Part shown: piece after piece, positions 1 through 64,000 of the stretch
How positions within the stretch are numbered: the stretch's first letter is position 1
Layout of the letters: each line of letters begins with the position of its first letter
NCBI RefSeq assembly: GCF_003970675.1
Contig: NZ_CP034562.1
Coordinates: 4,004,001 to 4,068,000 of the forward strand
Length of the DNA: 64,000 nt
Source of the DNA: Flammeovirga pectinis
GTDB taxonomy: Bacteria; Bacteroidota; Bacteroidia; Cytophagales; Flammeovirgaceae
Direction: 5' to 3'
The notes under the pieces: model-generated
Told to the model about the DNA's origin: nothing
Databases searched by the model: none
Seen by the model: only the letters and a program-made list of their open reading frames with translations
Program-made: the position numbers and the translations under genes

Positions 1-1794
1 GCTGCAATTTTTGATGCCCCTTATTATGAAGGAAAGGAAACAATTAAAGTAAAAGCGAATAAACATACTGATGCTTTAATTACTTGCGGATTGATACAAA
101 CAAAAATCTCTATTGGGTATACTGAACAAGTGAAAAGTGCATTTAAAAAAATGAATGTTACTGTGAGCAATAAAGGTGGAAGTTTAGTATTTGATAAGGA
201 TGAAAGCAGAGCGGGTTATTTTAAGCTATCAAATGATAGTACTTTAACACTTTTACTTTCTGTAGAAAATTTAAAAGGAAAGACTTTTACAAAGTCATTG
301 AAATTAGAACATGTAAAACCTAGAGAGTATTATCATGTTGTTTTTGATCTAGAAGGTAGTGGAGGTTCGTCTAACTTAAAGATTGAAGTGGATGAAAGAA
401 CAACAGATAAGAAATGGGATTTTGCAATGCCTGTAAATGTGGAAAATATCCCTGTGATATCAAGTAGCACATTTGATTTTGATAATCCACCTTCTTTTAG
501 AATTGGGGATGGAATACAAGCTGTTATTTCTGTTAGTACTAAATCAACTTTAAAATCTCTTGTCATTCATGTAAATTCATCTTTCCTAAGATTACAAGGT
601 TTACCTGAATCTTTCGATATAGTGAATATGACACCATCTGTAGCTAATGTATTAACAAGTTTAGGTGTTATTATTACCACTACCCATGATGAAAAAGTTA
701 TAGACTTATCAGAATTATCGAAGAAATTGCCTATTGAGAATAATGGATTGACAAAGCATGAATTAAAAATTATTGCTACTAATTCTGAAGATATAGGGTA
801 CGAAAAAAAGGTGTTATTTAATGTAGTTCCTTTAGCCGATATTGCTGTAACAGTTGCAGTTGACCCTTGGGCTAAATTTGCAAAATTATCAGGTTCTTTT
901 GCTGGTGGAGATGCTACTAATCCTACATTCCAATACAGAGAACTTAATGGAAGTTGGATTACTATTAATGACAATATGAATGTAGTTGGTGATCTATATA
1001 ATTATAAGTTGGAGGGTTTAACTCCTGCTACTGATTATGAATTTCGTGCCTATAGAGCAGATGATGTAACGGGTAGTAGTATGTTATTTACAACGGAAGC
1101 CGAAATTGGTATTGATTTCTTAGATTTTAAGACTTGGACATCAAATGGCAAATATTCATTACCCGGTAATAACCTTTCGTCTACACCTTGGGGTTCAGGA
1201 GATAAAGGGGCTACAGAATTGGCTATTCCGGCCTACTTAAAAACAATTCAACCAATGCCTTCTTTAAATGCAGTAGAATATGCACGTTTAGAATCTAAGC
1301 CAGCACCTTTTGGCTTTAAAGCAGCTGGTTCATTATTTTTAGGAACTGTTCATGGAAGTGGGATCAGTGATGTTGCCATTAATTTTGGTATTCCATTTAC
1401 ATCACGCCCAACGAAATTTAAATTCAAATACCGTTACGACCCTAAGCAATACGAGGGCAAAACAGATGAATTTGATGCCTATATTTTATTACAAGTTAGG
1501 CAGGGTGAAACACGTTATAGATTAGGTACTGCATGGCTCCGTTCTAACAAGAAAGAAACAAATTGGGTAGAGGTGGAACTTCCTATTATTTATGGCGATG
1601 ATCCAAACTTTGCAGGGTACATGCAACCAAAATCAAATTTTGCTGAAAACCGTGAAAACGGATTTTATACACAGACAACTACAAAACCAACCGATTTGAT
1701 AATGGTTTTCTCTTCTTCTGCACATGGAGCAGATAAATCTTCTGCTGCAGTTGGGACTACATTTGATATTAAGGATGTAGAAATACTTTATTAG
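1..1794 (+). CDS. PCMD-domain surface protein, 5' end missing
   Basis: The reading frame is open from base 1, so the real start lies upstream of the window; the TTG at 91 is not a convincing start. About 598 residues are visible. The first part resembles the DUF4493-type beta-sandwich often found before PCMD domains, a short fibronectin-like stretch follows (around bases 830-1100), and the last 220 residues (from DFKTW, base ~1126) are a PCMD domain (putative carbohydrate metabolism domain, PF13201) with its usual GSGISDV and SSSAHGA motifs. PCMD proteins of Bacteroidota are cell-surface proteins thought to bind or process glycans; the substrate is unknown. It is followed after 12 bp by a beta-barrel gene and then a second PCMD gene, so the three are probably one operon. 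Family call is fairly sure; function is inferred. Confidence 0.75.
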   Translation, partial: AAIFDAPYYEGKETIKVKANKHTDALITCGLIQTKISIGYTEQVKSAFKKMNVTVSNKGGSLVFDKDESRAGYFKLSNDSTLTLLLSVENLKGKTFTKSLKLEHVKPREYYHVVFDLEGSGGSSNLKIEVDERTTDKKWDFAMPVNVENIPVISSSTFDFDNPPSFRIGDGIQAVISVSTKSTLKSLVIHVNSSFLRLQGLPESFDIVNMTPSVANVLTSLGVIITTTHDEKVIDLSELSKKLPIENNGLTKHELKIIATNSEDIGYEKKVLFNVVPLADIAVTVAVDPWAKFAKLSGSFAGGDATNPTFQYRELNGSWITINDNMNVVGDLYNYKLEGLTPATDYEFRAYRADDVTGSSMLFTTEAEIGIDFLDFKTWTSNGKYSLPGNNLSSTPWGSGDKGATELAIPAYLKTIQPMPSLNAVEYARLESKPAPFGFKAAGSLFLGTVHGSGISDVAINFGIPFTSRPTKFKFKYRYDPKQYEGKTDEFDAYILLQVRQGETRYRLGTAWLRSNKKETNWVEVELPIIYGDDPNFAGYMQPKSNFAENRENGFYTQTTTKPTDLIMVFSSSAHGADKSSAAVGTTFDIKDVEILY

Positions 1795-1806
1795 AATTAC
1801 TAAATT

Positions 1807-2586
1807 ATGGGACTGAAAAATATAATTATAGGATTTCTTTTTTTGTGCTCTCTTTCTTCTTTTGCTCAGGTAATTGAATACGATAGTGCAGGGAATAGAA
1901 TACCTAGAAAAGAGCAGTTTAGTAGATCAATTCCTAATGTAACTTTTGTGCCTGAAGGACAATGGTTAGTTGGGGCAACATTTATGTATTCTGAACATAA
2001 GAACGATAATTATCAGTTTTTAATTATGAAAGATTGGGATGGAAAGGGATACAACCTTGCTGTAAGTCCTTTCTTTGCTTATTTTATTAAAGATAATTTT
2101 GCAGTAGGTGGTCGTTTTACGTATAAGCGATCTGGTTTAGATATTGATCAGTTAAATATTACATTAACAGATGATTTGAAGTTTTCTATTAATGGGGCAC
2201 ATCAAATTTCACAGACCTTTTATACGACTGCTTTTATGAGGAATTATATTAGTCTTGGGCATAGTAAAAGATTTGGATTATTTAATGAAGCAAGGGTTTC
2301 TTATGGTTATGGACAATCTAAAGAAACTATTGTTGGAGAAAATGCTGAAGATACAAAAGGTGTGTATTCCGAAACGCATGAATTTAATATTGGAGTAGCA
2401 CCAGGTATGGTGGCTTTTATTAATGATATGGTAGCACTGGAAGTATCTATTGGTGTACTTGGTTTTACAAATAAGTGGGTTAAACAAACCGAAAATCAAG
2501 TAGAATCAGGCTCTAAAAGTGTGAATAACGCCAACTTTAAAATTGATATTTTCTCTTTAAACATTGGTTTAGCATTTTATTTATAA
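1807..2586 (+). CDS. Outer-membrane beta-barrel protein
   Basis: A 259-residue protein with a cleavable signal peptide (hydrophobic residues 4-18 ending SSFAQ). The rest alternates hydrophobic and polar residues in strands rich in Gly and aromatics and ends in an aromatic strand (INIGLAFYL style), the pattern of small Bacteroidota outer-membrane barrels. No catalytic motif was seen. It sits 12 bp after one PCMD protein and 5 bp before another, so it may anchor or assemble with them at the surface. The barrel call rests on pattern only; the partner role is inference. Confidence 0.65.
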   Translation: MGLKNIIIGFLFLCSLSSFAQVIEYDSAGNRIPRKEQFSRSIPNVTFVPEGQWLVGATFMYSEHKNDNYQFLIMKDWDGKGYNLAVSPFFAYFIKDNFAVGGRFTYKRSGLDIDQLNITLTDDLKFSINGAHQISQTFYTTAFMRNYISLGHSKRFGLFNEARVSYGYGQSKETIVGENAEDTKGVYSETHEFNIGVAPGMVAFINDMVALEVSIGVLGFTNKWVKQTENQVESGSKSVNNANFKIDIFSLNIGLAFYL

Positions 2587-2591
2587 TCAAG

Positions 2592-3896
2592 ATGAAAAAG
2601 TACTATATAATTCTTTTAGGACTGTCTTTTTTGATTGGTTCTTGTATAAAAAATGATATTCCTTTTCCTACTGTTTTTGGTGAAATTGAACAATTCTCTA
2701 TCAATGGTCAACAAGGGCAATCGATTATATCAACAGATAAACAAACGGTAGAAATTACAATGCCGTTTGGTACAGACCTTACAGCTTTAGAAATAGATGA
2801 TATTGTGCTGTCTAAAGGTGCAAAATTAATGTCTGACACTTCTAAAGTGAAAGATTTTTCCATTCCGGTAGTACTCAGAGTAGAGACGTACCAAGAGTAT
2901 TTATGGGAAATAAAAGTGAAAGAAGGGGAGCAACAAATAGATGTAACTGCTCTTAAAATAAAAGGACAAATTTCGTCTTCTGTAGATGTACTTACACAAA
3001 CAGTAAGAGTAGTGGTTCCTGTAGGTTCAGACGTTACTAATTTAGAAGTTGAGGCAATGAATTTTATTCCTGCATCTGCAAAAAGTTCAATAGATGTAAC
3101 TTCAATAAAAGACTTTACATCTCCTGTAACAGTAACCTTTAACGGTACCTCTACATGGACAATCCGAGTAGCTATTGAAGGTCAAGTTGCACAGGGAGAA
3201 CAATTACCTTTTGCAGATTTTAAAACTTGGTATCAACATGGAACTGGAGCACAATCGTTTTATTTACCGGGGAATGATCTTACTTCAATATGGCAATCTG
3301 GTGACAGAGGAGCATCTGAATTAACAATAAAAACATATCCACAAACGGTAGTACCTTACCCGTCTTTTAGTCAGCAAGATTATGCAGTTTTAGAAACAAA
3401 GAAAGCCGTAGGTATAATTGCTGCTGGCTCTTTATTTGTTGGTGGAATTTCAGGTAGTGGAATTTCTAATGTAGTAACAGATTTTGGCGTTCCTTTTACA
3501 GACAGGCCAACAAGTTTTTCAACAGAGATTCAATATAAACCGAATAAATATAATGGATCAACTGTAGATGAATGTGATGTTTTTGTAGTACTTCAAGTTA
3601 GGGAAGGAGGCAAGAATTATCGTTTAGCTACAGGGTGGTTTAGAACAAATACTGCAATGTCAACTTTTGAGGTTAAAGATATTCCAATGATTTATGGAAA
3701 TAGTAACGCTTTAGCGTCTTACATGATGCCGTCATCTTCTAATAAAGAACTTCCAGAAGAAGGATTTTATAGTGATATCAATGCAGCACCAACACATATT
3801 GTAGTAGCATTTTCGTCAAGTGCACATGGTGCTAAATTTGAAGGCGCGGAAGGTAGCCAATTAAAGGTAAAAGGTATTAAATTGAATTATAATTAA
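2592..3896 (+). CDS. PCMD-domain surface lipoprotein
   Basis: 434 residues. The N terminus is a lipoprotein signal (GSC lipobox, Cys18), so it is tethered to a membrane, probably outward facing. Residues ~30-200 form two short Ig-like repeats (each with a TVEITMP or TVRVVVP strand followed by a DLTALE or DVTNLE segment). Residues ~205-434 are a PCMD domain, clearly paralogous to the C-terminal domain of the protein at 1-1794: DFKTWYQHG, GSGISNV, MIYG and SSSAHGA line up in order. It ends the operon, with a strong terminator 20 bp later. Likely a glycan-binding surface protein; the ligand cannot be told. Confidence 0.75.
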   Translation: MKKYYIILLGLSFLIGSCIKNDIPFPTVFGEIEQFSINGQQGQSIISTDKQTVEITMPFGTDLTALEIDDIVLSKGAKLMSDTSKVKDFSIPVVLRVETYQEYLWEIKVKEGEQQIDVTALKIKGQISSSVDVLTQTVRVVVPVGSDVTNLEVEAMNFIPASAKSSIDVTSIKDFTSPVTVTFNGTSTWTIRVAIEGQVAQGEQLPFADFKTWYQHGTGAQSFYLPGNDLTSIWQSGDRGASELTIKTYPQTVVPYPSFSQQDYAVLETKKAVGIIAAGSLFVGGISGSGISNVVTDFGVPFTDRPTSFSTEIQYKPNKYNGSTVDECDVFVVLQVREGGKNYRLATGWFRTNTAMSTFEVKDIPMIYGNSNALASYMMPSSSNKELPEEGFYSDINAAPTHIVVAFSSSAHGAKFEGAEGSQLKVKGIKLNYN

Positions 3897-3916
3897 AGAT
3901 TTTTTTCTTCTAGAGG

Positions 3917-3958
3917 AAGCTCAATATGCTAGATGAATTTAGCGTATTGAGCTTTTTT
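3917..3958 (+). terminator. Rho-independent terminator
   Basis: A 14-bp stem (arms 3917-3930 and 3941-3954, one T:G pair) with a 10-nt loop and a T tract to 3958. It closes the PCMD/barrel operon. Confidence 0.85.
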
Positions 3959-4215
3959 ATGAATGTCAATAAACTTGTTTAATCATTAAAAAATTTGGTT
4001 AATTTGTTTGTGTAGTTAAACTACCCGTTAGAAATGCTATTTAAAAATAGCATTAGCAGAGAGTGTTTTATAAAATACGTCTTTTGATATTACTCAAATT
4101 AGTAAAAATATGTTAACAGTAAGATATGTGTTACAGTTGTTAATCAATTAATGTTAAATTGAAAATTATACTTCTAACACAATAAATGCACATATTGAAG
4201 TGCAAAATTTATACG

Positions 4216-6078
4216 ATGTTGATTCGAACTATACTGATTACATTACTATTTATTCTTGGGGAAAACTTTCTTCAAGCACAACCAATTTTACTAGAGGATA
4301 AAGAAGAATTACTAATTTCTGCTCCAGATTTTACGCTAGTTGTAGATTCTCTAAATTCACTTTCTATAGATGATATAGTAACTAAAAGAAAGCTTTTTAA
4401 GAGACCAAATGTTCCAATGTTTGTTACCACAGATACTTCGGTTACATATTGGATAAAGATGTCTATAGATGCAACTACTTTACAAGAAAATTCTTGGGTT
4501 TTTGAAATCTTAGATAGTCATTTAAGTAGCGTAGAAGCCTATCTTGCTGAAGATCAAAATTATCCAACTAAAATAGTTTCAGCAGGGTATAATCATCACT
4601 TTGGAGATAGAGAATTTGAACATAAAAATATAACATTCCCATTACGGGTAGGAGATTCTACTAAAATAGCTACTGTTTATTTATGCTACAAGTCTGAATT
4701 TAATAATGTATTACTATTTAAAGTAAGTAAAATCACATCGTTCCTTTCATATGCCCTCAACGAATATTTGTCATTAGGACTTTTCTATGGAACAATTCTT
4801 TGTCTTTTATTAGTGAACTTCATTTTATTCTTAATTTTAAGAGAACGTTATCAAGTACTAATTATCTTCTATTTATTTTCTGTGATTTCAATGGGACTAT
4901 CAGAAGATAATTTAGCTTCTCAATATTTATGGGTTGAAAATCCAGTGAATAATTATCATTTGATGAAGTTTTCATCTGTGTTTTTCACTATCGCAATTAC
5001 ATTTTTATCCATCAATTTTTTAAAGATAAAGAAATACCATAGTACTTTATTTTATCTAATATGGGTAGTGACATTAGGTAATATCATCTACTTTTTAACA
5101 ATGAAAGGGTACAATTCACCAATGTGGAATTTGTATTTATTTGGTGTGCCGTTTGCCATAATTTTTTATGTCTTAGTACGAGCAATAAAAGCAAAAAGGA
5201 TAAAAACGTGGTACTTTTTTATTGGATATAGTACTCTATTATTGCAACTACTTGCACTCGTTTTAAAATCTCATAACCTATATATATTCAACAGTATTTT
5301 AACTGTATATTCTTTTAATGTAACACTATTAATAGTTGGTTTGCTTATTACAATGTCTCAATTTGATAAGTTTAAAAAATTGAAAGATGAGAAAGAAGCA
5401 ATTCAGATAAGAGAGATTACTACTTTAAAAGAACAAGAAAAAGTTATTGAGCAAAAGGTTGTTGAAAGAACACAGGAGGTAGAAGAACAAAAAGAAATTG
5501 TATTTTATAAGAATAAAGAGTTAGAAGAAGTAAATGATTTACTGTTGGCACATCAACAGCAAATTGCGTTAATGAACCAGCAATTAGAAAAAGAAAACCG
5601 CCAATTACATAATGATGTAGAAGAACTGGCAACGGCAAGAGTAATGCTTAAAGAGGTCTCTTTCGAAGAATTTGAAAATCTTTTTCCAGACGATAATAGT
5701 TGCTATGAATATTTAGAAAAGAAGAAATGGGAAAATGGATATTCTTGCAAAAAATGTAACAGTACAGAATATGCAAAAGGGCAAGGTGTACTTGGTAGAA
5801 GATGTAAAAAATGCAATTATAATGAGTCGGTAACTAGTGGTACAATATTTCATAGACTTCACTTTCCAATAGAAAAAGCATTCAGAATGTTATTTATTGT
5901 CTTTGCACATAATGGAGAAATTTCGACCTACAAATTATCGGAAGATTTAGACTTACGTCAGAATACTTGCTGGAAATTCAAAAAGAAAATTGATGATGCA
6001 ATGCAAGGAAAAGAAGCTTTAATTGATGATGGTAACGCTTGTGAAGTGAAAGGGTGGGATGACCTTATTCTAGGATAA
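4216..6078 (+). CDS. 7TM-DISM sensor fused to an IS1595-type transposase zinc ribbon
   Basis: The frame opens at an ATG at 4186, but the ATG at 4216 gives a clean signal peptide (MLIRTILITLLFILG, cleavage after FLQAQ) and is preferred. Numbering from 4186: residues ~40-175 are a 7TMR-DISMED2-like sensory domain, ~195-390 hold about seven membrane helices, ~395-485 form a coiled coil, and the end is a zinc ribbon with Cys521, Cys524, Cys540 and Cys543 followed by a helix-turn-helix-like segment (ISTYKLSEDLDLRQNTCWKFKKK). That last part matches the N-terminal DNA-binding region of IS1595-family transposases (Zn_Tnp_IS1595, PF12760); the DDE catalytic domain is absent. Normal 7TM-DISM proteins end in a kinase, cyclase or LytTR/HTH output, so the zinc ribbon is probably a recruited DNA-binding output. 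It stands alone, with long AT-rich flanks. Confidence 0.8.
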   Translation: MLIRTILITLLFILGENFLQAQPILLEDKEELLISAPDFTLVVDSLNSLSIDDIVTKRKLFKRPNVPMFVTTDTSVTYWIKMSIDATTLQENSWVFEILDSHLSSVEAYLAEDQNYPTKIVSAGYNHHFGDREFEHKNITFPLRVGDSTKIATVYLCYKSEFNNVLLFKVSKITSFLSYALNEYLSLGLFYGTILCLLLVNFILFLILRERYQVLIIFYLFSVISMGLSEDNLASQYLWVENPVNNYHLMKFSSVFFTIAITFLSINFLKIKKYHSTLFYLIWVVTLGNIIYFLTMKGYNSPMWNLYLFGVPFAIIFYVLVRAIKAKRIKTWYFFIGYSTLLLQLLALVLKSHNLYIFNSILTVYSFNVTLLIVGLLITMSQFDKFKKLKDEKEAIQIREITTLKEQEKVIEQKVVERTQEVEEQKEIVFYKNKELEEVNDLLLAHQQQIALMNQQLEKENRQLHNDVEELATARVMLKEVSFEEFENLFPDDNSCYEYLEKKKWENGYSCKKCNSTEYAKGQGVLGRRCKKCNYNESVTSGTIFHRLHFPIEKAFRMLFIVFAHNGEISTYKLSEDLDLRQNTCWKFKKKIDDAMQGKEALIDDGNACEVKGWDDLILG

Positions 6079-6257
6079 TTTACTTTTCAACTTTTAATAA
6101 GCGTTAAAATATACTTTTTTTAAGTGATTGATTAAACGGTTTTTTAATATATGATTATTGAATAGTTATTTGATCTTCAGTATTTAATATCATTTATTTT
6201 TAAGTGATTAGCAATTGATTTGTAGACTTATATAAAGTTGTATTATTACACTTAATG

Positions 6258-6335
6258 TTTGATTATTGTACTGTAATCAAATACAATAACTTTATACTAA
6301 TAACAAAGTATTTGATGCATATAGCTAATACTTTG
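6258..6335 (+). promoter_or_regulatory. Nested inverted repeats upstream of ribokinase
   Basis: Three perfect inverted repeats overlap in the 80 bp before the ribokinase start: 6258-6265 with 6274-6281 (TTTGATTA/TAATCAAA), 6276-6284 with 6308-6316 (ATCAAATAC/GTATTTGAT), and 6304-6312 with 6327-6335 (CAAAGTATT/AATACTTTG). Each shares bases with the next, so as RNA they are mutually exclusive. The last arm ends 4 bp before the ATG. Either a multi-site operator or an RNA switch that hides the start codon; the sequence alone cannot decide. Confidence 0.5.
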
Positions 6336-6339
6336 CATT

Positions 6340-7242
6340 ATGAATAAGAATATAACTGTTGTCGGAAGTTCAAACACAGATATGGTTGTAAAAACTACTC
6401 GACTACCACAACCTGGCGAAACTATCTTAGGAGGAACTTTTAATCAATACCAAGGAGGAAAAGGAGCAAACCAAGCAGTAGCTGCAGCAAAGCTAAACGG
6501 CAATGTTACTTTTATAGCAAAAGTAGGTAAAGATAGTCTAGGGGCAGAAGCAATTAATAGCTATAAAAAAGTAGGTATCAATACAAATCAGATACTAAGA
6601 GAAGAGAACGCAGCAACAGGGGTCGCATTAATTACTGTAGATGAAAATGCAGAGAATAGTATCGTGGTATCGTCTGGAGCAAATGCTTTATTATCAGTAG
6701 AAGACATCTCCAATCAAGAAAAAATATTTGAAGCATCAGTAATCACTTTAGTGCAATTAGAAACACCAATTTCTACGGTTCATAAAGTTGTTGAATTGGC
6801 AAAAAGTAAACAAAATACGGTTGTTTTAAACCCCGCACCTGCACAAGAATTATCAGATGCTATTTTAAAAAATACAGATATTATTACACCCAACGAGACG
6901 GAGACACAACTATTAACTGGGGTAGAAATTAATGATATTCCATCTATGGAGAAGGCATCAGAAATATTACATAAAAAAGGAATTAATACTGTTGTGATCA
7001 CACTTGGTAAACAAGGTGCATATTTATCTAATTCAGAATATAAAGAAATTATTCCCGCTCCAATTGTTAAAGCTGTAGATACAACAGCAGCAGGAGATGT
7101 TTTTAATGGAGCATTGACAGTCGCTTTGGTAGAAGGAAAAAATATAAAACAAGCAATACAATTTGCAAGTAAGGCTGCTTCGATTGCTGTAACTAGAGAT
7201 GGTGCTCAAAATTCGGCACCAACAATAGACGAACTACTTTAA
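6340..7242 (+). CDS. rbsK: Ribokinase
   Basis: 300 residues, the normal length for a PfkB-family ribokinase, which makes D-ribose 5-phosphate from ribose and ATP in the cytoplasm. Seen in order: the N-terminal GSSNTDMV strand with the sugar-binding Asp, the GGKGANQA motif near residue 43, NPAPA and TPNETE in the middle, and the signature DTTAAGD at 247-253, whose last Asp is the catalytic base. It is the first gene of a three-gene unit (21 bp to the transporter, then 11 bp to a secreted glycohydrolase-like protein), which points to ribose or nucleoside salvage. Inverted repeats right before the start suggest regulated expression. Confidence 0.92.
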   Translation: MNKNITVVGSSNTDMVVKTTRLPQPGETILGGTFNQYQGGKGANQAVAAAKLNGNVTFIAKVGKDSLGAEAINSYKKVGINTNQILREENAATGVALITVDENAENSIVVSSGANALLSVEDISNQEKIFEASVITLVQLETPISTVHKVVELAKSKQNTVVLNPAPAQELSDAILKNTDIITPNETETQLLTGVEINDIPSMEKASEILHKKGINTVVITLGKQGAYLSNSEYKEIIPAPIVKAVDTTAAGDVFNGALTVALVEGKNIKQAIQFASKAASIAVTRDGAQNSAPTIDELL

Positions 7243-7263
7243 TACGCTAATCTAATTACCAAT

Positions 7264-8262
7264 ATGTTTATAATAGAAAATTATTCTTTAGCTGTAGCTT
7301 TTTGCTTTATCACTATGCTCTGTTGGGGTTCTTGGACTAATACTCAGAAACTAGCAAGTCAGAAATGGAATTTCCAATTGTTTTATTGGGACTACTCAAT
7401 TGGTGTGGTACTTATCTCTGTAGTTTTGGCGTTAACAATGGGCTCTTTTGGAGAACATGGACGTGGATTTTTAGAAGATATGTCTCTTGCAGATACAAAC
7501 GCAATTACAAGTGCATTTATTGGAGGCGTCATTTTTAATATTGCAAATATACTATTAGTAATTGCTATAGATATTACAGGAATGGCAGTAGCTTTTCCAG
7601 TCGGTATAGGGTTAGCATTAGTGATTGGAGTAATAGATAATTATTTAAAAGATCCTTCTGCAGATCCATTTTTAATATTTACAGGTGTAGTGCTAATTGT
7701 ATTGGCAATTTTACTTAATGCGATCGCTTATAAACGCTTACCTAACCAGCAATCAGGGAGTAGTAAAGGGATAATTATTGCATTAATTGCTGGAATATCA
7801 ATGGGCTTCTTTTACGGTTTTGTTTCAGATGCAATGGCAACAAACCTAATTACTCCAGAGGTAGGGAAATTAACACCTTATTCTGCTGTAGTGATTTTTG
7901 CTTTAGGAATAGTACTTTCAAATTTTATTTTTAATACTATTAATATGTATAAGCCTCTATCTGGAGAGGCAGTTTCTTATACGGATTATATTCAAAAAGG
8001 AACACCAAAATTACATCTTATCGGTATTCTTGGAGGTGCAATTTGGGGAGTAGGAATGGCTTTTAACATTATCGCTTCAGAAGTAGCAAGTCCGGCAGTA
8101 TCTTATGGTTTAGGACAAGGTGCCACTATGATTGCAGCATTTTGGGGTGTTGTAATATGGAAAGAGTTTAAAGAGGCTCCAAAAGGAACAAATAAATTAT
8201 TAAACCTCATGTTTTTGCTATTTATAGTAGGACTTGGGTTGGTTGTATATTCAAAATTATAA
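7264..8262 (+). CDS. DMT-superfamily sugar/nucleoside-type permease
   Basis: 332 residues with about ten hydrophobic helices and almost no soluble part. The opening MLCWGSWTNTQKL segment, the GMAVAFPVGIGLALVIGV helix and the late IWGVGMAFNIIAS and AFWGVVIWKEF segments are typical of the GRP/RhaT/ureide-permease branch of the drug/metabolite transporter superfamily. Placed between a ribokinase and a secreted ADP-ribosylglycohydrolase-like protein, it most likely carries ribose or a nucleoside across the inner membrane. The substrate is inferred from the neighbours. Database entries for this branch are often labelled multidrug permease, which would be misleading here. Confidence 0.75.
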   Translation: MFIIENYSLAVAFCFITMLCWGSWTNTQKLASQKWNFQLFYWDYSIGVVLISVVLALTMGSFGEHGRGFLEDMSLADTNAITSAFIGGVIFNIANILLVIAIDITGMAVAFPVGIGLALVIGVIDNYLKDPSADPFLIFTGVVLIVLAILLNAIAYKRLPNQQSGSSKGIIIALIAGISMGFFYGFVSDAMATNLITPEVGKLTPYSAVVIFALGIVLSNFIFNTINMYKPLSGEAVSYTDYIQKGTPKLHLIGILGGAIWGVGMAFNIIASEVASPAVSYGLGQGATMIAAFWGVVIWKEFKEAPKGTNKLLNLMFLLFIVGLGLVVYSKL

Positions 8263-8273
8263 GACATAAATTA

Positions 8274-10220
8274 ATGAACAAATTTTACAAATATATCGGG
8301 GTATTACTTCTTAGTTTAACTGTAATAAGTTGTACAGAAAAGAAAGAGGAAGGAAATTATAAATTACTTTCGGTAGAAGAATATAACGATGCTGTTTATG
8401 CATCTTGGATTGGACAAATTATAGGGAATACTTATGGTTTAGGGTATGAGTTTAAATTTATAGACGAGCCAGGTCCAGATAAATTTCCTTACGGTTATGA
8501 TTTTACTTTAGAAGACCTTAAAAAACATGATGGTGCATATTCTGACGATGATACAGATATTGAATATATGTATCTAACACAAATGGAGAAGAATGGCATT
8601 GAACCAAGTTATAAAAATTTAGCCAATGCGTGGTCTACCCATGTAAAAGAGCGTGTTTGGTTTGCTAATAGAATGGCTGTAACATTAATTAATGCAGGTC
8701 ATTTCCCACCTGTATCTGGTTCAATTGGTTATAATACAGAATGGTTTCAGATAGATCCTCAATTGGTGAATGAAATTTGGGCAGTAACTTCTCCTGGAAT
8801 GATCAATTATGCTGTTGATAAATCAGAATTTTCTGCTAGAATAACAAACGATAGCTTTGGTGTTGACCCAACTTTACATTATGCAGCAATGTATAGTGCG
8901 GCCTTTTTCGAGAAAGATATTCATAAATTAATTGATATTGGAACACAAGCTCTTCCAAAAGACAGTCGTTTTAAAGCCATAGTTGAAAATGTAAAAAAAT
9001 GGCATTCAAAATACCCTAATGATTGGCAGAAAGCAAGAGCACTTGTAAAAGAGCATTACTATGTAGTAGAAGATTATAACAGACATTCTTGGGCTGTTGT
9101 AGATGCAAACTTAAATGGTGCTTATGGAATAATGGCTCTTTTATATGGTGAAGGAGATTTCCAAAAAACATTAGATTATAGTTGTGCTTTTGGAATGGAT
9201 GCGGACAATCAGGCAGCAACAATGTGTGGTTTATTGGGTATAGTGAATGGTTTTAAAAGCATACCTCATGATTTAATGTTTCCGGTAGAAGGTGCAAATT
9301 GGGAGTTACCTTTTAATGATCAATATAAAATGATAACAAGAGAGGGCTTGTCAGATGAAACGCTTACTAATCTTGCAAAAAGAACAACGGCACAAGGAGA
9401 GAGAATTATTAAAGCATATGGAGGTGAAGTGATTACAAAAGGAGGGAAGCAATATTATAAAATCAATACTGATGCAAAATTTGTCGCTCCTTTTGAATTA
9501 AATACTATTCCTAAAATGGCTATAGAAGTAAACAATCCTTTTAATTATCCTATCTATACTGGTGGTAATAAAGGAGATGTAAAAGTGAGAATTGATGGTG
9601 AATTACCGCAAGGAATCGCATTAACATCAACTGCTTTGGAAGGAACACCTACGGAAGTAGGAACGTATGCTTTTGATATAATTGCGGAATATAAAGATGA
9701 AGTAAAAACAATCAATGTAAAATTTGATGTTCATTCTAAAAATTTAGCTTCTACAGCAAAAGAAGTGGTTTATAATAAGAACTCAACAAATAAAAATATT
9801 GAATTAATTAGAAATGGCACAACTAAAGAGACCTACTATAGTACTAAAAAAGGTACTGCCAGAGAAGTAGACTTCTATGGTTATAAATGGGATAAACCAC
9901 AAACAATATCAGCTTTAATATATAATAACGGACAATCTGGAGAGTTTTGTGGTTGGTTTACTTCTTTTGAGGTAGAAATACTGAAAAATGGTAAATGGAT
10001 TAAACTAGAGGGAGAGGAAGTTTCGCCAAAAATGAACTTGGATAATTCGCAATGGTTAAAGCCTTGTTTTATGAATTACGAAATAACATTCAAACCTGTA
10101 ACTACTAAAGGAATTAGAATTGTTGGTCTTGGTGGTGGCATTGAGAAAGATGCAAATAATGCTCATTTAGGCATACAGTATTATACATCAATTAGCGAAT
10201 TGAGCGTATTTGAGAAATAG
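8274..10220 (+). CDS. Secreted ADP-ribosylglycohydrolase-family lipoprotein
   Basis: 648 residues with a lipoprotein signal (VISC, Cys20). Residues ~35-400 are an ADP-ribosylglycohydrolase (ARH) fold: the metal-binding acidic cluster DDDTDIE at 91-97 and a second GMDADNQA motif at 307-314, where classic ARH enzymes have GGDTDT. A putative-Ig (He_PIG-like) domain follows around 430-490 (LPQGIALTSTALEGTP), then a C-terminal discoidin-like beta-sandwich to 648. ARH enzymes cut N- or O-glycosidic bonds to ADP-ribose; here an export signal and the ribokinase/permease neighbours suggest it frees ribose from an external nucleoside or ADP-ribose compound. The exact substrate is not visible. The operon ends at the bidirectional terminator at 10285. 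Confidence 0.8.
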   Translation: MNKFYKYIGVLLLSLTVISCTEKKEEGNYKLLSVEEYNDAVYASWIGQIIGNTYGLGYEFKFIDEPGPDKFPYGYDFTLEDLKKHDGAYSDDDTDIEYMYLTQMEKNGIEPSYKNLANAWSTHVKERVWFANRMAVTLINAGHFPPVSGSIGYNTEWFQIDPQLVNEIWAVTSPGMINYAVDKSEFSARITNDSFGVDPTLHYAAMYSAAFFEKDIHKLIDIGTQALPKDSRFKAIVENVKKWHSKYPNDWQKARALVKEHYYVVEDYNRHSWAVVDANLNGAYGIMALLYGEGDFQKTLDYSCAFGMDADNQAATMCGLLGIVNGFKSIPHDLMFPVEGANWELPFNDQYKMITREGLSDETLTNLAKRTTAQGERIIKAYGGEVITKGGKQYYKINTDAKFVAPFELNTIPKMAIEVNNPFNYPIYTGGNKGDVKVRIDGELPQGIALTSTALEGTPTEVGTYAFDIIAEYKDEVKTINVKFDVHSKNLASTAKEVVYNKNSTNKNIELIRNGTTKETYYSTKKGTAREVDFYGYKWDKPQTISALIYNNGQSGEFCGWFTSFEVEILKNGKWIKLEGEEVSPKMNLDNSQWLKPCFMNYEITFKPVTTKGIRIVGLGGGIEKDANNAHLGIQYYTSISELSVFEK

Positions 10221-10280
10221 ATTGGATCATAAAAGAATACTTATTCGAATTTGATAGCTACTTATATTTATGAGCTAAAT

Positions 10281-10724
10281 ATTAAAAAAGTCCAATTGAA
10301 TGAATATTCAATTGGACTTTTTTTGTCGGTCTGTCTTATTTCTTTATAAAAATTATTTTACAACAAGTGTTTTCGAGGCGACACCTTTGTTTGTTGAGAT
10401 TCTTAGAATATAAACGCCTTGGCTTAATCCTTTTACATCTATCAACGAGTTAAATGTTGAGCCTTTATTTACACCAGAAATAGTAAATAAATCAATTTTA
10501 GAGATAATAGTACCTGCTGAAACGGATACTTTTACAAAATCTGAAGAGGGGTTAGGGTAAACCAATAAGTCTGACGCCAAAGTTACATTATCTAAAGCTA
10601 AAGCCTCTTCAGTTTTTTCTACTAACATTTCGGCTTTAATCTCACGTGCTGTATATGGAGTACCATAAGATGTTTCTCCCGCTGGTGTAGAAATTGTCAA
10701 TTCTAATGTACCAGCCTCTTCAAA
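10281..10724. repeat. Near-identical 3' block, copy A
   Basis: This block matches 15821-16264 at a constant offset of 5540 bp. By eye the two differ by two substitutions (10378 and 10569) and by the terminator loop. Homology beyond 10724 drops sharply and then resumes, so the pattern looks like a conversion tract within an older gene duplication. Confidence 0.85.
10285..10322. terminator. Bidirectional terminator
   Basis: A perfect long stem starting AAAAAGTCCAATTGAA with a short central loop (TGAATA at 10301-10306), flanked by A and T tracts. It lies between the convergent ARH-family gene and the first giant repeat protein and can serve both. A near copy is at 15825-15862. Confidence 0.85.
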
Positions 10725-13700
10725 TGTAACTGTTAGTCCGTCTACAGTAGCAGCTCCTGAAGTTGTTAATGCTAAGCCTGGAGCAGTTGTTAGAATATTC
10801 ATTTCCATTGAAGGAGTTTCATTAATACTAACTGCTGAAGGTAAATCATAGGTAATCACTGGAGAATACATGTAATATTCTTTTTCATGTAAAATCCATT
10901 TTCCTAACTCATTATCCCATCTTTCATTATATGTTTCAATACCCCAACGTTGCTCTCTGATTCCTAACCAGTCTTCTAGCTCGGCATTCCAAGTATATTC
11001 CCAAGCATCGTTTTCAACGGTTTTTTTATAAGGAACAAATTCATTAATTTCAGAGTCATATTTATATATTGCAGTATATCCTTTATTCGGATTATAATAA
11101 TTAAATAGTCTTTCTTTTATATGATCTTTTATCCACTTGGAACCATTCCACTCTTCGTAAATGCTTAATGAAAATGAAATATCTCCAGAATAGTTATAAT
11201 CAATTACTGTATTTCTATATATATTTTCCCATTCATCATTACCACCTATAGCATACTCATGGACACTTTGCTCTTCTTTATTAATATAATGAGTGTTTTT
11301 GAAAATCTTACACCAATCACCGATATTAGCTGACCAATCATAGTATTCATATATATCAAGATCTCCGTTTGTGTTAATAATTTTATTATTATTAACCCAA
11401 GTATCAGTGATCCATTCTTCGTGAATCCTAGTAGAAACCTCTCCCTCGATAGTAAAGGTATATGCCTCTACATATTGCCATGTATTATCAGAGAATTTCC
11501 ATTCTGAATAAGCTGTTCTATCACCATCATAATCTCTTTTCCTATCACCTATCCATTCCTGTTGCTTATCACTCCAATTATACGATATTTCAGAAGTCTT
11601 CACTTGCTCATCATTATAAATAAATTCATTTTTATAATTAAGCGCCCAATCTAGATTATCATAATCCCAGACGAAGTGAACAGATGCTACTTTATTTCCA
11701 TTCGTTTTAGATTTATTTTCATAAGAATATCTTCCTTCCCAAACATTGTTACTGTAATCCCAGTAATACGTTGCATACTTTATATATGTATAGCCGTCTT
11801 TGTCTTCCCTCTCTTCATGATCATATCTATAATCTCCAATCCACATTTCTTGATCAGAACTCCAATGATAACTTGAATGCTCAATAGTTTGTCCATCATC
11901 ATTTTTTTTAAACTCACTTTTGAAATGCTTTTCAAATTCAGAACCATTAATTTCGTAAGAAATACTGGTGTAAACATCTTCATCCTCAGAATATGTCATA
12001 CTATACCTTTTTTCAGGAACAAAGATAGTTCCATCATGAGAATATTGAGTAATACCTGATTGAACTCCATCAGTAAACTCATACATATACTTTTCTAATT
12101 CAACCCAAACAGGATCATCAAAAGTATTTGTATTTGTATAATAAGTTCTACTTGTTAAAACACTAGCCGTAGAATCTTCAATAACTAAATTATTCTTGTT
12201 AGAATCTATTAAAGAATCATTACTTACTTTTAAATTATAAGTAATTCTAAAATAGTCTTGATTAAAGTGACGCTCAATTAAAGTTATTTCATTATTATAA
12301 GAATTTTGAAAATCAGTATATATAGATTTCAATTGAGTATTAAAATTACTTGATGCATAACAATATTTATATTCAGAGATTTTTTGACCCTTCGATGCAT
12401 CAAAAACTGTTTCAGTTTTTACAAAAGTATCAACATTATATCTTACCTCTTGTTGGTTATAAATGACCCAAGCATCATTTGTATAATTAAAATATGTATA
12501 ATCATAATCACGATCATTTAGGTAGTTCCAATTTCGTTTAGAACTCAATCTATATTTTGAAGTTTCTGATGACCAATAAGAATAAATTTCCTGACTTTGT
12601 CTTCCTTCAGAGTCATATAGGTAATTATTTCTAGATCTTTTCACCCAACTACCATCATTAAAATTATCATGAAGGGATTGAGTTTTTTGATTTAACTCAT
12701 TAAATAAATAATTAGATCTATAGCCATATGTATAATAATTAAGATCAGTATCCCATGAACTACGGTACGAATACATTGTTATATAATCATTGTCATCGAA
12801 AGCATATCTACTTTCCCAAGAATTCACCCAAGTATTTCCTAAATAATTTTGGTGTTTATTTAAAATTTGATTTCCATTATCGTCATAGTCATACTCATAT
12901 TTGTAATCTCCTACCCAATCTTGATCTTCACTAGACCAATCGTAATAAGCATCTAAAATTGTATAATTATCAACATTACCAATCACTTTACGAGCTCTTT
13001 CGTTCTTAGAGCCAGATACATAAGCACCAGACTTCCCGAAAAGATAAACTTCTAAAAGTTTAATTCCATTTTCATTATATTCAAATTCATGCTTATAACT
13101 TTCATATGATCCCCAATCGTCTGGGGCAACTCTTTCCTCTAAAGTCAATCTATCTTCATTATCATATTCTAAAACCTTAGTAGCAATAGCAGTTGTAGCC
13201 CAGTCAGAATCAGCACTTTCAAATTCTTCAATTTTAGTAAGTAAATCATTAGAATTGTATTCATACTTTTTCAACCAATGATTTACCCACGTAGTCCCTT
13301 CACCTTTGTAATCAGCTACTTCTACTTCATCACCATTTTCATTGTAAGTATACTCATGTTTCCAATCATTACCCCAATTATTATTTTCAGAGTCCCAATA
13401 AGATGTAGCATCAGAATTAAAATTATATCTATTAATATATGTATACTGAGTTGAATTTAGCCAATCATCTGTGTTTATATTCCATGTTTGATATGTTCTT
13501 ATTTCAGTGTCATTATTAGGGTATTCATAGTTATTTTGATAATGATATAACCAATTATTATCACCATCATTGTAAGCATAATTACTTAATAAAGTTCTGC
13601 CTTCTTCATCAAAAGAGTTTTCTTCTTTATAGCTTTTTAACCAGATTCCTTCTGAATAGAAGTATTGTGAATACATTATTCTATTATTATTTTCATCATA

Positions 13701-15581
13701 TGCAAGCTCTTCTTTACTATAAAGTATCCATTCATTATTCTCTGAGTGATAAGTAATTCCTTCTAGCAGTTGACTTTTATTATCAAATATAGATTCTGAT
13801 TTAGAATCTTTCATCCAAACATCTCCTTCTCCATAATATGATGCGAAAGATATCGAATTCCCTAAATCATCAAATGCATATTCATACTTGTAATTCTTAA
13901 CCCACTCACTCTTATTCGTATCATAATACTCAGATATTGAAAGTATTTGCATTCCATTTAAATGTGCAGAAGTTTGGCGGTAGTCAGGAATAAACTCATT
14001 TAAGTCTTCACTCCAATAATATCTAACTGAAGTTTCAGCGGAACCATCAGGGAAGTAAGTATATTCATATTTATGATCTGCGACGAAGTTCATATCATCG
14101 ACAGACCAATCATAAGAAACTCTTGATGAAACTTGAACATTTTCATTAAATGTTTCTTCTACTTTATATTCACCTTCCCATTCTTGTGATGGTTTATTCC
14201 ATCTAAATCTCTCTTCAAGTATACGGTTCTCATTTTCATCATACGCATAAATATTCTTGTAAGAATTCACTAAACTTTCTTCTACTCTTGAATAAGATTT
14301 CTCCAGAGACGTTAAATGATTTCCATTATCATCATTTATATATTCAAATGAGTTAGAAACTGCCCATCCGTGTACATGATTATGCCACTCAAAAGACATA
14401 TAACTATCAACATGTCCATTTTCATCGTATGTATAAGTCCGACCATTTTGACCTATCCAAGTCTGTAATACTTTATTAAAAGTATATTCATAATAAAAAT
14501 CTAGTCTGATTACATTATCATCAGATGTATAAAGTTTAAGCTCGCTTTTAGAATTAGGTTCTAATTCCTGAGAGTTTTTATTATAACTATAGTATTCATA
14601 TTCATATTCAATATCAGAGGACCACGTGTATCTAGTGATAGAAATCGTTGTTAGAACTCCATTTATATTTTCTTTCGTTTCAATTTCTGCTAAAAAACCA
14701 TTTTCATCTCTAAGGTAATTACGTTCTAAGAATACTTTTAATTCTCCATTACCATTTTTTCTGTACTCAATATGCTGAACATTTTCACCTAGCTCATTAA
14801 AAGTAGTATAGATTTTTCGTGTTAGTACTGAGTCGTTGTCAGCAATATGTTCATACCAAACCGTAGAGTCTAATTGTAAAATGATTGCATCTTCTTCCAG
14901 AGTTCTTGAACCACTTTTCCCAATAAATTCTTTATCTGTTAGAGGGATATTAATACTTTTCGTTAAAGAATCTAATCCTAATCCAAAAGCTTTATTACTT
15001 TTCTCTATAGTATTTTTAGACAGTAGAGAAGGGATTTTTTCTGCTACCCAATCATTTCTATGTTTTAATAACAATCCTCTTTTAGTTTGAGGAGCAAAAT
15101 CAATAAATGATTGAACTAAATGAGTGGGCATGTCTCTTTCTGAAAAAGAAACTGTTTGTTCTTCTTTTGTATTTAAACCTTTAAGACTAAATCTACCTTT
15201 AGAAAGGTTTATTGTATCTGTCTTAAATTTAAGTTGAGATGGAACAAATACTCCACGCTTTAGCTCCTTTTTTTCAGGGATTACAGCAAAAGGGTTTTCT
15301 TGTAACTCCTTTTCAACTTGCAATTTGATTCTATCTTCTTTTGACAAAAGATCAAGTTGCAAAGTATGTTTTTTAGCACTTTCAACAACCTTTGAATACT
15401 CAAGAGCATGTTTTTCTTTTAAAAGTCTATTTTCTCTTTCTTCTAAAAGTATTTCTTGTTCATGCTTTTCGCTAAGAAGCTGTTCTTCAGACTTTTTAAA
15501 ATCTTGTGGCGATATTTGTTGAGCATAGGAAAATGTAGATATAAGAATTATACCTATTGAGAGTAATTGTTTTAAGTTCAT
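10353..15581 (-). CDS. Giant T9SS-exported Trp/Tyr-repeat surface protein, copy 1
   Basis: An upstream in-frame ATG at 15617 exists, but starting at 15581 gives a standard signal peptide (MNLKQLLSIGIILIST, cleavage after YAQQ) that matches the paralogue, so about 1742 residues are assigned. After the signal comes a charged coiled coil (EEQLLSEKHEQEILLEE), a unique N-terminal region, then roughly 1200 residues of imperfect ~40-residue repeats built on Trp, Tyr-x-Tyr and YDENGN/FDDNGN turns. They recall YD/RHS-type repeats but no RHS core or toxin end was found. The end has an Ig-like region and a T9SS type A sorting domain (VYPNPSSDFVKV ... GVYILRISTNKG). Probably a surface fibre or adhesin. 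Closely related to the next gene. Confidence 0.75.
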   Translation of the reverse strand: MNLKQLLSIGIILISTFSYAQQISPQDFKKSEEQLLSEKHEQEILLEERENRLLKEKHALEYSKVVESAKKHTLQLDLLSKEDRIKLQVEKELQENPFAVIPEKKELKRGVFVPSQLKFKTDTINLSKGRFSLKGLNTKEEQTVSFSERDMPTHLVQSFIDFAPQTKRGLLLKHRNDWVAEKIPSLLSKNTIEKSNKAFGLGLDSLTKSINIPLTDKEFIGKSGSRTLEEDAIILQLDSTVWYEHIADNDSVLTRKIYTTFNELGENVQHIEYRKNGNGELKVFLERNYLRDENGFLAEIETKENINGVLTTISITRYTWSSDIEYEYEYYSYNKNSQELEPNSKSELKLYTSDDNVIRLDFYYEYTFNKVLQTWIGQNGRTYTYDENGHVDSYMSFEWHNHVHGWAVSNSFEYINDDNGNHLTSLEKSYSRVEESLVNSYKNIYAYDENENRILEERFRWNKPSQEWEGEYKVEETFNENVQVSSRVSYDWSVDDMNFVADHKYEYTYFPDGSAETSVRYYWSEDLNEFIPDYRQTSAHLNGMQILSISEYYDTNKSEWVKNYKYEYAFDDLGNSISFASYYGEGDVWMKDSKSESIFDNKSQLLEGITYHSENNEWILYSKEELAYDENNNRIMYSQYFYSEGIWLKSYKEENSFDEEGRTLLSNYAYNDGDNNWLYHYQNNYEYPNNDTEIRTYQTWNINTDDWLNSTQYTYINRYNFNSDATSYWDSENNNWGNDWKHEYTYNENGDEVEVADYKGEGTTWVNHWLKKYEYNSNDLLTKIEEFESADSDWATTAIATKVLEYDNEDRLTLEERVAPDDWGSYESYKHEFEYNENGIKLLEVYLFGKSGAYVSGSKNERARKVIGNVDNYTILDAYYDWSSEDQDWVGDYKYEYDYDDNGNQILNKHQNYLGNTWVNSWESRYAFDDNDYITMYSYRSSWDTDLNYYTYGYRSNYLFNELNQKTQSLHDNFNDGSWVKRSRNNYLYDSEGRQSQEIYSYWSSETSKYRLSSKRNWNYLNDRDYDYTYFNYTNDAWVIYNQQEVRYNVDTFVKTETVFDASKGQKISEYKYCYASSNFNTQLKSIYTDFQNSYNNEITLIERHFNQDYFRITYNLKVSNDSLIDSNKNNLVIEDSTASVLTSRTYYTNTNTFDDPVWVELEKYMYEFTDGVQSGITQYSHDGTIFVPEKRYSMTYSEDEDVYTSISYEINGSEFEKHFKSEFKKNDDGQTIEHSSYHWSSDQEMWIGDYRYDHEEREDKDGYTYIKYATYYWDYSNNVWEGRYSYENKSKTNGNKVASVHFVWDYDNLDWALNYKNEFIYNDEQVKTSEISYNWSDKQQEWIGDRKRDYDGDRTAYSEWKFSDNTWQYVEAYTFTIEGEVSTRIHEEWITDTWVNNNKIINTNGDLDIYEYYDWSANIGDWCKIFKNTHYINKEEQSVHEYAIGGNDEWENIYRNTVIDYNYSGDISFSLSIYEEWNGSKWIKDHIKERLFNYYNPNKGYTAIYKYDSEINEFVPYKKTVENDAWEYTWNAELEDWLGIREQRWGIETYNERWDNELGKWILHEKEYYMYSPVITYDLPSAVSINETPSMEMNILTTAPGLALTTSGAATVDGLTVTFEEAGTLELTISTPAGETSYGTPYTAREIKAEMLVEKTEEALALDNVTLASDLLVYPNPSSDFVKVSVSAGTIISKIDLFTISGVNKGSTFNSLIDVKGLSQGVYILRISTNKGVASKTLVVK

Positions 15582-15892
15582 TTTTAAAAATTGAAAGAGT
15601 AAAAGTTGTTTCACCACTCTGATAAATTACTTTTCGTAATCTTAGAGTGATATAAATTAGTCTGTTAATAATAATTGAAATCAGAATATCAAAAATACAT
15701 CTATAGTTTAATCATTGCAATTTATCTTCTTTGTTTTTTATTAAATATTTTCAAACAGACCTTATTAAGGATTCGATTTTTTTGAAGAGTAATATTTAAA
15801 TAGTCCATATTCATTAGAATATTAAAAAAGTCCAATTGAATATTCATTCAATTGGACTTTTTTTGTCGGTCTGTCTTATTTCTTTATAAAAA
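15582..15892. other. Intergenic region between the two giant genes
   Basis: About 310 bp, AT-rich. It should hold the promoter of copy 1 (reading leftward) and contains the terminator of copy 2 at 15825-15862. No further gene or peptide was recognised. Confidence 0.6.
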
Positions 15893-16264
15893 TTATTTTA
15901 CAACAAGTGTTTTCGAGACGACACCTTTGTTTGTTGAGATTCTTAGAATATAAACGCCTTGGCTTAATCCTTTTACATCTATCAACGAGTTAAATGTTGA
16001 GCCTTTATTTACACCAGAAATAGTAAATAAATCAATTTTAGAGATAATAGTACCTGCTGAAACGGATACTTTTACAAAATCTGAAGAGGGGTTAGGGTAA
16101 ACCAATAACTCTGACGCCAAAGTTACATTATCTAAAGCTAAAGCCTCTTCAGTTTTTTCTACTAACATTTCGGCTTTAATCTCACGTGCTGTATATGGAG
16201 TACCATAAGATGTTTCTCCCGCTGGTGTAGAAATTGTCAATTCTAATGTACCAGCCTCTTCAAA
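15821..16264. repeat. Near-identical 3' block, copy B
   Basis: Partner of 10281-10724, covering the terminator, the T9SS sorting domain and part of the preceding Ig-like domain of the second giant gene. Confidence 0.85.
15825..15862. terminator. Terminator of giant gene copy 2
   Basis: Same stem as at 10285-10322, but the 6-nt loop reads TATTCA (15841-15846) instead of TGAATA, which is its exact reverse complement. On the minus strand the stem is followed by a T tract. Confidence 0.85.
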
Positions 16265-19200
16265 AGTAATCGTCATATCCTCTAATGAAGCAGATGCACC
16301 TGAAGTAACCACTTCTAATCCAGGAGCAGTAGTTAAGATATTCATTTCCATTGAAGGAGTTTCATTAATACTAACTGCTGAAGGTAAATCATAGGTAATC
16401 ACTGGAGAATACATGTAATATTCTTTTTCATGTAAAATCCATTTTCCTAACTCATTATCCCATCGTTCAGTATGATTATAGTCCGAAATGTTATGTCTAA
16501 TACCTAACCAATCTTCTAGTTCAGTATTCCAAGTATAGGTATAATCATCACGTGTCTCTTTTCTATCAGGTACAAATTCATCTTTATTAGAATCATAAAT
16601 ATAATATTCACTATATCCGTTTTCCCAATTGTTGTAGTCATATCTATTTTCCTCAATACGGTCTTTCATCCAAGCTCCATTTATCCAATCTTCATACATA
16701 GAAAAACTAAGAGAATATTCTCCATTATAATAATCATCTTTAAGTGTTGTTCTCCTTTCTAAATTTACCCATTCTCCACTAACACCTATAGCTATTTCAT
16801 GAACATACTGATCCTCTTCATTGTGATAGTAAGATTCTTTAAAATACTTATACCAATTAGCTATTTCTGATGACCATCCGTAATACTCATTAATATCAAC
16901 ATCTCCAAAGGTGTTTATATTTTTTTCAGCATTAACCCAAGTATCAGTAACCCATTCTTCTTCGATTCTAGTAGAGATATTATCTTCAGTAGTGTAGGTA
17001 TGTGCCCTTACATATTGCCATGTATTATCAGAGTATTTCAATTCTGAATAAGCTGTTCTATCACCATCAATATCTCTTTTCCTATCACCTATCCATTCCT
17101 GTTGCTTATCACTCCAATTATACGATATTTCAGAAGTCATAACTTGCTCATCATTATAGGTATATTCATATTTATAATGAGGTACCCAATCTAGATTATC
17201 ATAATCCCAATTCAAATAAACAAACAATATTCCGTTCCCATGCGTATCAGACTTCTCCTCGTAAGCAGAGCTTCCTTCCCAAACATTATTACTATTATCC
17301 CAATAATAGCTTGCATACTTGTAATAAGTATTTCCCTCATCATCAAGAGTATAACCGTTATCATATCGGTAATTTCCAATCCACATTTCGCTATCAGAAC
17401 TCCAATAATAACTAGCAGAAGCTATTGTTTGTCCACTATCATTCGTTTTAAATTCTCTTTTGAAGTAATTCTCAAATTCAGAACCATTAACTTCATAAGA
17501 AATATCGGTATAAACATCTTTATCCTCAGAATATGTCATACTATATTTTTCTTCAGGAACAAAAGTAGTTCCATCATGAGAGTATTGAGCAATACCTGAT
17601 TGTATTCCATCAGTAAACTCGTACATATACTTTTCAGATTCTACCCATACAGGTTTATCATAAGTACCGTTATTATTATAGTAAATTCTACTTGTTAAAA
17701 CACCTGCCATAGAATCTTCAATAACTAAATAATTCTTGTAATAATCTATTAAAGAATCATTACTTACTTTTAAATTATAAGTAGATCTAAAATAGTCTTG
17801 ATTAAAGTGACGCTCATATAAAGTCATTTCATTATTATCAGAATTTTGGAAATCTGTTAATTTAGATTTCAATTGAGTATCAAAATCACTTGATGCATAC
17901 CAGCTTTTATACTCATATAACGCTTCATCCTTCGACACATTAAAGGTTGTCCCTATCTGTACAAAAGTATCTAAATTATATCTTATTTCTTCTTGATTTG
18001 AAATTACCCAATCATTACCTGAATAATAAGAATATGTATAATCGTGATCAAGATCGTTTAAATAACTCCAATTCTGCTTAGAACTCAATACATACTTTGA
18101 GGTTTCAGAATTCCAATTTGAATAAATATTTTCATTTTGTCTTCCTTCCGAATCATATGCATATTCATTTTTAGAAGAAAGTGTCCATTCTCCTTCATTA
18201 AATTGATCAAAAACGGATTGAGTTACTTGATTTAACTCATTAAATGAATAATGATAACGATATCCGCTAGAATAGTACTCTAAACTAGTATCCCATGAAT
18301 ATTGATATGAAACCATTGTTTGATTTCCATTATCATCAAAAGCATATCTATCTTCCCAAGAATTCACCCAACTATCAGTAATATAGTTTTGGCGTTTATA
18401 TAAAACCCGATTTCCATTGTCATCATGCTCATAATGGTATTTATAACCATAACTGTTTTCTTCATCATCCCAATCAGAAAGATAACTGTTTATTATAAGG
18501 TTACCATTATCGTCATAGTCATATTCATATTTATAATTACCTTTCCAAGCTTGATCTGTTTCTGACCAATTGTAATCAGCACGTAAAATTGTATAATTTG
18601 AAGTGTAATCTCCATTATCTACCTCTTTATAAGCTCTTTCGTACTTAGTACCAGATACATAATTATCTGACTTACCGTAACGGTAAACTTCCAAAAGTTG
18701 ATTTCCATTTTCATCATATTCAAATTCATGCTTATAACTTTCATCTAATCCCCAATCGTCAGGAGCAACTCTTTGCTCTAAAGTCAATCTATCTTCATTA
18801 TCATATTCTAAAACCTTAGAAGATATAGCAGTTGCAGCCCAGTCAGAATCAGCACTGTCAAATTCTTCAATTTTAGTAAGTAAATCATTAGAATTGTATT
18901 TATACTTTTTCAACCAATGACGATTCCATTCTATTCCATCTCCGCTATAATCAGCTACTTCTACTTCATCACCATTTTCATTATAAGTATATTTGTGCTT
19001 CCAACTATTCTCCCAAACACTATTTTCCAAACTCCAATAGGCTTCTTCCGTTGTATATGAATTTTCATCAGATGTATAAGAATATCTAGAAGAATTCACC
19101 CAATCACCTGAATCTGTACTCCAATATTGATAAGTATGAACAGAACTATTATCAGAAGGGTACTCATATAAATCCTGAGAAGAATATAACCAATTATTTT

Positions 19201-21316
19201 CACCATCATTAGTAGCATAGTTATTTAATAACTGACGACCTTCTGAGTCATATTGATATTCATTCTTAAATTCTTTTATCCAACTATTGTCAATACCACT
19301 ATAATTAGCGTATAAAGTTTGGTTACCATTTTCATCAAATGCATACTCATTTTTAAAAACCTTTACCCATTCTTGATCGACATAATTAAATGCAGCTTGA
19401 GAAAGCTTATTATCATTTGAGTCATATGTATTTTGTTCTAGAATAGAATTTACCCATTCATTATCTACTACATCATAGACAACTCCCTCTAAAAAATTAC
19501 CATTTCCATCATACTTAAAATCAGATGCAAAATATTTTATCCATTCATTATTTGAACCAAAATATGATCTATATTCAGTTCGATATCCATTAGTATCAAA
19601 AGCATATTCATATTTGTAAGACTTTAACCACTCACTTGACTCTTTTTCATAATATTCAGAAATTGATGAAGTCTGCATATCATTTTCATATGTAAAAGCT
19701 TCACGGTAATCAGGAATAAATTCATTTGATTCTTTATTCCAATTAGAACGAACTGAAGTTTCCATTAAACCTTCTGAGAAATAAGTATAGTCATATTTAT
19801 GATCTGCTACAAATGCCATAGCATCTATACCCCAATCGTAATTAATATCTGATAATAATTGACCATCTGCATTATACTCTCTTTCATATTTATCACTACC
19901 TTCCCAAACTTGTGAGGCTTTATTCCAATTATATTGCTCATAAAGAACTTGATTCCCGAACTCATCATAAGAATAATTATTTTTCCTAGAATTCACTAAA
20001 CCTTCTTCTGTTCTTGAATAATATTTTTTCAAAGAAGTTAAAAGATTTCCATTTTCATCATTAGTAATTTCTTGCAGTGAATAATCTCTCCAATATCCTA
20101 AATAATTATACCATTCTATTTGTCTATAGCTATTAGTATATCCATTTTCATCATATGTATATGAATATCCGTATCTTCCTACCCAAGTCTGTAGTGCTTT
20201 ATTAAAAGTATATTCTTTAAATGATTCATATTGCAAACTTTGATCAACTGCATTATCATTAGATACATACTTAAACTCTCTCTTTAAACTAGGCTCTAAT
20301 TCTTTAGTATTTTTATTATATAGATAGTACTCATAACTACCTTCTACTTCTGAAACCCAATTATATTTTTGAGTCGAAGTTACTGTTAATGTACCTTCGA
20401 TAATTTCTTTGAATTCAATTTCTGCTAAAAAATCATTTTCATCTCTAAGGTAATTACGTTCAGAAAAAATCTTAAATTCTCCATTTGTATCTTTTCTGTG
20501 TTCTATTATCTGTAACTTTCTACCTATTTCATCATAAGTTTGATAGACTTTTCGTGTTAATACCGAATCATTATCCGCTACATGTTCATACCAAACAGTA
20601 GAATCTAATTGTAAAATTATTTCATCTTCTACTAGAATTCTTGAACCACTTTTGCCAATAAACTCTTTGTCTGTTAGAGGAATATTGGTATTTATAGTAG
20701 AAGAATCTAATGACATTCCAAGATCCTTATTACTTTTATCTAAAGTATTTTTAGATAGTAGAGAAGGGATTTTTTCAGCTATCCAATCATTTCTACGTTT
20801 CAGTAATACACCTTTCTTATTTAAAGGAGCAAAATCGATAAAAGATTCTACTAAGTGTAAGGGCATTTCTTTTTCTGAAAAAGAAATTGTTTGTTCTTCT
20901 TTAGCGTCTAAACCTTTCACTTTAAATCTTCCTTTAGAAAGGTCAATAGTTTCAGTTTTAAACTCTAATTGAGTTGGAGAAAATAGCTTTGATTTTTCCT
21001 CAGGGTGAGTAGGTTTCACTGCAAAAGGATTTTCTTGCAATTCCTTTTCTGCCTGAAGTTTGATTCTATCTTCTTTAGATACATACTTAAACTGTAAATT
21101 GTTCTTTGTTGCTTCTTCTACAATTTTTGCATATTCAAGACTGTGCTTTTCCTTTAAGAGTCTATTTTCTCTTTCTTCTAAAAGCTTTTCTTGGTCATGT
21201 TTTTCATGTTGAAGCTGTTCTTTAGACTTTTTCAAGTCTTGCGGTGGCACTTGTTGAGCATAGGTCAACGTAGGTATAAGGACTATACCTATTGAAAATA
21301 GTTGCTTTAAGTTCAT
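15893..21316 (-). CDS. Giant T9SS-exported Trp/Tyr-repeat surface protein, copy 2
   Basis: 1807 residues with signal peptide (MNLKQLFSIGIVLIPTLTYAQQ), a coiled coil rich in Lys/Glu (residues ~25-70), a conserved N-terminal region with the same LTDKEFIGKSGSR and QLDSTVWYEH motifs as copy 1, a long run of ~40-residue repeats with W, Y-x-Y and YDENGN/YDSEGR turns, an Ig-like segment and a T9SS type A sorting domain at the C terminus. It is about 65 residues longer than copy 1, explained by extra repeat units in the middle (around bases 18440-18600). The two genes are head-to-tail, each with its own terminator. Probably a large surface-displayed repeat protein for adhesion or matrix; no enzyme domain is visible. 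Confidence 0.75.
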   Translation of the reverse strand: MNLKQLFSIGIVLIPTLTYAQQVPPQDLKKSKEQLQHEKHDQEKLLEERENRLLKEKHSLEYAKIVEEATKNNLQFKYVSKEDRIKLQAEKELQENPFAVKPTHPEEKSKLFSPTQLEFKTETIDLSKGRFKVKGLDAKEEQTISFSEKEMPLHLVESFIDFAPLNKKGVLLKRRNDWIAEKIPSLLSKNTLDKSNKDLGMSLDSSTINTNIPLTDKEFIGKSGSRILVEDEIILQLDSTVWYEHVADNDSVLTRKVYQTYDEIGRKLQIIEHRKDTNGEFKIFSERNYLRDENDFLAEIEFKEIIEGTLTVTSTQKYNWVSEVEGSYEYYLYNKNTKELEPSLKREFKYVSNDNAVDQSLQYESFKEYTFNKALQTWVGRYGYSYTYDENGYTNSYRQIEWYNYLGYWRDYSLQEITNDENGNLLTSLKKYYSRTEEGLVNSRKNNYSYDEFGNQVLYEQYNWNKASQVWEGSDKYEREYNADGQLLSDINYDWGIDAMAFVADHKYDYTYFSEGLMETSVRSNWNKESNEFIPDYREAFTYENDMQTSSISEYYEKESSEWLKSYKYEYAFDTNGYRTEYRSYFGSNNEWIKYFASDFKYDGNGNFLEGVVYDVVDNEWVNSILEQNTYDSNDNKLSQAAFNYVDQEWVKVFKNEYAFDENGNQTLYANYSGIDNSWIKEFKNEYQYDSEGRQLLNNYATNDGENNWLYSSQDLYEYPSDNSSVHTYQYWSTDSGDWVNSSRYSYTSDENSYTTEEAYWSLENSVWENSWKHKYTYNENGDEVEVADYSGDGIEWNRHWLKKYKYNSNDLLTKIEEFDSADSDWAATAISSKVLEYDNEDRLTLEQRVAPDDWGLDESYKHEFEYDENGNQLLEVYRYGKSDNYVSGTKYERAYKEVDNGDYTSNYTILRADYNWSETDQAWKGNYKYEYDYDDNGNLIINSYLSDWDDEENSYGYKYHYEHDDNGNRVLYKRQNYITDSWVNSWEDRYAFDDNGNQTMVSYQYSWDTSLEYYSSGYRYHYSFNELNQVTQSVFDQFNEGEWTLSSKNEYAYDSEGRQNENIYSNWNSETSKYVLSSKQNWSYLNDLDHDYTYSYYSGNDWVISNQEEIRYNLDTFVQIGTTFNVSKDEALYEYKSWYASSDFDTQLKSKLTDFQNSDNNEMTLYERHFNQDYFRSTYNLKVSNDSLIDYYKNYLVIEDSMAGVLTSRIYYNNNGTYDKPVWVESEKYMYEFTDGIQSGIAQYSHDGTTFVPEEKYSMTYSEDKDVYTDISYEVNGSEFENYFKREFKTNDSGQTIASASYYWSSDSEMWIGNYRYDNGYTLDDEGNTYYKYASYYWDNSNNVWEGSSAYEEKSDTHGNGILFVYLNWDYDNLDWVPHYKYEYTYNDEQVMTSEISYNWSDKQQEWIGDRKRDIDGDRTAYSELKYSDNTWQYVRAHTYTTEDNISTRIEEEWVTDTWVNAEKNINTFGDVDINEYYGWSSEIANWYKYFKESYYHNEEDQYVHEIAIGVSGEWVNLERRTTLKDDYYNGEYSLSFSMYEDWINGAWMKDRIEENRYDYNNWENGYSEYYIYDSNKDEFVPDRKETRDDYTYTWNTELEDWLGIRHNISDYNHTERWDNELGKWILHEKEYYMYSPVITYDLPSAVSINETPSMEMNILTTAPGLEVVTSGASASLEDMTITFEEAGTLELTISTPAGETSYGTPYTAREIKAEMLVEKTEEALALDNVTLASELLVYPNPSSDFVKVSVSAGTIISKIDLFTISGVNKGSTFNSLIDVKGLSQGVYILRISTNKGVVSKTLVVK

Positions 21317-21975
21317 TTTTTAAATTATTAGCATAATAGTTATTAGATCTGTCACCGTTGTAGATTACTTTCGTAATTAAACAGGTGATAAGAAAGTATT
21401 TTTTAAATGAATAGCTATTTGTAAATATTAGTCATGTAAAAGATAGTTTGCTTATTTTCAGTAACAAAGTCGCTATAAATATAATGGTAGGATTCTTTTT
21501 TTGCAAAAAAATGTCAAAAATTTTCATTTTTATAAAACAAAAGCACATGTAAATAGGAGTCTAAAAACTAAGAAAACTGTCTTACGCAAAGGAGAACGAG
21601 TAGATTACACTTCATTTCTGATTAAATTTGTGCGTTATTTACCTACAATATTACAGCGTGTTTTATAAATTACATTTACTATAAATACGTCGTTACTTTA
21701 TGGTTTAATACTTCAAATACTACTAACAATTTTTCTATAACTTAAGGTATCGCCTTAAAGGTAATTATTATCGATGGTCTGATAAAAGGGTATTTTGCAA
21801 GTGAAAATGTTATAGAAATTCAAGAAAAATTAAATACAATAGAGAAAAGACAAGCTGAGATAGAATTATATTCTTGTATTCAGATATTTTAAAAATAAAG
21901 AAAAAAGCTACCTCCCATAAAGAGGCAGCTTTTCAACTTAAGTTCCAATTGTAACTTTCTACTTCTACTTTCTAT
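21317..21975. other. Intergenic region, 659 bp
   Basis: AT-rich. The part next to 21316 should carry the promoter of giant gene copy 2 on the minus strand. A start-less frame of about 45 codons at 21747-21891 has amphipathic character but no recognisable family and no ATG. The terminator at 21903-21933 is the only clear signal. Confidence 0.5.
21903..21933 (-). terminator. Terminator of the SusC/SusD pair
   Basis: 12-bp stem (21903-21914 with 21922-21933, one mismatch) and a 7-nt loop; read on the minus strand it is followed by a T tract. It lies about 45 bp past the SusD stop codon. Confidence 0.75.
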
Positions 21976-23502
21976 TTATTTCTGCCACCACATTTGAGTT
22001 TCCAACTTATCACCACCAATTCTAGAAGCAGCAGTACTTCTATTAGTTGGATTAAGTTGTTGTTCAGACGATGGATATGTATATCTTTGAATAATAATAT
22101 TTCTACTTGGTCCTTCTGCAGGTGGAGCGAGTGGAGCACCTCCTAAACGAATTGCTTCTCTCCACCCGTTAAATGGCGAATTGTAATTTGCTATCCATTT
22201 CTGAAGACCAATAATCTCTTTAAATGTTTTACCACTAGCTAAAAGCGTTGTATAATCTACATTTGCCTGCACTAAATATGCAGTAATGTCTGTATCTTCT
22301 ACGCCCCATTCTTTCATAGATGCTGTAATTGCTTCGTTATAATACATCTGAGCTTGTGTAGTATTACCTTGTCTAGCAGCTTGTTCTGATTGGATAAAAA
22401 ACGTTTCTACAAGAGAAAATAATTTACCCACCTGCGTAGGATCTTGCTGATAACTAGGTGCTATGTGAGAATATTTACTGAAAGTAGTTGATGCTCCTCC
22501 ATATAAAATACCTTCATAAATCACTTTTGTGACTACTTCTCCATCTGCATCTTTTAGTGTATCTCCTTTACTATCAAATTGAACTTCTTGAAGATTATCA
22601 TCTATATAAAATGGTCTTCTAGGGTCTTCTAAATCATTTAGAGCATCTACTAAAGTATTGGCCATATTAAATTCAATAGGTCTATTAGAGCCAGTTACAT
22701 CCCAATATTCAAATACAGGATTAGCATTTGGGAACGTACTTTTGTAAGGGAACATTGCTTCTCCTTCAAGATCATTTATAAATCCTTTTGAAGCGGCTAA
22801 ATCAAAATATTTTTTAGAATTTGCAGCATCAACATCGGCAATTCTCATGGCCATTCTCATCATTATTGATCCTGCAAAGTTCTTCCATTTCAAAATGTCT
22901 CCTTTATAAATTATATCCGTTGATGTAAATGCAGTTCCAGAAAGATCTGTATTTACCACTTCTTCTAAAACACTTAGAGTTTTCATGTAAATAGACTGTG
23001 CATCATCGTATTGAGGATAAATTACTTTATTATTACCCAAAGCTTCTTCGTAAGGAACATCCGTAAAAAAGTCTGTTAATTGTAACCAAGCATACGATTC
23101 TAAAATCTTAATAATTGCCATCTTATTAGTGTATTCTTGCTCAGGAATAACTTCTCTTTCACCTTCTACAATAGATTTTGCATCCTTTAAATCATTCAGA
23201 GCTATATAATAATAATCCCAAATTGTGCCATTTATGTCTCTATTATCAATGTAATACTGCGACTCACCAACATATTGTACTTGCATCCAATATTGTGCAA
23301 ATAACCTTGTGTTACCCCAGTTTACACTTGGGTTTTGTTCAACATCAACTAGTTTTTGTTCTGTAGTTGATATCAAATAAGCGGCATCAATAGTAAGAGG
23401 TTTCTTAGGGTCTGTATTGATTTCTTCATATTCTGATGTACAAGAAATAAAAGCATTTAGTATAATCAGAAGAGGAATATATTTTTTCAATTGTAAATAC
23501 AT
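21976..23502 (-). CDS. SusD/RagB-like outer-membrane lipoprotein
   Basis: 508 residues with a lipoprotein signal (AFISC, Cys21), then EYEEINTDPKKP, the start typical of the SusD-like_2 group (PF12771). Helical TPR-like repeats and the C-terminal AIRLGGAPLAPP / YPSSEQQLNP segment with the usual RIGGDKLETQMWWQK end are present. SusD proteins cap the SusC channel and capture substrate at the cell surface. It lies 53 bp after its SusC partner and is the last gene before the terminator. This SusD branch is often linked to peptide or unknown substrates rather than a defined glycan, and no carbohydrate enzyme sits beside it, so the substrate stays open. Confidence 0.9.
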   Translation of the reverse strand: MYLQLKKYIPLLIILNAFISCTSEYEEINTDPKKPLTIDAAYLISTTEQKLVDVEQNPSVNWGNTRLFAQYWMQVQYVGESQYYIDNRDINGTIWDYYYIALNDLKDAKSIVEGEREVIPEQEYTNKMAIIKILESYAWLQLTDFFTDVPYEEALGNNKVIYPQYDDAQSIYMKTLSVLEEVVNTDLSGTAFTSTDIIYKGDILKWKNFAGSIMMRMAMRIADVDAANSKKYFDLAASKGFINDLEGEAMFPYKSTFPNANPVFEYWDVTGSNRPIEFNMANTLVDALNDLEDPRRPFYIDDNLQEVQFDSKGDTLKDADGEVVTKVIYEGILYGGASTTFSKYSHIAPSYQQDPTQVGKLFSLVETFFIQSEQAARQGNTTQAQMYYNEAITASMKEWGVEDTDITAYLVQANVDYTTLLASGKTFKEIIGLQKWIANYNSPFNGWREAIRLGGAPLAPPAEGPSRNIIIQRYTYPSSEQQLNPTNRSTAASRIGGDKLETQMWWQK

Positions 23503-23555
23503 AATTGATATTATTTTCTAGTCGTTTGACTATGTAATTACTGTTTTATTAATTT

Positions 23556-26500
23556 TTATAATTTAGCTTTTACACTAAACCCAAATGTTCTTGTTGTCGG
23601 GGTAGAGCCAGACTCATAGCCTTGAACATTACCAGATCTAAGTGTGATTTCTGGATCGAAATAAGGGAAGTTTTTATGAAGAATTGCTAAATTTCTACCG
23701 TAAACACCCAGTGTAATCGCATTAAATGGACCTTTTGTAATAAGATTAGATGGGAGAGTATAGGTGATACTAACATCTCTTAATTTTATCCAAGAGGCAT
23801 CATAAATATAGACAGCATCTGGGTTTTGATTATAGTTAAATGCAGATCCACTACCTGATACATCATTAGGTACAAATACATCATTTGGAGATCCATCTTC
23901 TTTTACACCTTCTAATAATAATCCACCTCCGTCTGCAAGAGAACTTCTAGACGGGTTTCCTTTAGAATTTAATCCTGCTGTTTCTTCATATAAACCCGTA
24001 GATAACCCGTATCTATATGATTGTGAGAATATTTCACCTCCAATTGACATATCAATAAGTGCACTTAATCGAATCCCTTTATAAGATACAGAAGTAGAAA
24101 CTCCACCAGTCCAATCTGGTTGCATATTACCAATTATTTCATCAGAAGTTGTAGCACCTTCAGCATCAGAGGCGTACATATAGAAGCCCTCATCGTCTAC
24201 CATTTTGCCACCATTTTCATGATATTTAAAATTTGTTCCTTTTATTGCTCCATAAGGCTGACCAACTGCTGCAGTAACAGATGCTGTACCTGTAAGCTCT
24301 CCTAAAACAAGGTTTTCTACACCATTAGATAAAGAAGTGACTTCAGAAATGTTTTTGCCAAAATTAAAGCCTACGTTCCATTCTAATCCATAAGAAGTAC
24401 GAACAGGAGTTGTGTTAAGAGAAATTTCCATTCCTTTATTTCTTACATCTCCCGCATTTTGATATTGTGAAGTATAACCTGTAGCACCTGTTGTTTGTAC
24501 ACCTAAGATTTGGTTTCTTGTAGTACGATCATAGAAAGTAAGGTCAAGACCAATTCTTCTCTGGAAGAACATTACCTCAAGACCAAGCTCTAATTCGTTT
24601 GTCAACTCAGGTTTTAATTCTGGGTTATATAATGTAGATCCTACAGAAGAACTACTCTTACTGTATTTGGGAACATCGCCAAATTTACCAACAGAATTAT
24701 AATAGTTTGTAGTGTTATAAGGTGATGTATCGTTACCAACTTGTGCATATCCAAACCTAACCTTACCAAAAGATATTACATCACTATTTTTTAAAGAATT
24801 AAGTTCTGTAAAAATAAAAGATGTAGATACAGCAGGGTAGAAGAATGAATTTTCTGATGGTGGAAGTGTAGACGACCAGTCATTTCTTGCAGAAATATCT
24901 AAATACACCATATCTTTCCAACCTAAAGATGCATTTGCATAAACACTTTGTACTTGTCTACTCGATACCACTTCATTAATAACATATTCTGGTGATACGG
25001 AGTTACTTAGTGCATATAAATCTTTTACAACTAAACCACCTCTTGTCGCATTATACAATGAATAGCTATTTTGTGTTCTTACATTACCACCAATCATAGC
25101 CGTTAAAGAAAGGTTATTAGCAAAACGTTTATTGAAATTTGTTCTAATATCAAAGTTAGTCTCTTTACCATTCTTCTTATAAATGTTATATTCTGGAGTA
25201 TCTGTTCCACCAACAGCAATTCTTTCTTCTTGCTCTAAAGTATATGTATCAATTGCTCCAATACCTGTTATAGACCACCAGTCTGTTAATTTGTAATTCA
25301 AATTAAAATTACCATACAAGCGATCTCTAGAATCGTTCTGGTAATTTTTAAACCTAACCCAATAAGGATTATCAAAAAAGGCAGGTTTACCATCTTCAAT
25401 ACTTCTTCTATTCCAAGTATTCTGATTTCCAGCAGCATCTACATAACTTCTTTTTAATCTATCAAAATCTAAGTTAGTTTGGAACCATTGGTTAAAAGAT
25501 TGTCCAACATTTCTAGGATCATACCCTGTGCCATTTCTACCAAGACCTTCTACGGTAATATAAGATCCAGAAAATGATACTTCAAACTTATCTGATAGTT
25601 TATGAGAAGCCGTAAAATTGATATTATTCCTGTTAAGGTTAGAATTAGGAAGAACACCTTTAATGTCTTTGTAGGTATACCCTAATCTAAAATTAGATGT
25701 TTCCGTACCACCATCTAAACCAATATTATAAGTTTGTGTAACACCTGTTTCATAAAAGTGTTCAGGTCCTTTTTCTGAAGCAACATAAGGTCTAGTTTTT
25801 CCATATTCGGCCGTATTTGATGGGTCAAAACTATCCCAATGTCTTACTTGTAAATTGGGATCAAACTTAGGACCAAAAGATGCATCATCAGAAAAGTTTA
25901 CCGTAGGGTTCCCATTTTCATCTGTTTCGGTAAAACCACCGCCAATACCACCATAACCTGCACCATATTCTTTTTGATATTTTGGCATAGTCGCAGTATT
26001 AATTTTATCAAAAGATACGTTTGCACCCACTGTAACACCTATTCCTTTCTTTTTAGTACCTTTCTTTGTAGTAATCATTATTACACCATTTGCACCCCTA
26101 GAACCATAAAGGGCAGTAGCTGTTGCACCTTTTAAAACAGAAATTGTCTCGATACTATTAGGGTCAATATCTTGTGATAGGTCTCCATAATCGTAACCAC
26201 CGCCACCAGTACTTTGGCCACTTTCATTGCTGTTAGAATTAGAAATAGGCACTCCGTCTACAACGTATAACGGTTGATTACTAGACCCAATTGTTGAGTA
26301 ACCTCTAATTATTACATTAGAAGAACCACCCATATTCCCAGAGTTTCTTACTTGTAATCCAGATACCCTTCCAGACAAAGAATTTGTAATATTCTCTCCA
26401 GCTGTCTCAGAAAACTGATCACTTTGTATTTTCTGAACAGAATAACCTAAAGACTTTTCATCTCTTGTAATCCCTAAGGCCGTTACAACTACCTCATCCA

Positions 26501-26801
26501 GTTGTTCAATGTCTTCTTCTAAGTTTACGTCAATTTTATTACTACTTCCAATTTTTATTTCTTTTGATTTGTATCCAATAAGTGTATAAATCAATGTCGC
26601 ATCTGCTTCTTTAATTATTAATTGATAATGACCATCAATATCAGTTACACTACCTTGTGATGTCCCTTTTATTATTACAGCAACCCCAGGCAGAGGTGCA
26701 TTAGTTTCGTCAAGAATTGTTCCTGATATAGTTCTTTCTTGTGCCGTTACAAAATGTTGTAAACCAAAAACAAGCAAGACTAGTACTACTAGTTTTCTCA
26801 T
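23556..26801 (-). CDS. SusC/RagA-like TonB-dependent receptor
   Basis: 1081 residues. Signal peptide ending VTAQE, then a carboxypeptidase-regulatory-like domain (ISGTILDETNAPLPGVAVIIKGTS style, residues ~24-100), the TonB-linked plug with VDGVPISNSNS and the SVLKGATATALYGSRGANGVIMITTKKG signature, and a long beta-barrel ending in an aromatic strand (TFGFSVKAKL). Imports a large substrate through the outer membrane using TonB energy, with the SusD gene that follows. It is divergent from the alpha/beta-hydrolase at 27390, so the two may share a control region. Confidence 0.93.
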   Translation of the reverse strand: MRKLVVLVLLVFGLQHFVTAQERTISGTILDETNAPLPGVAVIIKGTSQGSVTDIDGHYQLIIKEADATLIYTLIGYKSKEIKIGSSNKIDVNLEEDIEQLDEVVVTALGITRDEKSLGYSVQKIQSDQFSETAGENITNSLSGRVSGLQVRNSGNMGGSSNVIIRGYSTIGSSNQPLYVVDGVPISNSNSNESGQSTGGGGYDYGDLSQDIDPNSIETISVLKGATATALYGSRGANGVIMITTKKGTKKKGIGVTVGANVSFDKINTATMPKYQKEYGAGYGGIGGGFTETDENGNPTVNFSDDASFGPKFDPNLQVRHWDSFDPSNTAEYGKTRPYVASEKGPEHFYETGVTQTYNIGLDGGTETSNFRLGYTYKDIKGVLPNSNLNRNNINFTASHKLSDKFEVSFSGSYITVEGLGRNGTGYDPRNVGQSFNQWFQTNLDFDRLKRSYVDAAGNQNTWNRRSIEDGKPAFFDNPYWVRFKNYQNDSRDRLYGNFNLNYKLTDWWSITGIGAIDTYTLEQEERIAVGGTDTPEYNIYKKNGKETNFDIRTNFNKRFANNLSLTAMIGGNVRTQNSYSLYNATRGGLVVKDLYALSNSVSPEYVINEVVSSRQVQSVYANASLGWKDMVYLDISARNDWSSTLPPSENSFFYPAVSTSFIFTELNSLKNSDVISFGKVRFGYAQVGNDTSPYNTTNYYNSVGKFGDVPKYSKSSSSVGSTLYNPELKPELTNELELGLEVMFFQRRIGLDLTFYDRTTRNQILGVQTTGATGYTSQYQNAGDVRNKGMEISLNTTPVRTSYGLEWNVGFNFGKNISEVTSLSNGVENLVLGELTGTASVTAAVGQPYGAIKGTNFKYHENGGKMVDDEGFYMYASDAEGATTSDEIIGNMQPDWTGGVSTSVSYKGIRLSALIDMSIGGEIFSQSYRYGLSTGLYEETAGLNSKGNPSRSSLADGGGLLLEGVKEDGSPNDVFVPNDVSGSGSAFNYNQNPDAVYIYDASWIKLRDVSITYTLPSNLITKGPFNAITLGVYGRNLAILHKNFPYFDPEITLRSGNVQGYESGSTPTTRTFGFSVKAKL

Positions 26802-27389
26802 GATTTTAATAGATGATATTAGTTTGAAAAGTAGGTTGATAGCATGCTAGTTATGCATGCCTTTTAAATAATTGATTTAAAAAAATAATTTAGTAGATGA
26901 ATATAATGTATTACATATTTATTTAGTATGTGATGATTTGAGATTTAGTTTTAATTGATCAATAAAAATTAATAGCTATTTAATTATTTAACGTATTCAA
27001 AATTAGTTTTTTATAATTGATAATTGCAAGTTTTAAACTTTTTGATTCAATTGAAAAAAATGACTTAGATAAGAATAATACAAGAAAAAGAATAGTCAAT
27101 ATCGAATCATAAAAGTATAGTACAATTTTTTGAACAACTGATAACAAAACTTAATAGCCGTATTTTAACATTACAGAAGTGTTAAATACACATTTATATG
27201 TCGTTTTGGAATTTTTTTTAGGAATAAGAATTGATTATTAAGACTACTATAGTTTCAAAATTGAGAATTTATGTAAAACATTTCCCCCTTTACTTCCCCA
27301 ATAAATAAAGTATAGTATCTTTATAAATCAAGTGCTGTATATGAGGTGCCAAATTAGTACCTTTTAGATCTTCTCAAATTTTTATATCC
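26802..27389. other. Divergent intergenic region, 588 bp
   Basis: Very AT-rich spacer between the SusC gene (minus) and the hydrolase gene (plus). Two GCATGC hexamers 7 bp apart near 26841-26860 are the only compact repeat noticed; no clear TAnnTTTG promoter could be placed and no gene is visible. Confidence 0.45.
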
Positions 27390-28442
27390 ATGTTTTTCGA
27401 AAAATATATCAATCAATTTGCTTTCATTTTCTGTTTATTAACGTCATGTAATACGCCATCATCATTTAATCATCTACAAAAAGAAGAGAATAAATACAAT
27501 CTCTCTACTATAGATGAACTAAAGGATACTGCTTATACAGATAAAATAGATAAATTTTATAATAAAGGGAACGAAGGGTACTTTAAAGGAAAAGAACAAG
27601 TAGAAATCTATTATAAAACCTTTCAGCAGAAGAAAGAAGATAGTCCAGCTATTGTTATATCTGCAGGCCGTACAGAGGCAGCGATAAAGTATAAAGAATT
27701 AATTTTTGATCTATTTATAAATGGCTATTCTGTTTATATTATAGACCATAGAGGGCAAGGCTTATCGGGTAGGATGACAAATGATCCTGATATGGGATAT
27801 GTAGACAACTTTCAATATTATATAGACGATCTGAAATTCTTTTATGATAGTCTTGTAGTTTCAGGTAAGCATAAAAGAAAATATTTATTGTGTCACTCAA
27901 TGGGAGGTGCAATTGGAATGACCTATTTAGAACAACATACAAAAGATTTTAATGCTGCTGCTTTTTCATCGCCAATGTTAGGTTTGCCATTCGGATCTTG
28001 TGGAGGAGCTAAGCTACTAGAAAAGGATACAATTGCTTATGCTCCAGGAGGGGGTAAATATGCACCAACTCCTTTTAAAGAAAATACACTAACAGGTTCT
28101 GTTTTAAGATTGGAAAGAATGAATGCTGTTTTTAAAGAAGTTCCAAAAGCAAGATTAGGTGGAGCAACGTATGAATGGGTTTTAAAATCATGCAATCAAT
28201 TTGACTACATTAATAGTAATATAGATAAAATTGAAACACCATTTATTTTGTTCTCAGCAGAAAATGAACAAATAGTAAATACGCAAGCTCATGAAGAATT
28301 TATTATTAGCGCTCAGAGTATAGGTAAAGTTTGTGAAGGACATTTAGTAGAAGATGCTCAACATGAATTATTAATAGAGAAAGATATTGAACGTACCGAA
28401 ACGATTAATCATACATTAGATTATTTCGATAAGTACAAATAA
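27390..28442 (+). CDS. Alpha/beta-hydrolase lipoprotein (serine aminopeptidase S33/lysophospholipase-like)
   Basis: 350 residues with a lipoprotein signal (LLTSC, Cys20). Residues ~65-345 form an alpha/beta-hydrolase of the Hydrolase_4/S33 group: IIDHRGQGLSGR oxyanion strand at 118-128, nucleophile elbow CHSMGG with Ser170 (Cys replaces the usual first Gly), and the catalytic His in DAQHELLIE near the C terminus. The group includes monoacylglycerol lipases and lysophospholipases. Its location outside the inner membrane suggests it trims lipids or esters at the envelope or near the SusCD system divergent from it. Substrate unknown. Confidence 0.8.
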   Translation: MFFEKYINQFAFIFCLLTSCNTPSSFNHLQKEENKYNLSTIDELKDTAYTDKIDKFYNKGNEGYFKGKEQVEIYYKTFQQKKEDSPAIVISAGRTEAAIKYKELIFDLFINGYSVYIIDHRGQGLSGRMTNDPDMGYVDNFQYYIDDLKFFYDSLVVSGKHKRKYLLCHSMGGAIGMTYLEQHTKDFNAAAFSSPMLGLPFGSCGGAKLLEKDTIAYAPGGGKYAPTPFKENTLTGSVLRLERMNAVFKEVPKARLGGATYEWVLKSCNQFDYINSNIDKIETPFILFSAENEQIVNTQAHEEFIISAQSIGKVCEGHLVEDAQHELLIEKDIERTETINHTLDYFDKYK

Positions 28443-28500
28443 TTCTTGATTTCGAAATAAGCTAAGTAAGCTAAAATAAAGGCTATAAATCCATATTAAA

Positions 28501-28532
28501 GGTAGATAATACAATATTATCTGCCTTTTTTT
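28501..28532 (+). terminator. Rho-independent terminator
   Basis: 10-bp stem (28501-28510 with 28516-28525), 5-nt loop and a 7-T tract, about 60 bp after the hydrolase stop codon. Confidence 0.8.
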
Positions 28533-28574
28533 AAGAAAAAGAAGTTCATTTTAGGAAAATGTAAAATGATTTTC

Positions 28575-28613
28575 CATATTTGGTCAACCAATCACCAGTT
28601 GATTGGTTGACAA
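28575..28613 (+). promoter_or_regulatory. kdgF promoter with paired FadR/GntR-type operators
   Basis: CATATTTG (28575-28582) is one base off the Bacteroidota -7 consensus TAnnTTTG. It overlaps TTTGGTCAACCAA (28579-28591), a TGGT-N2-ACCA half-palindrome of the kind bound by FadR-subfamily GntR regulators. A reversed copy, GATTGGTTGACAA, is at 28601-28613, so the two form a larger inverted repeat with a short spacer. The same site overlaps the susC promoter at 33425. The regulator gene is in the same locus. Confidence 0.65.
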
Positions 28614-28759
28614 GTTAAACAGTTAGTACGCTATAATACTAATTGTAAAGTAAGCTACAAGAATGAGATAAGCAATCTCATGCTACAATGAATTAGAATT
28701 TAACACATGAAATAATAGAAAGTAGTTCTAAATCAATAGTGTAATAAATTTCACCAGAA

Positions 28760-28796
28760 GTATACTTGTTGTATACGGATGTTGGTTAGGTGACAA
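28760..28796 (+). promoter_or_regulatory. Second operator cluster before kdgF
   Basis: GTATAC repeated around TTGTT (28760-28776), directly followed by GGATGTTGGTTAGGTGACAA (28777-28796), a degenerate reversed copy of the susC-side site at 33425-33443 (its GGATGTTGGTT part is exact). It lies about 50 bp before the kdgF start. A small hairpin (ATGAGAT/ATCTCAT) occurs earlier in the leader near 28664-28682. Confidence 0.5.
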
Positions 28797-28847
28797 TTTA
28801 TTTCCGATTAAACTACTTGATTAACAAATCGATAAACACTTAAAATA

Positions 28848-29222
28848 ATGGAACAAATTCAATCTAAAGCTTTTTTCGTCTCGTCTGACAACGAATGGGA
28901 AGAGTTAGGAAATGGTATTTCTCGACAAATCATTGGCTATGACAACCAATTAATGGCTGTTAAAGTTAAGTTTGAGAAAGGTGCTGTCGGTTCTCCGCAC
29001 GAGCATTTCCATTCTCAAGTTACATATGTAGTAGAAGGTTCTTTTAAAATGAGAATTGGTGATGAGACAAAAATCATCAATAAAGGAGACGCTTTCTATT
29101 GTGAACCTCACGTAGAGCATGAAGCATTATGTTTAGAAGACGGCATGTTGATTGATACGTTTGGTCCTGCTAGAATGGACTTTCTAGACGGTTCTAAACC
29201 TGCTTATTTAGTAGGGAAGTAA
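28848..29222 (+). CDS. kdgF: KdgF-like cupin (unsaturated uronate ring opening)
   Basis: 124 residues, a single cupin barrel. The metal site is visible: His51, His53, Gln57 in SPHEHFHSQVTYVVEG and His91 in EPHVEHEA. This is the KdgF pattern: such proteins convert the 4,5-unsaturated monouronate released by alginate or pectin lyases into its linear keto form. The gene is followed at 89 bp by an SDR of the DEH-reductase type and then a PL7 alginate lyase, which fits alginate catabolism in the cytoplasm. No signal peptide. Control by the FadR/GntR-type sites upstream is likely. Confidence 0.85.
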   Translation: MEQIQSKAFFVSSDNEWEELGNGISRQIIGYDNQLMAVKVKFEKGAVGSPHEHFHSQVTYVVEGSFKMRIGDETKIINKGDAFYCEPHVEHEALCLEDGMLIDTFGPARMDFLDGSKPAYLVGK

Positions 29223-29311
29223 GCCGTCAATAATCGGTTTTAATTAAAATTGATGTTGAGACTACTTAGAATAAAAGATACTATTAAACTAAAAATAAAC
29301 AAAATACAACT

Positions 29312-30076
29312 ATGGTTTTATCGGGAAAGGTAGCAGTAATAACAGGTGGTGTTCGTGATATTGGACGCTCAATTACATTAGCAATGGCAGATGCTGGAGC
29401 TAAATTAGTAGTAAATTATTACGCTGATGAGGAAGGTGCAGCAGAAAATGCAGCTGAAACTGTAAGATTAGCAAAAGAAAAAGGAGCTGAAATTATTACT
29501 GTTCCTGGAGATTTGATGAAAGCAAAAGACGTTGAAAACGTTATTGCTCAAAGTGTAGAAGCTTTTGGAGAAAAAGTAGACGTTCTTGTAAACGTTGCGG
29601 GTGGAATTATTGGTAGAAAGAAGATCGAAGAGCAAGACGAAGATTGGTACAATTTACTTATGGACTTAAACATGAAAACTGTTTGGTCTATGACAAAAGC
29701 AGTACGTCCTTACTTAGGTGAAGGTGGATCTATCGTGAACTTTGCTTCTCAAGCAGGTCGTGACGGAGCTGGAGCTGGAGCATCTTTATATGGTGCATCT
29801 AAAGCTGCAGTAATGGGCTTTACAAGAGCAATGGCAAAAGAATTAGGCGGTATTGGTGTGCGTTGTAATGCAATCTGTCCTGGTATGATTAATACTAAAT
29901 TCCATGATGATCACACGCCAGATCAAGCACGTGTAAATGTAGCTGCGGCAACAGCTTTACGTCGTGAAGGTCGTGCAGAAGAGGTGGCTGATTTAGTAGT
30001 ATACCTAGCGTCAGAAAAATCATCTTTCATGTCTGGTAACAATATAGACATCAATGGTGGATTAGCATTCTCTTAA
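29312..30076 (+). CDS. SDR oxidoreductase, probable DEH reductase
   Basis: 254 residues, a classical short-chain dehydrogenase. The coenzyme motif is TGGVRDIG (11-18), NVAGG follows at 94-98, and the catalytic set is Ser146, Tyr160 and Lys164 (SLYGASKAA). In Flavobacteria and Cytophagia such SDRs next to kdgF and alginate lyases reduce 4-deoxy-L-erythro-5-hexoseulose uronate (DEH) to 2-keto-3-deoxygluconate; KduD-type or general 3-oxoacyl-ACP reductases are the alternatives by sequence. Context favours DEH reductase. Acidic residues after the second beta strand (YYADEE) would fit NADH preference but this is only suggestive. Codon use is more GC-rich and regular than its neighbours, as for a highly expressed gene. 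Confidence 0.78.
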   Translation: MVLSGKVAVITGGVRDIGRSITLAMADAGAKLVVNYYADEEGAAENAAETVRLAKEKGAEIITVPGDLMKAKDVENVIAQSVEAFGEKVDVLVNVAGGIIGRKKIEEQDEDWYNLLMDLNMKTVWSMTKAVRPYLGEGGSIVNFASQAGRDGAGAGASLYGASKAAVMGFTRAMAKELGGIGVRCNAICPGMINTKFHDDHTPDQARVNVAAATALRREGRAEEVADLVVYLASEKSSFMSGNNIDINGGLAFS

Positions 30077-30241
30077 GCAAAACATCAAGAGTTATCGTAC
30101 TTTTTCTTGCCTTTTTTGTGTGAAAGTGTGATGGATAAAAGTCTATAGTTTCTATTTTGAATAGACAGAAAATAGTAAGATAAAATTTCCGGTTTCTTTT
30201 GATTTTTTGCTTAGTAGAATAAGTTATTTATTGTATATATT

Positions 30242-30276
30242 GCTTCATCACATTTTTTGTGGTGAAGCTTTCTTTT
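30242..30276 (+). terminator. Hairpin with T tract just before the PL7 gene
   Basis: GCTTCATCAC (30242-30251) pairs with GTGGTGAAGC (30259-30268, one T:G pair), followed by TTTCTTTTT. It lies 166 bp after the SDR stop and only 30 bp before the lyase start, so it could end the kdgF-SDR transcript or act as an attenuator for the lyase. Confidence 0.6.
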
Positions 30277-30297
30277 TAGGCTTTAAGTAAACGAGAT

Positions 30298-31905
30298 ATG
30301 AAAAACTTAACAACAACACTTTTTTTATTTTTACTATGTCTTCAGAGTATTTTTGTATTTGCTCAAAAACCAATTGTTATCATTAACAATGGATTTGAAG
30401 ATGGTTTGAAGAACTGGGAAGTAAAAGGCAAGGTTCAAAAATCTCAAGATGTTAATACAGGTGGTGGTTCAGCAAAATTAGCTGAAAAAGGAGCTGAAAT
30501 TCATCAATATGTTCGTGTAGAGCCTAAAAAAGACTATATTTTACGTGTTGCCGTAAAAGGTAATGCGAATGTATTTGTTACAGTAAAAGGGAAAAGACAA
30601 GAAAAAACAATTACTAATAAAAAATTTGAGGTTGTAGAAATTGCTTTTAATAGCGGTAAAGCAAAGAATATTTCTATCGGTGCTGAATACAATAATGGTC
30701 AATCTCGTTTAGACGATTTTTCTATCTCTGCTGTTACAGAACCTGCAAATGAAAATGAAGATATTCGCCCAATATTAATAGTAAATAACGGTTTTGAAGA
30801 GAGATTTAAATATTGGAATATTTCTGGTGATGTTTCTCCTTCCAATGTTGTAAAAACTGGGGAGAAATCTGCTAAAATGAAAGCCAAAGGTGAAATAAAA
30901 CAAACCGTAAAAGTTTACCCAAATCAAGAATATACTTTAACTGCCGCTGTAAAAGGAAAAGGACAACTTTTTGCAGTTGTTAAAGGAGAAGAAATTACAC
31001 AAGATTTTAACACAGAAGAATTTGAAGAGATATCTTTAAGTTTTGCATCAAATGCTAAAACAAAAAATATAACTATTGGAGGACGTTACACAGAAAAAGA
31101 AGTCCGCTTTGATGATTTTAAAATCACAATACATAACCTTGTAATTGATCCAAATTACCAATATCCATCAGATGTTATTCCATCATTAACTGATTGGAAA
31201 GTCACCCTACCAATAAATGCTCTTGGTGAAGATAATAGGAGAGTACTTGATGTTGATCAAAGAATAAAAACACCTTTAGAAGTAGCGGATAAAGCCATTG
31301 TTGATTTTGAATACAAACCTTATTTTTATGCAAAAGATGGCGAAGTTTTTTTTAGAGCACATTGTGCAGGTGCAACAACAAAAGGTTCTAAGTACCCTAG
31401 ATCAGAATTACGCCAACGTTCAGGGCATGGAAATTTATATTGGTCAGTAAATGACCCTCAATTTTTGCAAACTGAATTGAGAGTAACACATCTTCCTCAA
31501 ATAAAATCCAACGTTTGTATTACACAAATTCATGGTCCAGATGATGAGCCATTAAGAGTACATTACAGTAAGAAAAAAGGAGTGTATATTGTTTGGAACG
31601 AAAATAACAAAGACTATGAAAATGCACTTGATTATAACCTTGGCGAACAACTTAGAATTACCGTTAATGTAGACAAGGGTTTTATAGCTTGTGAGATTGA
31701 AAACCTTGATCAAAAAACAAAGTATAAAAAAATCTGGAAGTCTATGGACAGTACAGGTTATTTTAAAGTAGGTTGCTATACACAGGCCTCTAAATTCCAG
31801 AGTCAAATTAAAAAAACTGGTGTAGACGAGCCTTACAAATCTTACGGAGAAGTAGCTGTAAAATCTATTATTTTGAAAACTACATATACACCAAAAGATA
31901 AGTAA
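30298..31905 (+). CDS. PL7 alginate lyase with two N-terminal carbohydrate-binding modules
   Basis: 535 residues. A signal peptide (cleavage after VFAQ, residue 23) is followed by two related beta-sandwich modules (about 24-146 and 157-279), each beginning with IxNNGFExxxKxW and ending LDDFSI or FDDFKI, the CBM4/9-like layout. Residues ~287-532 are the PL7 lyase domain (Alginate_lyase2, PF08787). Its three signature blocks are present: YPRSELRQR (366-374), QIH (410-412) and YFKVGCYTQ (488-496), giving the expected Arg368, Gln410, His412 and Tyr494 active site. QIH rather than QVH is usually linked with G-containing substrates (polyG or MG). It cuts alginate by beta-elimination outside the cytoplasm to feed SusCD. 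Confidence 0.93.
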   Translation: MKNLTTTLFLFLLCLQSIFVFAQKPIVIINNGFEDGLKNWEVKGKVQKSQDVNTGGGSAKLAEKGAEIHQYVRVEPKKDYILRVAVKGNANVFVTVKGKRQEKTITNKKFEVVEIAFNSGKAKNISIGAEYNNGQSRLDDFSISAVTEPANENEDIRPILIVNNGFEERFKYWNISGDVSPSNVVKTGEKSAKMKAKGEIKQTVKVYPNQEYTLTAAVKGKGQLFAVVKGEEITQDFNTEEFEEISLSFASNAKTKNITIGGRYTEKEVRFDDFKITIHNLVIDPNYQYPSDVIPSLTDWKVTLPINALGEDNRRVLDVDQRIKTPLEVADKAIVDFEYKPYFYAKDGEVFFRAHCAGATTKGSKYPRSELRQRSGHGNLYWSVNDPQFLQTELRVTHLPQIKSNVCITQIHGPDDEPLRVHYSKKKGVYIVWNENNKDYENALDYNLGEQLRITVNVDKGFIACEIENLDQKTKYKKIWKSMDSTGYFKVGCYTQASKFQSQIKKTGVDEPYKSYGEVAVKSIILKTTYTPKDK

Positions 31906-32189
31906 CCAATATTTCTTTTATTGCGATTTTGATTATATCTACCTATTAAAACACCCGTTTTAAGCCTCTACAAGGGCTTTAAATAGGATGATCTTTAAAA
32001 ATTATATATTTTAGCTTTAATTAGCAACTAACATTTATCAGCGTTATTGTAACTTTCAACATTAATTGATAAATAATTTAGCTACTAAAATAAAGTCTAA
32101 AACAGAATATATAAAGGTCTTACCAAAGGTCTTGTTTGTTAAATTGTCTGGAATCCTTTATTGAGTTTCAGTATAAAAAATTGAATAAG

Positions 32190-32906
32190 ATGGATATAGA
32201 AATGGAAAAAATACTTGTAGAAAAACCTTCAAGTATAATTATAAGAAAATTGAAGGAAATGATTGAATTAGGTGTTTTAAAACCTAATCAAGTATTACCT
32301 CCTGAGCGTAAATTAAGTGAACAATTTGGTGTGGGTAGAAGTCATGTTCGTGAAGCACTAAAAAAAATGGAATACTTTGGTATTTTAAAAACACAACCTC
32401 AGAGTGGAACCTTTGTGGTTGGTTTAGGAGCTAAAGCTATAGAAGGGTTAATTTCTAATATTTTAGAGATTGATAATAACGACTTCTTTTCTTTGATTGA
32501 AACGCGTGTTACACTTGAACTTAGAATTGCAGAACTAGCTGCAAAAAGAAGAACAGAAGCTGATTTAGTACTTGTGAAAAATACTTTAGACGCATACCAA
32601 GAGGCTGTTAAAGAGAACTCAGAAGATATATCTGAAAAAGATTTCATGTTTCACCTATCTCTTTGTAGATGTGCTAAAAACTCTACATTAAAGAGTTTAA
32701 TGATGATTATTACTCCAGATATCCTTTCTCAGTTCGATAACAAGAGAGTTTGTTCTAATGATGATCGTAAGAATGCTATTGATGAGCACAATGCATTGTA
32801 TAAAGCTATTGTTGATCAGGACAGTGAAAAAGCTCGTGAAATAATGAGTAATCACTTGAATCCTATTCTAATGTTTGCAAAAGAAAAATATGACCTAGAT
32901 TATTAA
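32190..32906 (+). CDS. FadR-subfamily GntR transcriptional regulator
   Basis: About 238 residues from the ATG at 32190; a longer frame from a TTG at 32136 adds 18 poorly conserved residues. The N-terminal winged helix is clear (PPERKLSEQFGVGRSHVREALKKMEYFGILKTQPQSGTFV), followed by an all-helical FCD ligand-binding domain with the metal/ligand residues spread over ETRVTLELRIAELAA, FHLSLCRCAKN and EHNALYKAI. It sits between the lyase and the SusC/SusD genes and is the only regulator in the alginate locus. TTTGGTCAACCAA sites overlap the promoters on both sides, so a repressor released by an alginate breakdown product is the simplest model. The model is inference. Confidence 0.88.
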   Translation: MDIEMEKILVEKPSSIIIRKLKEMIELGVLKPNQVLPPERKLSEQFGVGRSHVREALKKMEYFGILKTQPQSGTFVVGLGAKAIEGLISNILEIDNNDFFSLIETRVTLELRIAELAAKRRTEADLVLVKNTLDAYQEAVKENSEDISEKDFMFHLSLCRCAKNSTLKSLMMIITPDILSQFDNKRVCSNDDRKNAIDEHNALYKAIVDQDSEKAREIMSNHLNPILMFAKEKYDLDY

Positions 32907-33005
32907 ATCTAAATTTTTCTTAAATTCATATTATTTTTTATATTGCACAATGTTATTAAAACTATTTTTTAAGATTTAACTTTTTGAAGATAGCTATTTT
33001 ATAAC

Positions 33006-33046
33006 CCCTTTATCAGAATTGTATAATTCCGATAAAGGGTTTCTAT
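33006..33046 (+). terminator. Terminator of the GntR gene
   Basis: CCCTTTATC (33006-33014) pairs with GATAAAGGG (33031-33039), with an inner GAATT/AATTC stem, then a T-rich stretch. It isolates the regulator from the SusC/D unit. Confidence 0.8.
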
Positions 33047-33383
33047 TTTTTCACCTAATTAATTGATACTATTTACACTATACTGTATTACTTTAACGTT
33101 ATAATTTAACAATTATTTAAACTTAACTTTTTTATATGGATTAAAATCTACTACTTTTTTAATTTGGATTACTACTTGACTTTATATTAATATCTGACAC
33201 TTTAAACTTCGATTATTCACCAAATACCATTAAGGAATTTAATTCCATCATTTTTATATTTATTTATGTGAAAATTTATTAATTGATTTTATCAAAGATT
33301 TGATCAATTACATCTATAAAAGAGCATTATTACCTACCTAAAACTTAAAATAATGTTAATAATTCACATATATTTACTAATAA

Positions 33384-33437
33384 ATGACAAGTGTCATATT
33401 GCCACTTAAATAAATTAATGTATATTTGGTCAACCAA
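33384..33437 (+). promoter_or_regulatory. susC promoter with palindrome and GntR-type operator
   Basis: TTG (33399-33401) and TATATTTG (33421-33428) are spaced by 19 bp, matching the Bacteroidota -33/-7 promoter. The -7 element overlaps TTTGGTCAACCAA (33425-33437), the same 13-mer as at 28579 before kdgF. Just upstream of the -33 element is a perfect palindrome ATGACA-AG-TGTCAT (33384-33397), a candidate site for a second regulator. Overlap of operator and -7 box implies repression. Confidence 0.7.
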
Positions 33438-33493
33438 CATCCAATCTAAACATATAAAATGAATGAAATGTACTTCTTTTAAAAAATAAGTAA

Positions 33494-36400
33494 ATGTTAG
33501 GATTAATACTGAAATGGCAAAAGCAGCTATTTATTTTTTTAGTAATGATACTTATAAACACTTCAGTCTTTGCACAAGTTCAAGTATCAGGTCTAGTAAC
33601 CTCTCAGTCCGATGAATTTCCGATACCAGGAGTTACAATTCTAGTAAAAGGCACAACTGTTGGAACAGTAACAAACTTTGATGGTAAATATACTATTACA
33701 TGTGAACCAAATGATATACTTATCTTCAGGTATATTAGCATGGAAGAGCAATTCATTGAAGTTGAAAACCAAACAACAATTAACGTTGCAATGGTAGACA
33801 AATTAGAACACCTTGATGAGGTTGTTGTAGTTGGTTACGGTACGCAACGTAAATCTCACGTTACGGGTGCAATATCTAAAGTAAAAAATGAAAAACTCGA
33901 TCAGTTACCTGTATCTCGTGTAGATGAAGCCTTAATAGGACAAGTTTCTGGTGTGAATATTCAAATGACGAACCCACAAGCAGGTTCTTCTCCAACAATT
34001 CAGGTACGTGGTGTAGGTTCTATCGGAGCTGCTGCATCTCCTGCAGTAGTTGTAGATGGAGTTCTTGTAGATTCTGATTATCTAGCTTCTTTAGATATGA
34101 ATGATGTAGAATCTATTGAAGTATTAAAGGATGCTTCTTCTGCAGCAATCTTTGGATCTAGAGGTGGTAATGGTGTAATCATGATTACTACTAAATCTGG
34201 AGAGCCAGGAGAAACTAAATTTAGCTTTAATAGCTATTATGGTCGTAAATGGGCTTTAACTAGAGATAATTTCCGCCCAACTGTTGCAGAAACAAAGGCA
34301 ACGGCAGAAGCATACAGAGCAGAAATTGAACAAAATTTCCCAGATTATGCAGATGATGAGCAATTAAACTACATCTACAACAAGGCGAACACAACTATTA
34401 CAAGGTTGGATCACATGCAAAGAATTACTCCCGGAGAAGAAACAGATTGGCAAGATATTATCTTCCAAGAAGGGAATATTCAATCTTATTCATTAAGTGC
34501 TAACGGTGGATCTGAAAATACTAATTATCATATCTCTGGAGCTTACTTAAAAGACGATGGTGTTCTACTTGCAGATTCTTATTCTAAAATGAATTTACGC
34601 TTTAAATTAAAAACAAAGCTATCTAAAAGATTAGAATTAGGAGTAAACTTTAATCCTACAAGAGAACAGAAGCAGGTTTTCCCTACTTCAGTTCATGAGT
34701 CGCTTCGTCAATCATCTTGGTTACCAATTAAGCATGATGATCATACAATACAATTTGTAGATAGAGGAAACTTCCCAGACGTAGCAGTTGGAGATTACGC
34801 ACAAGAATCTCACTTCAACAACTATCCAGACCCTAATGATCCTACTAAAACATTGCCGAACTTGAGTGTTACAAATAACTCAAACCCATATGCAAATATT
34901 GTAGAGAGAGATCATAAAGAGCTTACACATAGAATATATGCAAGTGCATATGTAAAATATAAAATGGCTAAGGGTTTAAATTTCCGTTCGTCGCTTGTTA
35001 CAAACTACCGTAATAGAGCTCGTAATTATTACGATGGTACTAAAGCAACTAGAAATGGAGCATCTGATGCACGTTTAAGAACAAGAACATATAATGACTT
35101 TGCATGGATAAATGATAACTACTTTACATACAATAAAACCTTTAATGGTAGACATGAGATCAATGCTACTTTAGGTATGTCATTTGAACAAAGAAACTAT
35201 AATTTCACAGAAACAATCGGTACAGGTTTTACAAACGATGCCGTTCAAACAATGAATGCAGCTTCGACTATAGCTTACGGAGATGAATCTAGAGCAGTAG
35301 AAACATTACATTCTATTTTTGCTCGTGTGAATTATGCTTTTGATGACAAATATTTATTCTCACTTTCTATGCGTACAGATGGTAGCTCTAAATTTGGATC
35401 TAACTATAAGTACGGAGTTTTCCCTGCTGCATCTTTTGGATGGAGAATTACAGAAGAAAGCTTTATGGATAATGTAAATTGGATCTCTGTTTTAAAACCG
35501 AGAATATCGTATGGTATTACGGGTAATAATTCAGGAATCGGATATTATGAAGCATTAGAAAGAATGTCTCCATCTGGAGCAGTAGTAGGAGGTAGTATAT
35601 CTTCTGGTTATATACCGTCTAATATTGCTCAACCAGATCTACGTTGGGAGCAACAAGTAGAACTTAACCCTGGTATTGATTATGGCTTTTTTGGAAATAG
35701 AGTTTTCGGTTCTGTAGAATGGTACCGTCGTACTTCATCAAATTTATTGTTGAGCCAACAAATTCCATCAATTACAGGATTTGACCAACGTACAATTAAC
35801 TTAGGTCAGGTGCAAAATGAAGGTTTCGAATTCGAAATGAGCGTGAAACCAATTGTAGCATCAAAATTCATCTGGACAGTTACAGCGAATGCATCAACTA
35901 ACGAAAACAAATTAATTGATTTTGGTGGTGTAGATAGCTTAATAACTACTGTAGATTCTAAAAGACCAGCTAACTGGATTGCTGTAGAAGGGCAACCTAT
36001 TTCATCTTTCTATGGTTACCAAATAGATCGTTCTAAAGGCGATAATGGTAAAGTTCCTTTTGAGTATTTAAACGAAGGTTTCTGGCCAATTGGTGGTAAA
36101 TCTCAAATGGGTTATGTGAAAGATTTAAACGAAGATGGTGTAATTGATGATAAGGACCGTACTATTTTAGGTTCGCCGTATCCTACATTTATCTGGTCTA
36201 TAACCAACTCATTCCAAGTAGGTCCATTTGATCTTATGTTTATGTTCCAAGGTTCTATGGGTGGAAAAACGCTTAATATTGACCCTCAATATTATGAGTA
36301 CCAAACAATGCAAGGACAACGTCCTAATACTCAATTCTTTGATGATATGAGTTTAGTAAAAGAAAGAATTTTAACGGATGATGTTGTTCAGGATGCTTCT

Positions 36401-36643
36401 TTTATTGCACTTAGAAGCTTAAATATGGGCTTTACATTACCTGAGCGTTGGATAACTAAAATTGGTTTAAATAAAACTCGTCTGTATTGTTCTGGAACAA
36501 ACTTACTTTACATTATGGCAGATGATTATACTTCTTTCAACCCAGAAGGGATAAGAGATGAAGGACCAATTAACTACGGTTATCAAAGAGGAGCTGCTCC
36601 AATTCCTCGTTCATTTATTATTGGTATTAACGCTGAATTTTAA
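33494..36643 (+). CDS. SusC-like TonB-dependent receptor (alginate oligomer import)
   Basis: 1049 residues. Signal peptide ending SVFAQ, a carboxypeptidase-regulatory-like domain (VSGLVTSQSDEFPIPGVTILVKG start), the DEVVVVGYGTQ TonB-box-like motif, the plug with VDGVLVDSDY and VLKDASSAAIFGSRGGNGVIMITTKSG, then the barrel ending IPRSFIIGINAEF. It is 14 bp from the SusD gene and 588 bp downstream of the regulator. Location in the locus with a PL7 lyase, KdgF and DEH reductase supports uptake of alginate oligosaccharides. Family call is certain; substrate is by context. Confidence 0.93.
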   Translation: MLGLILKWQKQLFIFLVMILINTSVFAQVQVSGLVTSQSDEFPIPGVTILVKGTTVGTVTNFDGKYTITCEPNDILIFRYISMEEQFIEVENQTTINVAMVDKLEHLDEVVVVGYGTQRKSHVTGAISKVKNEKLDQLPVSRVDEALIGQVSGVNIQMTNPQAGSSPTIQVRGVGSIGAAASPAVVVDGVLVDSDYLASLDMNDVESIEVLKDASSAAIFGSRGGNGVIMITTKSGEPGETKFSFNSYYGRKWALTRDNFRPTVAETKATAEAYRAEIEQNFPDYADDEQLNYIYNKANTTITRLDHMQRITPGEETDWQDIIFQEGNIQSYSLSANGGSENTNYHISGAYLKDDGVLLADSYSKMNLRFKLKTKLSKRLELGVNFNPTREQKQVFPTSVHESLRQSSWLPIKHDDHTIQFVDRGNFPDVAVGDYAQESHFNNYPDPNDPTKTLPNLSVTNNSNPYANIVERDHKELTHRIYASAYVKYKMAKGLNFRSSLVTNYRNRARNYYDGTKATRNGASDARLRTRTYNDFAWINDNYFTYNKTFNGRHEINATLGMSFEQRNYNFTETIGTGFTNDAVQTMNAASTIAYGDESRAVETLHSIFARVNYAFDDKYLFSLSMRTDGSSKFGSNYKYGVFPAASFGWRITEESFMDNVNWISVLKPRISYGITGNNSGIGYYEALERMSPSGAVVGGSISSGYIPSNIAQPDLRWEQQVELNPGIDYGFFGNRVFGSVEWYRRTSSNLLLSQQIPSITGFDQRTINLGQVQNEGFEFEMSVKPIVASKFIWTVTANASTNENKLIDFGGVDSLITTVDSKRPANWIAVEGQPISSFYGYQIDRSKGDNGKVPFEYLNEGFWPIGGKSQMGYVKDLNEDGVIDDKDRTILGSPYPTFIWSITNSFQVGPFDLMFMFQGSMGGKTLNIDPQYYEYQTMQGQRPNTQFFDDMSLVKERILTDDVVQDASFIALRSLNMGFTLPERWITKIGLNKTRLYCSGTNLLYIMADDYTSFNPEGIRDEGPINYGYQRGAAPIPRSFIIGINAEF

Positions 36644-36657
36644 TCATCACTATTGAA

Positions 36658-38022
36658 ATGAAATCAATTATAAAAATAGTATTCGCAGTAGTATTAACAA
36701 GCTTAGTTGCTTGTAATGACTTCTTGACGGAATATCCTATATCAGAAGTAGGCGTTGACAACTACTTAAAAAATGATGACGAAATTGAAACTGCAGTAAT
36801 CGGTATTTATTCTGGTCTGCAAGACGTTGTTCAACAAGAATATGCAATTTTAGAAATGAGATCTGACAATGCAGGTACACGTAGTGGTGTTGGTGATTGG
36901 GCTCAGTTCGAATCTTTCACATTAATTACTACCAACTCTGTAGTAGCCAATTATTGGAATGCATGTTACAGTACTTTATACAGAACAAATTTAGTTCTTG
37001 CAAGTATTGAAAACGTTGTTGATCCTACTAAAAAACAACAATTTGAAGCTGAAGCTCGTTTTGTTAGAGCTTATATTCACTTTAACCTAGTACGCCTTTT
37101 TGGTAGTATTCCTATTGCTGACCGTAAGGTTGATGAAGGAGACTTAGAAGGATACAAACAAGTTGAAGCAACAGAAATTTATACTTTTGTTGAAGAAGAC
37201 CTTATGTTTGCTATAGAAAATTTACTTTCTAGAGACCAAATAACTTTAGGTAGAGCAAACAAGGAAACAGCAGAAACTATGTTGGCTAAGTATTACTTAA
37301 AATTTAAGGAATATGATAAAGCAAAAACATTAATACAAGCTGTTATTGATAGAGGTAATTTCTCTTTAGTAACAAATTATGAAGATATATTTTATCAAGA
37401 ATTAGGTAACGAAATAATATTCCCTATCTCTTTTATTGATGATAACACAGATAATTCTCAATCTTATTCTTACTACTTTTTGTATGAGCAAGGTTCACAC
37501 AATTATGCAACTGATAACATGATAAATCTCTACGAATCTTCACCTGGTATTAATGGAGAAGACCTTAGATATACAACAAACATTGTAGATCAACGTGGAG
37601 AAAGACAAGGTTGTGGTAAGTTCTTATCTGTATCAAATAATATTAGATTATCTGGTAACGATTATGTTCATACAAGATATACAGATGTACTTTTACTTTA
37701 TGTAGAAGCTGTAATCGGAGATAGTTTCCAAACCTCAGATGCTACTGCTTTAGGTTATTTTAATGCAATTAGACAACGTGCAGGGTTAGCCGAAATTCAG
37801 AATATTACAAGCCCAACTTTAGCCGCAGAAAGAAGAAAAGAATTTTTATATGAAAACAAACGTTGGTTTGATTTAGATAGAACAGGAAATCTTGAGGCTA
37901 CAATTACAAACTTTATGAATAGCCAAGGTCTAAGCTTTGATAAACGTCATTTACTACTACCAATTCCACAAAGAGAACTTGATACAAGTAAAGGACAACT
38001 AGATCAAAACCCTGGTTACTAG
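36658..38022 (+). CDS. SusD-like alginate-binding lipoprotein
   Basis: 454 residues with a lipoprotein signal (LVAC, Cys19) and the standard RagB/SusD layout: DFLTEYPISEVGVDNYLKNDDEIETAVIGIYSGLQ at the N terminus, TPR helices (EARFVRAYIHFNLVRLFG), and the C-terminal NKRWFDLDRTGN and LLLPIPQRELDTSKGQLDQNPGY end. It partners with the SusC just upstream in one transcript. It is expected to hold alginate oligomers on the cell surface. A long inverted repeat lies between this gene and the next. Confidence 0.93.
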   Translation: MKSIIKIVFAVVLTSLVACNDFLTEYPISEVGVDNYLKNDDEIETAVIGIYSGLQDVVQQEYAILEMRSDNAGTRSGVGDWAQFESFTLITTNSVVANYWNACYSTLYRTNLVLASIENVVDPTKKQQFEAEARFVRAYIHFNLVRLFGSIPIADRKVDEGDLEGYKQVEATEIYTFVEEDLMFAIENLLSRDQITLGRANKETAETMLAKYYLKFKEYDKAKTLIQAVIDRGNFSLVTNYEDIFYQELGNEIIFPISFIDDNTDNSQSYSYYFLYEQGSHNYATDNMINLYESSPGINGEDLRYTTNIVDQRGERQGCGKFLSVSNNIRLSGNDYVHTRYTDVLLLYVEAVIGDSFQTSDATALGYFNAIRQRAGLAEIQNITSPTLAAERRKEFLYENKRWFDLDRTGNLEATITNFMNSQGLSFDKRHLLLPIPQRELDTSKGQLDQNPGY

Positions 38023-38075
38023 AAGTGTAATTAAACAACACACATCCCAAAAAAATTAAGCGTTTTAAAATGCTA

Positions 38076-38158
38076 AGATAGAATGGAGATTAAACTGAAA
38101 GCTATTTAATAGATTCCTCAATAGGATATTTTTATTAATAGACATCTCCATTCTATCT
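38076..38158 (+). repeat. Perfect 15-bp inverted repeat between susD and the surface protein
   Basis: AGATAGAATGGAGAT (38076-38090) and ATCTCCATTCTATCT (38144-38158) are exact reverse complements with a 53-nt spacer. There is no T tract after the second arm, so it is not an ordinary terminator. It could be a processing or stabilising stem that sets different mRNA levels for susCD and the downstream gene. Confidence 0.7.
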
Positions 38159-38200
38159 CATAACAATACTTAAAAACAACATATTGCAAAAAATTTACAC

Positions 38201-41200
38201 ATGAGAAATTTTAACAACATTATAAATTTATGCTTACTTTTTCTTTTAGGAACTGTAAGTGTATATGCACAACAAACAGATACACCTCATACAGAGGGTA
38301 ACGAAGGTGTTTATGTATTCCAAGCGACAGAGTACTTTTCTAACAATGCTGGTTCAAATTCTTTTGATGGTGAAGTTTGGGTACAAGGAACTGACGAAGT
38401 AGTTGGTGATTACATGTATTTAGAAAACACTTCTTCAGACAACAGAAATGAAACTTCAGCTGAAAGAGGGGATAGTCCATCATTAACATATAAGATTAAT
38501 ATGGAATCTGCTCAAAAAGGTTTTGTTTGGGCATTAATCAATGAAGGTGCAAAAGATGCTGGTCGTATTTATGTTAACATGAATGATCTTGATTTAGATA
38601 AGCGTGAAGCAGATTCTTATGGTAGTGCTGCTAAGTCTAGAATTTCTGATGAAATGAAAGGCCAATGGCAATGGATTCTGCTTAATAATCAAGCAAATGA
38701 TAATATTGTAATAAGTGGAGATAATACTATCGAGTTTTTTAAAGCAAGACCAGATATCAAAATAGCAAAAATTGCTTTCACTCCTATACAAGAGCTTAAT
38801 ATGATTATTAATGCTCCAATGTTAACTGTTACAGAAAATGATGGTACAAACCTTACTATAACAATAGGAGATCCATCATTAACAGGAGAATTATACGACT
38901 TTGAAGAAGTTATCTACGATCCAAAAAATTATTTTTATAGAGTTCAAGTAGGTGGGGAGTTAATCAATGATGCTGCTACTGAAAATACAATTGTAATACC
39001 TTTAGCAGATTTAACATCAGATGTTGATGTTGAGGTACAAGTTGGTCATCAATTCAGAAAGAATAGCTCGTCTAATTTAGATAACTACTCTTTAACTACT
39101 ACGTTAACTGTAAATGCTACTTCTCAACCTGAAGAATCAGAAGAAGAAGGTGGTTTAGAGCCAACAACTGATCCTCATATAGCAGATGCAAATGGTATTT
39201 ATATGTTCTCTGCTACAGAATTTGCAGAAAATAAAGAAGGTTCAGCATTTGGTGCTCAAGATTTTTCTGGAGAAAAATGGGTAAAAGGTACTGATGAAGT
39301 AATTGGAGATTACATGTATTTAGAAAATACTGATTCTGATAACAGAAATGAGACTTCATCTGAAAGAGCTGCTTCTCCATCTTTAGTATTTAAGATTAAT
39401 ATGGAGTCTGCAAAAACAGGTTTTGTATGGGCGTTAATTAATGAAGGTTCTAAAGATGCTGGTCGTATTTATGTAAACATGAATGATCTAGATTTAGATA
39501 AACGTGAAGCAGATTCTTATGGTAGTGCTGCTAAGTCTAGAATTTCTGATGAAATGAAAGGCCAATGGCAATGGATTCTACTTAATAATCAAGCAAATGA
39601 TAATATTGTTATAAGTGGAGATAATACTATCGAGTTTTTTAAAGCAAGACCAGATATCAAAATAGCAAAAATTGCTTTCACTCCTATACAAGAGCTTAAT
39701 ATGATTATTAATGCTCCAATGTTAACTGTTACAGAAAATGATGGTACAAACCTTACTATAACAATAGGAGATCCGTCATTAACAGGAGAATTATACGACT
39801 TTGAAGAAGTTATATACGATCCAAAAAATTATTTTTATAGAGTTCAAGTAGGTGGGGAGTTAATCAATGATGCTGCTACTGAAAATACAATTGTAATACC
39901 TTTAGCAGATTTAACATCAGATGTTGATGTTGAAGTACAAGTTGGTCATCAATTCAGAAAGAATAGCTCGTCTAATTTAGATAACTACTCTTTAACTACT
40001 ACGTTAACTGTAAATGCTACTTCTCAACCTGAAGAATCAGAGGAAGAAGAAGGTGGTTTAGAGCCAACAACTGATCCTCATATAGCAGATGCAAATGGTA
40101 TTTATATGTTCTCTGCTACAGAATTTGCAGAAAATAAAGAAGGTTCAGCATTTGGTGCTCAAGATTTTTCTGGAGAAAAATGGGTAAAAGGTACTGATGA
40201 AGTAATTGGAGATTACATGTATTTAGAAAATACTGATTCTGATAACAGAAATGAGACTTCATCTGAAAGAGCTGCTTCTCCATCTTTAGTATTTAAGATT
40301 AATATGGAGTCTGCAAAAACAGGTTTTGTATGGGCGTTAATTAATGAAGGTTCTAAAGATGCTGGTCGTATTTATGTTAACATGAATGATCTAGATTTAG
40401 ATAAACGTGAAGCAGATTCTTACGGAAGTGCAGCTAAATCTCGAATTTCAGATCACATGAAAGGAGAATGGCAATGGATCTTAATTAATAACCAAGCAAA
40501 TGATAAGGTTGTTATTGATGGAGACAATACAATAGAGATTTTTAAAGCAAGACCTAATATTAAGATTGCTAAAATCGCATTTACACCTCAGCAGGATATC
40601 AACTTAATAATTGATACAAAAATGCCTAGTGTTACCGATAATGATGGTACAAACTTAACTATCGGGTGGGATGAACCTACTTTAACTGGTGATGTTTATG
40701 ATAATACTGATGCGGTTTTTACAACAAAATCATACTACTATAGAGTAAAATTAGGTGAAGAAGTTATAGGTGATAATATTACTACAAGAACAATTCAAAT
40801 TCCTCTAACAAATTTAACAGAAGCTAAAATTGTTACAGTGGAAGTTGGACATGAATTTAAGAAAAATAGTTCTGGAACTCACGCAACTTATTCAATTCCT
40901 GGAGAAATTACTGTGGATGCCAATTCTCAACCTTCTCAAGGTGAAGATAACGAAGCTCCAACAAAACCTTCAGACCTTGCTTCTTCTGATATTACTCAAA
41001 ACTCAATCACTTTATCTTGGACTGCAGCAACAGACAATATTGGTGTAGTAGGTTATAAAATTAAGCAAGACGGAGGAGAGTTGTCAAGTAGAATTACAGA
41101 CGGAACTAGTACTACAATTTCTGGATTACAACCTGAAACTGAATATTCATTTTCTGTGATTGCTTATGATGCTGCTGGAAATGATTCTGAAATGTCAGAT

Positions 41201-42949
41201 GTTCATACAGTTTCTACAATAGCAGTACCGACTAACCCTGACGGTGAATACCAAGATTTTATTCATCAAGCAGACGGTGAAGGTGTGTACCAATTCGATG
41301 CTGTTGAGTTTGCTTCAAACTTACCTGGTAGTGATGCTTTTGATGGCCAAAAATGGTTAGTAGGTACAGACGAAGTTGTTGGTAAATACTTATATTTAGA
41401 AAATACAGATACAACAACTAATGTCAATAAAGTATCTGCAGACAGAATGAAGTCTCCTTCTTTATCATATAAAATTAGTATGCCAACTGTTCAAACAGGA
41501 TTCATCTGGGCTTTAATTAATCAAGGTGAAAAGAATGGTGGTAAAATTTATGGTAGCGTAAACGGTATTGATGTTGATAAAAGAACTGAAGGTGAATACG
41601 GTGCTGCTTTTGGCTCTAGAATTTCTGGTGATTTAGTTGGTAAGTGGCAATGGGTTTTAGTTGGCTATCAGATTAGAAATAATAATGCTACAATGCTAAA
41701 AGAAGGCATTAACGAAATTGCATTCTTTATGGGGTATCCAAATATTAAAATTGCAAAAGTGATTTATGCTCCTAAACAGGAAATTTTACCAATTATCAAT
41801 GCTCCTAAAATTAGAATTCAGGCAAACGACGAAACTACTGTAACAGTATCTTGGGAAGAGCCTGTATTAACTGGAGAACTTTATGATAACGTACCTCAGA
41901 TTATCAACCCTAAAGATTATACGTATAGAGTAAAATTAGAAGGGCAAGATGAAGAAGAGATCAAAGAAAGAGAATATGTAATTAATAAAGAAGATTTAAA
42001 GGGTGGTAAAGCATTTACCGTAGAAATTGGTCATCAGTTTAGAAAAAATAGTTCTGGAACTGCTTTATTCTTCTCTCTTCCTGCTTCTATTCCAGTAACA
42101 GAAGATAGTCAAGCAGATTTCGAAGCACCAACTACACCGGCAGACCTAACATCTGTAGATACACAAGGAACAAATGTTGCTTTAAGTTGGACTGCTTCTA
42201 CGGATAACATTGGCGTAATTGGTTATAATATTTTCCAAGATGGTATTAAGATCCAAGAAGTTCAATCTACTTCTTACAAAGTTGCTGGTTTAACACCATC
42301 AACAAGCTACTCGTTTGAAGTACAAGCGTATGATTTAACAGGTAATGTTTCTGAAAAATCTACTCCGTTAGTGTTGACTACAAACTCTAAGGATGAAATC
42401 ATAGGTGATCGCCCTAATATTGTTTCAGAATTATCTGCATCTCAAATTACAGCAAATTCTTTTACAGTAAGTTGGAAACCTTCTAATTCTTTAAATGGAA
42501 TTAATGCATACTATGTTTTCTTAAAAGTTACTGGTGCAGAAGGAGACTATAAAATGGTTGCAGAGTTAAATGGTGAAACATTCTCTTTCAATCTAACAGA
42601 TCTTGAGGTTGGTACATCTTATGATGTTATAGTTAGAGCAGAAGATGGTGAAGGTTTCTTATCAGAAGAATCTAGTGTATTCACTCAAATAACATTAGAT
42701 ACACCACTTTCTGTAGTTACTAATTCAACAGTAAAATTAATTCAAAGTGTATATCCTAACCCAAGTGTTAATGATATAAACATTGAATTTTCAACAGAAG
42801 TTACCTACCAAGTTTATGACCTTACAGGTTATACAGTAATAGAAGGTTCTGCTAGAAACCTTAAGGTTAATCTTGTATCTGGTACTTATATTTTGGTTGC
42901 TATTGATAAAAATGGCAATAAAGAAGTTACTAAATTAATGTGCTTCTAA
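38201..42949 (+). CDS. Modular T9SS surface protein with four repeated glycan-binding-type modules
   Basis: 1582 residues. Signal peptide ending VYAQQ. Then four related modules of ~170 residues (VYVFQATEYF / MYLENT / FVWALINEG / GRIYVNMNDLDLDKRE / WQWIL / KIAKIAFTP), each followed by an Fn3-like ~100-residue unit ending in GHQFRKNSS or GHEFKKNSS. True Fn3 domains occur after module 3, after module 4 and once more before the C terminus. The end is a T9SS sorting domain (VYPNPSVNDINIEF). No lyase or hydrolase motif was recognised; the conserved Trp and Tyr residues would suit polysaccharide binding. Its place after SusCD suggests a secreted alginate-capturing protein. Modules 1-3 are nearly identical DNA repeats. 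Confidence 0.75.
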   Translation: MRNFNNIINLCLLFLLGTVSVYAQQTDTPHTEGNEGVYVFQATEYFSNNAGSNSFDGEVWVQGTDEVVGDYMYLENTSSDNRNETSAERGDSPSLTYKINMESAQKGFVWALINEGAKDAGRIYVNMNDLDLDKREADSYGSAAKSRISDEMKGQWQWILLNNQANDNIVISGDNTIEFFKARPDIKIAKIAFTPIQELNMIINAPMLTVTENDGTNLTITIGDPSLTGELYDFEEVIYDPKNYFYRVQVGGELINDAATENTIVIPLADLTSDVDVEVQVGHQFRKNSSSNLDNYSLTTTLTVNATSQPEESEEEGGLEPTTDPHIADANGIYMFSATEFAENKEGSAFGAQDFSGEKWVKGTDEVIGDYMYLENTDSDNRNETSSERAASPSLVFKINMESAKTGFVWALINEGSKDAGRIYVNMNDLDLDKREADSYGSAAKSRISDEMKGQWQWILLNNQANDNIVISGDNTIEFFKARPDIKIAKIAFTPIQELNMIINAPMLTVTENDGTNLTITIGDPSLTGELYDFEEVIYDPKNYFYRVQVGGELINDAATENTIVIPLADLTSDVDVEVQVGHQFRKNSSSNLDNYSLTTTLTVNATSQPEESEEEEGGLEPTTDPHIADANGIYMFSATEFAENKEGSAFGAQDFSGEKWVKGTDEVIGDYMYLENTDSDNRNETSSERAASPSLVFKINMESAKTGFVWALINEGSKDAGRIYVNMNDLDLDKREADSYGSAAKSRISDHMKGEWQWILINNQANDKVVIDGDNTIEIFKARPNIKIAKIAFTPQQDINLIIDTKMPSVTDNDGTNLTIGWDEPTLTGDVYDNTDAVFTTKSYYYRVKLGEEVIGDNITTRTIQIPLTNLTEAKIVTVEVGHEFKKNSSGTHATYSIPGEITVDANSQPSQGEDNEAPTKPSDLASSDITQNSITLSWTAATDNIGVVGYKIKQDGGELSSRITDGTSTTISGLQPETEYSFSVIAYDAAGNDSEMSDVHTVSTIAVPTNPDGEYQDFIHQADGEGVYQFDAVEFASNLPGSDAFDGQKWLVGTDEVVGKYLYLENTDTTTNVNKVSADRMKSPSLSYKISMPTVQTGFIWALINQGEKNGGKIYGSVNGIDVDKRTEGEYGAAFGSRISGDLVGKWQWVLVGYQIRNNNATMLKEGINEIAFFMGYPNIKIAKVIYAPKQEILPIINAPKIRIQANDETTVTVSWEEPVLTGELYDNVPQIINPKDYTYRVKLEGQDEEEIKEREYVINKEDLKGGKAFTVEIGHQFRKNSSGTALFFSLPASIPVTEDSQADFEAPTTPADLTSVDTQGTNVALSWTASTDNIGVIGYNIFQDGIKIQEVQSTSYKVAGLTPSTSYSFEVQAYDLTGNVSEKSTPLVLTTNSKDEIIGDRPNIVSELSASQITANSFTVSWKPSNSLNGINAYYVFLKVTGAEGDYKMVAELNGETFSFNLTDLEVGTSYDVIVRAEDGEGFLSEESSVFTQITLDTPLSVVTNSTVKLIQSVYPNPSVNDINIEFSTEVTYQVYDLTGYTVIEGSARNLKVNLVSGTYILVAIDKNGNKEVTKLMCF
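38311..40960 (+). repeat. Three ~900-bp tandem coding repeats
   Basis: Copies 1 and 2 are offset by exactly 900 bp (for example AGCGTGAAGC at 38601 and AACGTGAAGC at 39501), copies 2 and 3 by 903 bp (one extra Glu codon in the linker). Copies 1 and 2 are almost identical in their second halves (about 38600-39160), copies 2 and 3 in their first halves (about 39150-39510), while the remaining parts differ. The mosaic points to unequal exchange or conversion. Confidence 0.8.
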
Positions 42950-42977
42950 GCAATTGAATATTGCAGACTGACAAACT

Positions 42978-43034
42978 AAAAGCGTCACCTTTCTTAAACT
43001 ACAGCTGTGGTTTAAAAAAGGTGACGCTTTTTTT
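42978..43034. terminator. Bidirectional terminator between convergent genes
   Basis: Long stem AAAAGCGTCACCTTT...AAAGGTGACGCTTTT with an extended upper stem (TTAAAC/GTTTAA), flanked by A and T runs. It ends the alginate locus and also the leftward DUF1254 gene. Confidence 0.85.
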
Positions 43035-43056
43035 ATTTAAATAATTCTGGTAAATA

Positions 43057-44577
43057 TTACTTTGTTAACTGACTTTCATCAACAACTTCCCAATCTGATA
43101 ATTGAAAAGTTTTATCGAAAAAGGCTTGCTTAGGTGCATATAATCTAAAATATATAAACCAACCATTATTATCAACTGTTTTTAAGTAGTTAGAAGAATT
43201 TACTCCTTTAGGTTTTTTACTTCCAATGTAAACATCAATAGATCCATCTTTATTAACATCAAGGTCGGTTCTTCTTGAATTTATTCCAATGTCTTCGATT
43301 TTATCTCCACCATTATCATAAGGTCTTCTTGTATTTTCTGAATACAAAGTAACCGACCAAAATTGCTCTACAGGAACATCTGCAGGTATAGTTAGTTTAT
43401 ACGTTTTATCTGCTCTTAATAAATCCCCATTCTCGTCTCTTTTAGAAGTCATATATACCTGACCAAAACCAGGAGTAGGGTTTACCATTCCTTTTGTTGA
43501 TGAAACTGCTTCATAAAACCATACCGCTCTTTCATCTAAATAGACCATTGTCTCATTCTTCTGCTCAATTGTAAAATCAAATGATTTATACCAACTTGTA
43601 TTTTCCCAATAAGGAGCAGAGAATCTTGGATTAGTCTGTAAATTTCTTAGCATTAATTCACCCATATTATGAGCTTCTAACAATATTTTTTCTTGTCGTG
43701 GAGTCGGTGCAAAAGGTTTACCTATTTCTAATCCAAGAGGTTTTAGCATAGCAATCCATGCTTTATCTTCTTCTCTAACAGGTTCTTCATTTATTATCTC
43801 ATGTAGTAAAGCCCAAAACTCAATACCTCTTGGTGATGTACCCGACCATTCTTTGTCTTTTCCTTCAATAAAATTCGCTGTTTTTAGAGGAGCATCAACT
43901 TTCCCTAATTTTAGGTTCTTATTAAAACTTTTAATAGCATCTTTTTCTGTACTAAGGATTCTTAAACCAATAAAGAAATTATTCGTTTCCGATTGATAAA
44001 TAAAATCTGCTTGGCCTTTATATTTCAAAGGGTCATCGTTTGGTCCTACAACAATATAGCTACCACCTTGCCCTTTATCTGGTCCCGTTAAACCTAAATC
44101 TGCAATAGGTCTTTGCCATAAGTCTAAAAATCCACCAGCAGTCATTCCTTTCGGATATTCTACTTTTACAGCACCATCTTGAAGGTTAGAAAACGTGAAT
44201 ATATAAGGTGTAGTTAAGTTACCAGTTACTACACCTCTTTTTTCTTTTAATGATTGTAACACCACAAAGTTTTCTAAACCCGCAGCAGCATAAGCAGCAT
44301 CTTCGTTAATACCCCAAGACTTCATAGAGACAATAGGAGTAGCCCAAATGTATGCTTGAGAACCGCGTTGGAAGTCCATAGCATCAAACAATGCTTCAGA
44401 CCCTTCGGTGATGTAATTATTATCAAGCGACACGTTTGTGTAAGGAGTTTCTATTTGTTCATTTCCTATTAAAGATGCATCAGATAATGGTAAAACATTT
44501 TGAGCATTTGCTATGTTATTTGCACCTAAAATTGCTAAACCCAACGCAAACTGTTTGATATGTGTACTTGTTTTCAT
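43057..44577 (-). CDS. DUF1254/DUF1214-domain exported protein
   Basis: The ATG at 44577 gives a signal peptide (KQFALGLAILGANNIANAQ) and is chosen over an in-frame ATG at 44601; 506 residues result. The central part (AMDFQRGSQAYIWATPIVSMKSWG near the start) is DUF1254 and the C-terminal half (TYKLTIPADVPVEQFWSVTLYSENTRRPYDN ... DVYIGSKKP) is DUF1214. The pair forms a beta-rich exported protein widespread in bacteria with no settled function. It is divergent from an AraC-family regulator at 44743 (165 bp), which may control it. Not part of the alginate locus because of the terminator between. Confidence 0.85.
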   Translation of the reverse strand: MKTSTHIKQFALGLAILGANNIANAQNVLPLSDASLIGNEQIETPYTNVSLDNNYITEGSEALFDAMDFQRGSQAYIWATPIVSMKSWGINEDAAYAAAGLENFVVLQSLKEKRGVVTGNLTTPYIFTFSNLQDGAVKVEYPKGMTAGGFLDLWQRPIADLGLTGPDKGQGGSYIVVGPNDDPLKYKGQADFIYQSETNNFFIGLRILSTEKDAIKSFNKNLKLGKVDAPLKTANFIEGKDKEWSGTSPRGIEFWALLHEIINEEPVREEDKAWIAMLKPLGLEIGKPFAPTPRQEKILLEAHNMGELMLRNLQTNPRFSAPYWENTSWYKSFDFTIEQKNETMVYLDERAVWFYEAVSSTKGMVNPTPGFGQVYMTSKRDENGDLLRADKTYKLTIPADVPVEQFWSVTLYSENTRRPYDNGGDKIEDIGINSRRTDLDVNKDGSIDVYIGSKKPKGVNSSNYLKTVDNNGWFIYFRLYAPKQAFFDKTFQLSDWEVVDESQLTK

Positions 44578-44742
44578 TTTATCTTGTATTAAATTGAACA
44601 TACTTAATAAAACGGGTTGGAGTTAATAAAATTTACGGTTTTAGTTCTTGCTTTTACGTTTTTGGTTCATTCTATAAAACCCTGTAAATTCTAGTTATAA
44701 TTTGAGGCAGGTATAAAACGAAGAGATTTGAATACATATAAA

Positions 44743-45711
44743 ATGATTAATGGATCTGGGTTAGAAGTAATAAATAAACTTCAATCCATATTTGGGGGTA
44801 CTTTTGAAAATGATGTTTATGAGACAGATACTACAGAAGTGTATGTTAAGTATGAATATTTTTCTCCTTTCGATAGTGTAGAAATCATGATTCACCACGT
44901 AAAGTACAAACAGGATATGTATATGGAAACCTATACTCCAGCTACTAACGATAAAAATATATATTTTCAGTTTGAATACTTAGGTAATAACATACCCACT
45001 ACTTTTGGTACAGATGCTGATAGAGACAATGCTAAAATGATGTCTATCATGAGCTCAAAAATACCATTGTCTTTTATTGCTCATAAAGGAGATGAGGCTA
45101 AATGGATGACAGTAAGAATACCATACGATTACTATCATAAAAAAATGAGTCACCTTGAAGAATATATAGGTAAAGTATTTGAAAAAGACAGTAGTTGGGT
45201 GCTTTATGATATTGCTCCAATGGCTATAGGTATTAATATCAAAAAGTTATTTGATAGAGATAAGAAACTTTCCATACCGTTACTCACTTCATTATTTGTT
45301 TGCAGTGCCATAGAAAATGTAGCTATATTTTTAGATAGAATTATTAAACGAGATCCTTCCTCTGAAAGTGCAATAAATATGCATAAGGATGACATTGAGC
45401 GTATTCAGAATATTAAAAATGAGTTAACTAATTTATATCAAAAAACACCTTCTTTAAATGATTTAGCGGATAAGTATGGTGTTTCTGTCTCTAAACTAAA
45501 AAGGGATTTTAATGCCGTCTTTGGTACCTCAATACATAAATTTCATACTGATTATAAATTAGAAATGGCTTATAATATGCTTATGACAAAACAGAGTTCT
45601 ATTACAGATGTAAGTAGGCATTTTGGATATAAAACAATATCTCGTTTTTCAGAGTCATTTAAGCTTAAATATGGTGTTACTCCAAAACAAGTAGCTAGTA
45701 AATTTCAGTAA
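44743..45711 (+). CDS. AraC-family transcriptional regulator
   Basis: Start placed at the ATG 44743; the frame extends five codons to a TTG at 44728. 322 residues. The N-terminal ~200 residues show no known ligand domain, while residues ~225-322 are the double helix-turn-helix of AraC/XylS (LNDLADKYGVSVSKLKRDFNAVFG, then ITDVSRHFGYKTISRFSESFKLKYGVTPKQ). It is divergent from the DUF1254-type gene, its most likely target. Similar stand-alone AraC proteins with uncharacterised N termini are common in Cytophagales. Confidence 0.85.
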   Translation: MINGSGLEVINKLQSIFGGTFENDVYETDTTEVYVKYEYFSPFDSVEIMIHHVKYKQDMYMETYTPATNDKNIYFQFEYLGNNIPTTFGTDADRDNAKMMSIMSSKIPLSFIAHKGDEAKWMTVRIPYDYYHKKMSHLEEYIGKVFEKDSSWVLYDIAPMAIGINIKKLFDRDKKLSIPLLTSLFVCSAIENVAIFLDRIIKRDPSSESAINMHKDDIERIQNIKNELTNLYQKTPSLNDLADKYGVSVSKLKRDFNAVFGTSIHKFHTDYKLEMAYNMLMTKQSSITDVSRHFGYKTISRFSESFKLKYGVTPKQVASKFQ

Positions 45712-46053
45712 TGATTATCCTTTTTTGTTATTGATTTTAATCATGTAAAACAGTTCTACATCATGTTATAATTGTATTACTAACAATTGAAAAACTTGTA
45801 TTTTTAGTATTACGTTATTTAATACTTATATAGTGTAGCTTAATTTTATTAATCCATAATCAAAATTAATATTGTAATATTCTTATAGTGAGTACGTTAC
45901 TGTATATAAATATTCTAATAAGAATTAATAATAATGAGTTAAATAGATAAATATTCGTATATTAAACGTATAAATAACAATTGATAAGCTAATTGACTAT
46001 CAGTTTATTAGAAGGTGTATATTAACTGAACTTGTATTATAATTAAATAAATC
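45712..46053. other. AT-rich leader region, 342 bp
   Basis: Spacer of extreme AT content between the AraC gene and the 31-residue peptide gene. No terminator with a strong stem and no clear -33/-7 pair was found; it should contain the peptide promoter. Confidence 0.4.
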
Positions 46054-46149
46054 ATGAAAAATAACAGTCAAATTTTGGCAGGTATCATTGCAACATTAGC
46101 GTTTGGTATTCCAACACTTTATGCATTAGCAGTTTGTATTGCACAATAA
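46054..46149 (+). CDS. 31-residue single-span membrane microprotein
   Basis: ATG at 46054, stop at 46147-46149, 31 residues starting MKNNSQILAGIIATLAFGIP and continuing hydrophobic to the end (ALAVCIAQ). A short polar head is followed by one membrane-length hydrophobic stretch with a helix-breaking Gly-Ile-Pro in the middle. A terminator follows 37 bp later, so the peptide appears to be a gene of its own rather than a chance frame. It could be a membrane microprotein, a type I toxin-like peptide or a small envelope-stress peptide; there is no family match I can name. Confidence rests on the start, composition and terminator. Confidence 0.5.
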   Translation: MKNNSQILAGIIATLAFGIPTLYALAVCIAQ

Positions 46150-46185
46150 TACAAAGCTGTCCTATTATCAAATAAAAAGACATTT

Positions 46186-46222
46186 AAGGTTGAATTCACA
46201 TATGGATTCAACCTTTTTTTAT
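46186..46222. terminator. Terminator after the microprotein
   Basis: AAGGTTGAATTC (46186-46197) pairs with GGATTCAACCTT (46204-46215) apart from the top, then a 7-T tract. An A-rich stretch on the left lets it serve the leftward TetR gene as well. Confidence 0.75.
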
Positions 46223-46782
46223 TCCACCATTTTCCAAAGTAAATCAAATGTTTTGTCTATTAAATTTGTAATCTCATCGGTGGTTAAATCATGTGATTCT
46301 ATAAACCTACATACACCAAAAAGATTACTACCAATTAAAGTATAAATAAGGTCAGGAGGGTATTGGCTCAATGAATTCTCTCCAATAGCTTCTTTGATTA
46401 AAGAAAAATGAGGCGTTAAATCTTGAGAAAATTCTTCTTTATTTACCCTATTATTAAATGGCGAATAATAGAATTGTCTAAGGTACTTGTACTTGTTAGG
46501 GTGTTCAATTGCCCAATATATTCCAACTGAAAATTGTTGTTTTATATTTTCCTTAATTGATTTATTCTTGTCTTCAGCGTTAATAATTAATGTTGTAATT
46601 TCTGTTCTGATAGATTGATATACCCCTAAGACTAAATCATCTTTTGTTTTGAAATTATTAAATAGTGTACCATTTGATACACCCGCTACTACTGCAATTT
46701 TTCCAGTAGGGGCACTAAAACCATTTGTTACAAACTGTTCCAAAGCAGCATTAATAATAAGATTTTTCTTTTCGTTATTCAT
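46219..46782 (-). CDS. TetR/AcrR-family transcriptional regulator
   Basis: 187 residues. N-terminal TetR helix-turn-helix: IINAALEQFVTNGFSAPTGKIAVVAGVSNGTLFNNFKTKDDLVLGVY, with Phe-Asn-Asn-Phe in place of the commoner YYHF. The rest is the helical ligand-binding core. It is divergent from a GNAT acetyltransferase gene (98 bp between start codons), a typical arrangement for a repressor and its target. Ligand unknown. Confidence 0.88.
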   Translation of the reverse strand: MNNEKKNLIINAALEQFVTNGFSAPTGKIAVVAGVSNGTLFNNFKTKDDLVLGVYQSIRTEITTLIINAEDKNKSIKENIKQQFSVGIYWAIEHPNKYKYLRQFYYSPFNNRVNKEEFSQDLTPHFSLIKEAIGENSLSQYPPDLIYTLIGSNLFGVCRFIESHDLTTDEITNLIDKTFDLLWKMVE

Positions 46783-46880
46783 GTTATTGATTGATTAGTC
46801 ACTCTTTAATTTCGGGAATTTATTTCTCAATACAAATATTTTGCTCATATTTAACATCACACCAAAAATTAGAAAATACA

Positions 46881-47318
46881 ATGCGCTTTTTATATATAAC
46901 TACAAAAGATAAATTCTATCAAGAAGCTGTAGATTTAAGAATTACAACCTTTTTTAAAGAGTTTGATAAACCTGAAATTCTCATTAATGATGTTTACGAG
47001 AACGATAGTTTTCACATTGTATGCTTAGATAAACATGATATTGTTATTGGCACTGGTAGACTAAATATAGAAGAAAGCAAAGGTATTATTTCTCAGATGG
47101 CTGTTGCAAAAGAGTTTCAAAAACATGGTATAGGGCAGAAGATTATTGAATTGATGATTGAAAAATGCCAGAAAAATAATACCCAAGTAATTGTACTTAA
47201 CGCTAGGGAAGACGCTATTGAATTTTATCAAAAATTTGGGTTTCATAAATTTGGTGAACCTTTTGCCTCAAAAAAAACAGGAGTGTTACATAGAGTAATG
47301 AAAAAGGTAGTTTATTAG
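46881..47318 (+). CDS. GNAT-family N-acetyltransferase
   Basis: The frame can start at a TTG at 46791, but the ATG at 46881 gives a standard 145-residue GNAT (MRFLYITTKDKFYQEAVDLR). The acetyl-CoA motif is IISQMAVAKEFQKHGIGQKIIELMIEK with the Q/R-x-x-G-x-G/A pattern as QKHGIG; VIVLNAREDAIEFYQKFGF follows as the typical motif B. Acceptor substrate unknown; the ElaA-like group is the nearest guess. The upstream TetR gene is divergent and may repress it. Confidence 0.85.
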   Translation: MRFLYITTKDKFYQEAVDLRITTFFKEFDKPEILINDVYENDSFHIVCLDKHDIVIGTGRLNIEESKGIISQMAVAKEFQKHGIGQKIIELMIEKCQKNNTQVIVLNAREDAIEFYQKFGFHKFGEPFASKKTGVLHRVMKKVVY

Positions 47319-47416
47319 ATGCACTAGTGATTACTAATTATCTTTCTAGTTAGAGTTTTAGCACTATAAATTAGTTCTCGTTATGAGAACATTTTTTTAT
47401 TTTATATATTTGTAAT

Positions 47417-47725
47417 ATGAAAAGAATCATATCGAAGAAGACATTAATCGATTTTGCAAATAAACATGCTTCTTCAAAACAAGTCTTAGAATTGTGGTAT
47501 GATGACGTGAAATCTGCAAAATGGATTAATTTTAATGATATAATTTATGATTACCCTTCGGCAGATGTACTCAATAATCATAGAGTTTGCTTTAATATTG
47601 GAGGTAACAAGTTCAGGTTAATAGCAACTATAAATTTCAGATTCAGTACAGTTCGAATTAATTTTATTGGAACCCATGCTGAATATGATAAAATTAAAAA
47701 TGCATCAACTATAGAAAAATATTAG
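47417..47725 (+). CDS. higB: HigB-type mRNA interferase toxin
   Basis: 102 residues of the HigB_toxin family (PF09907): LELWYDDVKSAKWINFNDI, the YPSADVL segment, RVCFNIGGNKFRLIATINF and the terminal FIGTHAEYDKI are all in order. These RelE-fold toxins cleave mRNA on the ribosome. The antitoxin starts 2 bp after the stop, in the toxin-first order typical of HigBA. Complete and apparently functional. Confidence 0.92.
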   Translation: MKRIISKKTLIDFANKHASSKQVLELWYDDVKSAKWINFNDIIYDYPSADVLNNHRVCFNIGGNKFRLIATINFRFSTVRINFIGTHAEYDKIKNASTIEKY

Positions 47726-47727
47726 TT

Positions 47728-48123
47728 ATGGCGATTACAGAAATTATTCATCCTAGGCCAATTTCATCTGAAATGATGTATGAAAATTACCTTCAAAAGG
47801 TTGATAGTCTGATGGTAAAAGATGATTTATCAGATAATAATGCAGAACTACTAGAGCATTTATTAATATTGATAGACTATTACGAATCTGATAATTATAA
47901 TATAAAAACAGATCATCTAACACCAATTGATAGAATTAAATATAAATTAGAAGTCAAAGGGTTAAAACAAAAAGATTTAATAGGTATCATAGGTACAAAA
48001 GGAGTAGTTAGTGAAGTTCTAAATAAAAAGAGAAAATTATCTTTAGCAATGATCAGAAACGTATCTGAATTTTTAAATATTCCAATAGATAAAATTACCA
48101 GTGATTACCTCCTTTCTAATTAA
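47728..48123 (+). CDS. higA: HigA-type antitoxin
   Basis: 131 residues. An N-terminal helical part (LEHLLILIDYYES) that wraps the toxin is followed by an HTH_3-type DNA-binding domain: KYKLEVKGLKQKDLIGIIGTKGVVSEVLNKKRKLSLAMIRNVSEFLNIP. Matches the longer antitoxins paired with PF09907 toxins. It should neutralise the toxin and repress the operon from its own promoter upstream of 47417. Confidence 0.92.
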   Translation: MAITEIIHPRPISSEMMYENYLQKVDSLMVKDDLSDNNAELLEHLLILIDYYESDNYNIKTDHLTPIDRIKYKLEVKGLKQKDLIGIIGTKGVVSEVLNKKRKLSLAMIRNVSEFLNIPIDKITSDYLLSN

Positions 48124-48182
48124 ATAAAAAACAACCTCAATTAACTATAAGTTTTATCGATAGTATTATAGAAAAAATCAAT

Positions 48183-48213
48183 TTTACAAATAGTTAAATC
48201 TGTAGTAAGTTTG
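48183..48213 (+). promoter_or_regulatory. Probable ahpC promoter
   Basis: TAAGTTTG at 48206-48213 matches the Bacteroidota -7 element TAnnTTTG, with TTTA at 48183-48186 placed 19 bp upstream as a weak -33. The start codon follows 41 bp later. Confidence 0.55.
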
Positions 48214-48254
48214 TAACACAATAAATCGAAAGAGAAATTAAACTTAATATAGAT

Positions 48255-48818
48255 ATGTCACAAATAGGAAAACAAGTAGTAGATTTTAAAGTTCAATCAT
48301 TCGCTAACAATGCATTCGAAACAGTTTCTAAAGCAGATGTTTTAGGAAAATGGTCTATCTTCTTCTTTTACCCAGCTGACTTCACTTTTGTTTGCCCAAC
48401 AGAATTAGAAGATTTAGCTAACCTTTACGAAGATTTCAAAGCTACAGGAACAGAAGTATATTCAGTTTCTACAGATACACACTTTGTACATAAGGCATGG
48501 CATGATACTTCTGATACAATCAAAAAAATTAATTACCCAATGCTAGCAGACCCAACTGGTGTGTTATCAAGAGGTTTTGATGTTATGATTGAGGAAGACG
48601 GAATGGCTGAAAGAGGTACATTTATTGTAAATCCAGAAGGTGAAATCGTATCTTACGAAGTAGTAGCAGGTAACGTAGGTAGAAATGCTGAAGAGTTACT
48701 AAGAAAATTAAAAGCGTTACAATTTGTTGCCGCTAACCCAGCAGAGGTGTGCCCAGCAAAATGGAAAGAAGGAAACGAAACATTAAAGCCTAGCATTGAT
48801 TTAGTAGGCTTAATCTAG
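48255..48818 (+). CDS. ahpC: Alkyl hydroperoxide reductase subunit C (peroxiredoxin)
   Basis: 187 residues, the usual AhpC length. Peroxidatic Cys47 sits in DFTFVCPTELEDL and the resolving Cys near residue 167 in EVCPAKWKEG, so it is a typical 2-Cys peroxiredoxin of the AhpC/Prx1 type that reduces H2O2 and organic peroxides in the cytoplasm. An AhpF partner is not adjacent. Codon use looks optimised, as for an abundant protein. A strong terminator follows directly, so it is monocistronic. Confidence 0.95.
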   Translation: MSQIGKQVVDFKVQSFANNAFETVSKADVLGKWSIFFFYPADFTFVCPTELEDLANLYEDFKATGTEVYSVSTDTHFVHKAWHDTSDTIKKINYPMLADPTGVLSRGFDVMIEEDGMAERGTFIVNPEGEIVSYEVVAGNVGRNAEELLRKLKALQFVAANPAEVCPAKWKEGNETLKPSIDLVGLI

Positions 48819-48845
48819 AAATAAATACTCATCCATACTTTCAGA

Positions 48846-48883
48846 GAGGTGAATCTATATAATGTAGATTTACCTCTTTTTTT
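48846..48883 (+). terminator. Terminator of ahpC
   Basis: GAGGT-AATCTA stem (48846-48857) pairing with TAGATT-ACCTC (48865-48876), one internal mismatch, then an 8-base T tract. Confidence 0.8.
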
Positions 48884-48981
48884 ATTTCTATTTATATGAA
48901 GAGTATAACTATAAGTAGAGTGGGTAATTAACTATTCGTAAAGGTGTTATATTATATCATCATATCTAATAAATTAACCCT

Positions 48982-51312
48982 ATGAAAAATACGATCATCT
49001 TCTTCTTCCTTTTGTTCACACTAAAAATTTATGCTTCTGATAGCGTAAAAGTAGATAGAACTGTTTTACCAATTAAAGACCCTTACAGAAAACACATTAC
49101 AGTGCAGAATGCAAGGAATGTAAAAGCCCCAAAACCTTTTAAAATTACAGCTCCAAAAGGTGCTCCAAATGTAGTTGTTATTATGTTAGATGATGCTGGT
49201 TTTGGTACTGCAAGTCCGTTTGGTGGAATAGCAGACACTCCACATATGGATAATTTTGCTAAGGAGGCCCTTCTATATAATCAATTTCATACTACATCTC
49301 TTTGCTCACCAACTAGACAAGCATTAAAAACAGGTAGAAATCATCATACATGTAATCAAGCAGCAATAACAGAAATGGCCACTTCCTTTCCAGGTTATAC
49401 AGGCCAATTACCTACTGCTGTAAACTCCATTGCAACAATTTTAAATTTTAACGGATATAGTACAGGAGCATTCGGCAAATGGCACGAAACTGCTGTTTGG
49501 GAAACTTCCATTTCTGGTCCTTTTGATCGTTGGCCTAACCGACAAGGCTTTGATGAGTTTTATGGCTTTATTGGTGGAGAAACGAACCAATGGAGACCAA
49601 GTGTTTTTCATAATTTGAATAGAGTAGAAACCCCAAATAATCCGGAATATCACTTCATGAAAGATATGACAGATAGAGCTGTTTCTTGGGTGAATTTCCA
49701 ACATGCAATAACACCTGACAAACCATATTTCATGTATTTTACTCCTGGAGCAGTTCACGCCCCTCATCATGTTCCTGAAAGTTATATTGCTAAACAAAAA
49801 GGTAAGTTTGACGAAGGTTGGGATGTTATAAGAAATCAAATTTTTGAAAAGCAAAAGAAATTAGGCATCATTCCAAAAGATGCTGTATTACCTCCAAAAC
49901 CAAAAGATATAAAAGATTGGAACAGTTTATCTGCCACAGAAAAAAAACTATTTGCACGTCAGGCAGAAGTATTTGCAGCTTTTTTAGAAATGACAGATTA
50001 TGAAATTGGAAGATTGATAAGTAAACTCCCTGACCCTGATAATACCCTTATTTTCTACATTACCGGTGATAATGGAACAAGTGCCGAAGGTGGAATGGAT
50101 GGATTATTTAATGAGTACACCTACTTTAATGGAGCCAATAAGTTTAATACAGTAGACTTTATGATGAAGTATTATGATAAGTGGGGTAGCCCAGAAACTT
50201 ATCCGCATATGGCTGCAGGGTGGGCTGTTGCTTTTGATGCTCCTTTTAAATGGACAAAACAAATTGCGTCTGATTATGGAGGAACAAGAAATGGACTTAT
50301 GGTAAAGTGGCCTAAAGGTATAACTGCTAAAAAAGAAATTAGACCACAATGGCATCATATTATTGATATTGCTCCAACAATCTTAGAAGCATGTAATTTA
50401 CCTGAACCTCAATTAGTACATGGAATACCTCAAATTCCAATGGCTGGTGTAAGTATGTTATATAGCTTTGACGATAAAGATATAAGCAGTAGAAGAACGC
50501 TTCAGTATTTTGAAATGATGGGAAATAGAGGATTGTATTATGATGGGTGGTTTGCAGGAACTGTACATTCCATTGCTTGGAAACAAGTACCCGAAGCTCC
50601 TTTAGAAGAAGACAAATGGTTCTTATATCATGTAGAAGAAGATTTTACCATGGCAAATGATGTTGCTGATAAATATCCTGAGAGGTTAAAAAAGATGCAA
50701 GATTTATTTAAAAATGAAGCAGTAAAATACAGTGTCTATCCTTTAGATGATAGAAAAGTAGAACGTTTAAATGCCAAATTAGCAGGCCGACCAGATCTTA
50801 TGGCTGGTAGAAATGAATTGACTCTTTTAGGTGGTATGACTGGATTGTATGGTAATAACTTCTTAAATATTAAAAATACCTCCTGGGAAATTGAAGCAGA
50901 AATTGAGGGAAAAGAAAAAGTTACTCAGGGTGTAATTTTACAACAAGCGGGTAGATTTGGCGGATGGTCATTATATGTACACAAAGGGAAATTAGCCTAC
51001 ACTTATAATTTCTTAGGTATTCAAGAATTTACTACAATTTCTAAGAGTACACTCCCTAAAGGGAAAGCAACTGTAAAAATGGATTTTGCTTACGAAGGTA
51101 AAGGTAGAGGCAAAGGTGGACTTGCAACCATCTATGTAAATAATAAAGAAGTGGGTAGTGTAAAAGTACCTTACACCCAAGCTATAGCATTTTCTGGTGA
51201 TGAAACCGTAAATGTTGGAGTCGATTTAGAAACTATGGTAAGTCAGAAATACACACCTGAAACTAGTAAATTTAATGGTGAAATTTTGTTTGTAACAACC
51301 AAACTCAAATAA
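48982..51312 (+). CDS. Type I arylsulfatase
   Basis: 776 residues with a short signal peptide (FFFLLFTLKIYAS). The alkaline-phosphatase-like sulfatase fold starts at PNVVVIMLDDAGFG (metal Asp70/Asp71), and the signature Cys108-Ser-Pro-Thr-Arg with ALKTGR follows; Cys108 is the residue converted to formylglycine by a maturation enzyme not in this window. GKWHE and the ITGDNG metal site near residue 360 are present. The C-terminal ~180 residues add a beta-sandwich (WEIEAEIEGKEKVTQGVILQQAGRFGGWSLYV). The layout resembles the large S1_4-type arylsulfatases. It acts in the periplasm or outside on sulfate esters; substrate unknown, stand-alone gene with its own terminator. Confidence 0.9.
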   Translation: MKNTIIFFFLLFTLKIYASDSVKVDRTVLPIKDPYRKHITVQNARNVKAPKPFKITAPKGAPNVVVIMLDDAGFGTASPFGGIADTPHMDNFAKEALLYNQFHTTSLCSPTRQALKTGRNHHTCNQAAITEMATSFPGYTGQLPTAVNSIATILNFNGYSTGAFGKWHETAVWETSISGPFDRWPNRQGFDEFYGFIGGETNQWRPSVFHNLNRVETPNNPEYHFMKDMTDRAVSWVNFQHAITPDKPYFMYFTPGAVHAPHHVPESYIAKQKGKFDEGWDVIRNQIFEKQKKLGIIPKDAVLPPKPKDIKDWNSLSATEKKLFARQAEVFAAFLEMTDYEIGRLISKLPDPDNTLIFYITGDNGTSAEGGMDGLFNEYTYFNGANKFNTVDFMMKYYDKWGSPETYPHMAAGWAVAFDAPFKWTKQIASDYGGTRNGLMVKWPKGITAKKEIRPQWHHIIDIAPTILEACNLPEPQLVHGIPQIPMAGVSMLYSFDDKDISSRRTLQYFEMMGNRGLYYDGWFAGTVHSIAWKQVPEAPLEEDKWFLYHVEEDFTMANDVADKYPERLKKMQDLFKNEAVKYSVYPLDDRKVERLNAKLAGRPDLMAGRNELTLLGGMTGLYGNNFLNIKNTSWEIEAEIEGKEKVTQGVILQQAGRFGGWSLYVHKGKLAYTYNFLGIQEFTTISKSTLPKGKATVKMDFAYEGKGRGKGGLATIYVNNKEVGSVKVPYTQAIAFSGDETVNVGVDLETMVSQKYTPETSKFNGEILFVTTKLK

Positions 51313-51336
51313 CAATATCAACATTTAAGACTATGG

Positions 51337-51378
51337 AACACGTAACCTCATGTAAAAAGGGTTACGTGTTTTTTTTTG
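51337..51378 (+). terminator. Terminator of the sulfatase gene
   Basis: Perfect 11-bp stem AACACGTAACC (51337-51347) with GGTTACGTGTT (51360-51370), 12-nt loop, and an 8-base T tract. Confidence 0.88.
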
Positions 51379-51574
51379 ACTATAAAACAAAAAGGAAAGA
51401 ATATATTATACTTATTAACTAGTACTTACAATCGTTATTTTTGATCTTTTCATGTTGTCTTTTACAATTATTAATGGCTTTTTTTGACTAGTCGTTATAT
51501 TAAATTGTTATAGTTTATAGAATTAGTAGACTTTTAAAACACGCTAATTACCCAATAATTAATCTCATTAAGAC

Positions 51575-53149
51575 ATGAAAAAATATTTATTCATAGCAGT
51601 ACTGTTTTTCCTTTATTCTTGTGCTGACAAGGAACAAGAATCAATTCCATCATCACAAAATGATGAACTGAGGAAACTTGAAAATAAAATCACAGAATTA
51701 AACGAGCAAATTACATCCGTTTCTAAACAAAAAGAGGGTGTAAATAATAATAATGCAGCTCTATCACAAGCTAATAAAGACTTGTTAGATGAGGTGGCTA
51801 AACAAGAGCAGAGTAACCAGACATTGCAAAATGCGATGAGTAAGAAAGAACAGGATAATAAGGTACTAGAAGATCAAATTCAAAAAGAATCTAAAAAGAA
51901 TCTAGTCTTAAAAGGTGAAGTAGATCAGAAAGTATTAGATAATCAGAATTTACAAAATAAGGTTACTCAAAAAGAACAAGATAATCAATTTTTACAAGGA
52001 GAAGTCAGTAAAAAAGATAAATTAAATCAAGACTTGTTTGATAAATTAATACAAGAAAAAAAAGACAAGCAAGTAGTTGATAATAAGATGAATAAAAGTA
52101 ATCAAGAGAATCAATTATTAAGAAATGAGGTAAACAAGAAAGATCAAAAAAATAAGGATTTAAGTCAAAAATTGACGAAAAAAGATAGTAAAAACACGCA
52201 ACTCCAATCTAAAATAAAAAGTAATACTCAAACTGCTTCAGCATTATCTCAGACTAATCAGAATTTACAAAATCAACTTTCCTCTGTAAATGCAGAAGTA
52301 CAAAAGAGAGATCAGGAGATTTTAAAATTTAAAGATGATTTAAATCAATCTAAAATAGCGTTACAAAGTTTAAAATCGAATGTAAACGTAAAGCAAAAAG
52401 AGATTGATGACTTAACGAAGGAAGTTGATAATACAAAACGTCAGTTAGTAGATTACTTAAAAAGGTTAGCACCTAGTCAGAAAGAAAAAATTAAAAATAT
52501 TAAAATAATTATTTTTTCTGATAAGACTCAAACAATAGACCCATTAAAACTTAAAGAAATTATTACATTCACTAATGAAGTGTACAAGAAAGCTGTTCAA
52601 GATTATATGAATGATCCAAAGAACGAACTTAAAAAATATATGTATGATATTTCAAATTTTAAGGTAACATCAGAAACTTACACTGGTACTTATGGTCTTA
52701 AATTTTTGATGCGAGTGAAACAACAAACAGATGAATTTGATAAATTGATAGAAACGTTAAGTTCAACAAATCAACTTCCTGTATTAAAAACTAACGAAGA
52801 AATAACAGTATATGCTTATATGAGCTCTTCTATTTGGTCAAGTAAATTTGAAGCTACCTTTGTAAATGGAAAATTACAAATAAATACAGGGACACCTGTA
52901 AAAGGATCAATAACAGCTAAATATGGAGATAATCTAAAAAAAGGTATTACTTCTAATCCTATGAATATCCTTTTTAGTACAGTAGATAATCATATTCTCG
53001 CACATGAAATTGGTCATGGTTTTGGGTTTATGCATGATATGCAAAATAAGAAGGCCCTTATGAATGGATTAGGAAGTAAAAATGTGAAATTTTTCACAAA
53101 AGACAGAGCAGATCTATTAACAGAGAAGTTACTCGGTTTGAGTAAATAA
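51575..53149 (+). CDS. Coiled-coil-stalked lipoprotein with a metzincin-like metalloprotease end
   Basis: 524 residues with a lipoprotein signal (LYSC, Cys16). Residues ~28-290 are coiled coil; within them residues 76-215 form ten consecutive 14-residue repeats (pattern x-K-x-x-x-N-x-x-L-x-x-x-V/I-x, for example KKEQDNKVLEDQIQ). Residues ~300-524 are a compact domain with the zinc motif HEIGHGFGFMH at 477-487, i.e. HExxHxxGxxH, and a following ALMNG that could be the Met-turn of metzincins. So a protease appears to stand on a long rod anchored in a membrane. No adjacent substrate or partner gene; own terminator downstream. The specific peptidase family cannot be named by eye. Confidence 0.75.
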   Translation: MKKYLFIAVLFFLYSCADKEQESIPSSQNDELRKLENKITELNEQITSVSKQKEGVNNNNAALSQANKDLLDEVAKQEQSNQTLQNAMSKKEQDNKVLEDQIQKESKKNLVLKGEVDQKVLDNQNLQNKVTQKEQDNQFLQGEVSKKDKLNQDLFDKLIQEKKDKQVVDNKMNKSNQENQLLRNEVNKKDQKNKDLSQKLTKKDSKNTQLQSKIKSNTQTASALSQTNQNLQNQLSSVNAEVQKRDQEILKFKDDLNQSKIALQSLKSNVNVKQKEIDDLTKEVDNTKRQLVDYLKRLAPSQKEKIKNIKIIIFSDKTQTIDPLKLKEIITFTNEVYKKAVQDYMNDPKNELKKYMYDISNFKVTSETYTGTYGLKFLMRVKQQTDEFDKLIETLSSTNQLPVLKTNEEITVYAYMSSSIWSSKFEATFVNGKLQINTGTPVKGSITAKYGDNLKKGITSNPMNILFSTVDNHILAHEIGHGFGFMHDMQNKKALMNGLGSKNVKFFTKDRADLLTEKLLGLSK

Positions 53150-53170
53150 TATTTTCTCTTTTTTTATATA

Positions 53171-53225
53171 AACACCTATTAGTAAAAGGAGTACTATCCT
53201 TAGCTAATAGGTGTTCTGTTTTTTT
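53171..53225 (+). terminator. Terminator of the protease gene
   Basis: Perfect 12-bp stem AACACCTATTAG (53171-53182) with CTAATAGGTGTT (53204-53215), an inner AGGA/TCCT stem, and a T tract at 53219-53225. Confidence 0.88.
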
Positions 53226-53345
53226 AAAAATCTCGTTATTAATAAGACAATATCTCTTGTTTAGCAAAAGTTAATTTCATTATATGCTTATCCGTAAAAA
53301 TAACAGTACGTATCTCTAATACGTTCTACTCCTCTAATTCACCCA

Positions 53346-55090
53346 GTTCTGATTCACTTTTGGTGGAAAGCTTTTTTAACATTTAGCATATAAGATATTA
53401 TTAATTTTGTTATTATGATATCACTCTCTACCTTTTCTAGTTTTGGTTCATTTGAATTTGATGGGTTCTCTGTTGATGAATCTAATACTGTAAAGAAAAG
53501 AATCATTCATTTGAAATCTATATCTCCTTCCGGAAAATGTCCTTGTTGTCATACAGAAAGTAATTCAAAACATAGCTATTATTTACGTAACCTCAAAGAT
53601 TTATCTTGGTCAGATTCTAGTGTTGAAGTTTCCTTAAAAGTAAAAAAATTCATTGTTCGAGGAAGATTTTTACTGAACGTTTTACTCAAGAAATACAACC
53701 TTATGCTCGTTCTACAACTAGATTACAACATCAATTAATGGTTTTAGGACTCACAATAGGTGTACGAGCATTACAACGAATATCATCACATCTACAATTA
53801 GAATATTCCACTTCATCTTTGTTGCGTTTTGCTCATTTGTTTCAAGTGAATGACAATAATAAACTCACTATTAATTGTTTAGGCATTTAAAAAACAAGTT
53901 TCCTATGATACTATTTTAGTGAATTTGGAAACTAAATAACCCATAGCTTTACTTCCTGATAGAAAAGTAGAGACCGTAAGTAAGTGGTTATTAGCACATC
54001 CTGAAATTAAAATAATTACCCGTGATGGGTCCAGTAGTTATGCATCAACAGCAACAAAAGGAGCTCCTCAAGCAGAACAAATAAGTGATAAATGGCATAT
54101 CAGCTGTAATTAGAAGCTATTTAGAAGGATATAAAAGTGATATTAGAACAGTTTGTGAAACTATTTCAGCAAATGGACACGAAAAATTGAAGTCTGCTCT
54201 TCTTTCTCAAAAGATTGAATTGCCTGAGACTAAATACTCTGCATTATTTAAAAAAGTCAAAGAACTACAAAAAGAAGGTAAATTATCACAAAGGAAGATT
54301 GCTAAGGAATTAGGTATGAATAGAGATGCAGTCGGAAGATATTTTAAGTTGGATGCTTATCCACGTAATTTTTCTGAGCCTATATATGAAAAAAATATAG
54401 CTCTTTTATTCGCAAACTTTGGAAAAATGGTGAACGAAGTGCTAAGGAGATATGGCGAAAAATAAAAGAAAAAGGATATTCAAGAGATTATCCTCATTTC
54501 TATAGATATGTTCAGTCCCATGTTAAAAAACCCATGTAGATATTCATCCATTAAAAATTAAATATAACACTATTAATCAGGTAAATAGATGTTTATTTCT
54601 TCATAGTAACGAAAGAACTATGGAAGAATCTACATTTATAAAATCACTTTGTGATAAAATTCCTCACTTAGAAAAATTGCGTAAACGCTATTTTGAATAC
54701 CGTAATATCTTCTTATCTAAGTTACCTGATAAATTACCAACTTGGTTAGCATCAGCTAAAGAATTGTCTATTGAAGGTCTAACTAGATTAGTTGGAGGAA
54801 TTGAAAGAGATATGGAAGCTGTTAAAAATGCTGCTATTTATAAATTAACAAATGGTCAAGTAGAAGGGCAAGTCAATAAATTAAAAATGATAAAACGTAA
54901 AGGGTATGGAAGGGCAAAATTACCCTTTTTAGAAAAACAGATGATGATATTAAATGAGTTATAAATGATAAAATAAAGCATCAAACCTGATCATAAAATT
55001 ACTTTTATACAGTGATTTTGTAGCGTAAAAATGAAGTGTTATTACCTCCTATAAATGTTAAAAAGCTTTCCACCAAAAGTGAATCAGAAC
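53346..55090. mobile_element. Decayed ISL3-family insertion sequence
   Basis: Bounded by near-perfect terminal inverted repeats: left 53346-53380 (GTTCTGATTCACTTTTGGTG...) and right 55057-55090 as its reverse complement, differing by one T in a T run. Inside is one transposase broken into several frames. No 8-bp target duplication is visible next to the ends (TTCACCCA on the left, CTCCTGTG on the right), so the junctions have changed since insertion. It forms the left border of the lanthipeptide cluster. Confidence 0.85.
53415..54964 (+). pseudogene. ISL3-family transposase, broken
   Basis: Recognisable pieces in order: the N-terminal zinc finger (CPCCHTESNSKHSYYLRNLKDLSW, 53415-53670), a frameshift near 53660 after KKFIVRG into FTERFTQEIQPYARSTTRLQ, a stop, then VNLETK with a stop and LLPDRKVETVSKWLLAHPEIKIITRDGSSSYA and GAPQAEQISDKWHI (the DDE catalytic region), a further break before the helical insert (KLSQRKIAKELGMNRDAVGRYF), and the C-terminal catalytic Glu region (NGQVEGQVNKLKMIKRKGYGRAKLPFLEKQMM, ending 54964). 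At least four disruptions, so it cannot make active transposase by itself. Confidence 0.88.
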
Positions 55091-55672
55091 CTCCTGTGTT
55101 TGATAAAGTTTAATACTAAAATTTATGTAGCCTAAGAAGAAAAAATTTCAATATAATTTGTGTATTTTAAAAAAAAAACATATTATTGTGATAACTAAAA
55201 ACTAATTTTAAATAAATCTTTCATTAAAAATGACCTCAATCAAAAACCTTCATTTAAAGAGAACTCAAACTTTATTAAGTTAGAATCTATATCATGTGAA
55301 ATTGAAATCATTATTTATAGAGATATGAAATAACCAACAAATGCGAAAGTATAAAATAAAATGATTTATCATTTTTCAAATTGAATGTTACAAATCAATG
55401 TAAATCACATATTTTATGTCTAAACATTTATTTTCGTATTGAATTTATATTCTTGCTAAATCTTAAAATTGTTATAAACCTCTTTCATACTATTATTATA
55501 TAGACAAATCCTCAATGGGATAATCACATATAAAATATGTATTACTTTTATGTATTTTAAAATTTTTACGAATAGTTTAAAATTTAATGGTATATCTCGT
55601 TGTGTCTTTATATTTTAATTTAAATATAATAAATTATATTACACTTAAACTATTTTCAATCTAATATTTTTT
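55091..55672. other. AT-rich region before the lanthipeptide cluster, 582 bp
   Basis: Extremely AT-rich. No gene was recognised apart from trivial frames under 20 codons. It should contain the promoter of the precursor gene, but no confident -33/-7 pair could be placed. Confidence 0.45.
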
Positions 55673-55843
55673 ATGAAAAAGAAAATCAAATTAAACAAAG
55701 AGACACTAGTCTCTTTACAAGAAGATCAAATGAAATCTTCTTTTGGTGCTGAACAAAGTAATGATTCAGGTGCTGTGTGCGACAATGAAATAGGAGCTTT
55801 AGCAATCGCAGCTGATTCTTGCTGCAAAAAATCTTGTAACTAA
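55673..55843 (+). CDS. Class I lanthipeptide precursor (LanA-like)
   Basis: 56 residues, start ATG 55673, stop TAA 55841. The leader MKKKIKLNKETLVSLQEDQM has the KLNKET-x-x-x-L pattern of Bacteroidota class I lanthipeptide leaders, which LanB recognises. Met20, Leu15 and Gly25-Ala26 fit a double-glycine-type cleavage site (positions -7, -12, -2/-1) for a C39 protease, leaving a 30-residue core from Glu27. The core has four Ser (29, 32, 49, 54) and four Cys (36, 50, 51, 55), with an adjacent Cys-Cys, and no Thr, so up to four lanthionine rings are possible on paper. It lies 112 bp before the LanC gene and in the same cluster as a full LanB. Ring pattern and exact cleavage site are inference. 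Confidence 0.82.
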   Translation: MKKKIKLNKETLVSLQEDQMKSSFGAEQSNDSGAVCDNEIGALAIAADSCCKKSCN

Positions 55844-55954
55844 TAGTTTTTTAACTATGAATTTACAATAGATAATTTCTTTGTTATATAAAAAGTCTAT
55901 TTATCAGTCGTTTAGACTAGTTTAAACGACTGATATTCATATATTTAAATACTC

Positions 55955-57193
55955 ATGTCAATTTTAAATCAAAATATTAATACTCAGCTTGAAAAAATAT
56001 ATAGCACAATCGAGTCTTTATTGGTGACACTAAACACTAATATAAAAGCAGTAGAAAAATCAAAAGATATAAGTTTAGGAAATGGATTGTCAGCATTAAC
56101 CATTTGTAACTTTTATGCAGGAAGATATCTAAATGATTCCACATATATTGAGAAAGGTAATGAACTAGTGGAAATGATAATTGATATATTAAATGAGCAA
56201 AGTTTTTCCTTAAAAAATATGTTCTCTTATTTTAATGGTCTAACTGGAGTTTGCTATCTATTTAATCATTTACAAAAAAAGGATCTCATTGTATTTGATG
56301 TGCAAGAAAATTTATCTGCTATTGAAAATTATATTTTTGATTTAGGTTATAAATCAATAAAAGTAGGTAAAAGTGATTATTTACATGGTGGTTTAGGAAT
56401 TTTATATTATTTCTTAAAAAGAATTGAAAGTGAGATCAATGTAGAGCGTTGTAACAAGATAATTGATGCCTATTTTACAAAAGCTAAAATTGATGAACAG
56501 GGCCTTCGAATGATAAATACTGTGTTATTTGAGGCGGTTGAAGAAGAGTATAACTTAGGTTTAGCTCATGGTCTTGCTGGTCAACTTATCATATTAAGTC
56601 ACGCTTATGAGAAGGGACTAAAAAAGGAAAAAATACAATATATCATTGAGCAAGGGGTGAAATATATAGAAGGGAAGAAAAGAAAGTTAGAAAAAACGAA
56701 CGGTAACTCTTTATATGCAGTGAGTTTTATTGATATTTTACCTCCTGATGACCCTGCAAATTTAGAGTTTTATGATTCTCGATTAGCATAATGTTATGGA
56801 GATCTTAATTTTGCCGTGATGTACTTTAAGTTAGGGAAGATATTTAACAACCCCAATTATATAGAAAGAGCAACTGAGATTTCAACTAGAGTAGCTTATA
56901 TTAGAAATATAGAAACTGCTAAAATTGGAACTTCATTTTTCTGCCATGGATCTGCTGGAGTAGCTTATATCTTTAATAGTTTTTATAAAAAGACCAATAA
57001 GAACATTTTCTTTGAAGCGAGTGCTTATTGGTTATCATTTACATTGGAAAATATTGAAGAGCAAATCAAAATGCTTAAAACTAAGAATCAATCATGCCTT
57101 TTAGGAGGTGGAGGAGGTACTTTACTAAGCTTACTTTCATTCTTGAATAAAGATAGCACTGATAAATGGAATGAATTATTTATTCTAGATTAG
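55955..57193 (+). pseudogene. Lanthionine synthetase C (LanC), interrupted by an in-frame stop
   Basis: One continuous frame of about 412 codons broken only by TAA at 56789-56791. The first 278 residues contain the early LanC helices, YLHGGLGILYYF and LGLAHGLAGQLIIL. Directly after the stop comes [15 protein letters not shown], then [13 protein letters not shown] and [18 protein letters not shown] and CHG carry the zinc ligands. The stop stands where most LanC proteins have Trp (SRLAW-CYGD), so restarting at the nearby GTG/ATG would lose the first zinc Cys. LanC normally adds Cys thiols to dehydrated Ser/Thr to make (methyl)lanthionine. As written, no active single-chain LanC can be made without readthrough. 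A sequencing error would need two base changes from TGG. Confidence 0.88.
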
Positions 57194-57355
57194 TTTTTAC
57201 TTATAGGTCCGTAAAGAAAATGATTAATGTTGTGCTATTAAAAGTAAATCCTTTTAATATTATTCGTTTATTATGTGTCGTTATGTGAAATAGAGGTTTT
57301 TAGTATTTAATTATGTATTATTCATCATTGATAATATTAATTTTCACTTTAAGTA

Positions 57356-57739
57356 ATGGAACAAAAAATTAAAATTGGATTACTAGACTTTGGTATTAGG
57401 AAAACTGACTATAGTAGTATGGGAAAGATTCTTGATGTCATGGAGTATGCTGAGCATGCTGACCGTTTAGGTTTTTCTAGAATTTGGTTAACAGAACATC
57501 ACAATTATTCTTCAAGCGATGCATGGTCTAGTCCACAAATGTTACTCCCGCTTATTTTAAATAATACGGATCAAATTAATGTTGGTGTTGCGGGGGTATT
57601 GTTAAATTATTACTCTTCATATTAAGTAGCATTAAATATTGATATTCAAGCATTTAAAACCCCTACTGGACTTTTGCCTTTATATCAGGAAACACCCATA
57701 TTTGATAGAATAAAAAAGCCTAATGTTTGCATTATTTAG
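57356..57739 (+). pseudogene. Truncated luciferase-like flavin-dependent monooxygenase (LLM)
   Basis: The 89 residues from ATG 57356 to TAA 57623 are the N-terminal part of an LLM-class oxidoreductase: IKIGLLDFGIR, DVMEYAEHADRLGFSRIWLTEHHN, LLPLILNNTDQINVGVAGVLLNYYS. Family members are about 330 residues. The same frame continues after the stop with VALNIDIQ, which still fits the family (usual YYSPxxVALxF), and then degenerates to a stop at 57739. So the gene has a nonsense change and a large 3' loss. LLM-fold enzymes occur in some lanthipeptide clusters as reductases of dehydroamino acids (as known for F420-dependent LanJ-type enzymes); that role here is inference from location. Confidence 0.8.
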
Positions 57740-57895
57740 ATAAAATATATTTCATTAACATAATTCACCTTTGCAATGTGAAAAATACCAATTCTTTTTA
57801 AAATTATACATCGATCGAACATAATTAGAGTTTGTGTATCCCAAAACTCTCCAAAAAAAAGGGATGTTTTATACATACAATTATTTATAATAATT

Positions 57896-58105
57896 ATGAA
57901 TTTTATTAAATCTAATAAGGATTTAAAGTCTGTTGCTAAGAAATCAATTCAGGCTGAAGAACTATTTGAAAAAAGAACAGTTGTAGAATTGTCTGATGAA
58001 GAATTATCAAATACAAAAGGAGGTACAAGTCCTTCTTGTATTGTTACTGTGTCAATACTTGTAACAACACTTATTCCAAATGATGCTTTTTCATCGAAAA
58101 ATTAA
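57896..58105 (+). CDS. Second RiPP precursor with a double-glycine leader
   Basis: 69 residues. The leader ends VVELSDEELSNTKGG (Gly42-Gly43), a textbook C39-protease site and of the ELSDEEL type more usual for class II lanthipeptides and microcins than for LanB substrates. The 26-residue core begins TSPSCIVTVSILVTTLIP and has ten Ser/Thr but a single Cys48, so at most one lanthionine ring could form and the rest could be dehydrated or left alone. The start of the core recalls beta chains of two-component lantibiotics, which normally have more Cys at the C terminus. No LanM is in the window. It may be a LanB substrate rich in Dha/Dhb, an unmodified bacteriocin, or a decayed precursor. Confidence 0.72.
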   Translation: MNFIKSNKDLKSVAKKSIQAEELFEKRTVVELSDEELSNTKGGTSPSCIVTVSILVTTLIPNDAFSSKN

Positions 58106-58137
58106 AGAGCAACTGATTTTTAAATCATAACTATTAT

Positions 58138-58193
58138 GTACTCAACCATAATTATTTTTCTTAAAATTAAGAACTATGATTATAGTTGAGTGC
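58138..58193 (+). terminator. Long hairpin after the second precursor
   Basis: Arms 58138-58155 and 58176-58193 pair over about 18 bp with two or three imperfect positions, and an inner TTCTTAA/TTAAGAA stem extends it. No T tract follows, so it may be a processing or stabilising stem that raises precursor mRNA over the downstream genes, as is usual for precursor genes. Confidence 0.55.
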
Positions 58194-58227
58194 TTACTGT
58201 AAAACATTTTGTTAAATACTAAAAATA

Positions 58228-58788
58228 ATGAATAAAAAATTATATTTTTTTCTAATATCTAGTTGGATTATAATATCAAGAATACTTGATGTATACTATA
58301 CATATCAATTCACTCCTGATTTATCAAAAGAGGCAAATCCAATAGTTTCTATTTTTGGAATTTCTTCATGGTCTATTTTATCATTCATAATTACTGTAGT
58401 TGTAATTTATGTAATATACACATTCTATTTAGTGATTTTTAAACCCTTTGATTTACTACCCAATGAAAAAGGATATTCTTATAGTAATATTATAGCGTAT
58501 TTATTTTTAGGGGTTAAAGAAAGTTGGTTATCTGTGTTCTATAAATTCCCCAAAAGTTACAAAAGAATGAAGTATTATATAGGACATATTTTACCAGTAT
58601 CGTTTGCATATGTAGGATTAATTACAACTATAATGTGGTTATTAATAAATAATACAGAGTCATTTTATACTGAATATTATCGTTTGAAATATGTCTTGGT
58701 TATTATTTTACTACCTATTGTTAGTTTTATCTTTGTTTGGACTTATTTGATGTATAAAAAATATCTAAATAAATTACGAATTAACTAA
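58228..58788 (+). CDS. Four-span membrane protein, candidate immunity factor
   Basis: 186 residues, about four to five membrane helices (approximately 5-25, 47-75, 122-143, 155-177) and basic loops. A conserved-looking stretch after helix 1, SRILDVYYTYQFTPDLSKEANPI, resembles the D...T...E-x-NP pattern of DUF5658-like small membrane proteins; no function is known for those. I do not recognise a firm family. It lies between the second precursor and the tailoring genes, where a self-protection protein is often found, and the composition is as AT-rich as the rest of the cluster. Immunity is a guess from position and topology. Confidence 0.6.
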   Translation: MNKKLYFFLISSWIIISRILDVYYTYQFTPDLSKEANPIVSIFGISSWSILSFIITVVVIYVIYTFYLVIFKPFDLLPNEKGYSYSNIIAYLFLGVKESWLSVFYKFPKSYKRMKYYIGHILPVSFAYVGLITTIMWLLINNTESFYTEYYRLKYVLVIILLPIVSFIFVWTYLMYKKYLNKLRIN

Positions 58789-59324
58789 TTTATTTTTATT
58801 TGGCATTACGGTCAATAGTGTTTTGTTTTCTGGGTAGATATGAAAAAGGTTGTAATTAAGGCAAATTTATAATTACATAAAAGATTATTGGTTTAGTTTG
58901 TTACTTTATCTATTTTCTTATTAATCATTCAACAAAAGAATTAATAAATTTATTATTAACACTTGTATTTGATTCGTTTTATGATTTATCCCTTTACAAT
59001 CTGATATTATAACCTCTTAATTGGGAATTTTATAACAATTATGGTTTGTAAATAAAATTGAATAAGTAAAGTGATGCTTTATTTAGTAACTAAAAGTTAT
59101 ATCACATATTTTAATCCATCTAAACGTTTACAAATATTCAGATATGATATTGATTACATTTTAAATGTGATCAATTGTTAAAAATAAATATTCAAAAGTA
59201 AGGTCATAAAATGGATTAATAGGGCATATTTATGAAAAAATGATTCTTCTCTTAATAGATCATTAATAAAGTGCGTTTTTCCATTATTTTTTTAATAGCA
59301 TAATATTTTTTAACCTAAAAAAAT
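58789..59324. other. AT-rich intergenic region, 536 bp
   Basis: No peptide gene with a leader-like sequence was found on the plus strand; only frames of about ten codons. A second promoter for the MDR-LanB-transporter genes probably lies here, but none could be placed. Confidence 0.4.
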
Positions 59325-60413
59325 ATGAAACAATTAGTTATTTGTCCAAATAATTTCCACAAACATTACGAAGATACTTTTTCTTATGGAAAACTGAAAT
59401 TTAATGGTAAGGATATTAATTACGCACTTATTGAAACCGAAGATACATATTTCAATCCTAATGAACACGTAGATAAGGTTTTAATTCGTAAAAAAGCATT
59501 TTCATGTAATTATAGAGATTTATCAATATTATTATTGCAATCTGAAAGAATTAATAATAACTCTCAAATTGCATATACCCCTTTTGGTTCTGAGTTTTCA
59601 GGTATTATTGAAGACATAGGAAATAATGTAGTTAATTTTAAAGTAGGAGATAGAGTAATATGTAATGGTTCATATGATATAAATAATAATGAATTTGGAT
59701 TACCTTCTAATGGAACCTCGAAAGAGTTGGAAATTATTGATATAGGAAATATTATACATATGCCTAGTAAAATGTCATATGCAGTAGGGGCGGGTTTTAC
59801 TATAGGAGCACAAACAGTATACTCAATGATTAATAAGTTAAAGTTAGAAAAAAAAGCGAAAGTATTACTTACTGGTATTCGTGCTAATACATCGTTATTT
59901 GCATTATCGGCTTTAAAAAAAAATAATATAGATGTTTATGGTTTAACTCGTTCAAAAATAAATGAATCATTGTTTAAAAAACATGGGATGAAAGAAATTT
60001 TTAATTTCAAAGAAGAAGAAGGTTTTTTAAGTAATCCAAGTTTATACGAGCTAATTAAGAAAACAGGGGGGTTTGATGCGATAATTGATCCTTTTACTGA
60101 TAGCTATTTTTTTGATGCTTTGAAAGCTTTAAAATTTAATGGTAAATATATTACTTGTGGACTTTCAAATCAATTCGATTATGACTATAAAAAAATATCT
60201 TTAAACACAGAACTTGCTGCCTTAATTCTCAAAAACTTGAAAATTATAGGAAATTGTCTTGGTAAGACAGAGGATTTGAGGGAAGCATTAGATGATTTTC
60301 AAAAAGGGAATTTGTATGTATTTATTGATTCAATAACAAATGATCCTATTGAATTTATGAATCAATCGTTTATCAATAAAAATAGATTGGGGAAAGTAAT
60401 TTTTGAGTACTAA
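59325..60413 (+). CDS. MDR-family dehydrogenase, possible LanJ-type dehydroalanine reductase
   Basis: 362 residues of the medium-chain dehydrogenase/reductase superfamily: catalytic domain with SCNYRDLSILL, FGSEFSGIIEDIGNNVVNFKVGDRVIC, then a Rossmann part (KVLLTGIRANTSLFALSALKKNNIDVYGLTRS) whose coenzyme loop is TGIRANTS instead of the usual GxGxxG. It is 15 bp before LanB and so co-expressed with it. Zinc-dependent MDR enzymes of the LtnJ (LanJA) type reduce dehydroalanine in lanthipeptides to D-alanine; that is the natural hypothesis here. The structural-zinc four-Cys loop of typical alcohol dehydrogenases is not visible, which favours the quinone-oxidoreductase-like or LanJA branch. Confidence 0.75.
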   Translation: MKQLVICPNNFHKHYEDTFSYGKLKFNGKDINYALIETEDTYFNPNEHVDKVLIRKKAFSCNYRDLSILLLQSERINNNSQIAYTPFGSEFSGIIEDIGNNVVNFKVGDRVICNGSYDINNNEFGLPSNGTSKELEIIDIGNIIHMPSKMSYAVGAGFTIGAQTVYSMINKLKLEKKAKVLLTGIRANTSLFALSALKKNNIDVYGLTRSKINESLFKKHGMKEIFNFKEEEGFLSNPSLYELIKKTGGFDAIIDPFTDSYFFDALKALKFNGKYITCGLSNQFDYDYKKISLNTELAALILKNLKIIGNCLGKTEDLREALDDFQKGNLYVFIDSITNDPIEFMNQSFINKNRLGKVIFEY

Positions 60414-60428
60414 AATAAAAAATGTATT

Positions 60429-63400
60429 ATGACTACTAAATATCAAATTAATGACGATATAATAATTCGCACTCCTATTTTTCCTTTTAATAGAGTCAGT
60501 AATGACGCAGAACTTCTAAAATTTATTGAGAATAACTTTTTCTTAGAAGCAATTTACATTGCATCTCCAATATTATATGAAGAAATTGTGAAATTAAAAA
60601 AAGGTATACTGAATGAAACAAAAAGAGATCAAGTTTTGAATAGTTTATATAGGTATGCTATAAGAATGAATTCAAGAAGTACACCCTTTGGTCTATTTTC
60701 TACAGTATCAATTGCTAACTGGAGTAAGGAAACTTTAACACCATTTTTGCCAAATAATTTTTATAGACATACAAGAATTGACATGAATTTATTAGTTGTC
60801 TTAGTTGAGGAACTTGAAAAAGTTCCAGAAATTAGAGAACAATTAATTTATTACCCCAATAATAGTATTTATGAGAAAAATAATGAATTTCGATATATTG
60901 AATATCATTATAATTCAGATAATATAAAGAAGTTTAAGATGTCAAGTGTAGCTATTAATAGTTATTTACATGAAATATATTGTTTAGCAAAGGGGGGGAT
61001 AACTATAACAAAATTAGCAGAAAGGATTACTGATGATAATTTAACAATAGATGTTGCTAATGATTTGATTGCATTAATGATTGAATCTCAAGTCCTAGTT
61101 TCTGAGTTTATTCCACGCTTGACATCTAATGATACGTATTTAAATCAGGTTATTAATATAGTAGAACAAATAACAAAAAAATCTGATAGCCTCAATGTTG
61201 AATTAGTACTTCAAAAGTTAAAGAAAATTCAAGAAAAACTTAATATATTAGATTTACACCCCGAAAATTCAGTTGATATTTATAAAAATATTATTAATGA
61301 TTTATATGAATTTATACCCAAAATAGATCATAGTAAAGTGTTTCATGTAGATGGATTTCGTAAGAGTGTTTCAAGTGTATTATCTTCATATAAGAGTAAA
61401 ATATCAGAGATAATAAATGTGATTTTAGCAATAAATAAAAATTCTGTAAAAACTAATAAAAATATAGAAAATTTCAGATATAAATTTATTGAGCGATATG
61501 ATAGTCAGGCAATACCACTTGTTGATGCTTTAGATGAGGACTTTGGAATAGGTTACCCTATAAATGTATTATCTCGAACAAACACTTTAATTGAAAAATT
61601 ACACTTTAATGGAGAAAAACAAAGGACTATTGATATTAATTTAAATGTAAGAGAAAAATGGTTGTTAGATGTACTTAATGTCATAGAAAGTAAAGGGAGT
61701 GATCAAATTAATTTAGAAGATTATATAAAGGAATCAGATCTCAAGCAAATCAATACTTATGATATGCCACCCTCTTTTTGTTTTATGTTTCGTCTTTTTA
61801 ATGATAATATTTTATTTGAATCTACTTTTGGTACTTCAGCAGCTTCAATGATGAGTCGTTTTAGTTATGGTAATCAGGATGTCAAAAGAGCTACTCATCA
61901 AATTGTTGAAAAAGAAGAAAAGTTATTAAAGGAGGGTGCTATTATGGTAGATATTGTTCATATGCCTGATAATAGAATGGCAAATGTTATAGCTCATCCA
62001 TTATTTAGAAAGTATGAAATGCCTTATTTAGGAGGAGGGGCTGTTAACAATCAAAATACTATAAATATTGAGGATATTTTTATTAAGGTAATAAATAATA
62101 AAATAGTTTTATTCTCAAAAAAACTTAATAAAATAATTATACCAACTAAAACGAATGTACATAATCATTTTAATATGTCGTTACCTTTATATCAATTTTG
62201 GGGTGATTTATCTTCGGATTACTTTAACAAAGATATAGAGTTTCATTGGGGAAATATAAATGCTATGAGGACTTATTTACCAAGGGTTTTATTTAAAGGA
62301 TCTATAATAATGCCTGCAACTTGGAATTTAAGAACCGAAGAATTAATAAATTTATCAAAACTAAATGATGATGAATTGTTGATTAAAATAAATGGCTTAC
62401 AAAAAACATTAAATTTACCACAACGTATATTATTTTCAGAATTTGATAATGAACTTGTTGTTGATTTTTCAGATATAAGATCAATACGAATATGGTTACA
62501 CCTTGTAAAACATAAACAGATTATTACTGTAAAGGAGTTTCTATGGGGTAATAAAGGGGAGTTTTTAAATCAATATGTAGCTAATATATCTAGCCAAGAA
62601 ATAAAAGATTATTCATTTTGTTTAAATGAATTTGAAAGTAGTATAGGAACTTCTCAAGTAATTCAAAGAGATTATTCTCCTGGTGATAAATGGTTATACT
62701 ATAAAATTTATTGTAATATGATATCTTTTGATGAAGTTCTAATTGATATTATATCACCATTATTAACTTCCTTTATCAAGAAAGGTTATATTAAAAGTTT
62801 CTTTTTTATAAAGTACTATGATACAGACTATCATATTCGCCTTCGACTAGAGTTAATAGATAACTCATTTTATGGCGAAATGATTGAATTATTTCATAAT
62901 GAACTTCAAAAGTCGACAAAAAAATCGTTAATTCATGATTTACAAATAGCGACTTATCAAAGAGAAGTTGAAAGATATGGTTCCATTTCAATGGAAATTT
63001 GTGAAAATTATTTTTACATAGATAGCTTTTTTTGTATTCACTTACTAAAAAAATTAGAAAAAATAAAAAAAAATAAGCTTAAAAGTCTTGTAGGTTTAGT
63101 ATTAATTAATAAAACATTAGAAGGATTCAAGTTTACTTTAGATGATAAAATTAATTATGTTAATACAGCTAAAACTCGATATCAAACGGAATTTAATGTA
63201 GATAAAAATACCTTTTCTTCATTGAATCAAAATTATAGAAAAGATAAAGATCTTGTATTTGAGGTATTAAGTGAAAATTTCGCAATAAACCAATTAGATA
63301 ATATTATTGATCAAAAAGAAATTAAGTTACAGCCAATAATAGATTCTCTATTGAATCTAGAAAAAAATAATAAATTGGAGGTTAGTAAATTTCAACTAAT

Positions 63401-63539
63401 TTCTAGTCTTATTCATATGACTTTAAATAGATTTATATCTCAAGATGAAAGAATACAAGAATATATTTTATATGAATATCTTTTTAAGTATTATAAGTAT
63501 CAAAAACATTGTTTAGAAAATAAACTTGAAGCTATATAA
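60429..63539 (+). CDS. lanB: Lantibiotic dehydratase LanB, full length
   Basis: 1036 residues, the size of a complete class I LanB with both halves fused. N-terminal glutamylation domain: IIIRTPIFPFN and the hallmark RSTPFGLFSTVS at 83-93. C-terminal elimination domain (SpaB_C/thiopeptide type): GDKWLYYKIYC and FFFIKYYDTDYHIRLRL from about residue 755 on. It activates precursor Ser/Thr with glutamyl-tRNA and removes glutamate to give Dha/Dhb. No stop or frameshift was seen, in contrast to LanC in the same cluster. In pinensin-type Bacteroidota clusters LanB is, as I recall, split in two; here it is one chain. The C39 exporter gene starts 108 bp later. Confidence 0.95.
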   Translation: MTTKYQINDDIIIRTPIFPFNRVSNDAELLKFIENNFFLEAIYIASPILYEEIVKLKKGILNETKRDQVLNSLYRYAIRMNSRSTPFGLFSTVSIANWSKETLTPFLPNNFYRHTRIDMNLLVVLVEELEKVPEIREQLIYYPNNSIYEKNNEFRYIEYHYNSDNIKKFKMSSVAINSYLHEIYCLAKGGITITKLAERITDDNLTIDVANDLIALMIESQVLVSEFIPRLTSNDTYLNQVINIVEQITKKSDSLNVELVLQKLKKIQEKLNILDLHPENSVDIYKNIINDLYEFIPKIDHSKVFHVDGFRKSVSSVLSSYKSKISEIINVILAINKNSVKTNKNIENFRYKFIERYDSQAIPLVDALDEDFGIGYPINVLSRTNTLIEKLHFNGEKQRTIDINLNVREKWLLDVLNVIESKGSDQINLEDYIKESDLKQINTYDMPPSFCFMFRLFNDNILFESTFGTSAASMMSRFSYGNQDVKRATHQIVEKEEKLLKEGAIMVDIVHMPDNRMANVIAHPLFRKYEMPYLGGGAVNNQNTINIEDIFIKVINNKIVLFSKKLNKIIIPTKTNVHNHFNMSLPLYQFWGDLSSDYFNKDIEFHWGNINAMRTYLPRVLFKGSIIMPATWNLRTEELINLSKLNDDELLIKINGLQKTLNLPQRILFSEFDNELVVDFSDIRSIRIWLHLVKHKQIITVKEFLWGNKGEFLNQYVANISSQEIKDYSFCLNEFESSIGTSQVIQRDYSPGDKWLYYKIYCNMISFDEVLIDIISPLLTSFIKKGYIKSFFFIKYYDTDYHIRLRLELIDNSFYGEMIELFHNELQKSTKKSLIHDLQIATYQREVERYGSISMEICENYFYIDSFFCIHLLKKLEKIKKNKLKSLVGLVLINKTLEGFKFTLDDKINYVNTAKTRYQTEFNVDKNTFSSLNQNYRKDKDLVFEVLSENFAINQLDNIIDQKEIKLQPIIDSLLNLEKNNKLEVSKFQLISSLIHMTLNRFISQDERIQEYILYEYLFKYYKYQKHCLENKLEAI

Positions 63540-63647
63540 AGTTGTTAAAATATTTAATCTCAAATGAATATAAAGCTGAATCCCTTTTTAAACTAACGGG
63601 CAGTTATTAATAGACAAATTATTAAACTTAACAACAACACATTCGAA

Positions 63648-64000
63648 ATGTTAAAGAGATTTCCATTTTTTAAACAATTAGACGCAATGGACTGTGGTCC
63701 TGCATCTCTTAAAATAATATCAAAGTATTATGGTAAAAATTTTTCAATGAAATATTTGAGAGATAAATGTAACATAACTAGAGAAGGAGTTTCATTGTTG
63801 TCAATAAGTAAAACCTCAGAAAGTTTAGGGTTTAAAACTCTTGGATTAAAAACTACTTTTGAAGATTTAAAAGATAAATTACTTTTACCTTGTATTATTC
63901 ATTGGGAATACAAACATTTTGTCGTTGTTTATAAAATAACATTAAAAAAAATTTATATTTCAGACCCACAATTAGGATTAGTTACCTACAATATTAAAGA
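63648..64000 (+). CDS. C39 peptidase-containing ABC exporter, 3' end missing
   Basis: Starts at ATG 63648 and runs off the window after about 117 residues. All visible sequence is a C39 bacteriocin-processing peptidase: Gln10 and Cys16 in KQLDAMDCGPASLKIISKYYG, the catalytic His90 in HWEYKHFVVVY, and Asp106 in ISDPQLG. In the full protein membrane helices and an ATPase would follow. Such exporters cut double-glycine leaders while secreting the peptide, which fits the GA and GG sites of the two precursors at 55673 and 57896. Confidence 0.88.
   Translation, partial: MLKRFPFFKQLDAMDCGPASLKIISKYYGKNFSMKYLRDKCNITREGVSLLSISKTSESLGFKTLGLKTTFEDLKDKLLLPCIIHWEYKHFVVVYKITLKKIYISDPQLGLVTYNIK

Follow-up and report, generated by a model that had tools for sequence, protein, structure and literature searches.

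A seven-helix membrane receptor of Flammeovirga pectinis with a transposase-related zinc ribbon: a probable regulator of sugar or glycan use

Introduction

Can a membrane receptor use the DNA-binding part of a transposase as its own signalling output? A single gene in the 64,000-nucleotide stretch of Flammeovirga pectinis DNA analysed here (the window) raises this question. The initial annotation described a 7TM-DISM receptor joined to the four-cysteine ribbon and helix-turn-helix (HTH)-like part of IS1595 transposases without their catalytic domain, and proposed a new kind of one-component signalling protein with a captured transposon-derived DNA-binding end. A fusion unique to this genome, with an unconserved ribbon, would instead have implied a chance insertion.

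Results

Domain composition of the receptor

The receptor gene (4216..6078, + strand) encodes 620 aa. Another possible ATG lies upstream at 4186; the 4216 start is the better choice, with the signal peptide beginning at this position, and the ten residues between the two starts are divergent among orthologs. The signal peptide spans approximately residues 1-21 (4216..4278, +; hydropathy peak at residues 1-19, sequence ..ENFLQAQ). It is followed by a 7TMR-DISMED2 periplasmic sensor domain at residues 38-167 (4327..4716, +; Pfam PF07696, 6.5e-18, 65.4 bits against a cut-off of 22) and a 7TMR-DISM_7TM seven-helix domain at residues 183-380 (4762..5355, +; PF07695, 1.1e-18, 68.4 bits against a cut-off of 29). 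Hydropathy analysis resolved the signal peptide and seven helices at residues 189-379. Because of the cleaved signal peptide and the seven helices, the C-terminal end is inferred to be cytoplasmic. A coiled coil with a heptad pattern occupies approximately residues 384-480 of this end (5365..5655, +). Analysis of residues 385-482 gave 61% hydrophobic residues at a and d positions in the best register, and the coiled coil was 97% identical between species orthologs.

The coiled coil leads into an IS1595-type zinc ribbon at residues 491-535 (5686..5820, +), which contains Cys 511, 514, 530 and 533 and matched PF12760 (Zn_ribbon_IS1595) at 28.4 bits, above the cut-off of 25.4. Collinear with the ribbon and after it, residues 549-599 (5860..6012, +) correspond to the HTH part of the IS1595 transposase N-terminal region, as judged by NF033547 (NCBIfam IS1595 transposase), an AlphaFold2 model and HTH structural neighbours. 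Only N-terminal positions 3-54 of NF033547 were matched, at 25.5 bits, which is under the cut-off of 75. Neither Pfam nor NCBIfam detected a DDE catalytic domain (PF12762) in the receptor, and the reading frame stops approximately 20 aa past the HTH. The protein ends in a GW..LI tail (6049..6072, +) that is common to receptor-type modules and was not seen in the stand-alone zinc-ribbon/HTH proteins described below; Trp 614 in this tail was found in 87% of sequences having residues there. No histidine kinase, receiver or AraC HTH was found in the receptor with Pfam. The coordinates, domain order and missing catalytic domain of the initial annotation were all correct, and its observation is confirmed.

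AlphaFold2 prediction of the ribbon and HTH module, with 28 natural relatives as input, gave a confident model (pLDDT 83.5) in which the ribbon forms a short beta hairpin and helices come after it. Structural neighbours of the module were mostly HTH DNA-binding proteins (Lrp/AsnC, homeodomain, KorA, MarR) or zinc ribbons. All of these matches were weak and partial (best Foldseek E 0.8, best VIA Z 5.1), and sequence searches returned no convincing solved relative.

Conservation and origin of the module

The F. pectinis genome contains three full-length paralogs including the window copy, the other two being approximately 45% identical overall and 60% in the module. Within Cytophagales, a module profile had matches in 118 of 291 genomes and in 50 of 116 genera; the matching ORFs were mostly 600-780 aa long. 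The module was rare outside this order: a phylum-wide scan at E 1e-20 detected it in 19 of 394 genomes, several of which belong to Cytophagales itself, and several matches were transposases. When 62 sampled module proteins were examined, 54 carried the 7TM domain, 51 carried DISMED2 and 2 carried a Reg_prop/Y_Y_Y sensor, while a DDE domain was present only in a transposase. The four ribbon cysteines, together with a K and a W, were invariant across the 62 aligned proteins, and several HTH positions ranked among the most conserved of the module. The Flammeovirga kamogawensis ortholog (NZ_CP076130) was 86% identical to the receptor. Module dN/dS between the two species was 0.01-0.07, about as low as that of the sensor or lower. 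A similarity search with the whole receptor returned only stand-alone modules.

The module shares the collinear zinc ribbon and HTH of IS1595/ISXO2 transposases (PF12760 plus PF12762, NF033547), with 27-36% identity to IS1595 transposases on plasmids, other phyla included. It differs from them in lacking DDE, in being C-terminal rather than N-terminal, in its GW..LI tail and in being neither repetitive nor mobile: no near-identical copies were found, the paralogs are well diverged and orthologs lie in conserved gene order. In genome G004, approximately 20 near-identical ISXO2-like transposase copies with the same N-terminal module were seen on contigs L069, L071 and L174, mostly at contig ends; the left end of this element is GGTATCTAAACTTAGATCGCCC.

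A module tree resolved transposases (19 plus two unclassified rows; support 98), stand-alone proteins (33; support 92) and receptor-type modules (72; support 94), with receptors and stand-alones together opposite the transposases (support 98). The tree was built on 141 columns with sampling from one profile, its inner forks are unsure and its root is not fixed; one domestication would be the simplest reading but is not proven. The transposase capture proposed initially is upheld as far as homology goes, but the origin is old and not recent, because the receptor modules group in a clade of their own next to the stand-alones, and neither group falls with the transposases.

The same data address the possibility that the module is a chance insertion or a decaying IS1595 transposase remnant at the end of a 7TM-DISM gene. 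In its favour, a sister species does harbor some 20 near-identical IS1595/ISXO2-type copies with the same N-terminal module. Conservation nevertheless refutes this origin: the fusion recurs in dozens of genera with four invariant cysteines, the module is under strong constraint by its dN/dS, and the modules are a clade apart from transposases. We regard a chance event as practically eliminated, and the outcome that would have refuted the initial annotation was not met.

The stand-alone zinc-ribbon/HTH proteins (L005-L036, e.g. L007:5998-6426) are 133-145 aa long and come from Bacteroidales MAGs. They are approximately 32-44% identical to the module and have the same four cysteines and HTH, but differ from the receptor in having no membrane part, in their divergent pairing with a thioredoxin gene (32 of 33 loci) and in forming a separate clade. 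Several additional cysteines are conserved in them, and they are a possible redox regulator family.

Genes adjoining the receptors

Three presumed target genes follow the receptor: a ribokinase (6340..7242, +; TIGR02152, 364.7 bits), a ureide-permease/RhaT-GlcU-like sugar transporter (7264..8262, +) and an ADP-ribosylglycohydrolase-family protein with a lipoprotein-like N-terminus (8274..10220, +; PF03747, 1.5e-27). Linkage between the receptor and this three-gene operon was kept in F. kamogawensis, though the upstream genes differ. Next to these genes, on the opposite strand (10353-15617), is a 1754-aa secreted-looking protein with many W/Y-rich repeats and a C-terminal sorting-like tail.

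The window copy precedes a ribokinase operon and not susC/susD. Across the family, 55 distinct loci had sufficient flanking sequence, and at 22 of them SusC was the next same-strand gene, at distances of 196-773 bp; the SusC and SusD assignments were confirmed by domain matches. These 22 loci represent 10 genera and 4 families, and all but one (a Reg_prop type) of the receptors are of the 7TM type. With 30 SusD genes in the F. pectinis genome, a position before such a pair is expected by chance for approximately 0.6% of genes; the binomial statistic is only indicative, since orthologous loci are not independent. No SusC was found near the other five 7TM-DISM genes of this genome, which lack the module. 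Other receptors precede sulfatases (5 loci), GH2, GH18, GH3 (2 loci) or an esterase. In a separate receptor clade (L061, L062, L073, L075, L076), a sulfatase gene follows the receptor at a distance of 0-180 bp, a hint that these receptors control the use of sulfated algal polysaccharides. Receptors of family f16, with up to 13 module copies per genome, showed no clear common target next door, and P2 orthologs in four Flammeovirga species had neither an adjoining SusC nor repeats of the kind described below. A SusC/SusD pair (33494-38019) and another SusC-like gene (23559-26846) elsewhere in the window were also without the repeat pair.

Candidate operators

Phylogenetic footprinting was applied to the gap between receptor and SusC in five Flammeovirga species and to that between receptor and ribokinase in two; both gaps contained the same two direct repeats, TTTTTAARTGATW, always exactly 80 bp apart. 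In the window, candidate operator site 1 (TTTTTAAGTGATT; 6117..6129, +) is preceded by a GTTAAAAT element (6103..6110, +) and followed exactly 80 bp later by candidate site 2 (TTTTTAAGTGATT; 6197..6209, +). These were the only two exact copies of the TTTTTAARTGATW 13-mer in the window, against 0.21 expected. Each of the three F. pectinis paralogs adjoins a repeat pair whose 80-bp layout is identical or almost so, and their targets are different; the pair of paralog 3, at GH81, was found by eye and its first repeat is less regular.

Exact TTTTTAARTGATW pairs with a gap of 52-82 occurred nine times in nine Flammeovirga genomes, compared to none for a reversed control, and spacing was 80 in eight of the nine. 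Seven of these eight lay between a receptor and its downstream target. As these seven had defined the pattern, they are circular as a test. The eighth, in G003, was new and was located before a GH81 endo-beta-1,3-glucanase gene. When up to 3 mismatches were allowed, pairs were seen before GH81 in G004, G008 and, beside the ortholog of paralog 3, F. kamogawensis, and before a GH2/GH72-like gene in two Flammeovirga species. Matches with 3 mismatches were about as frequent as in the reversed control and were not interpreted. GTTAAA, which was outside the search pattern and has a chance of approximately 0.6% at each site, was present just upstream of repeat 1 at every new site.

In a second genus (G016), TTTTTAAGTG repeats were found 81 bp apart before SusC, the sole such pair in that genome. 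Genus g20 (family f13) had its own diverged footprint with conserved blocks approximately 76 bp apart; a block downstream of them resembles TTG / TAnnTTTG, the Bacteroidetes promoter consensus. Most other families (f19, f23) showed no recognisable TTTTTAARTGATW-type operator.

Several other candidates were rejected. Ahead of the receptor gene, at 4033-4054, lies a perfect palindrome of 10+10 bp (AATGCTATTT-AA-AAATAGCATT), which was not taken as an operator because it is missing from the F. kamogawensis alignment. The T-runs of the repeats do not represent a terminator of the receptor gene, as the paralog 3 repeats lie upstream of a divergent GH81 gene and other pairs adjoin no receptor at their loci. 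A repeat pair at G000:C2:188673 has a spacing of 67 and is probably due to chance. An IS end as the ancestral operator was rejected for lack of resemblance to the repeats.

The repeats and neighbours also bear on the idea that the receptor controls transposons, sensing transposition conditions while its module still recognises IS ends. Although the module is homologous to the DNA-binding part of a transposase, the left end of the related element is unlike the repeats, and the neighbours are sugar genes rather than IS elements. We give this idea very little credence.

Evidence for and against a DNA-binding output

A more serious alternative is that the module has lost DNA binding and serves as a cytoplasmic protein-protein or redox/zinc-sensing domain, with another regulator reading the repeats. 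The weak similarity to solved HTH proteins is compatible with this, as are the stand-alone relatives, whose link to thioredoxin and extra conserved cysteines hint at redox chemistry. Against it, several positions in the HTH rank with the most conserved of the module, all three paralogs adjoin a similar 80-bp repeat pair despite their different targets, and the module takes the place of the usual HTH on Reg_prop/Y_Y_Y sensors. Loss of DNA binding is unlikely on balance, although it cannot be dismissed.

Taking the observed domain make-up, conservation, selection, gene linkage and spaced repeats together, we hold with good confidence that the receptor regulates transcription for sugar or glycan use as a membrane-bound one-component protein, DNA binding and ligand being inferred. 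Gene neighbours and candidate operators lend independent support to the one-component reading put forward initially. In the proposed mechanism, the periplasmic DISMED2 domain would sense a small sugar or oligosaccharide, and the seven-helix domain and coiled coil would relay the signal to a dimer of cytoplasmic zinc-ribbon/HTH modules, for which dimerisation and zinc binding are presumed. The modules are demonstrably homologous to the DNA-binding part of IS1595-type transposases, and their descent from such an enzyme is inferred. The dimer is predicted to bind the two TTTTTAARTGATW direct repeats 80 bp apart, with GTTAAA before the first, upstream of the target promoter, and binding would most likely activate rather than repress it. 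The window copy most likely controls the adjoining ribokinase, sugar transporter and ADP-ribosylglycohydrolase genes, and the paralogs would control an adjoining SusC/SusD pair and a GH81 endo-beta-1,3-glucanase.

Comparison with known systems

The arrangement recalls SusR. SusR-like regulators have predicted direct-repeat operators with centres 67 or 77 bp apart, and the DNA-binding end of SusR resembled no known one (Ravcheev et al. 2013, PMC3878776). The receptor is similar to the SusR family (NF058541) in its membrane anchoring, periplasmic sensor and cytoplasmic DNA-binding end (inferred for the receptor), in the position of the gene just upstream of susC in many module-family cases, and in long-spaced direct repeats, here 76-81 bp apart. 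These similarities (spacings of 80, 81 and 76 bp) could indicate a SusR-family member with a previously unrecognised DNA-binding end. For comparison, loci with close SusD relatives were fetched, two of which contain SusR; these two bona fide SusR proteins beside sus genes matched NF058541 at 534 and 585 bits. They consist of a TPR sensor, a single internal TM, DUF6377 and a LuxR-like HTH without a zinc ribbon, whereas the receptor combines DISMED2, 7TM and the IS1595 zinc ribbon/HTH. The window protein had no match to NF058541 or DUF6377 at E up to 1, the module profile did not match SusR, and BLASTP of the receptor against SusR gave nothing significant. Membership is refuted at the sequence level and in our judgement highly improbable: as far as sequence comparison can tell, the receptor resembles SusR in operation and is not a family member.

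Among 7TMR-DISM receptors, the protein is typical in both Pfam domains, which scored well above cut-off, and in its coiled coil to an intracellular output. The outputs of the other five 7TM-DISM proteins of the genome are SpoIIE phosphatase (3), LuxR/GerE HTH (1) and histidine kinase (1). We found no description of a transposase-type zinc ribbon as a 7TMR-DISM output in the open-access literature. The output domain and the family look new. The suggestion of a wholly new kind of protein has to be tempered, because SusR is already a membrane-bound one-component regulator and the same genome has a 7TM-DISM protein with a LuxR/GerE output.

We also favour, with less assurance, the broader proposal that these receptors represent an undescribed class of regulators for glycan utilisation, widespread and found mainly in Cytophagales. 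In this class, a domesticated transposase zinc-ribbon/HTH would be an exchangeable output of 7TM-DISM and Reg_prop/Y_Y_Y sensors and would bind direct repeats spaced by approximately 80 bp, converging on the SusR operator layout. Such a class would stand beside SusR, hybrid two-component systems and ECF sigma/anti-sigma pairs in Cytophagales polysaccharide utilisation. It points to domestication of the DNA-reading half of a transposase as a signalling output for many bacterial receptors, which would be a clear example in prokaryotes of a transcription factor evolving from a transposon; it also offers concrete operator sequences and target genes for testing. If true, it poses the mechanistic question of how two DNA-binding heads that are both held at the membrane can reach sites separated by 80 bp. 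SusR, an unrelated protein, seems to have the same arrangement.

The module's presence on a second sensor chassis (Reg_prop plus Y_Y_Y) is as expected for an exchangeable output. This chassis is shared with hybrid two-component systems and other Reg_prop/Y_Y_Y sensors and bears the module in two proteins; module-bearing proteins differ from hybrid two-component systems in having no histidine kinase, receiver or AraC HTH. In the two proteins (L072:2506-5709 and L134:639-3629) the module forms the end instead of a histidine kinase or LuxR HTH, and the former is followed by SusC.

A diverged module was also seen in a 236-aa protein of F. pectinis with one TM helix and a coiled coil (G000:C1:948151-948522; L068:3107-3817). 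By eye, its gene adjoins those for a SpoIIE-type phosphatase and a nitrate-type ABC transporter.

Follow-up and report, generated by a model that had tools for sequence, protein, structure and literature searches.

A LanB-LanJA gene set beside a decayed LanC half probably yields D-residue peptides in place of sulfur rings in Flammeovirga pectinis

Introduction

What does a class I lanthipeptide locus make once its cyclase gene is broken? The question is raised by a gene cluster in the genome of Flammeovirga pectinis (6.68 Mb, three contigs), which we analyzed within a 64,000-nucleotide stretch of DNA (G000:C1:4004001-4068000), here called the window. In the survey of Walker et al. (2020), Bacteroidetes accounted for nearly one in four class I LanCs, while pinensins were the only lanthipeptides isolated from the phylum (PMC7268733). 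LanJA-family zinc-dependent dehydrogenases were found there in all four lanthipeptide classes, and D-residues were suggested for class I (PMC7268733).

The first-pass annotation of the window called lanthipeptides few in Bacteroidota. This holds for isolated compounds (pinensins only) but not for genes: LanB clusters are common in the phylum, with LanB relatives in 32 of 396 Bacteroidota genomes. A first scan of genome contigs using a single LanB as the query had returned no confirmed relatives. From the genes of the window cluster we infer that it probably makes D-residue peptides in place of sulfur rings, and its Flavobacterium relatives appear to be alike.

Layout and borders of the locus

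ORF lists and domain matches placed all cluster genes on the + strand. The gene set originally named was recovered in its entirety: a LanA-like peptide, a LanC-family gene, a fragment of a luciferase-like oxidoreductase (LLM), a double-glycine peptide, a membrane protein, an MDR dehydrogenase, LanB and a C39 exporter. The surroundings were also as described. Cluster DNA is AT-rich, with 24-29% GC compared to 28-36% across most of the window. The left border is an ISL3-family transposase remnant in several broken frames (53415-54964, + strand), with Zn_ribbon_ISL3, HTH_24 and DDE_Tnp_ISL3 matches on three pieces. Further left lies a 524-aa lipoprotein-like coiled-coil protein (51575-53149) with a C-terminal metalloprotease-like motif, HEIGHGFGFMHD.

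On the right, the cluster had been taken to end at the window edge; it continues beyond it. The C39-peptidase ABC exporter (PF03412, 728 aa, + strand) begins at 63648, leaves the window at 64000 and ends at G000:C1:4069834. It is followed by a full HlyD ORF (423 aa, 4069984-4071255) and by TolC (OEP domain, 4071297-4072706), extending the cluster to G000:C1:4072706. There the end of TolC has been swapped for IS6-type transposase sequence (4072703-4073389, − strand, DDE_Tnp_IS240), affecting its last residues. Scans for promoters and terminators in the cluster performed at chance level, and no tRNA was found beside it. In an empty-site comparison with genus member G001, synteny with the window genome was limited to ~2.7 kb right of the cluster.

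The LanA, lanC and LLM genes look like a decayed set

The LanA precursor (55673-55843, + strand, 56 aa) scored 26.1 bits against NF038153, 'class I lanthipeptide' (cut-off 22), so that a precursor with a class I leader and a Ser/Thr/Cys core is present. Its core, approximately EQSNDSGAVCDNEIGALAIAADSCCKKSCN, contains 4 Ser and 4 Cys. An HMM of six Emticicia LanAs matched it at E = 2e-5, with no matches in shuffled sequences; the LanA cores of Emticicia aquatilis end in SCCKGSC.

The following gene, lanC, is a single 412-codon frame (55955-57193, + strand) with PF05147 on both parts. An in-frame TAA at 56789-56791 splits it into pieces at 55955-56791 and 56816-57193. Translation and alignment of homologues showed that the stop sits where the WCYG zinc motif has its Trp, a residue present in 56 of 61 LanC homologues, and that the zinc Cys follows directly. 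Conversion of TGG to TAA takes two substitutions. Beyond the stop, the frame is open to its natural end and retains all zinc ligands. The next in-frame start (GTG, 56816) lies past the zinc Cys, so reinitiation would give no active cyclase; a two-chain LanC arising in this manner was ruled out, as one zinc ligand would be missing.

A genome-wide search for a zinc-bearing LanC returned none besides the broken one. The remaining two LanC-family proteins, on contigs C2 and C3, are without zinc ligands, one reading FLKG, WDLG and SFFKG and the other YLKG, W-IG and SFLNG. The initial assignment of a LanC was correct as to family, but the gene is interrupted. The class I machinery is real, as the LanB attests; that it still operates as a class I lanthipeptide cluster is unlikely, because LanC is broken and the genome has no other zinc-bearing LanC.

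The LLM gene (57356-57680, + strand) is also a pseudogene. PF00296 covers 57356-57625, and the fragment scored 64 bits against TIGR03558. Its 89 codons end in a stop at 57623, after which homology continues in the same frame for ~18 codons to about 57680; the remainder is lost. The gene had been described simply as a remnant, which was right as to the fragment and overlooked the nonsense stop and the homologous codons behind it. By tblastn, the region matched the LLMs of L051 and L112 at E = 1e-26 to 1e-28. The L112 cluster, from Emticicia aquatilis, holds both an intact LLM and the best homologue of the window LanC (31%). LanA, LanC and LLM thus look like one decayed set from an Emticicia-type class I lanthipeptide cluster, a reading based on the Emticicia-type match, the nonsense codon in lanC and the truncation of LLM.

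The remaining genes are full length

The only LanB in the genome (60429-63539, + strand, 1036 aa) is full length, with both its glutamylation and elimination domains (PF04738, E = 4e-107; PF14028, E = 2e-61). Residues R14, R79, R83, D118, D308, R477, R804, R806, E846, R849 and H996 were invariant among 11 LanBs, and we take these, from an alignment with NisB, to correspond to its catalytic positions. Residue 795, beside the HIRLRL motif of the elimination domain, is Lys in the window LanB and Arg in at least 90% of aligned LanBs (FFIRY). In the LanB tree, the window protein sits on a long branch, apart from those of the Flavobacterium LanJA clade, and the tree points to no donor. The window C39 exporter is closer to LanC-associated exporters.

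The double-glycine precursor pre2 (57896-58105, + strand, 69 aa) was identified with an HMM of 35 Flavobacterium array peptides (34.5 bits, E = 3e-10), for which it was the best of 442 ORFs; shuffled sequences gave no match. It falls under the NF038153 cut-off (17.5 vs 22 bits), while the Flavobacterium array peptides lie above it (22.6 to 48.2). The pre2 core, TSPSCIVTVSILVTTLIPNDAFSSKN, has 9 Ser/Thr and 1 Cys. This Cys lies within S-P-x-C, arranged like the nisin B-ring; it may remain a free thiol or react spontaneously with the Dha/Dhb of T-S-P-S-C.

Both precursors have homologues beside LanB genes, the point on which the first-pass annotation had let its reading stand or fall. Its proposal that two unlike leaders share one LanB and one C39 exporter fared less well: the peptides belong to separate enzyme sets, LanA with the decayed LanC and LLM, and pre2 with the intact LanJA and LanB. 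Complete class I machinery serving both precursors was ruled out by the broken LanC and the lack of a zinc-bearing replacement.

Between pre2 and the MDR gene lies a membrane protein (58228-58788, + strand, 186 aa), recognized as an ORF with long hydrophobic segments. It matched no family significantly, and the sampled LanB loci contained no homologue of it; it is a candidate immunity protein. An AT-rich non-coding gap (58789-59325) separates it from the MDR gene.

The MDR dehydrogenase is a predicted LanJA

The MDR dehydrogenase was found where expected (59325-60413, + strand, 362 aa). Its identity, which had been missed, is the informative point of the locus. In addition to MDR Pfam domains, the protein shared 32% identity with LtnJ of lacticin 3147 (pMRC01) over residues 1-362 (138.7 bits) and scored 259 bits against an HMM of LanB-associated MDRs. 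The best PDB match reached only 38.5 bits, to a quinone oxidoreductase, and assignment as a generic quinone oxidoreductase was rejected. The only other match in its own genome was 29% identical over part of the protein (E = 2e-8).

Published LanJA enzymes act on Dha, and RodJA on Dhb as well, giving D-Ala and D-Abu; LanJ enzymes are known mainly from class II and from a class V lanthipeptide (PMC11519912). When co-expressed with NisBTC, LtnJ acts on LanB-made dehydropeptides, even linear ones without a leader (PMC10373908). A search of 72,556 plasmid records with the window MDR gave 19 records at E<=1e-15: LtnJ, 13 from Staphylococcus, three from Pediococcus, and those from Pseudanabaena and Azospirillum. 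Neighborhoods were inspected in Pseudanabaena, Azospirillum and Pediococcus. LanM is next door to the Pseudanabaena and Azospirillum relatives, while the Pediococcus relative adjoins a HopA1-domain gene and a kinase-like gene, a neighborhood that resembles a class V set. A LanJA is expected to have a dehydratase and a precursor nearby, and the window MDR has both: LanB starts ~15 bp downstream, and pre2 lies upstream. Judged by homology and gene context, the window MDR is a LanJA of the LtnJ type, a predicted dehydroamino acid reductase.

LanB and LanJA occur together with no LanC nearby in Flavobacterium

Within Bacteroidota, relatives of the MDR are rare and always accompany LanB. At E<1e-30 they occurred in 2 of 396 Bacteroidota genomes, the window genome included. 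In a set of 300 Flavobacterium genomes they were present in four, also beside LanB, and among 80 LanB loci an MDR was present in four Flavobacterium clusters (L102, L105, L106 and L113), with F. terrae counted in both groups of four. LanB adjoins the MDR in L102, L105, L113, L164, L170 and L172. These LanJA clusters encode HlyD, C39-ABC, LanB and MDR, mostly together with arrays of double-glycine peptides whose cores start with TSPLC, TTPVC, SSPAC, ATP or ITP. The cluster in G230 is unlike the array clusters: its LanB is split, and only one peptide, rich in Thr, accompanies the MDR.

No LanC was found near the MDR relatives in L102, L105, L106, L113, L164, L170 and L172. Since just 55 of 111 sampled LanB loci have a LanC nearby, this absence alone is weak evidence. 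Two genomes with both LanB and LanJA, G230 and G757 (99% complete), had no LanC anywhere, while an unlinked LanC exists elsewhere in the LanJA-bearing Flavobacterium genomes G577-G580 and in G764. The peptides themselves are informative as well. All five peptides visible in G757 are Cys-free, for example with the core ITPGIIIGLTISIVIDKMLD, as are several from L043 and L102, which have up to 12 Ser/Thr. Thioether rings are impossible for such cores, as there is no Cys to form them. Other peptides have one Cys, as in pre2.

Loci L043 (genome G214) and L109 have a LanB of the Flavobacterium LanJA clade with no adjacent MDR, which shows that LanJA can be dispensed with. L043 retains the peptide family, and no LanC was found in the G214 genome.

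Proposed pathway and alternatives

Our data lead us to favor, with moderate confidence, a composite locus in which a decayed Emticicia-type LanA/lanC/LLM set stands beside an intact, ring-free LanB/LanJA pathway. Here LanB, with its conserved residues, would bind the pre2 leader, then glutamylate and eliminate core Ser/Thr to give Dha/Dhb. LanJA, placed in its family by sequence, would reduce these to D-Ala/D-Abu. Judging from their domains, the C39-ABC exporter would cleave after GG and export the peptide together with HlyD and TolC. No enzyme would install thioether rings, since the window LanC is dead and none of the LanJA relatives has a LanC nearby. The predicted product is short and hydrophobic, contains many D-residues and probably acts on membranes. 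Decay is limited to the LanC/LLM side, which is the gene set that the LanJA relatives lack. Points against this reading are the long branch of the window LanB outside the LanJA clade, an exporter closer to LanC-associated ones, the single Cys of pre2, the LanB loci with no adjacent MDR, the unlinked LanC genes of G577-G580 and G764, and the clipped end of TolC.

More broadly, these clusters might represent a RiPP type in which LanB and LanJA operate without any cyclase, converting tandemly encoded cores, rich in Ser/Thr and often devoid of Cys, to linear D-Ala/D-Abu peptides, with the window genome having lost LanC and kept the pathway. We put this forward tentatively, as a possibility somewhat short of even.

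The signs of decay admit a different interpretation, in which the whole cluster is dying and its remaining genes are intact merely through recent decay, with no product. The nonsense codon in lanC, the nonsense codon and 3' loss in LLM, the ISL3 remnant on the left, the IS6-type insertion into the TolC end on the right and the AT-rich gap at 58789-59325 would all fit. Set against this, the LanJA half is full length with its catalytic positions kept (LanB 1036, MDR 362, C39-ABC 728 and HlyD 423 aa), and decay touches only the LanC/LLM side, whose genes the LanJA relatives lack. We consider loss of the whole cluster unlikely. The lanC stop could instead be an assembly error, or be read through, leaving a conventional class I cluster in which LanB, LanC and C39 serve both precursors and LanJA introduces D-residues. 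The open frame behind the TAA with its full set of zinc ligands, the 4 Ser and 4 Cys of LanA and the S-P-x-C of pre2 are what this would predict. It is made improbable by the two substitutions needed at a near-invariant Trp, by the independent breakage of the adjacent LLM, by a next start that lies past the zinc Cys and could not restore an active cyclase through reinitiation, and by LanJA relatives with no neighboring LanC.

A further alternative accepts linear dehydropeptides made by LanB and assigns the MDR no activity or some other substrate, such that Dha/Dhb would be retained. L043 (G214) and L109, which keep the LanB clade with no adjacent MDR and, in L043, the peptide family, speak for it. 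Every plasmid relative inspected comes from a lanthipeptide neighborhood of class II or class V type, however, and the Bacteroidota MDR relatives stand beside LanB; both observations render retention of Dha/Dhb highly improbable.

Comparison with known systems

The composite locus with a ring-free LanB/LanJA pathway has partial precedents. As in lacticin 3147 (LtnJ) and rodencin (RodJA), an MDR, homologous to LtnJ end to end, lies beside a dehydratase and double-glycine precursors. The LtnA2 sequence TTP....ISIL and the start of the pre2 core, TSP....VSIL, are also alike, a resemblance that is short and only suggestive. In contrast, those systems use a class II LanM which also cyclizes, while in the window the dehydratase is a class I LanB and a functional cyclase is lacking. 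In bicereucin and carnolysin, class II peptides with D-amino acids, D-Ala/D-Abu arise from Ser/Thr through a reductase (PMC10373908), as predicted here; they employ LanM with a flavin-type LanJB, unlike the LanB and LanJA of the window. Pinensins and the Emticicia aquatilis L112 cluster share with the window an NF038153 LanA leader, LanB, LanC, LLM, C39-ABC and HlyD. They differ in that the LanC and LLM of the window are pseudogenes and its intact pathway uses another kind of precursor.

In the open-access literature searched, we found no description of LanB and LanJA clusters without LanC. The survey of Walker et al. was anchored on LanC, and LanC-less clusters, as in Flavobacterium, would therefore be missed by it; LanC-anchored genome mining overlooks such clusters. 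If our reading is true, Ser/Thr-derived D-residues extend to class I systems of Gram-negative bacteria, and a natural LanB pathway can do without thioether rings. LanB and LanJA would then constitute a two-enzyme route to linear ribosomal D-Ala/D-Abu peptides, for which protease resistance is expected. In the Flavobacterium arrays, one LanB and one LanJA stand beside twelve or more almost identical precursors, which would offer a natural library for LanJA specificity.

Other RiPP-type loci

Locus L107 (BNCN01000002.1, titled Comamonas sp. KCTC 72670; 8847-9663, 9818-13200 and 13268-13480) has LanB and C39, with no LanC in the stretch examined. Its cores, which closely resemble pre2, comprise STPVCITVTIIISATIN and a further two that are rich in Thr and lack Cys. 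The organism label is perhaps doubtful, as the L107 LanB groups with Myxococcus.

The window genome contains two paralogous loci, L059 (G000:C2:178000-197999, positions 3052-10580) and L060 (G000:C3:39000-58999, positions 4935-12370). Each encodes a short double-glycine peptide (62 and 51 aa, respectively), C39-ABC, thioredoxin-like and membrane proteins, a UDP-glycosyltransferase-like protein and a large LanC-like protein (595 and 523 aa) that lacks the zinc ligands. An ISL3-type transposase family is common to L060 (3028-4550) and the window (53415-54964), adjoining two RiPP-type loci in one genome, which suggests IS-mediated movement or decay. In Bacteroidales, zinc-less LanC-like genes occur near sugar enzymes (PMC10352776). 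The products of L059 and L060 are possibly glycosylated bacteriocins.

What the first reader, a model, noticed from the sequence alone, without database searches (positions are those of the whole stretch)
55673..55843. Overlooked 56-residue lanthipeptide precursor with four Ser and four Cys in the core
The leader KLNKETLVSL...QM fits the Bacteroidota class I pattern, and GA at 25-26 with Leu at -12 and Met at -7 fits C39 cleavage. The predicted core has equal Ser and Cys numbers, an adjacent Cys pair near the end, and no Thr: only lanthionine, no methyllanthionine, would be expected.
Basis: partly seen in the sequence, partly recalled or inferred. Interest (0 to 1): 0.75.

Follow-up and report, generated by a model that had tools for sequence, protein, structure and literature searches.

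The report
Lanthipeptide precursor in decaying gene cluster
The short gene really does encode the precursor of a ring-forming bacterial peptide (a class I lanthipeptide), but it sits in a decaying cluster whose ring-closing enzyme has a premature stop, so this strain probably no longer makes the finished peptide.

Summary
The 56-codon ORF at 55673-55843 is there exactly as described and is a genuine class I lanthipeptide precursor of the Bacteroidota kind. It passes the NCBIfam lant_leader_L1a cut-off (26.1 vs 22 bits). Leader and core each match, independently, precursors in Xanthocytophaga and an unnamed order-mate; Spirosoma and Emticicia carry similar ones. All share a Cys...SCCxx[ST]C core, and in all but Spirosoma, whose locus ends beside the precursor, a LanB gene lies nearby.

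The expected product is doubtful. Directly downstream, lanC has an in-frame TAA at the Trp codon of the WCYG zinc-site motif; a congener's 97%-identical copy reads TGG. The next gene, a luciferase-like monooxygenase, is cut to about a third. The genome's two other LanC-like proteins lack the zinc ligands. Its only LanB groups with a different lineage, whose closest member sits beside precursors like the second precursor here (57896-58105). The congener has lost the lanA segment (294 bp in the window) and all LanB.

Best reading: an ordinary, previously catalogued type of lanthipeptide gene, now an orphan or relic in an IS-bounded, strain-specific island. New member of a known kind; the decay is the main result. 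Expression was not testable.

The parts
53346..55090 (.). Insertion sequence with 31-bp perfect terminal inverted repeats and a broken transposase reading frame; lies directly upstream of the precursor
   Evidence: Inverted arms 53346-53376 / 55060-55090, 100% complementary; transposase-like coding split over several short ORFs; transposase identity is inferred, no family search was run on it
55673..55843 (+). lanA: 56-aa class I lanthipeptide precursor; leader 1-26 ending GA, core 27-56 with Cys...SCCKKSCN
   Evidence: NF038153 above cut-off; family alignment; core and leader each match without the other
55902..55935 (+). Strong RNA hairpin (15-bp stem) between lanA and lanC; possible partial terminator or processing site
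   Evidence: Inverted repeat; folding of 55840-55954 z = -4.23, no shuffle as stable. Function inferred.
55955..57193 (+). lanC cyclase gene, interrupted by an in-frame TAA at 56789-56791 at the Trp of the WCYG motif
   Evidence: PF05147 in both pieces; one TAA inside; alignment; congener has TGG at that codon
57356..57680 (+). Luciferase-like monooxygenase remnant: N-terminal third only, with a further in-frame TAA
   Evidence: TIGR03558/PF00296 N-terminus only; about 49% identical to the first ~100 aa of the X. flava protein, rest absent; TAA versus GAA in congener
57896..58105 (+). Second precursor (69 aa) of a different type: leader ELSDEELSNTKGG, core TSPSCIVTVSILVTTLIPNDAFSSKN
   Evidence: NF038153 17.5 bits, below cut-off; relatives beside the closest LanB in G672
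58228..58788 (+). Predicted membrane protein, no family
   Evidence: No NCBIfam hit and no Pfam hit over cut-off; 186-aa hydrophobic ORF
59325..60413 (+). Zinc-type dehydrogenase family protein (possible reductase of dehydrated residues, LanJA-like; inferred)
   Evidence: PF08240, PF00107
60429..63539 (+). LanB dehydratase, full length, the only LanB in the genome; of another lineage than the LanBs of this precursor family
   Evidence: PF04738 and PF14028 over full length; only match in genome; quick tree
63648..64000 (+). Start of the C39 peptidase/ABC exporter (728 aa; continues beyond the window in L009), followed there by HlyD and outer-membrane efflux genes
   Evidence: PF03412, PF00664, PF00005, PF13437, PF02321

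Best explanation
The ORF is a true class I lanthipeptide precursor (LanA) of a Cytophagales subfamily with a Cys...SCCxx[ST]C core. In intact relatives the LanB dehydrates core Ser/Thr, the LanC closes lanthionines onto the Cys residues, a luciferase-like monooxygenase probably tailors the peptide, and a C39 transporter cuts after GG/GA and exports it (steps inferred from the families). In this genome the pathway is breaking down: lanC is stopped at its zinc site, the monooxygenase is truncated, and the neighbouring LanB-dehydrogenase-exporter operon is of another lineage and probably serves the second precursor. The lanA is thus most likely an orphan or relic gene on a strain-specific, IS-bounded island.
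For: Precursor identity. Relatives with the same core and the cluster LanC-like, LanC, monooxygenase, exporter, LanB: X. flava and G659; Emticicia aquatilis and Spirosoma spitsbergense, where the Spirosoma locus ends at the precursor (no LanB visible) and the Emticicia exporter reads only as a partial match at the locus end. LanC broken at WCYG; codon 279 TAA here, TGG in the congener copy. The two other LanC-like proteins have no CYG or CHG. Single LanB, grouping with G672 (support 100) away from the LanBs of X. flava, G659 and Emticicia; G672's has precursors like the second one here and no LanC in the 20 kb read. Congener G006 keeps LanC, the monooxygenase fragment and second precursor at 97% but lacks the window segment 55568-55861 with lanA, and everything right of 59008; no LanB there. 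dN/dS 0.71 (LanC) and 1.06 (monooxygenase fragment), few changes. Island absent at the matching place in G006.
Against: lanA itself is an intact frame, as are LanB, exporter and HlyD, so the operon could still be expressed. The LanB tree is a quick single-gene tree with long branches, so LanB lineage does not prove substrate. The LanC placement is only weakly supported (85). The stop rests on one assembly. Few substitutions underlie the dN/dS values. GC is low throughout the island and does not separate the modules cleanly.
Confidence: 0.75

Rival explanations
1. A working cluster: the window's LanB dehydrates both precursors and the LanC works despite the TAA (read-through, sequencing error, or two pieces complementing), giving a four-Ser/four-Cys lanthipeptide.
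For: lanA, LanB and exporter frames are intact; C39 domain fits the GA leader end; hairpin between lanA and lanC resembles an expression-balancing element.
Against: TAA at the WCYG Trp; the C-terminal piece's first listed start (GTG 56816) lies after the CYG cysteine; monooxygenase truncated, in the congener too; LanB lineage mismatch; congener lost lanA and LanB.
Confidence: 0.15
2. Ring-free dehydrated or dehydrogenase-reduced peptide: the window's LanB dehydrates LanA and, with no LanC, the zinc-type dehydrogenase reduces Dha to D-Ala or rings close non-enzymatically.
For: LanB and dehydrogenase intact, LanC broken; dehydrogenases of this family are known as LanJA in other lanthipeptide clusters (PMC7268733).
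Against: The LanB's nearest relative goes with ELSxxE-type leaders, not LxLxK leaders; no test of LanA as its substrate.
Confidence: 0.07
3. Chance ORF with a lanthipeptide-like look.
For: Short ORF in AT-rich DNA; no convincing promoter match above chance.
Against: Independent leader and core matches to relatives, NF038153 above cut-off, position directly before lanC.
Confidence: 0.01

Closest known systems
Bacteroidota class I LanA with LxLxKx5L leader and GG end (Walker et al. 2020, PMC7268733; NCBIfam NF038153 lant_leader_L1a)
   Same: Leader motif (I for the first L), G[G/A] end, nearby C39 transporter, LanB and LanC, Cys-rich core
   Different: GA instead of GG; lanC interrupted; LanB of another lineage
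SCCxx[ST]C precursors of Xanthocytophaga flava (L010) and an unnamed Cytophagales genome (L045); similar ones in Spirosoma spitsbergense (L102) and Emticicia aquatilis (L104)
   Same: Core ends SCCxx[ST]C; upstream Cys; adjoining LanC and luciferase-like monooxygenase
   Different: Those have several precursors, a second zinc-ligand-less LanC partner, an intact monooxygenase, LanBs of another clade (none visible in L102), and usually an [ST]xSC motif where the window has SGAVC
LanB cluster of G672 (L093)
   Same: LanB 39% identical; precursors like the window's second precursor
   Different: No LanC in the stretch read and no SCC-type precursor
Pinensins (Bacteroidota class I lanthipeptides, antifungal)
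   Same: Phylum and class
   Different: Different core by recollection; known here only from PMC7268733, not compared by sequence

Membership tests
Class I lanthipeptide precursor (LanA), Bacteroidota type | Leader matching NF038153 above its curated cut-off | tested here: met
   26.1 bits versus 22
Class I lanthipeptide precursor (LanA), Bacteroidota type | LxLxKx5L leader motif and double-glycine-type end | tested here: met
   I5-K-L7-N-K9-x5-L15, ending G25-A26 (Ile for first Leu, GA for GG) (motif from PMC7268733)
Class I lanthipeptide precursor (LanA), Bacteroidota type | LanB and LanC genes in the neighbourhood | tested here: met
   LanB 60429-63539 and lanC 55955-57193, the latter interrupted
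Class I lanthipeptide precursor (LanA), Bacteroidota type | Ser/Thr and Cys in the core, conserved in homologues | tested here: met
   C36, S49, C50, C51, C55 positions shared
Functional class I lanthipeptide cluster | Intact LanC with Cys, Cys-His zinc ligands | tested here: not met
   TAA before CYG; other LanC-like proteins lack ligands
Functional class I lanthipeptide cluster | Lanthionine-containing product | not testable with these tools
   Needs mass spectrometry
C39-processed peptide | GG/GA with hydrophobic -4, -7, -12 positions | tested here: inconclusive
   Leu at -12 and Met at -7 present; -4 is Ser where relatives have Leu or other residues

The most novel reading that the evidence does not exclude
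A composite locus in which a LanB-dehydrogenase operon of a LanC-poor lineage has taken over an orphaned lanthipeptide precursor, making a ring-free dehydrated or reduced peptide.
Probability: 0.05. Interest if true: 0.6.

Novelty: new member of a known kind. Interest (0 to 1): 0.3.

Why it matters
It adds one member to a small Cytophagales lanthipeptide family and shows that genome-mining hits of this sort need the state of their enzymes checked: two congeners have broken the same cluster in different ways. The intact relatives (Xanthocytophaga, Spirosoma, Emticicia) are the better targets for isolating the product.

Tried and rejected
A first scan of genome contigs with the single protein found no relatives; the family alignment did. 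A phylum-wide single-sequence search of 296 genomes found only the window. Sigma-70 scan uninformative: 20 found, 22.9 expected by chance. Target-site duplication of the left IS: none seen by eye in the flanks. PDB comparison of the dehydrogenase gave only general quinone-oxidoreductase/alcohol-dehydrogenase relatives. Papers on lanthipeptides in Flammeovirga (a guess at the genus): three hits, not read further. Chance ORF was rejected. A structure prediction was not run, since a 56-aa precursor is not expected to fold informatively.

Full report
Observation. It passes the curated cut-off of NCBIfam NF038153, class I lanthipeptide leader, and is the only match over that cut-off in the genome.

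Relatives. A single-sequence search found weak full-length matches in tandem in G040, which is Xanthocytophaga flava by identical match and contig length. A profile search of 390 order-mates and a scan of named genomes added six precursors in G659 and similar ones in Spirosoma spitsbergense and Emticicia aquatilis. They share the leader and a core of the form C...SCCxx[ST]C (for X. flava and G659; the other two read by eye). An HMM made without the window sequence recognises the window's core and leader separately. The window's order is thus Cytophagales; its genus is not named by the tools.

Clusters. In X. flava and G659 the precursors lie with a LanC-like protein lacking the CHG motif, a LanC with WCYG and CHG, a luciferase-like monooxygenase, a C39 exporter and a LanB. 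Emticicia aquatilis (L104) has the same set, though its exporter is seen only as a partial match at the end of the locus. The Spirosoma locus (L102) has both LanC proteins, monooxygenase and exporter, but ends at the precursor, so no LanB is visible there.

State of the window's cluster. lanC carries an in-frame TAA exactly at the Trp of WCYG. The monooxygenase keeps only its N-terminal third. The genome's other two LanC-like proteins lack both zinc motifs. There is one LanB; in a quick tree it joins G672 with support 100, apart from the clade holding the X. flava, G659 and Emticicia LanBs. The Spirosoma locus contributed no LanB to that tree. G672's LanB lies with precursors like the window's second precursor and no LanC in the stretch read; the only LanC-like match in G672 lies on another contig, near its other LanB.

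Congener. G006 carries a 97%-identical copy of lanC through the membrane-protein gene on another contig. Its lanC is open, with TGG where the window has TAA. The window segment 55568-55861, which contains lanA, is missing there, and so is everything right of 59008; no LanB was found in G006. At the place matching the window, G006 lacks the region from about 53.3 to 69.4 kb, which is bounded by an IS on the left and a DDE transposase gene on the right. Substitutions between the two lanC copies are 5 synonymous and 13 non-synonymous (dN/dS 0.71), and 3 and 11 in the monooxygenase fragment (1.06); the numbers are small.

Known literature. Walker et al. 2020 (PMC7268733) already describe Bacteroidetes class I LanAs with an LxLxKx5L leader, GG ends and nearby C39 proteases, so the kind is known. 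Bacteroidota class I LanAs have been modified in E. coli with their own LanB and LanC (PMC9993889), which makes the co-expression test feasible.

Conclusion. The precursor is real and of a known kind; the working pathway is not supported in this strain. Shown: identity, homologues, broken lanC, truncated monooxygenase, single LanB. Inferred: that LanB serves the second precursor, that lanA is an orphan or relic, and that the hairpin after lanA regulates expression.

Noticed in passing
L010 2134-3546, L045 16399-17628, L102 3635-4834, L104 6509-7732: The lanthipeptide clusters of this family carry a second LanC-like protein that has CYG (with Leu for Trp) but no CHG zinc motif; such proteins form a separate clade in the quick tree, suggesting a conserved partner of LanC that has lost a zinc ligand.
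   Followed up: partly
window 57896-58105; L093 6887-7123 and 7256-7462: Second precursor type (GGT[ST]PxC) beside a LanB lineage that in G672 has no LanC in the 20 kb read; possibly a LanC-independent LanB system.
   Followed up: partly
L013, L014 (G000 C2 and C3): Two 520-600-aa LanC-like proteins without zinc ligands elsewhere in the genome; the C3 one has a 51-aa GG-containing peptide ORF upstream.
   Followed up: partly
L009 8703-9389 (window about 68703-69389): DDE_Tnp_IS240-type transposase abuts the 3' end of the outer-membrane efflux gene, near the right edge of the island absent from G006.
   Followed up: partly
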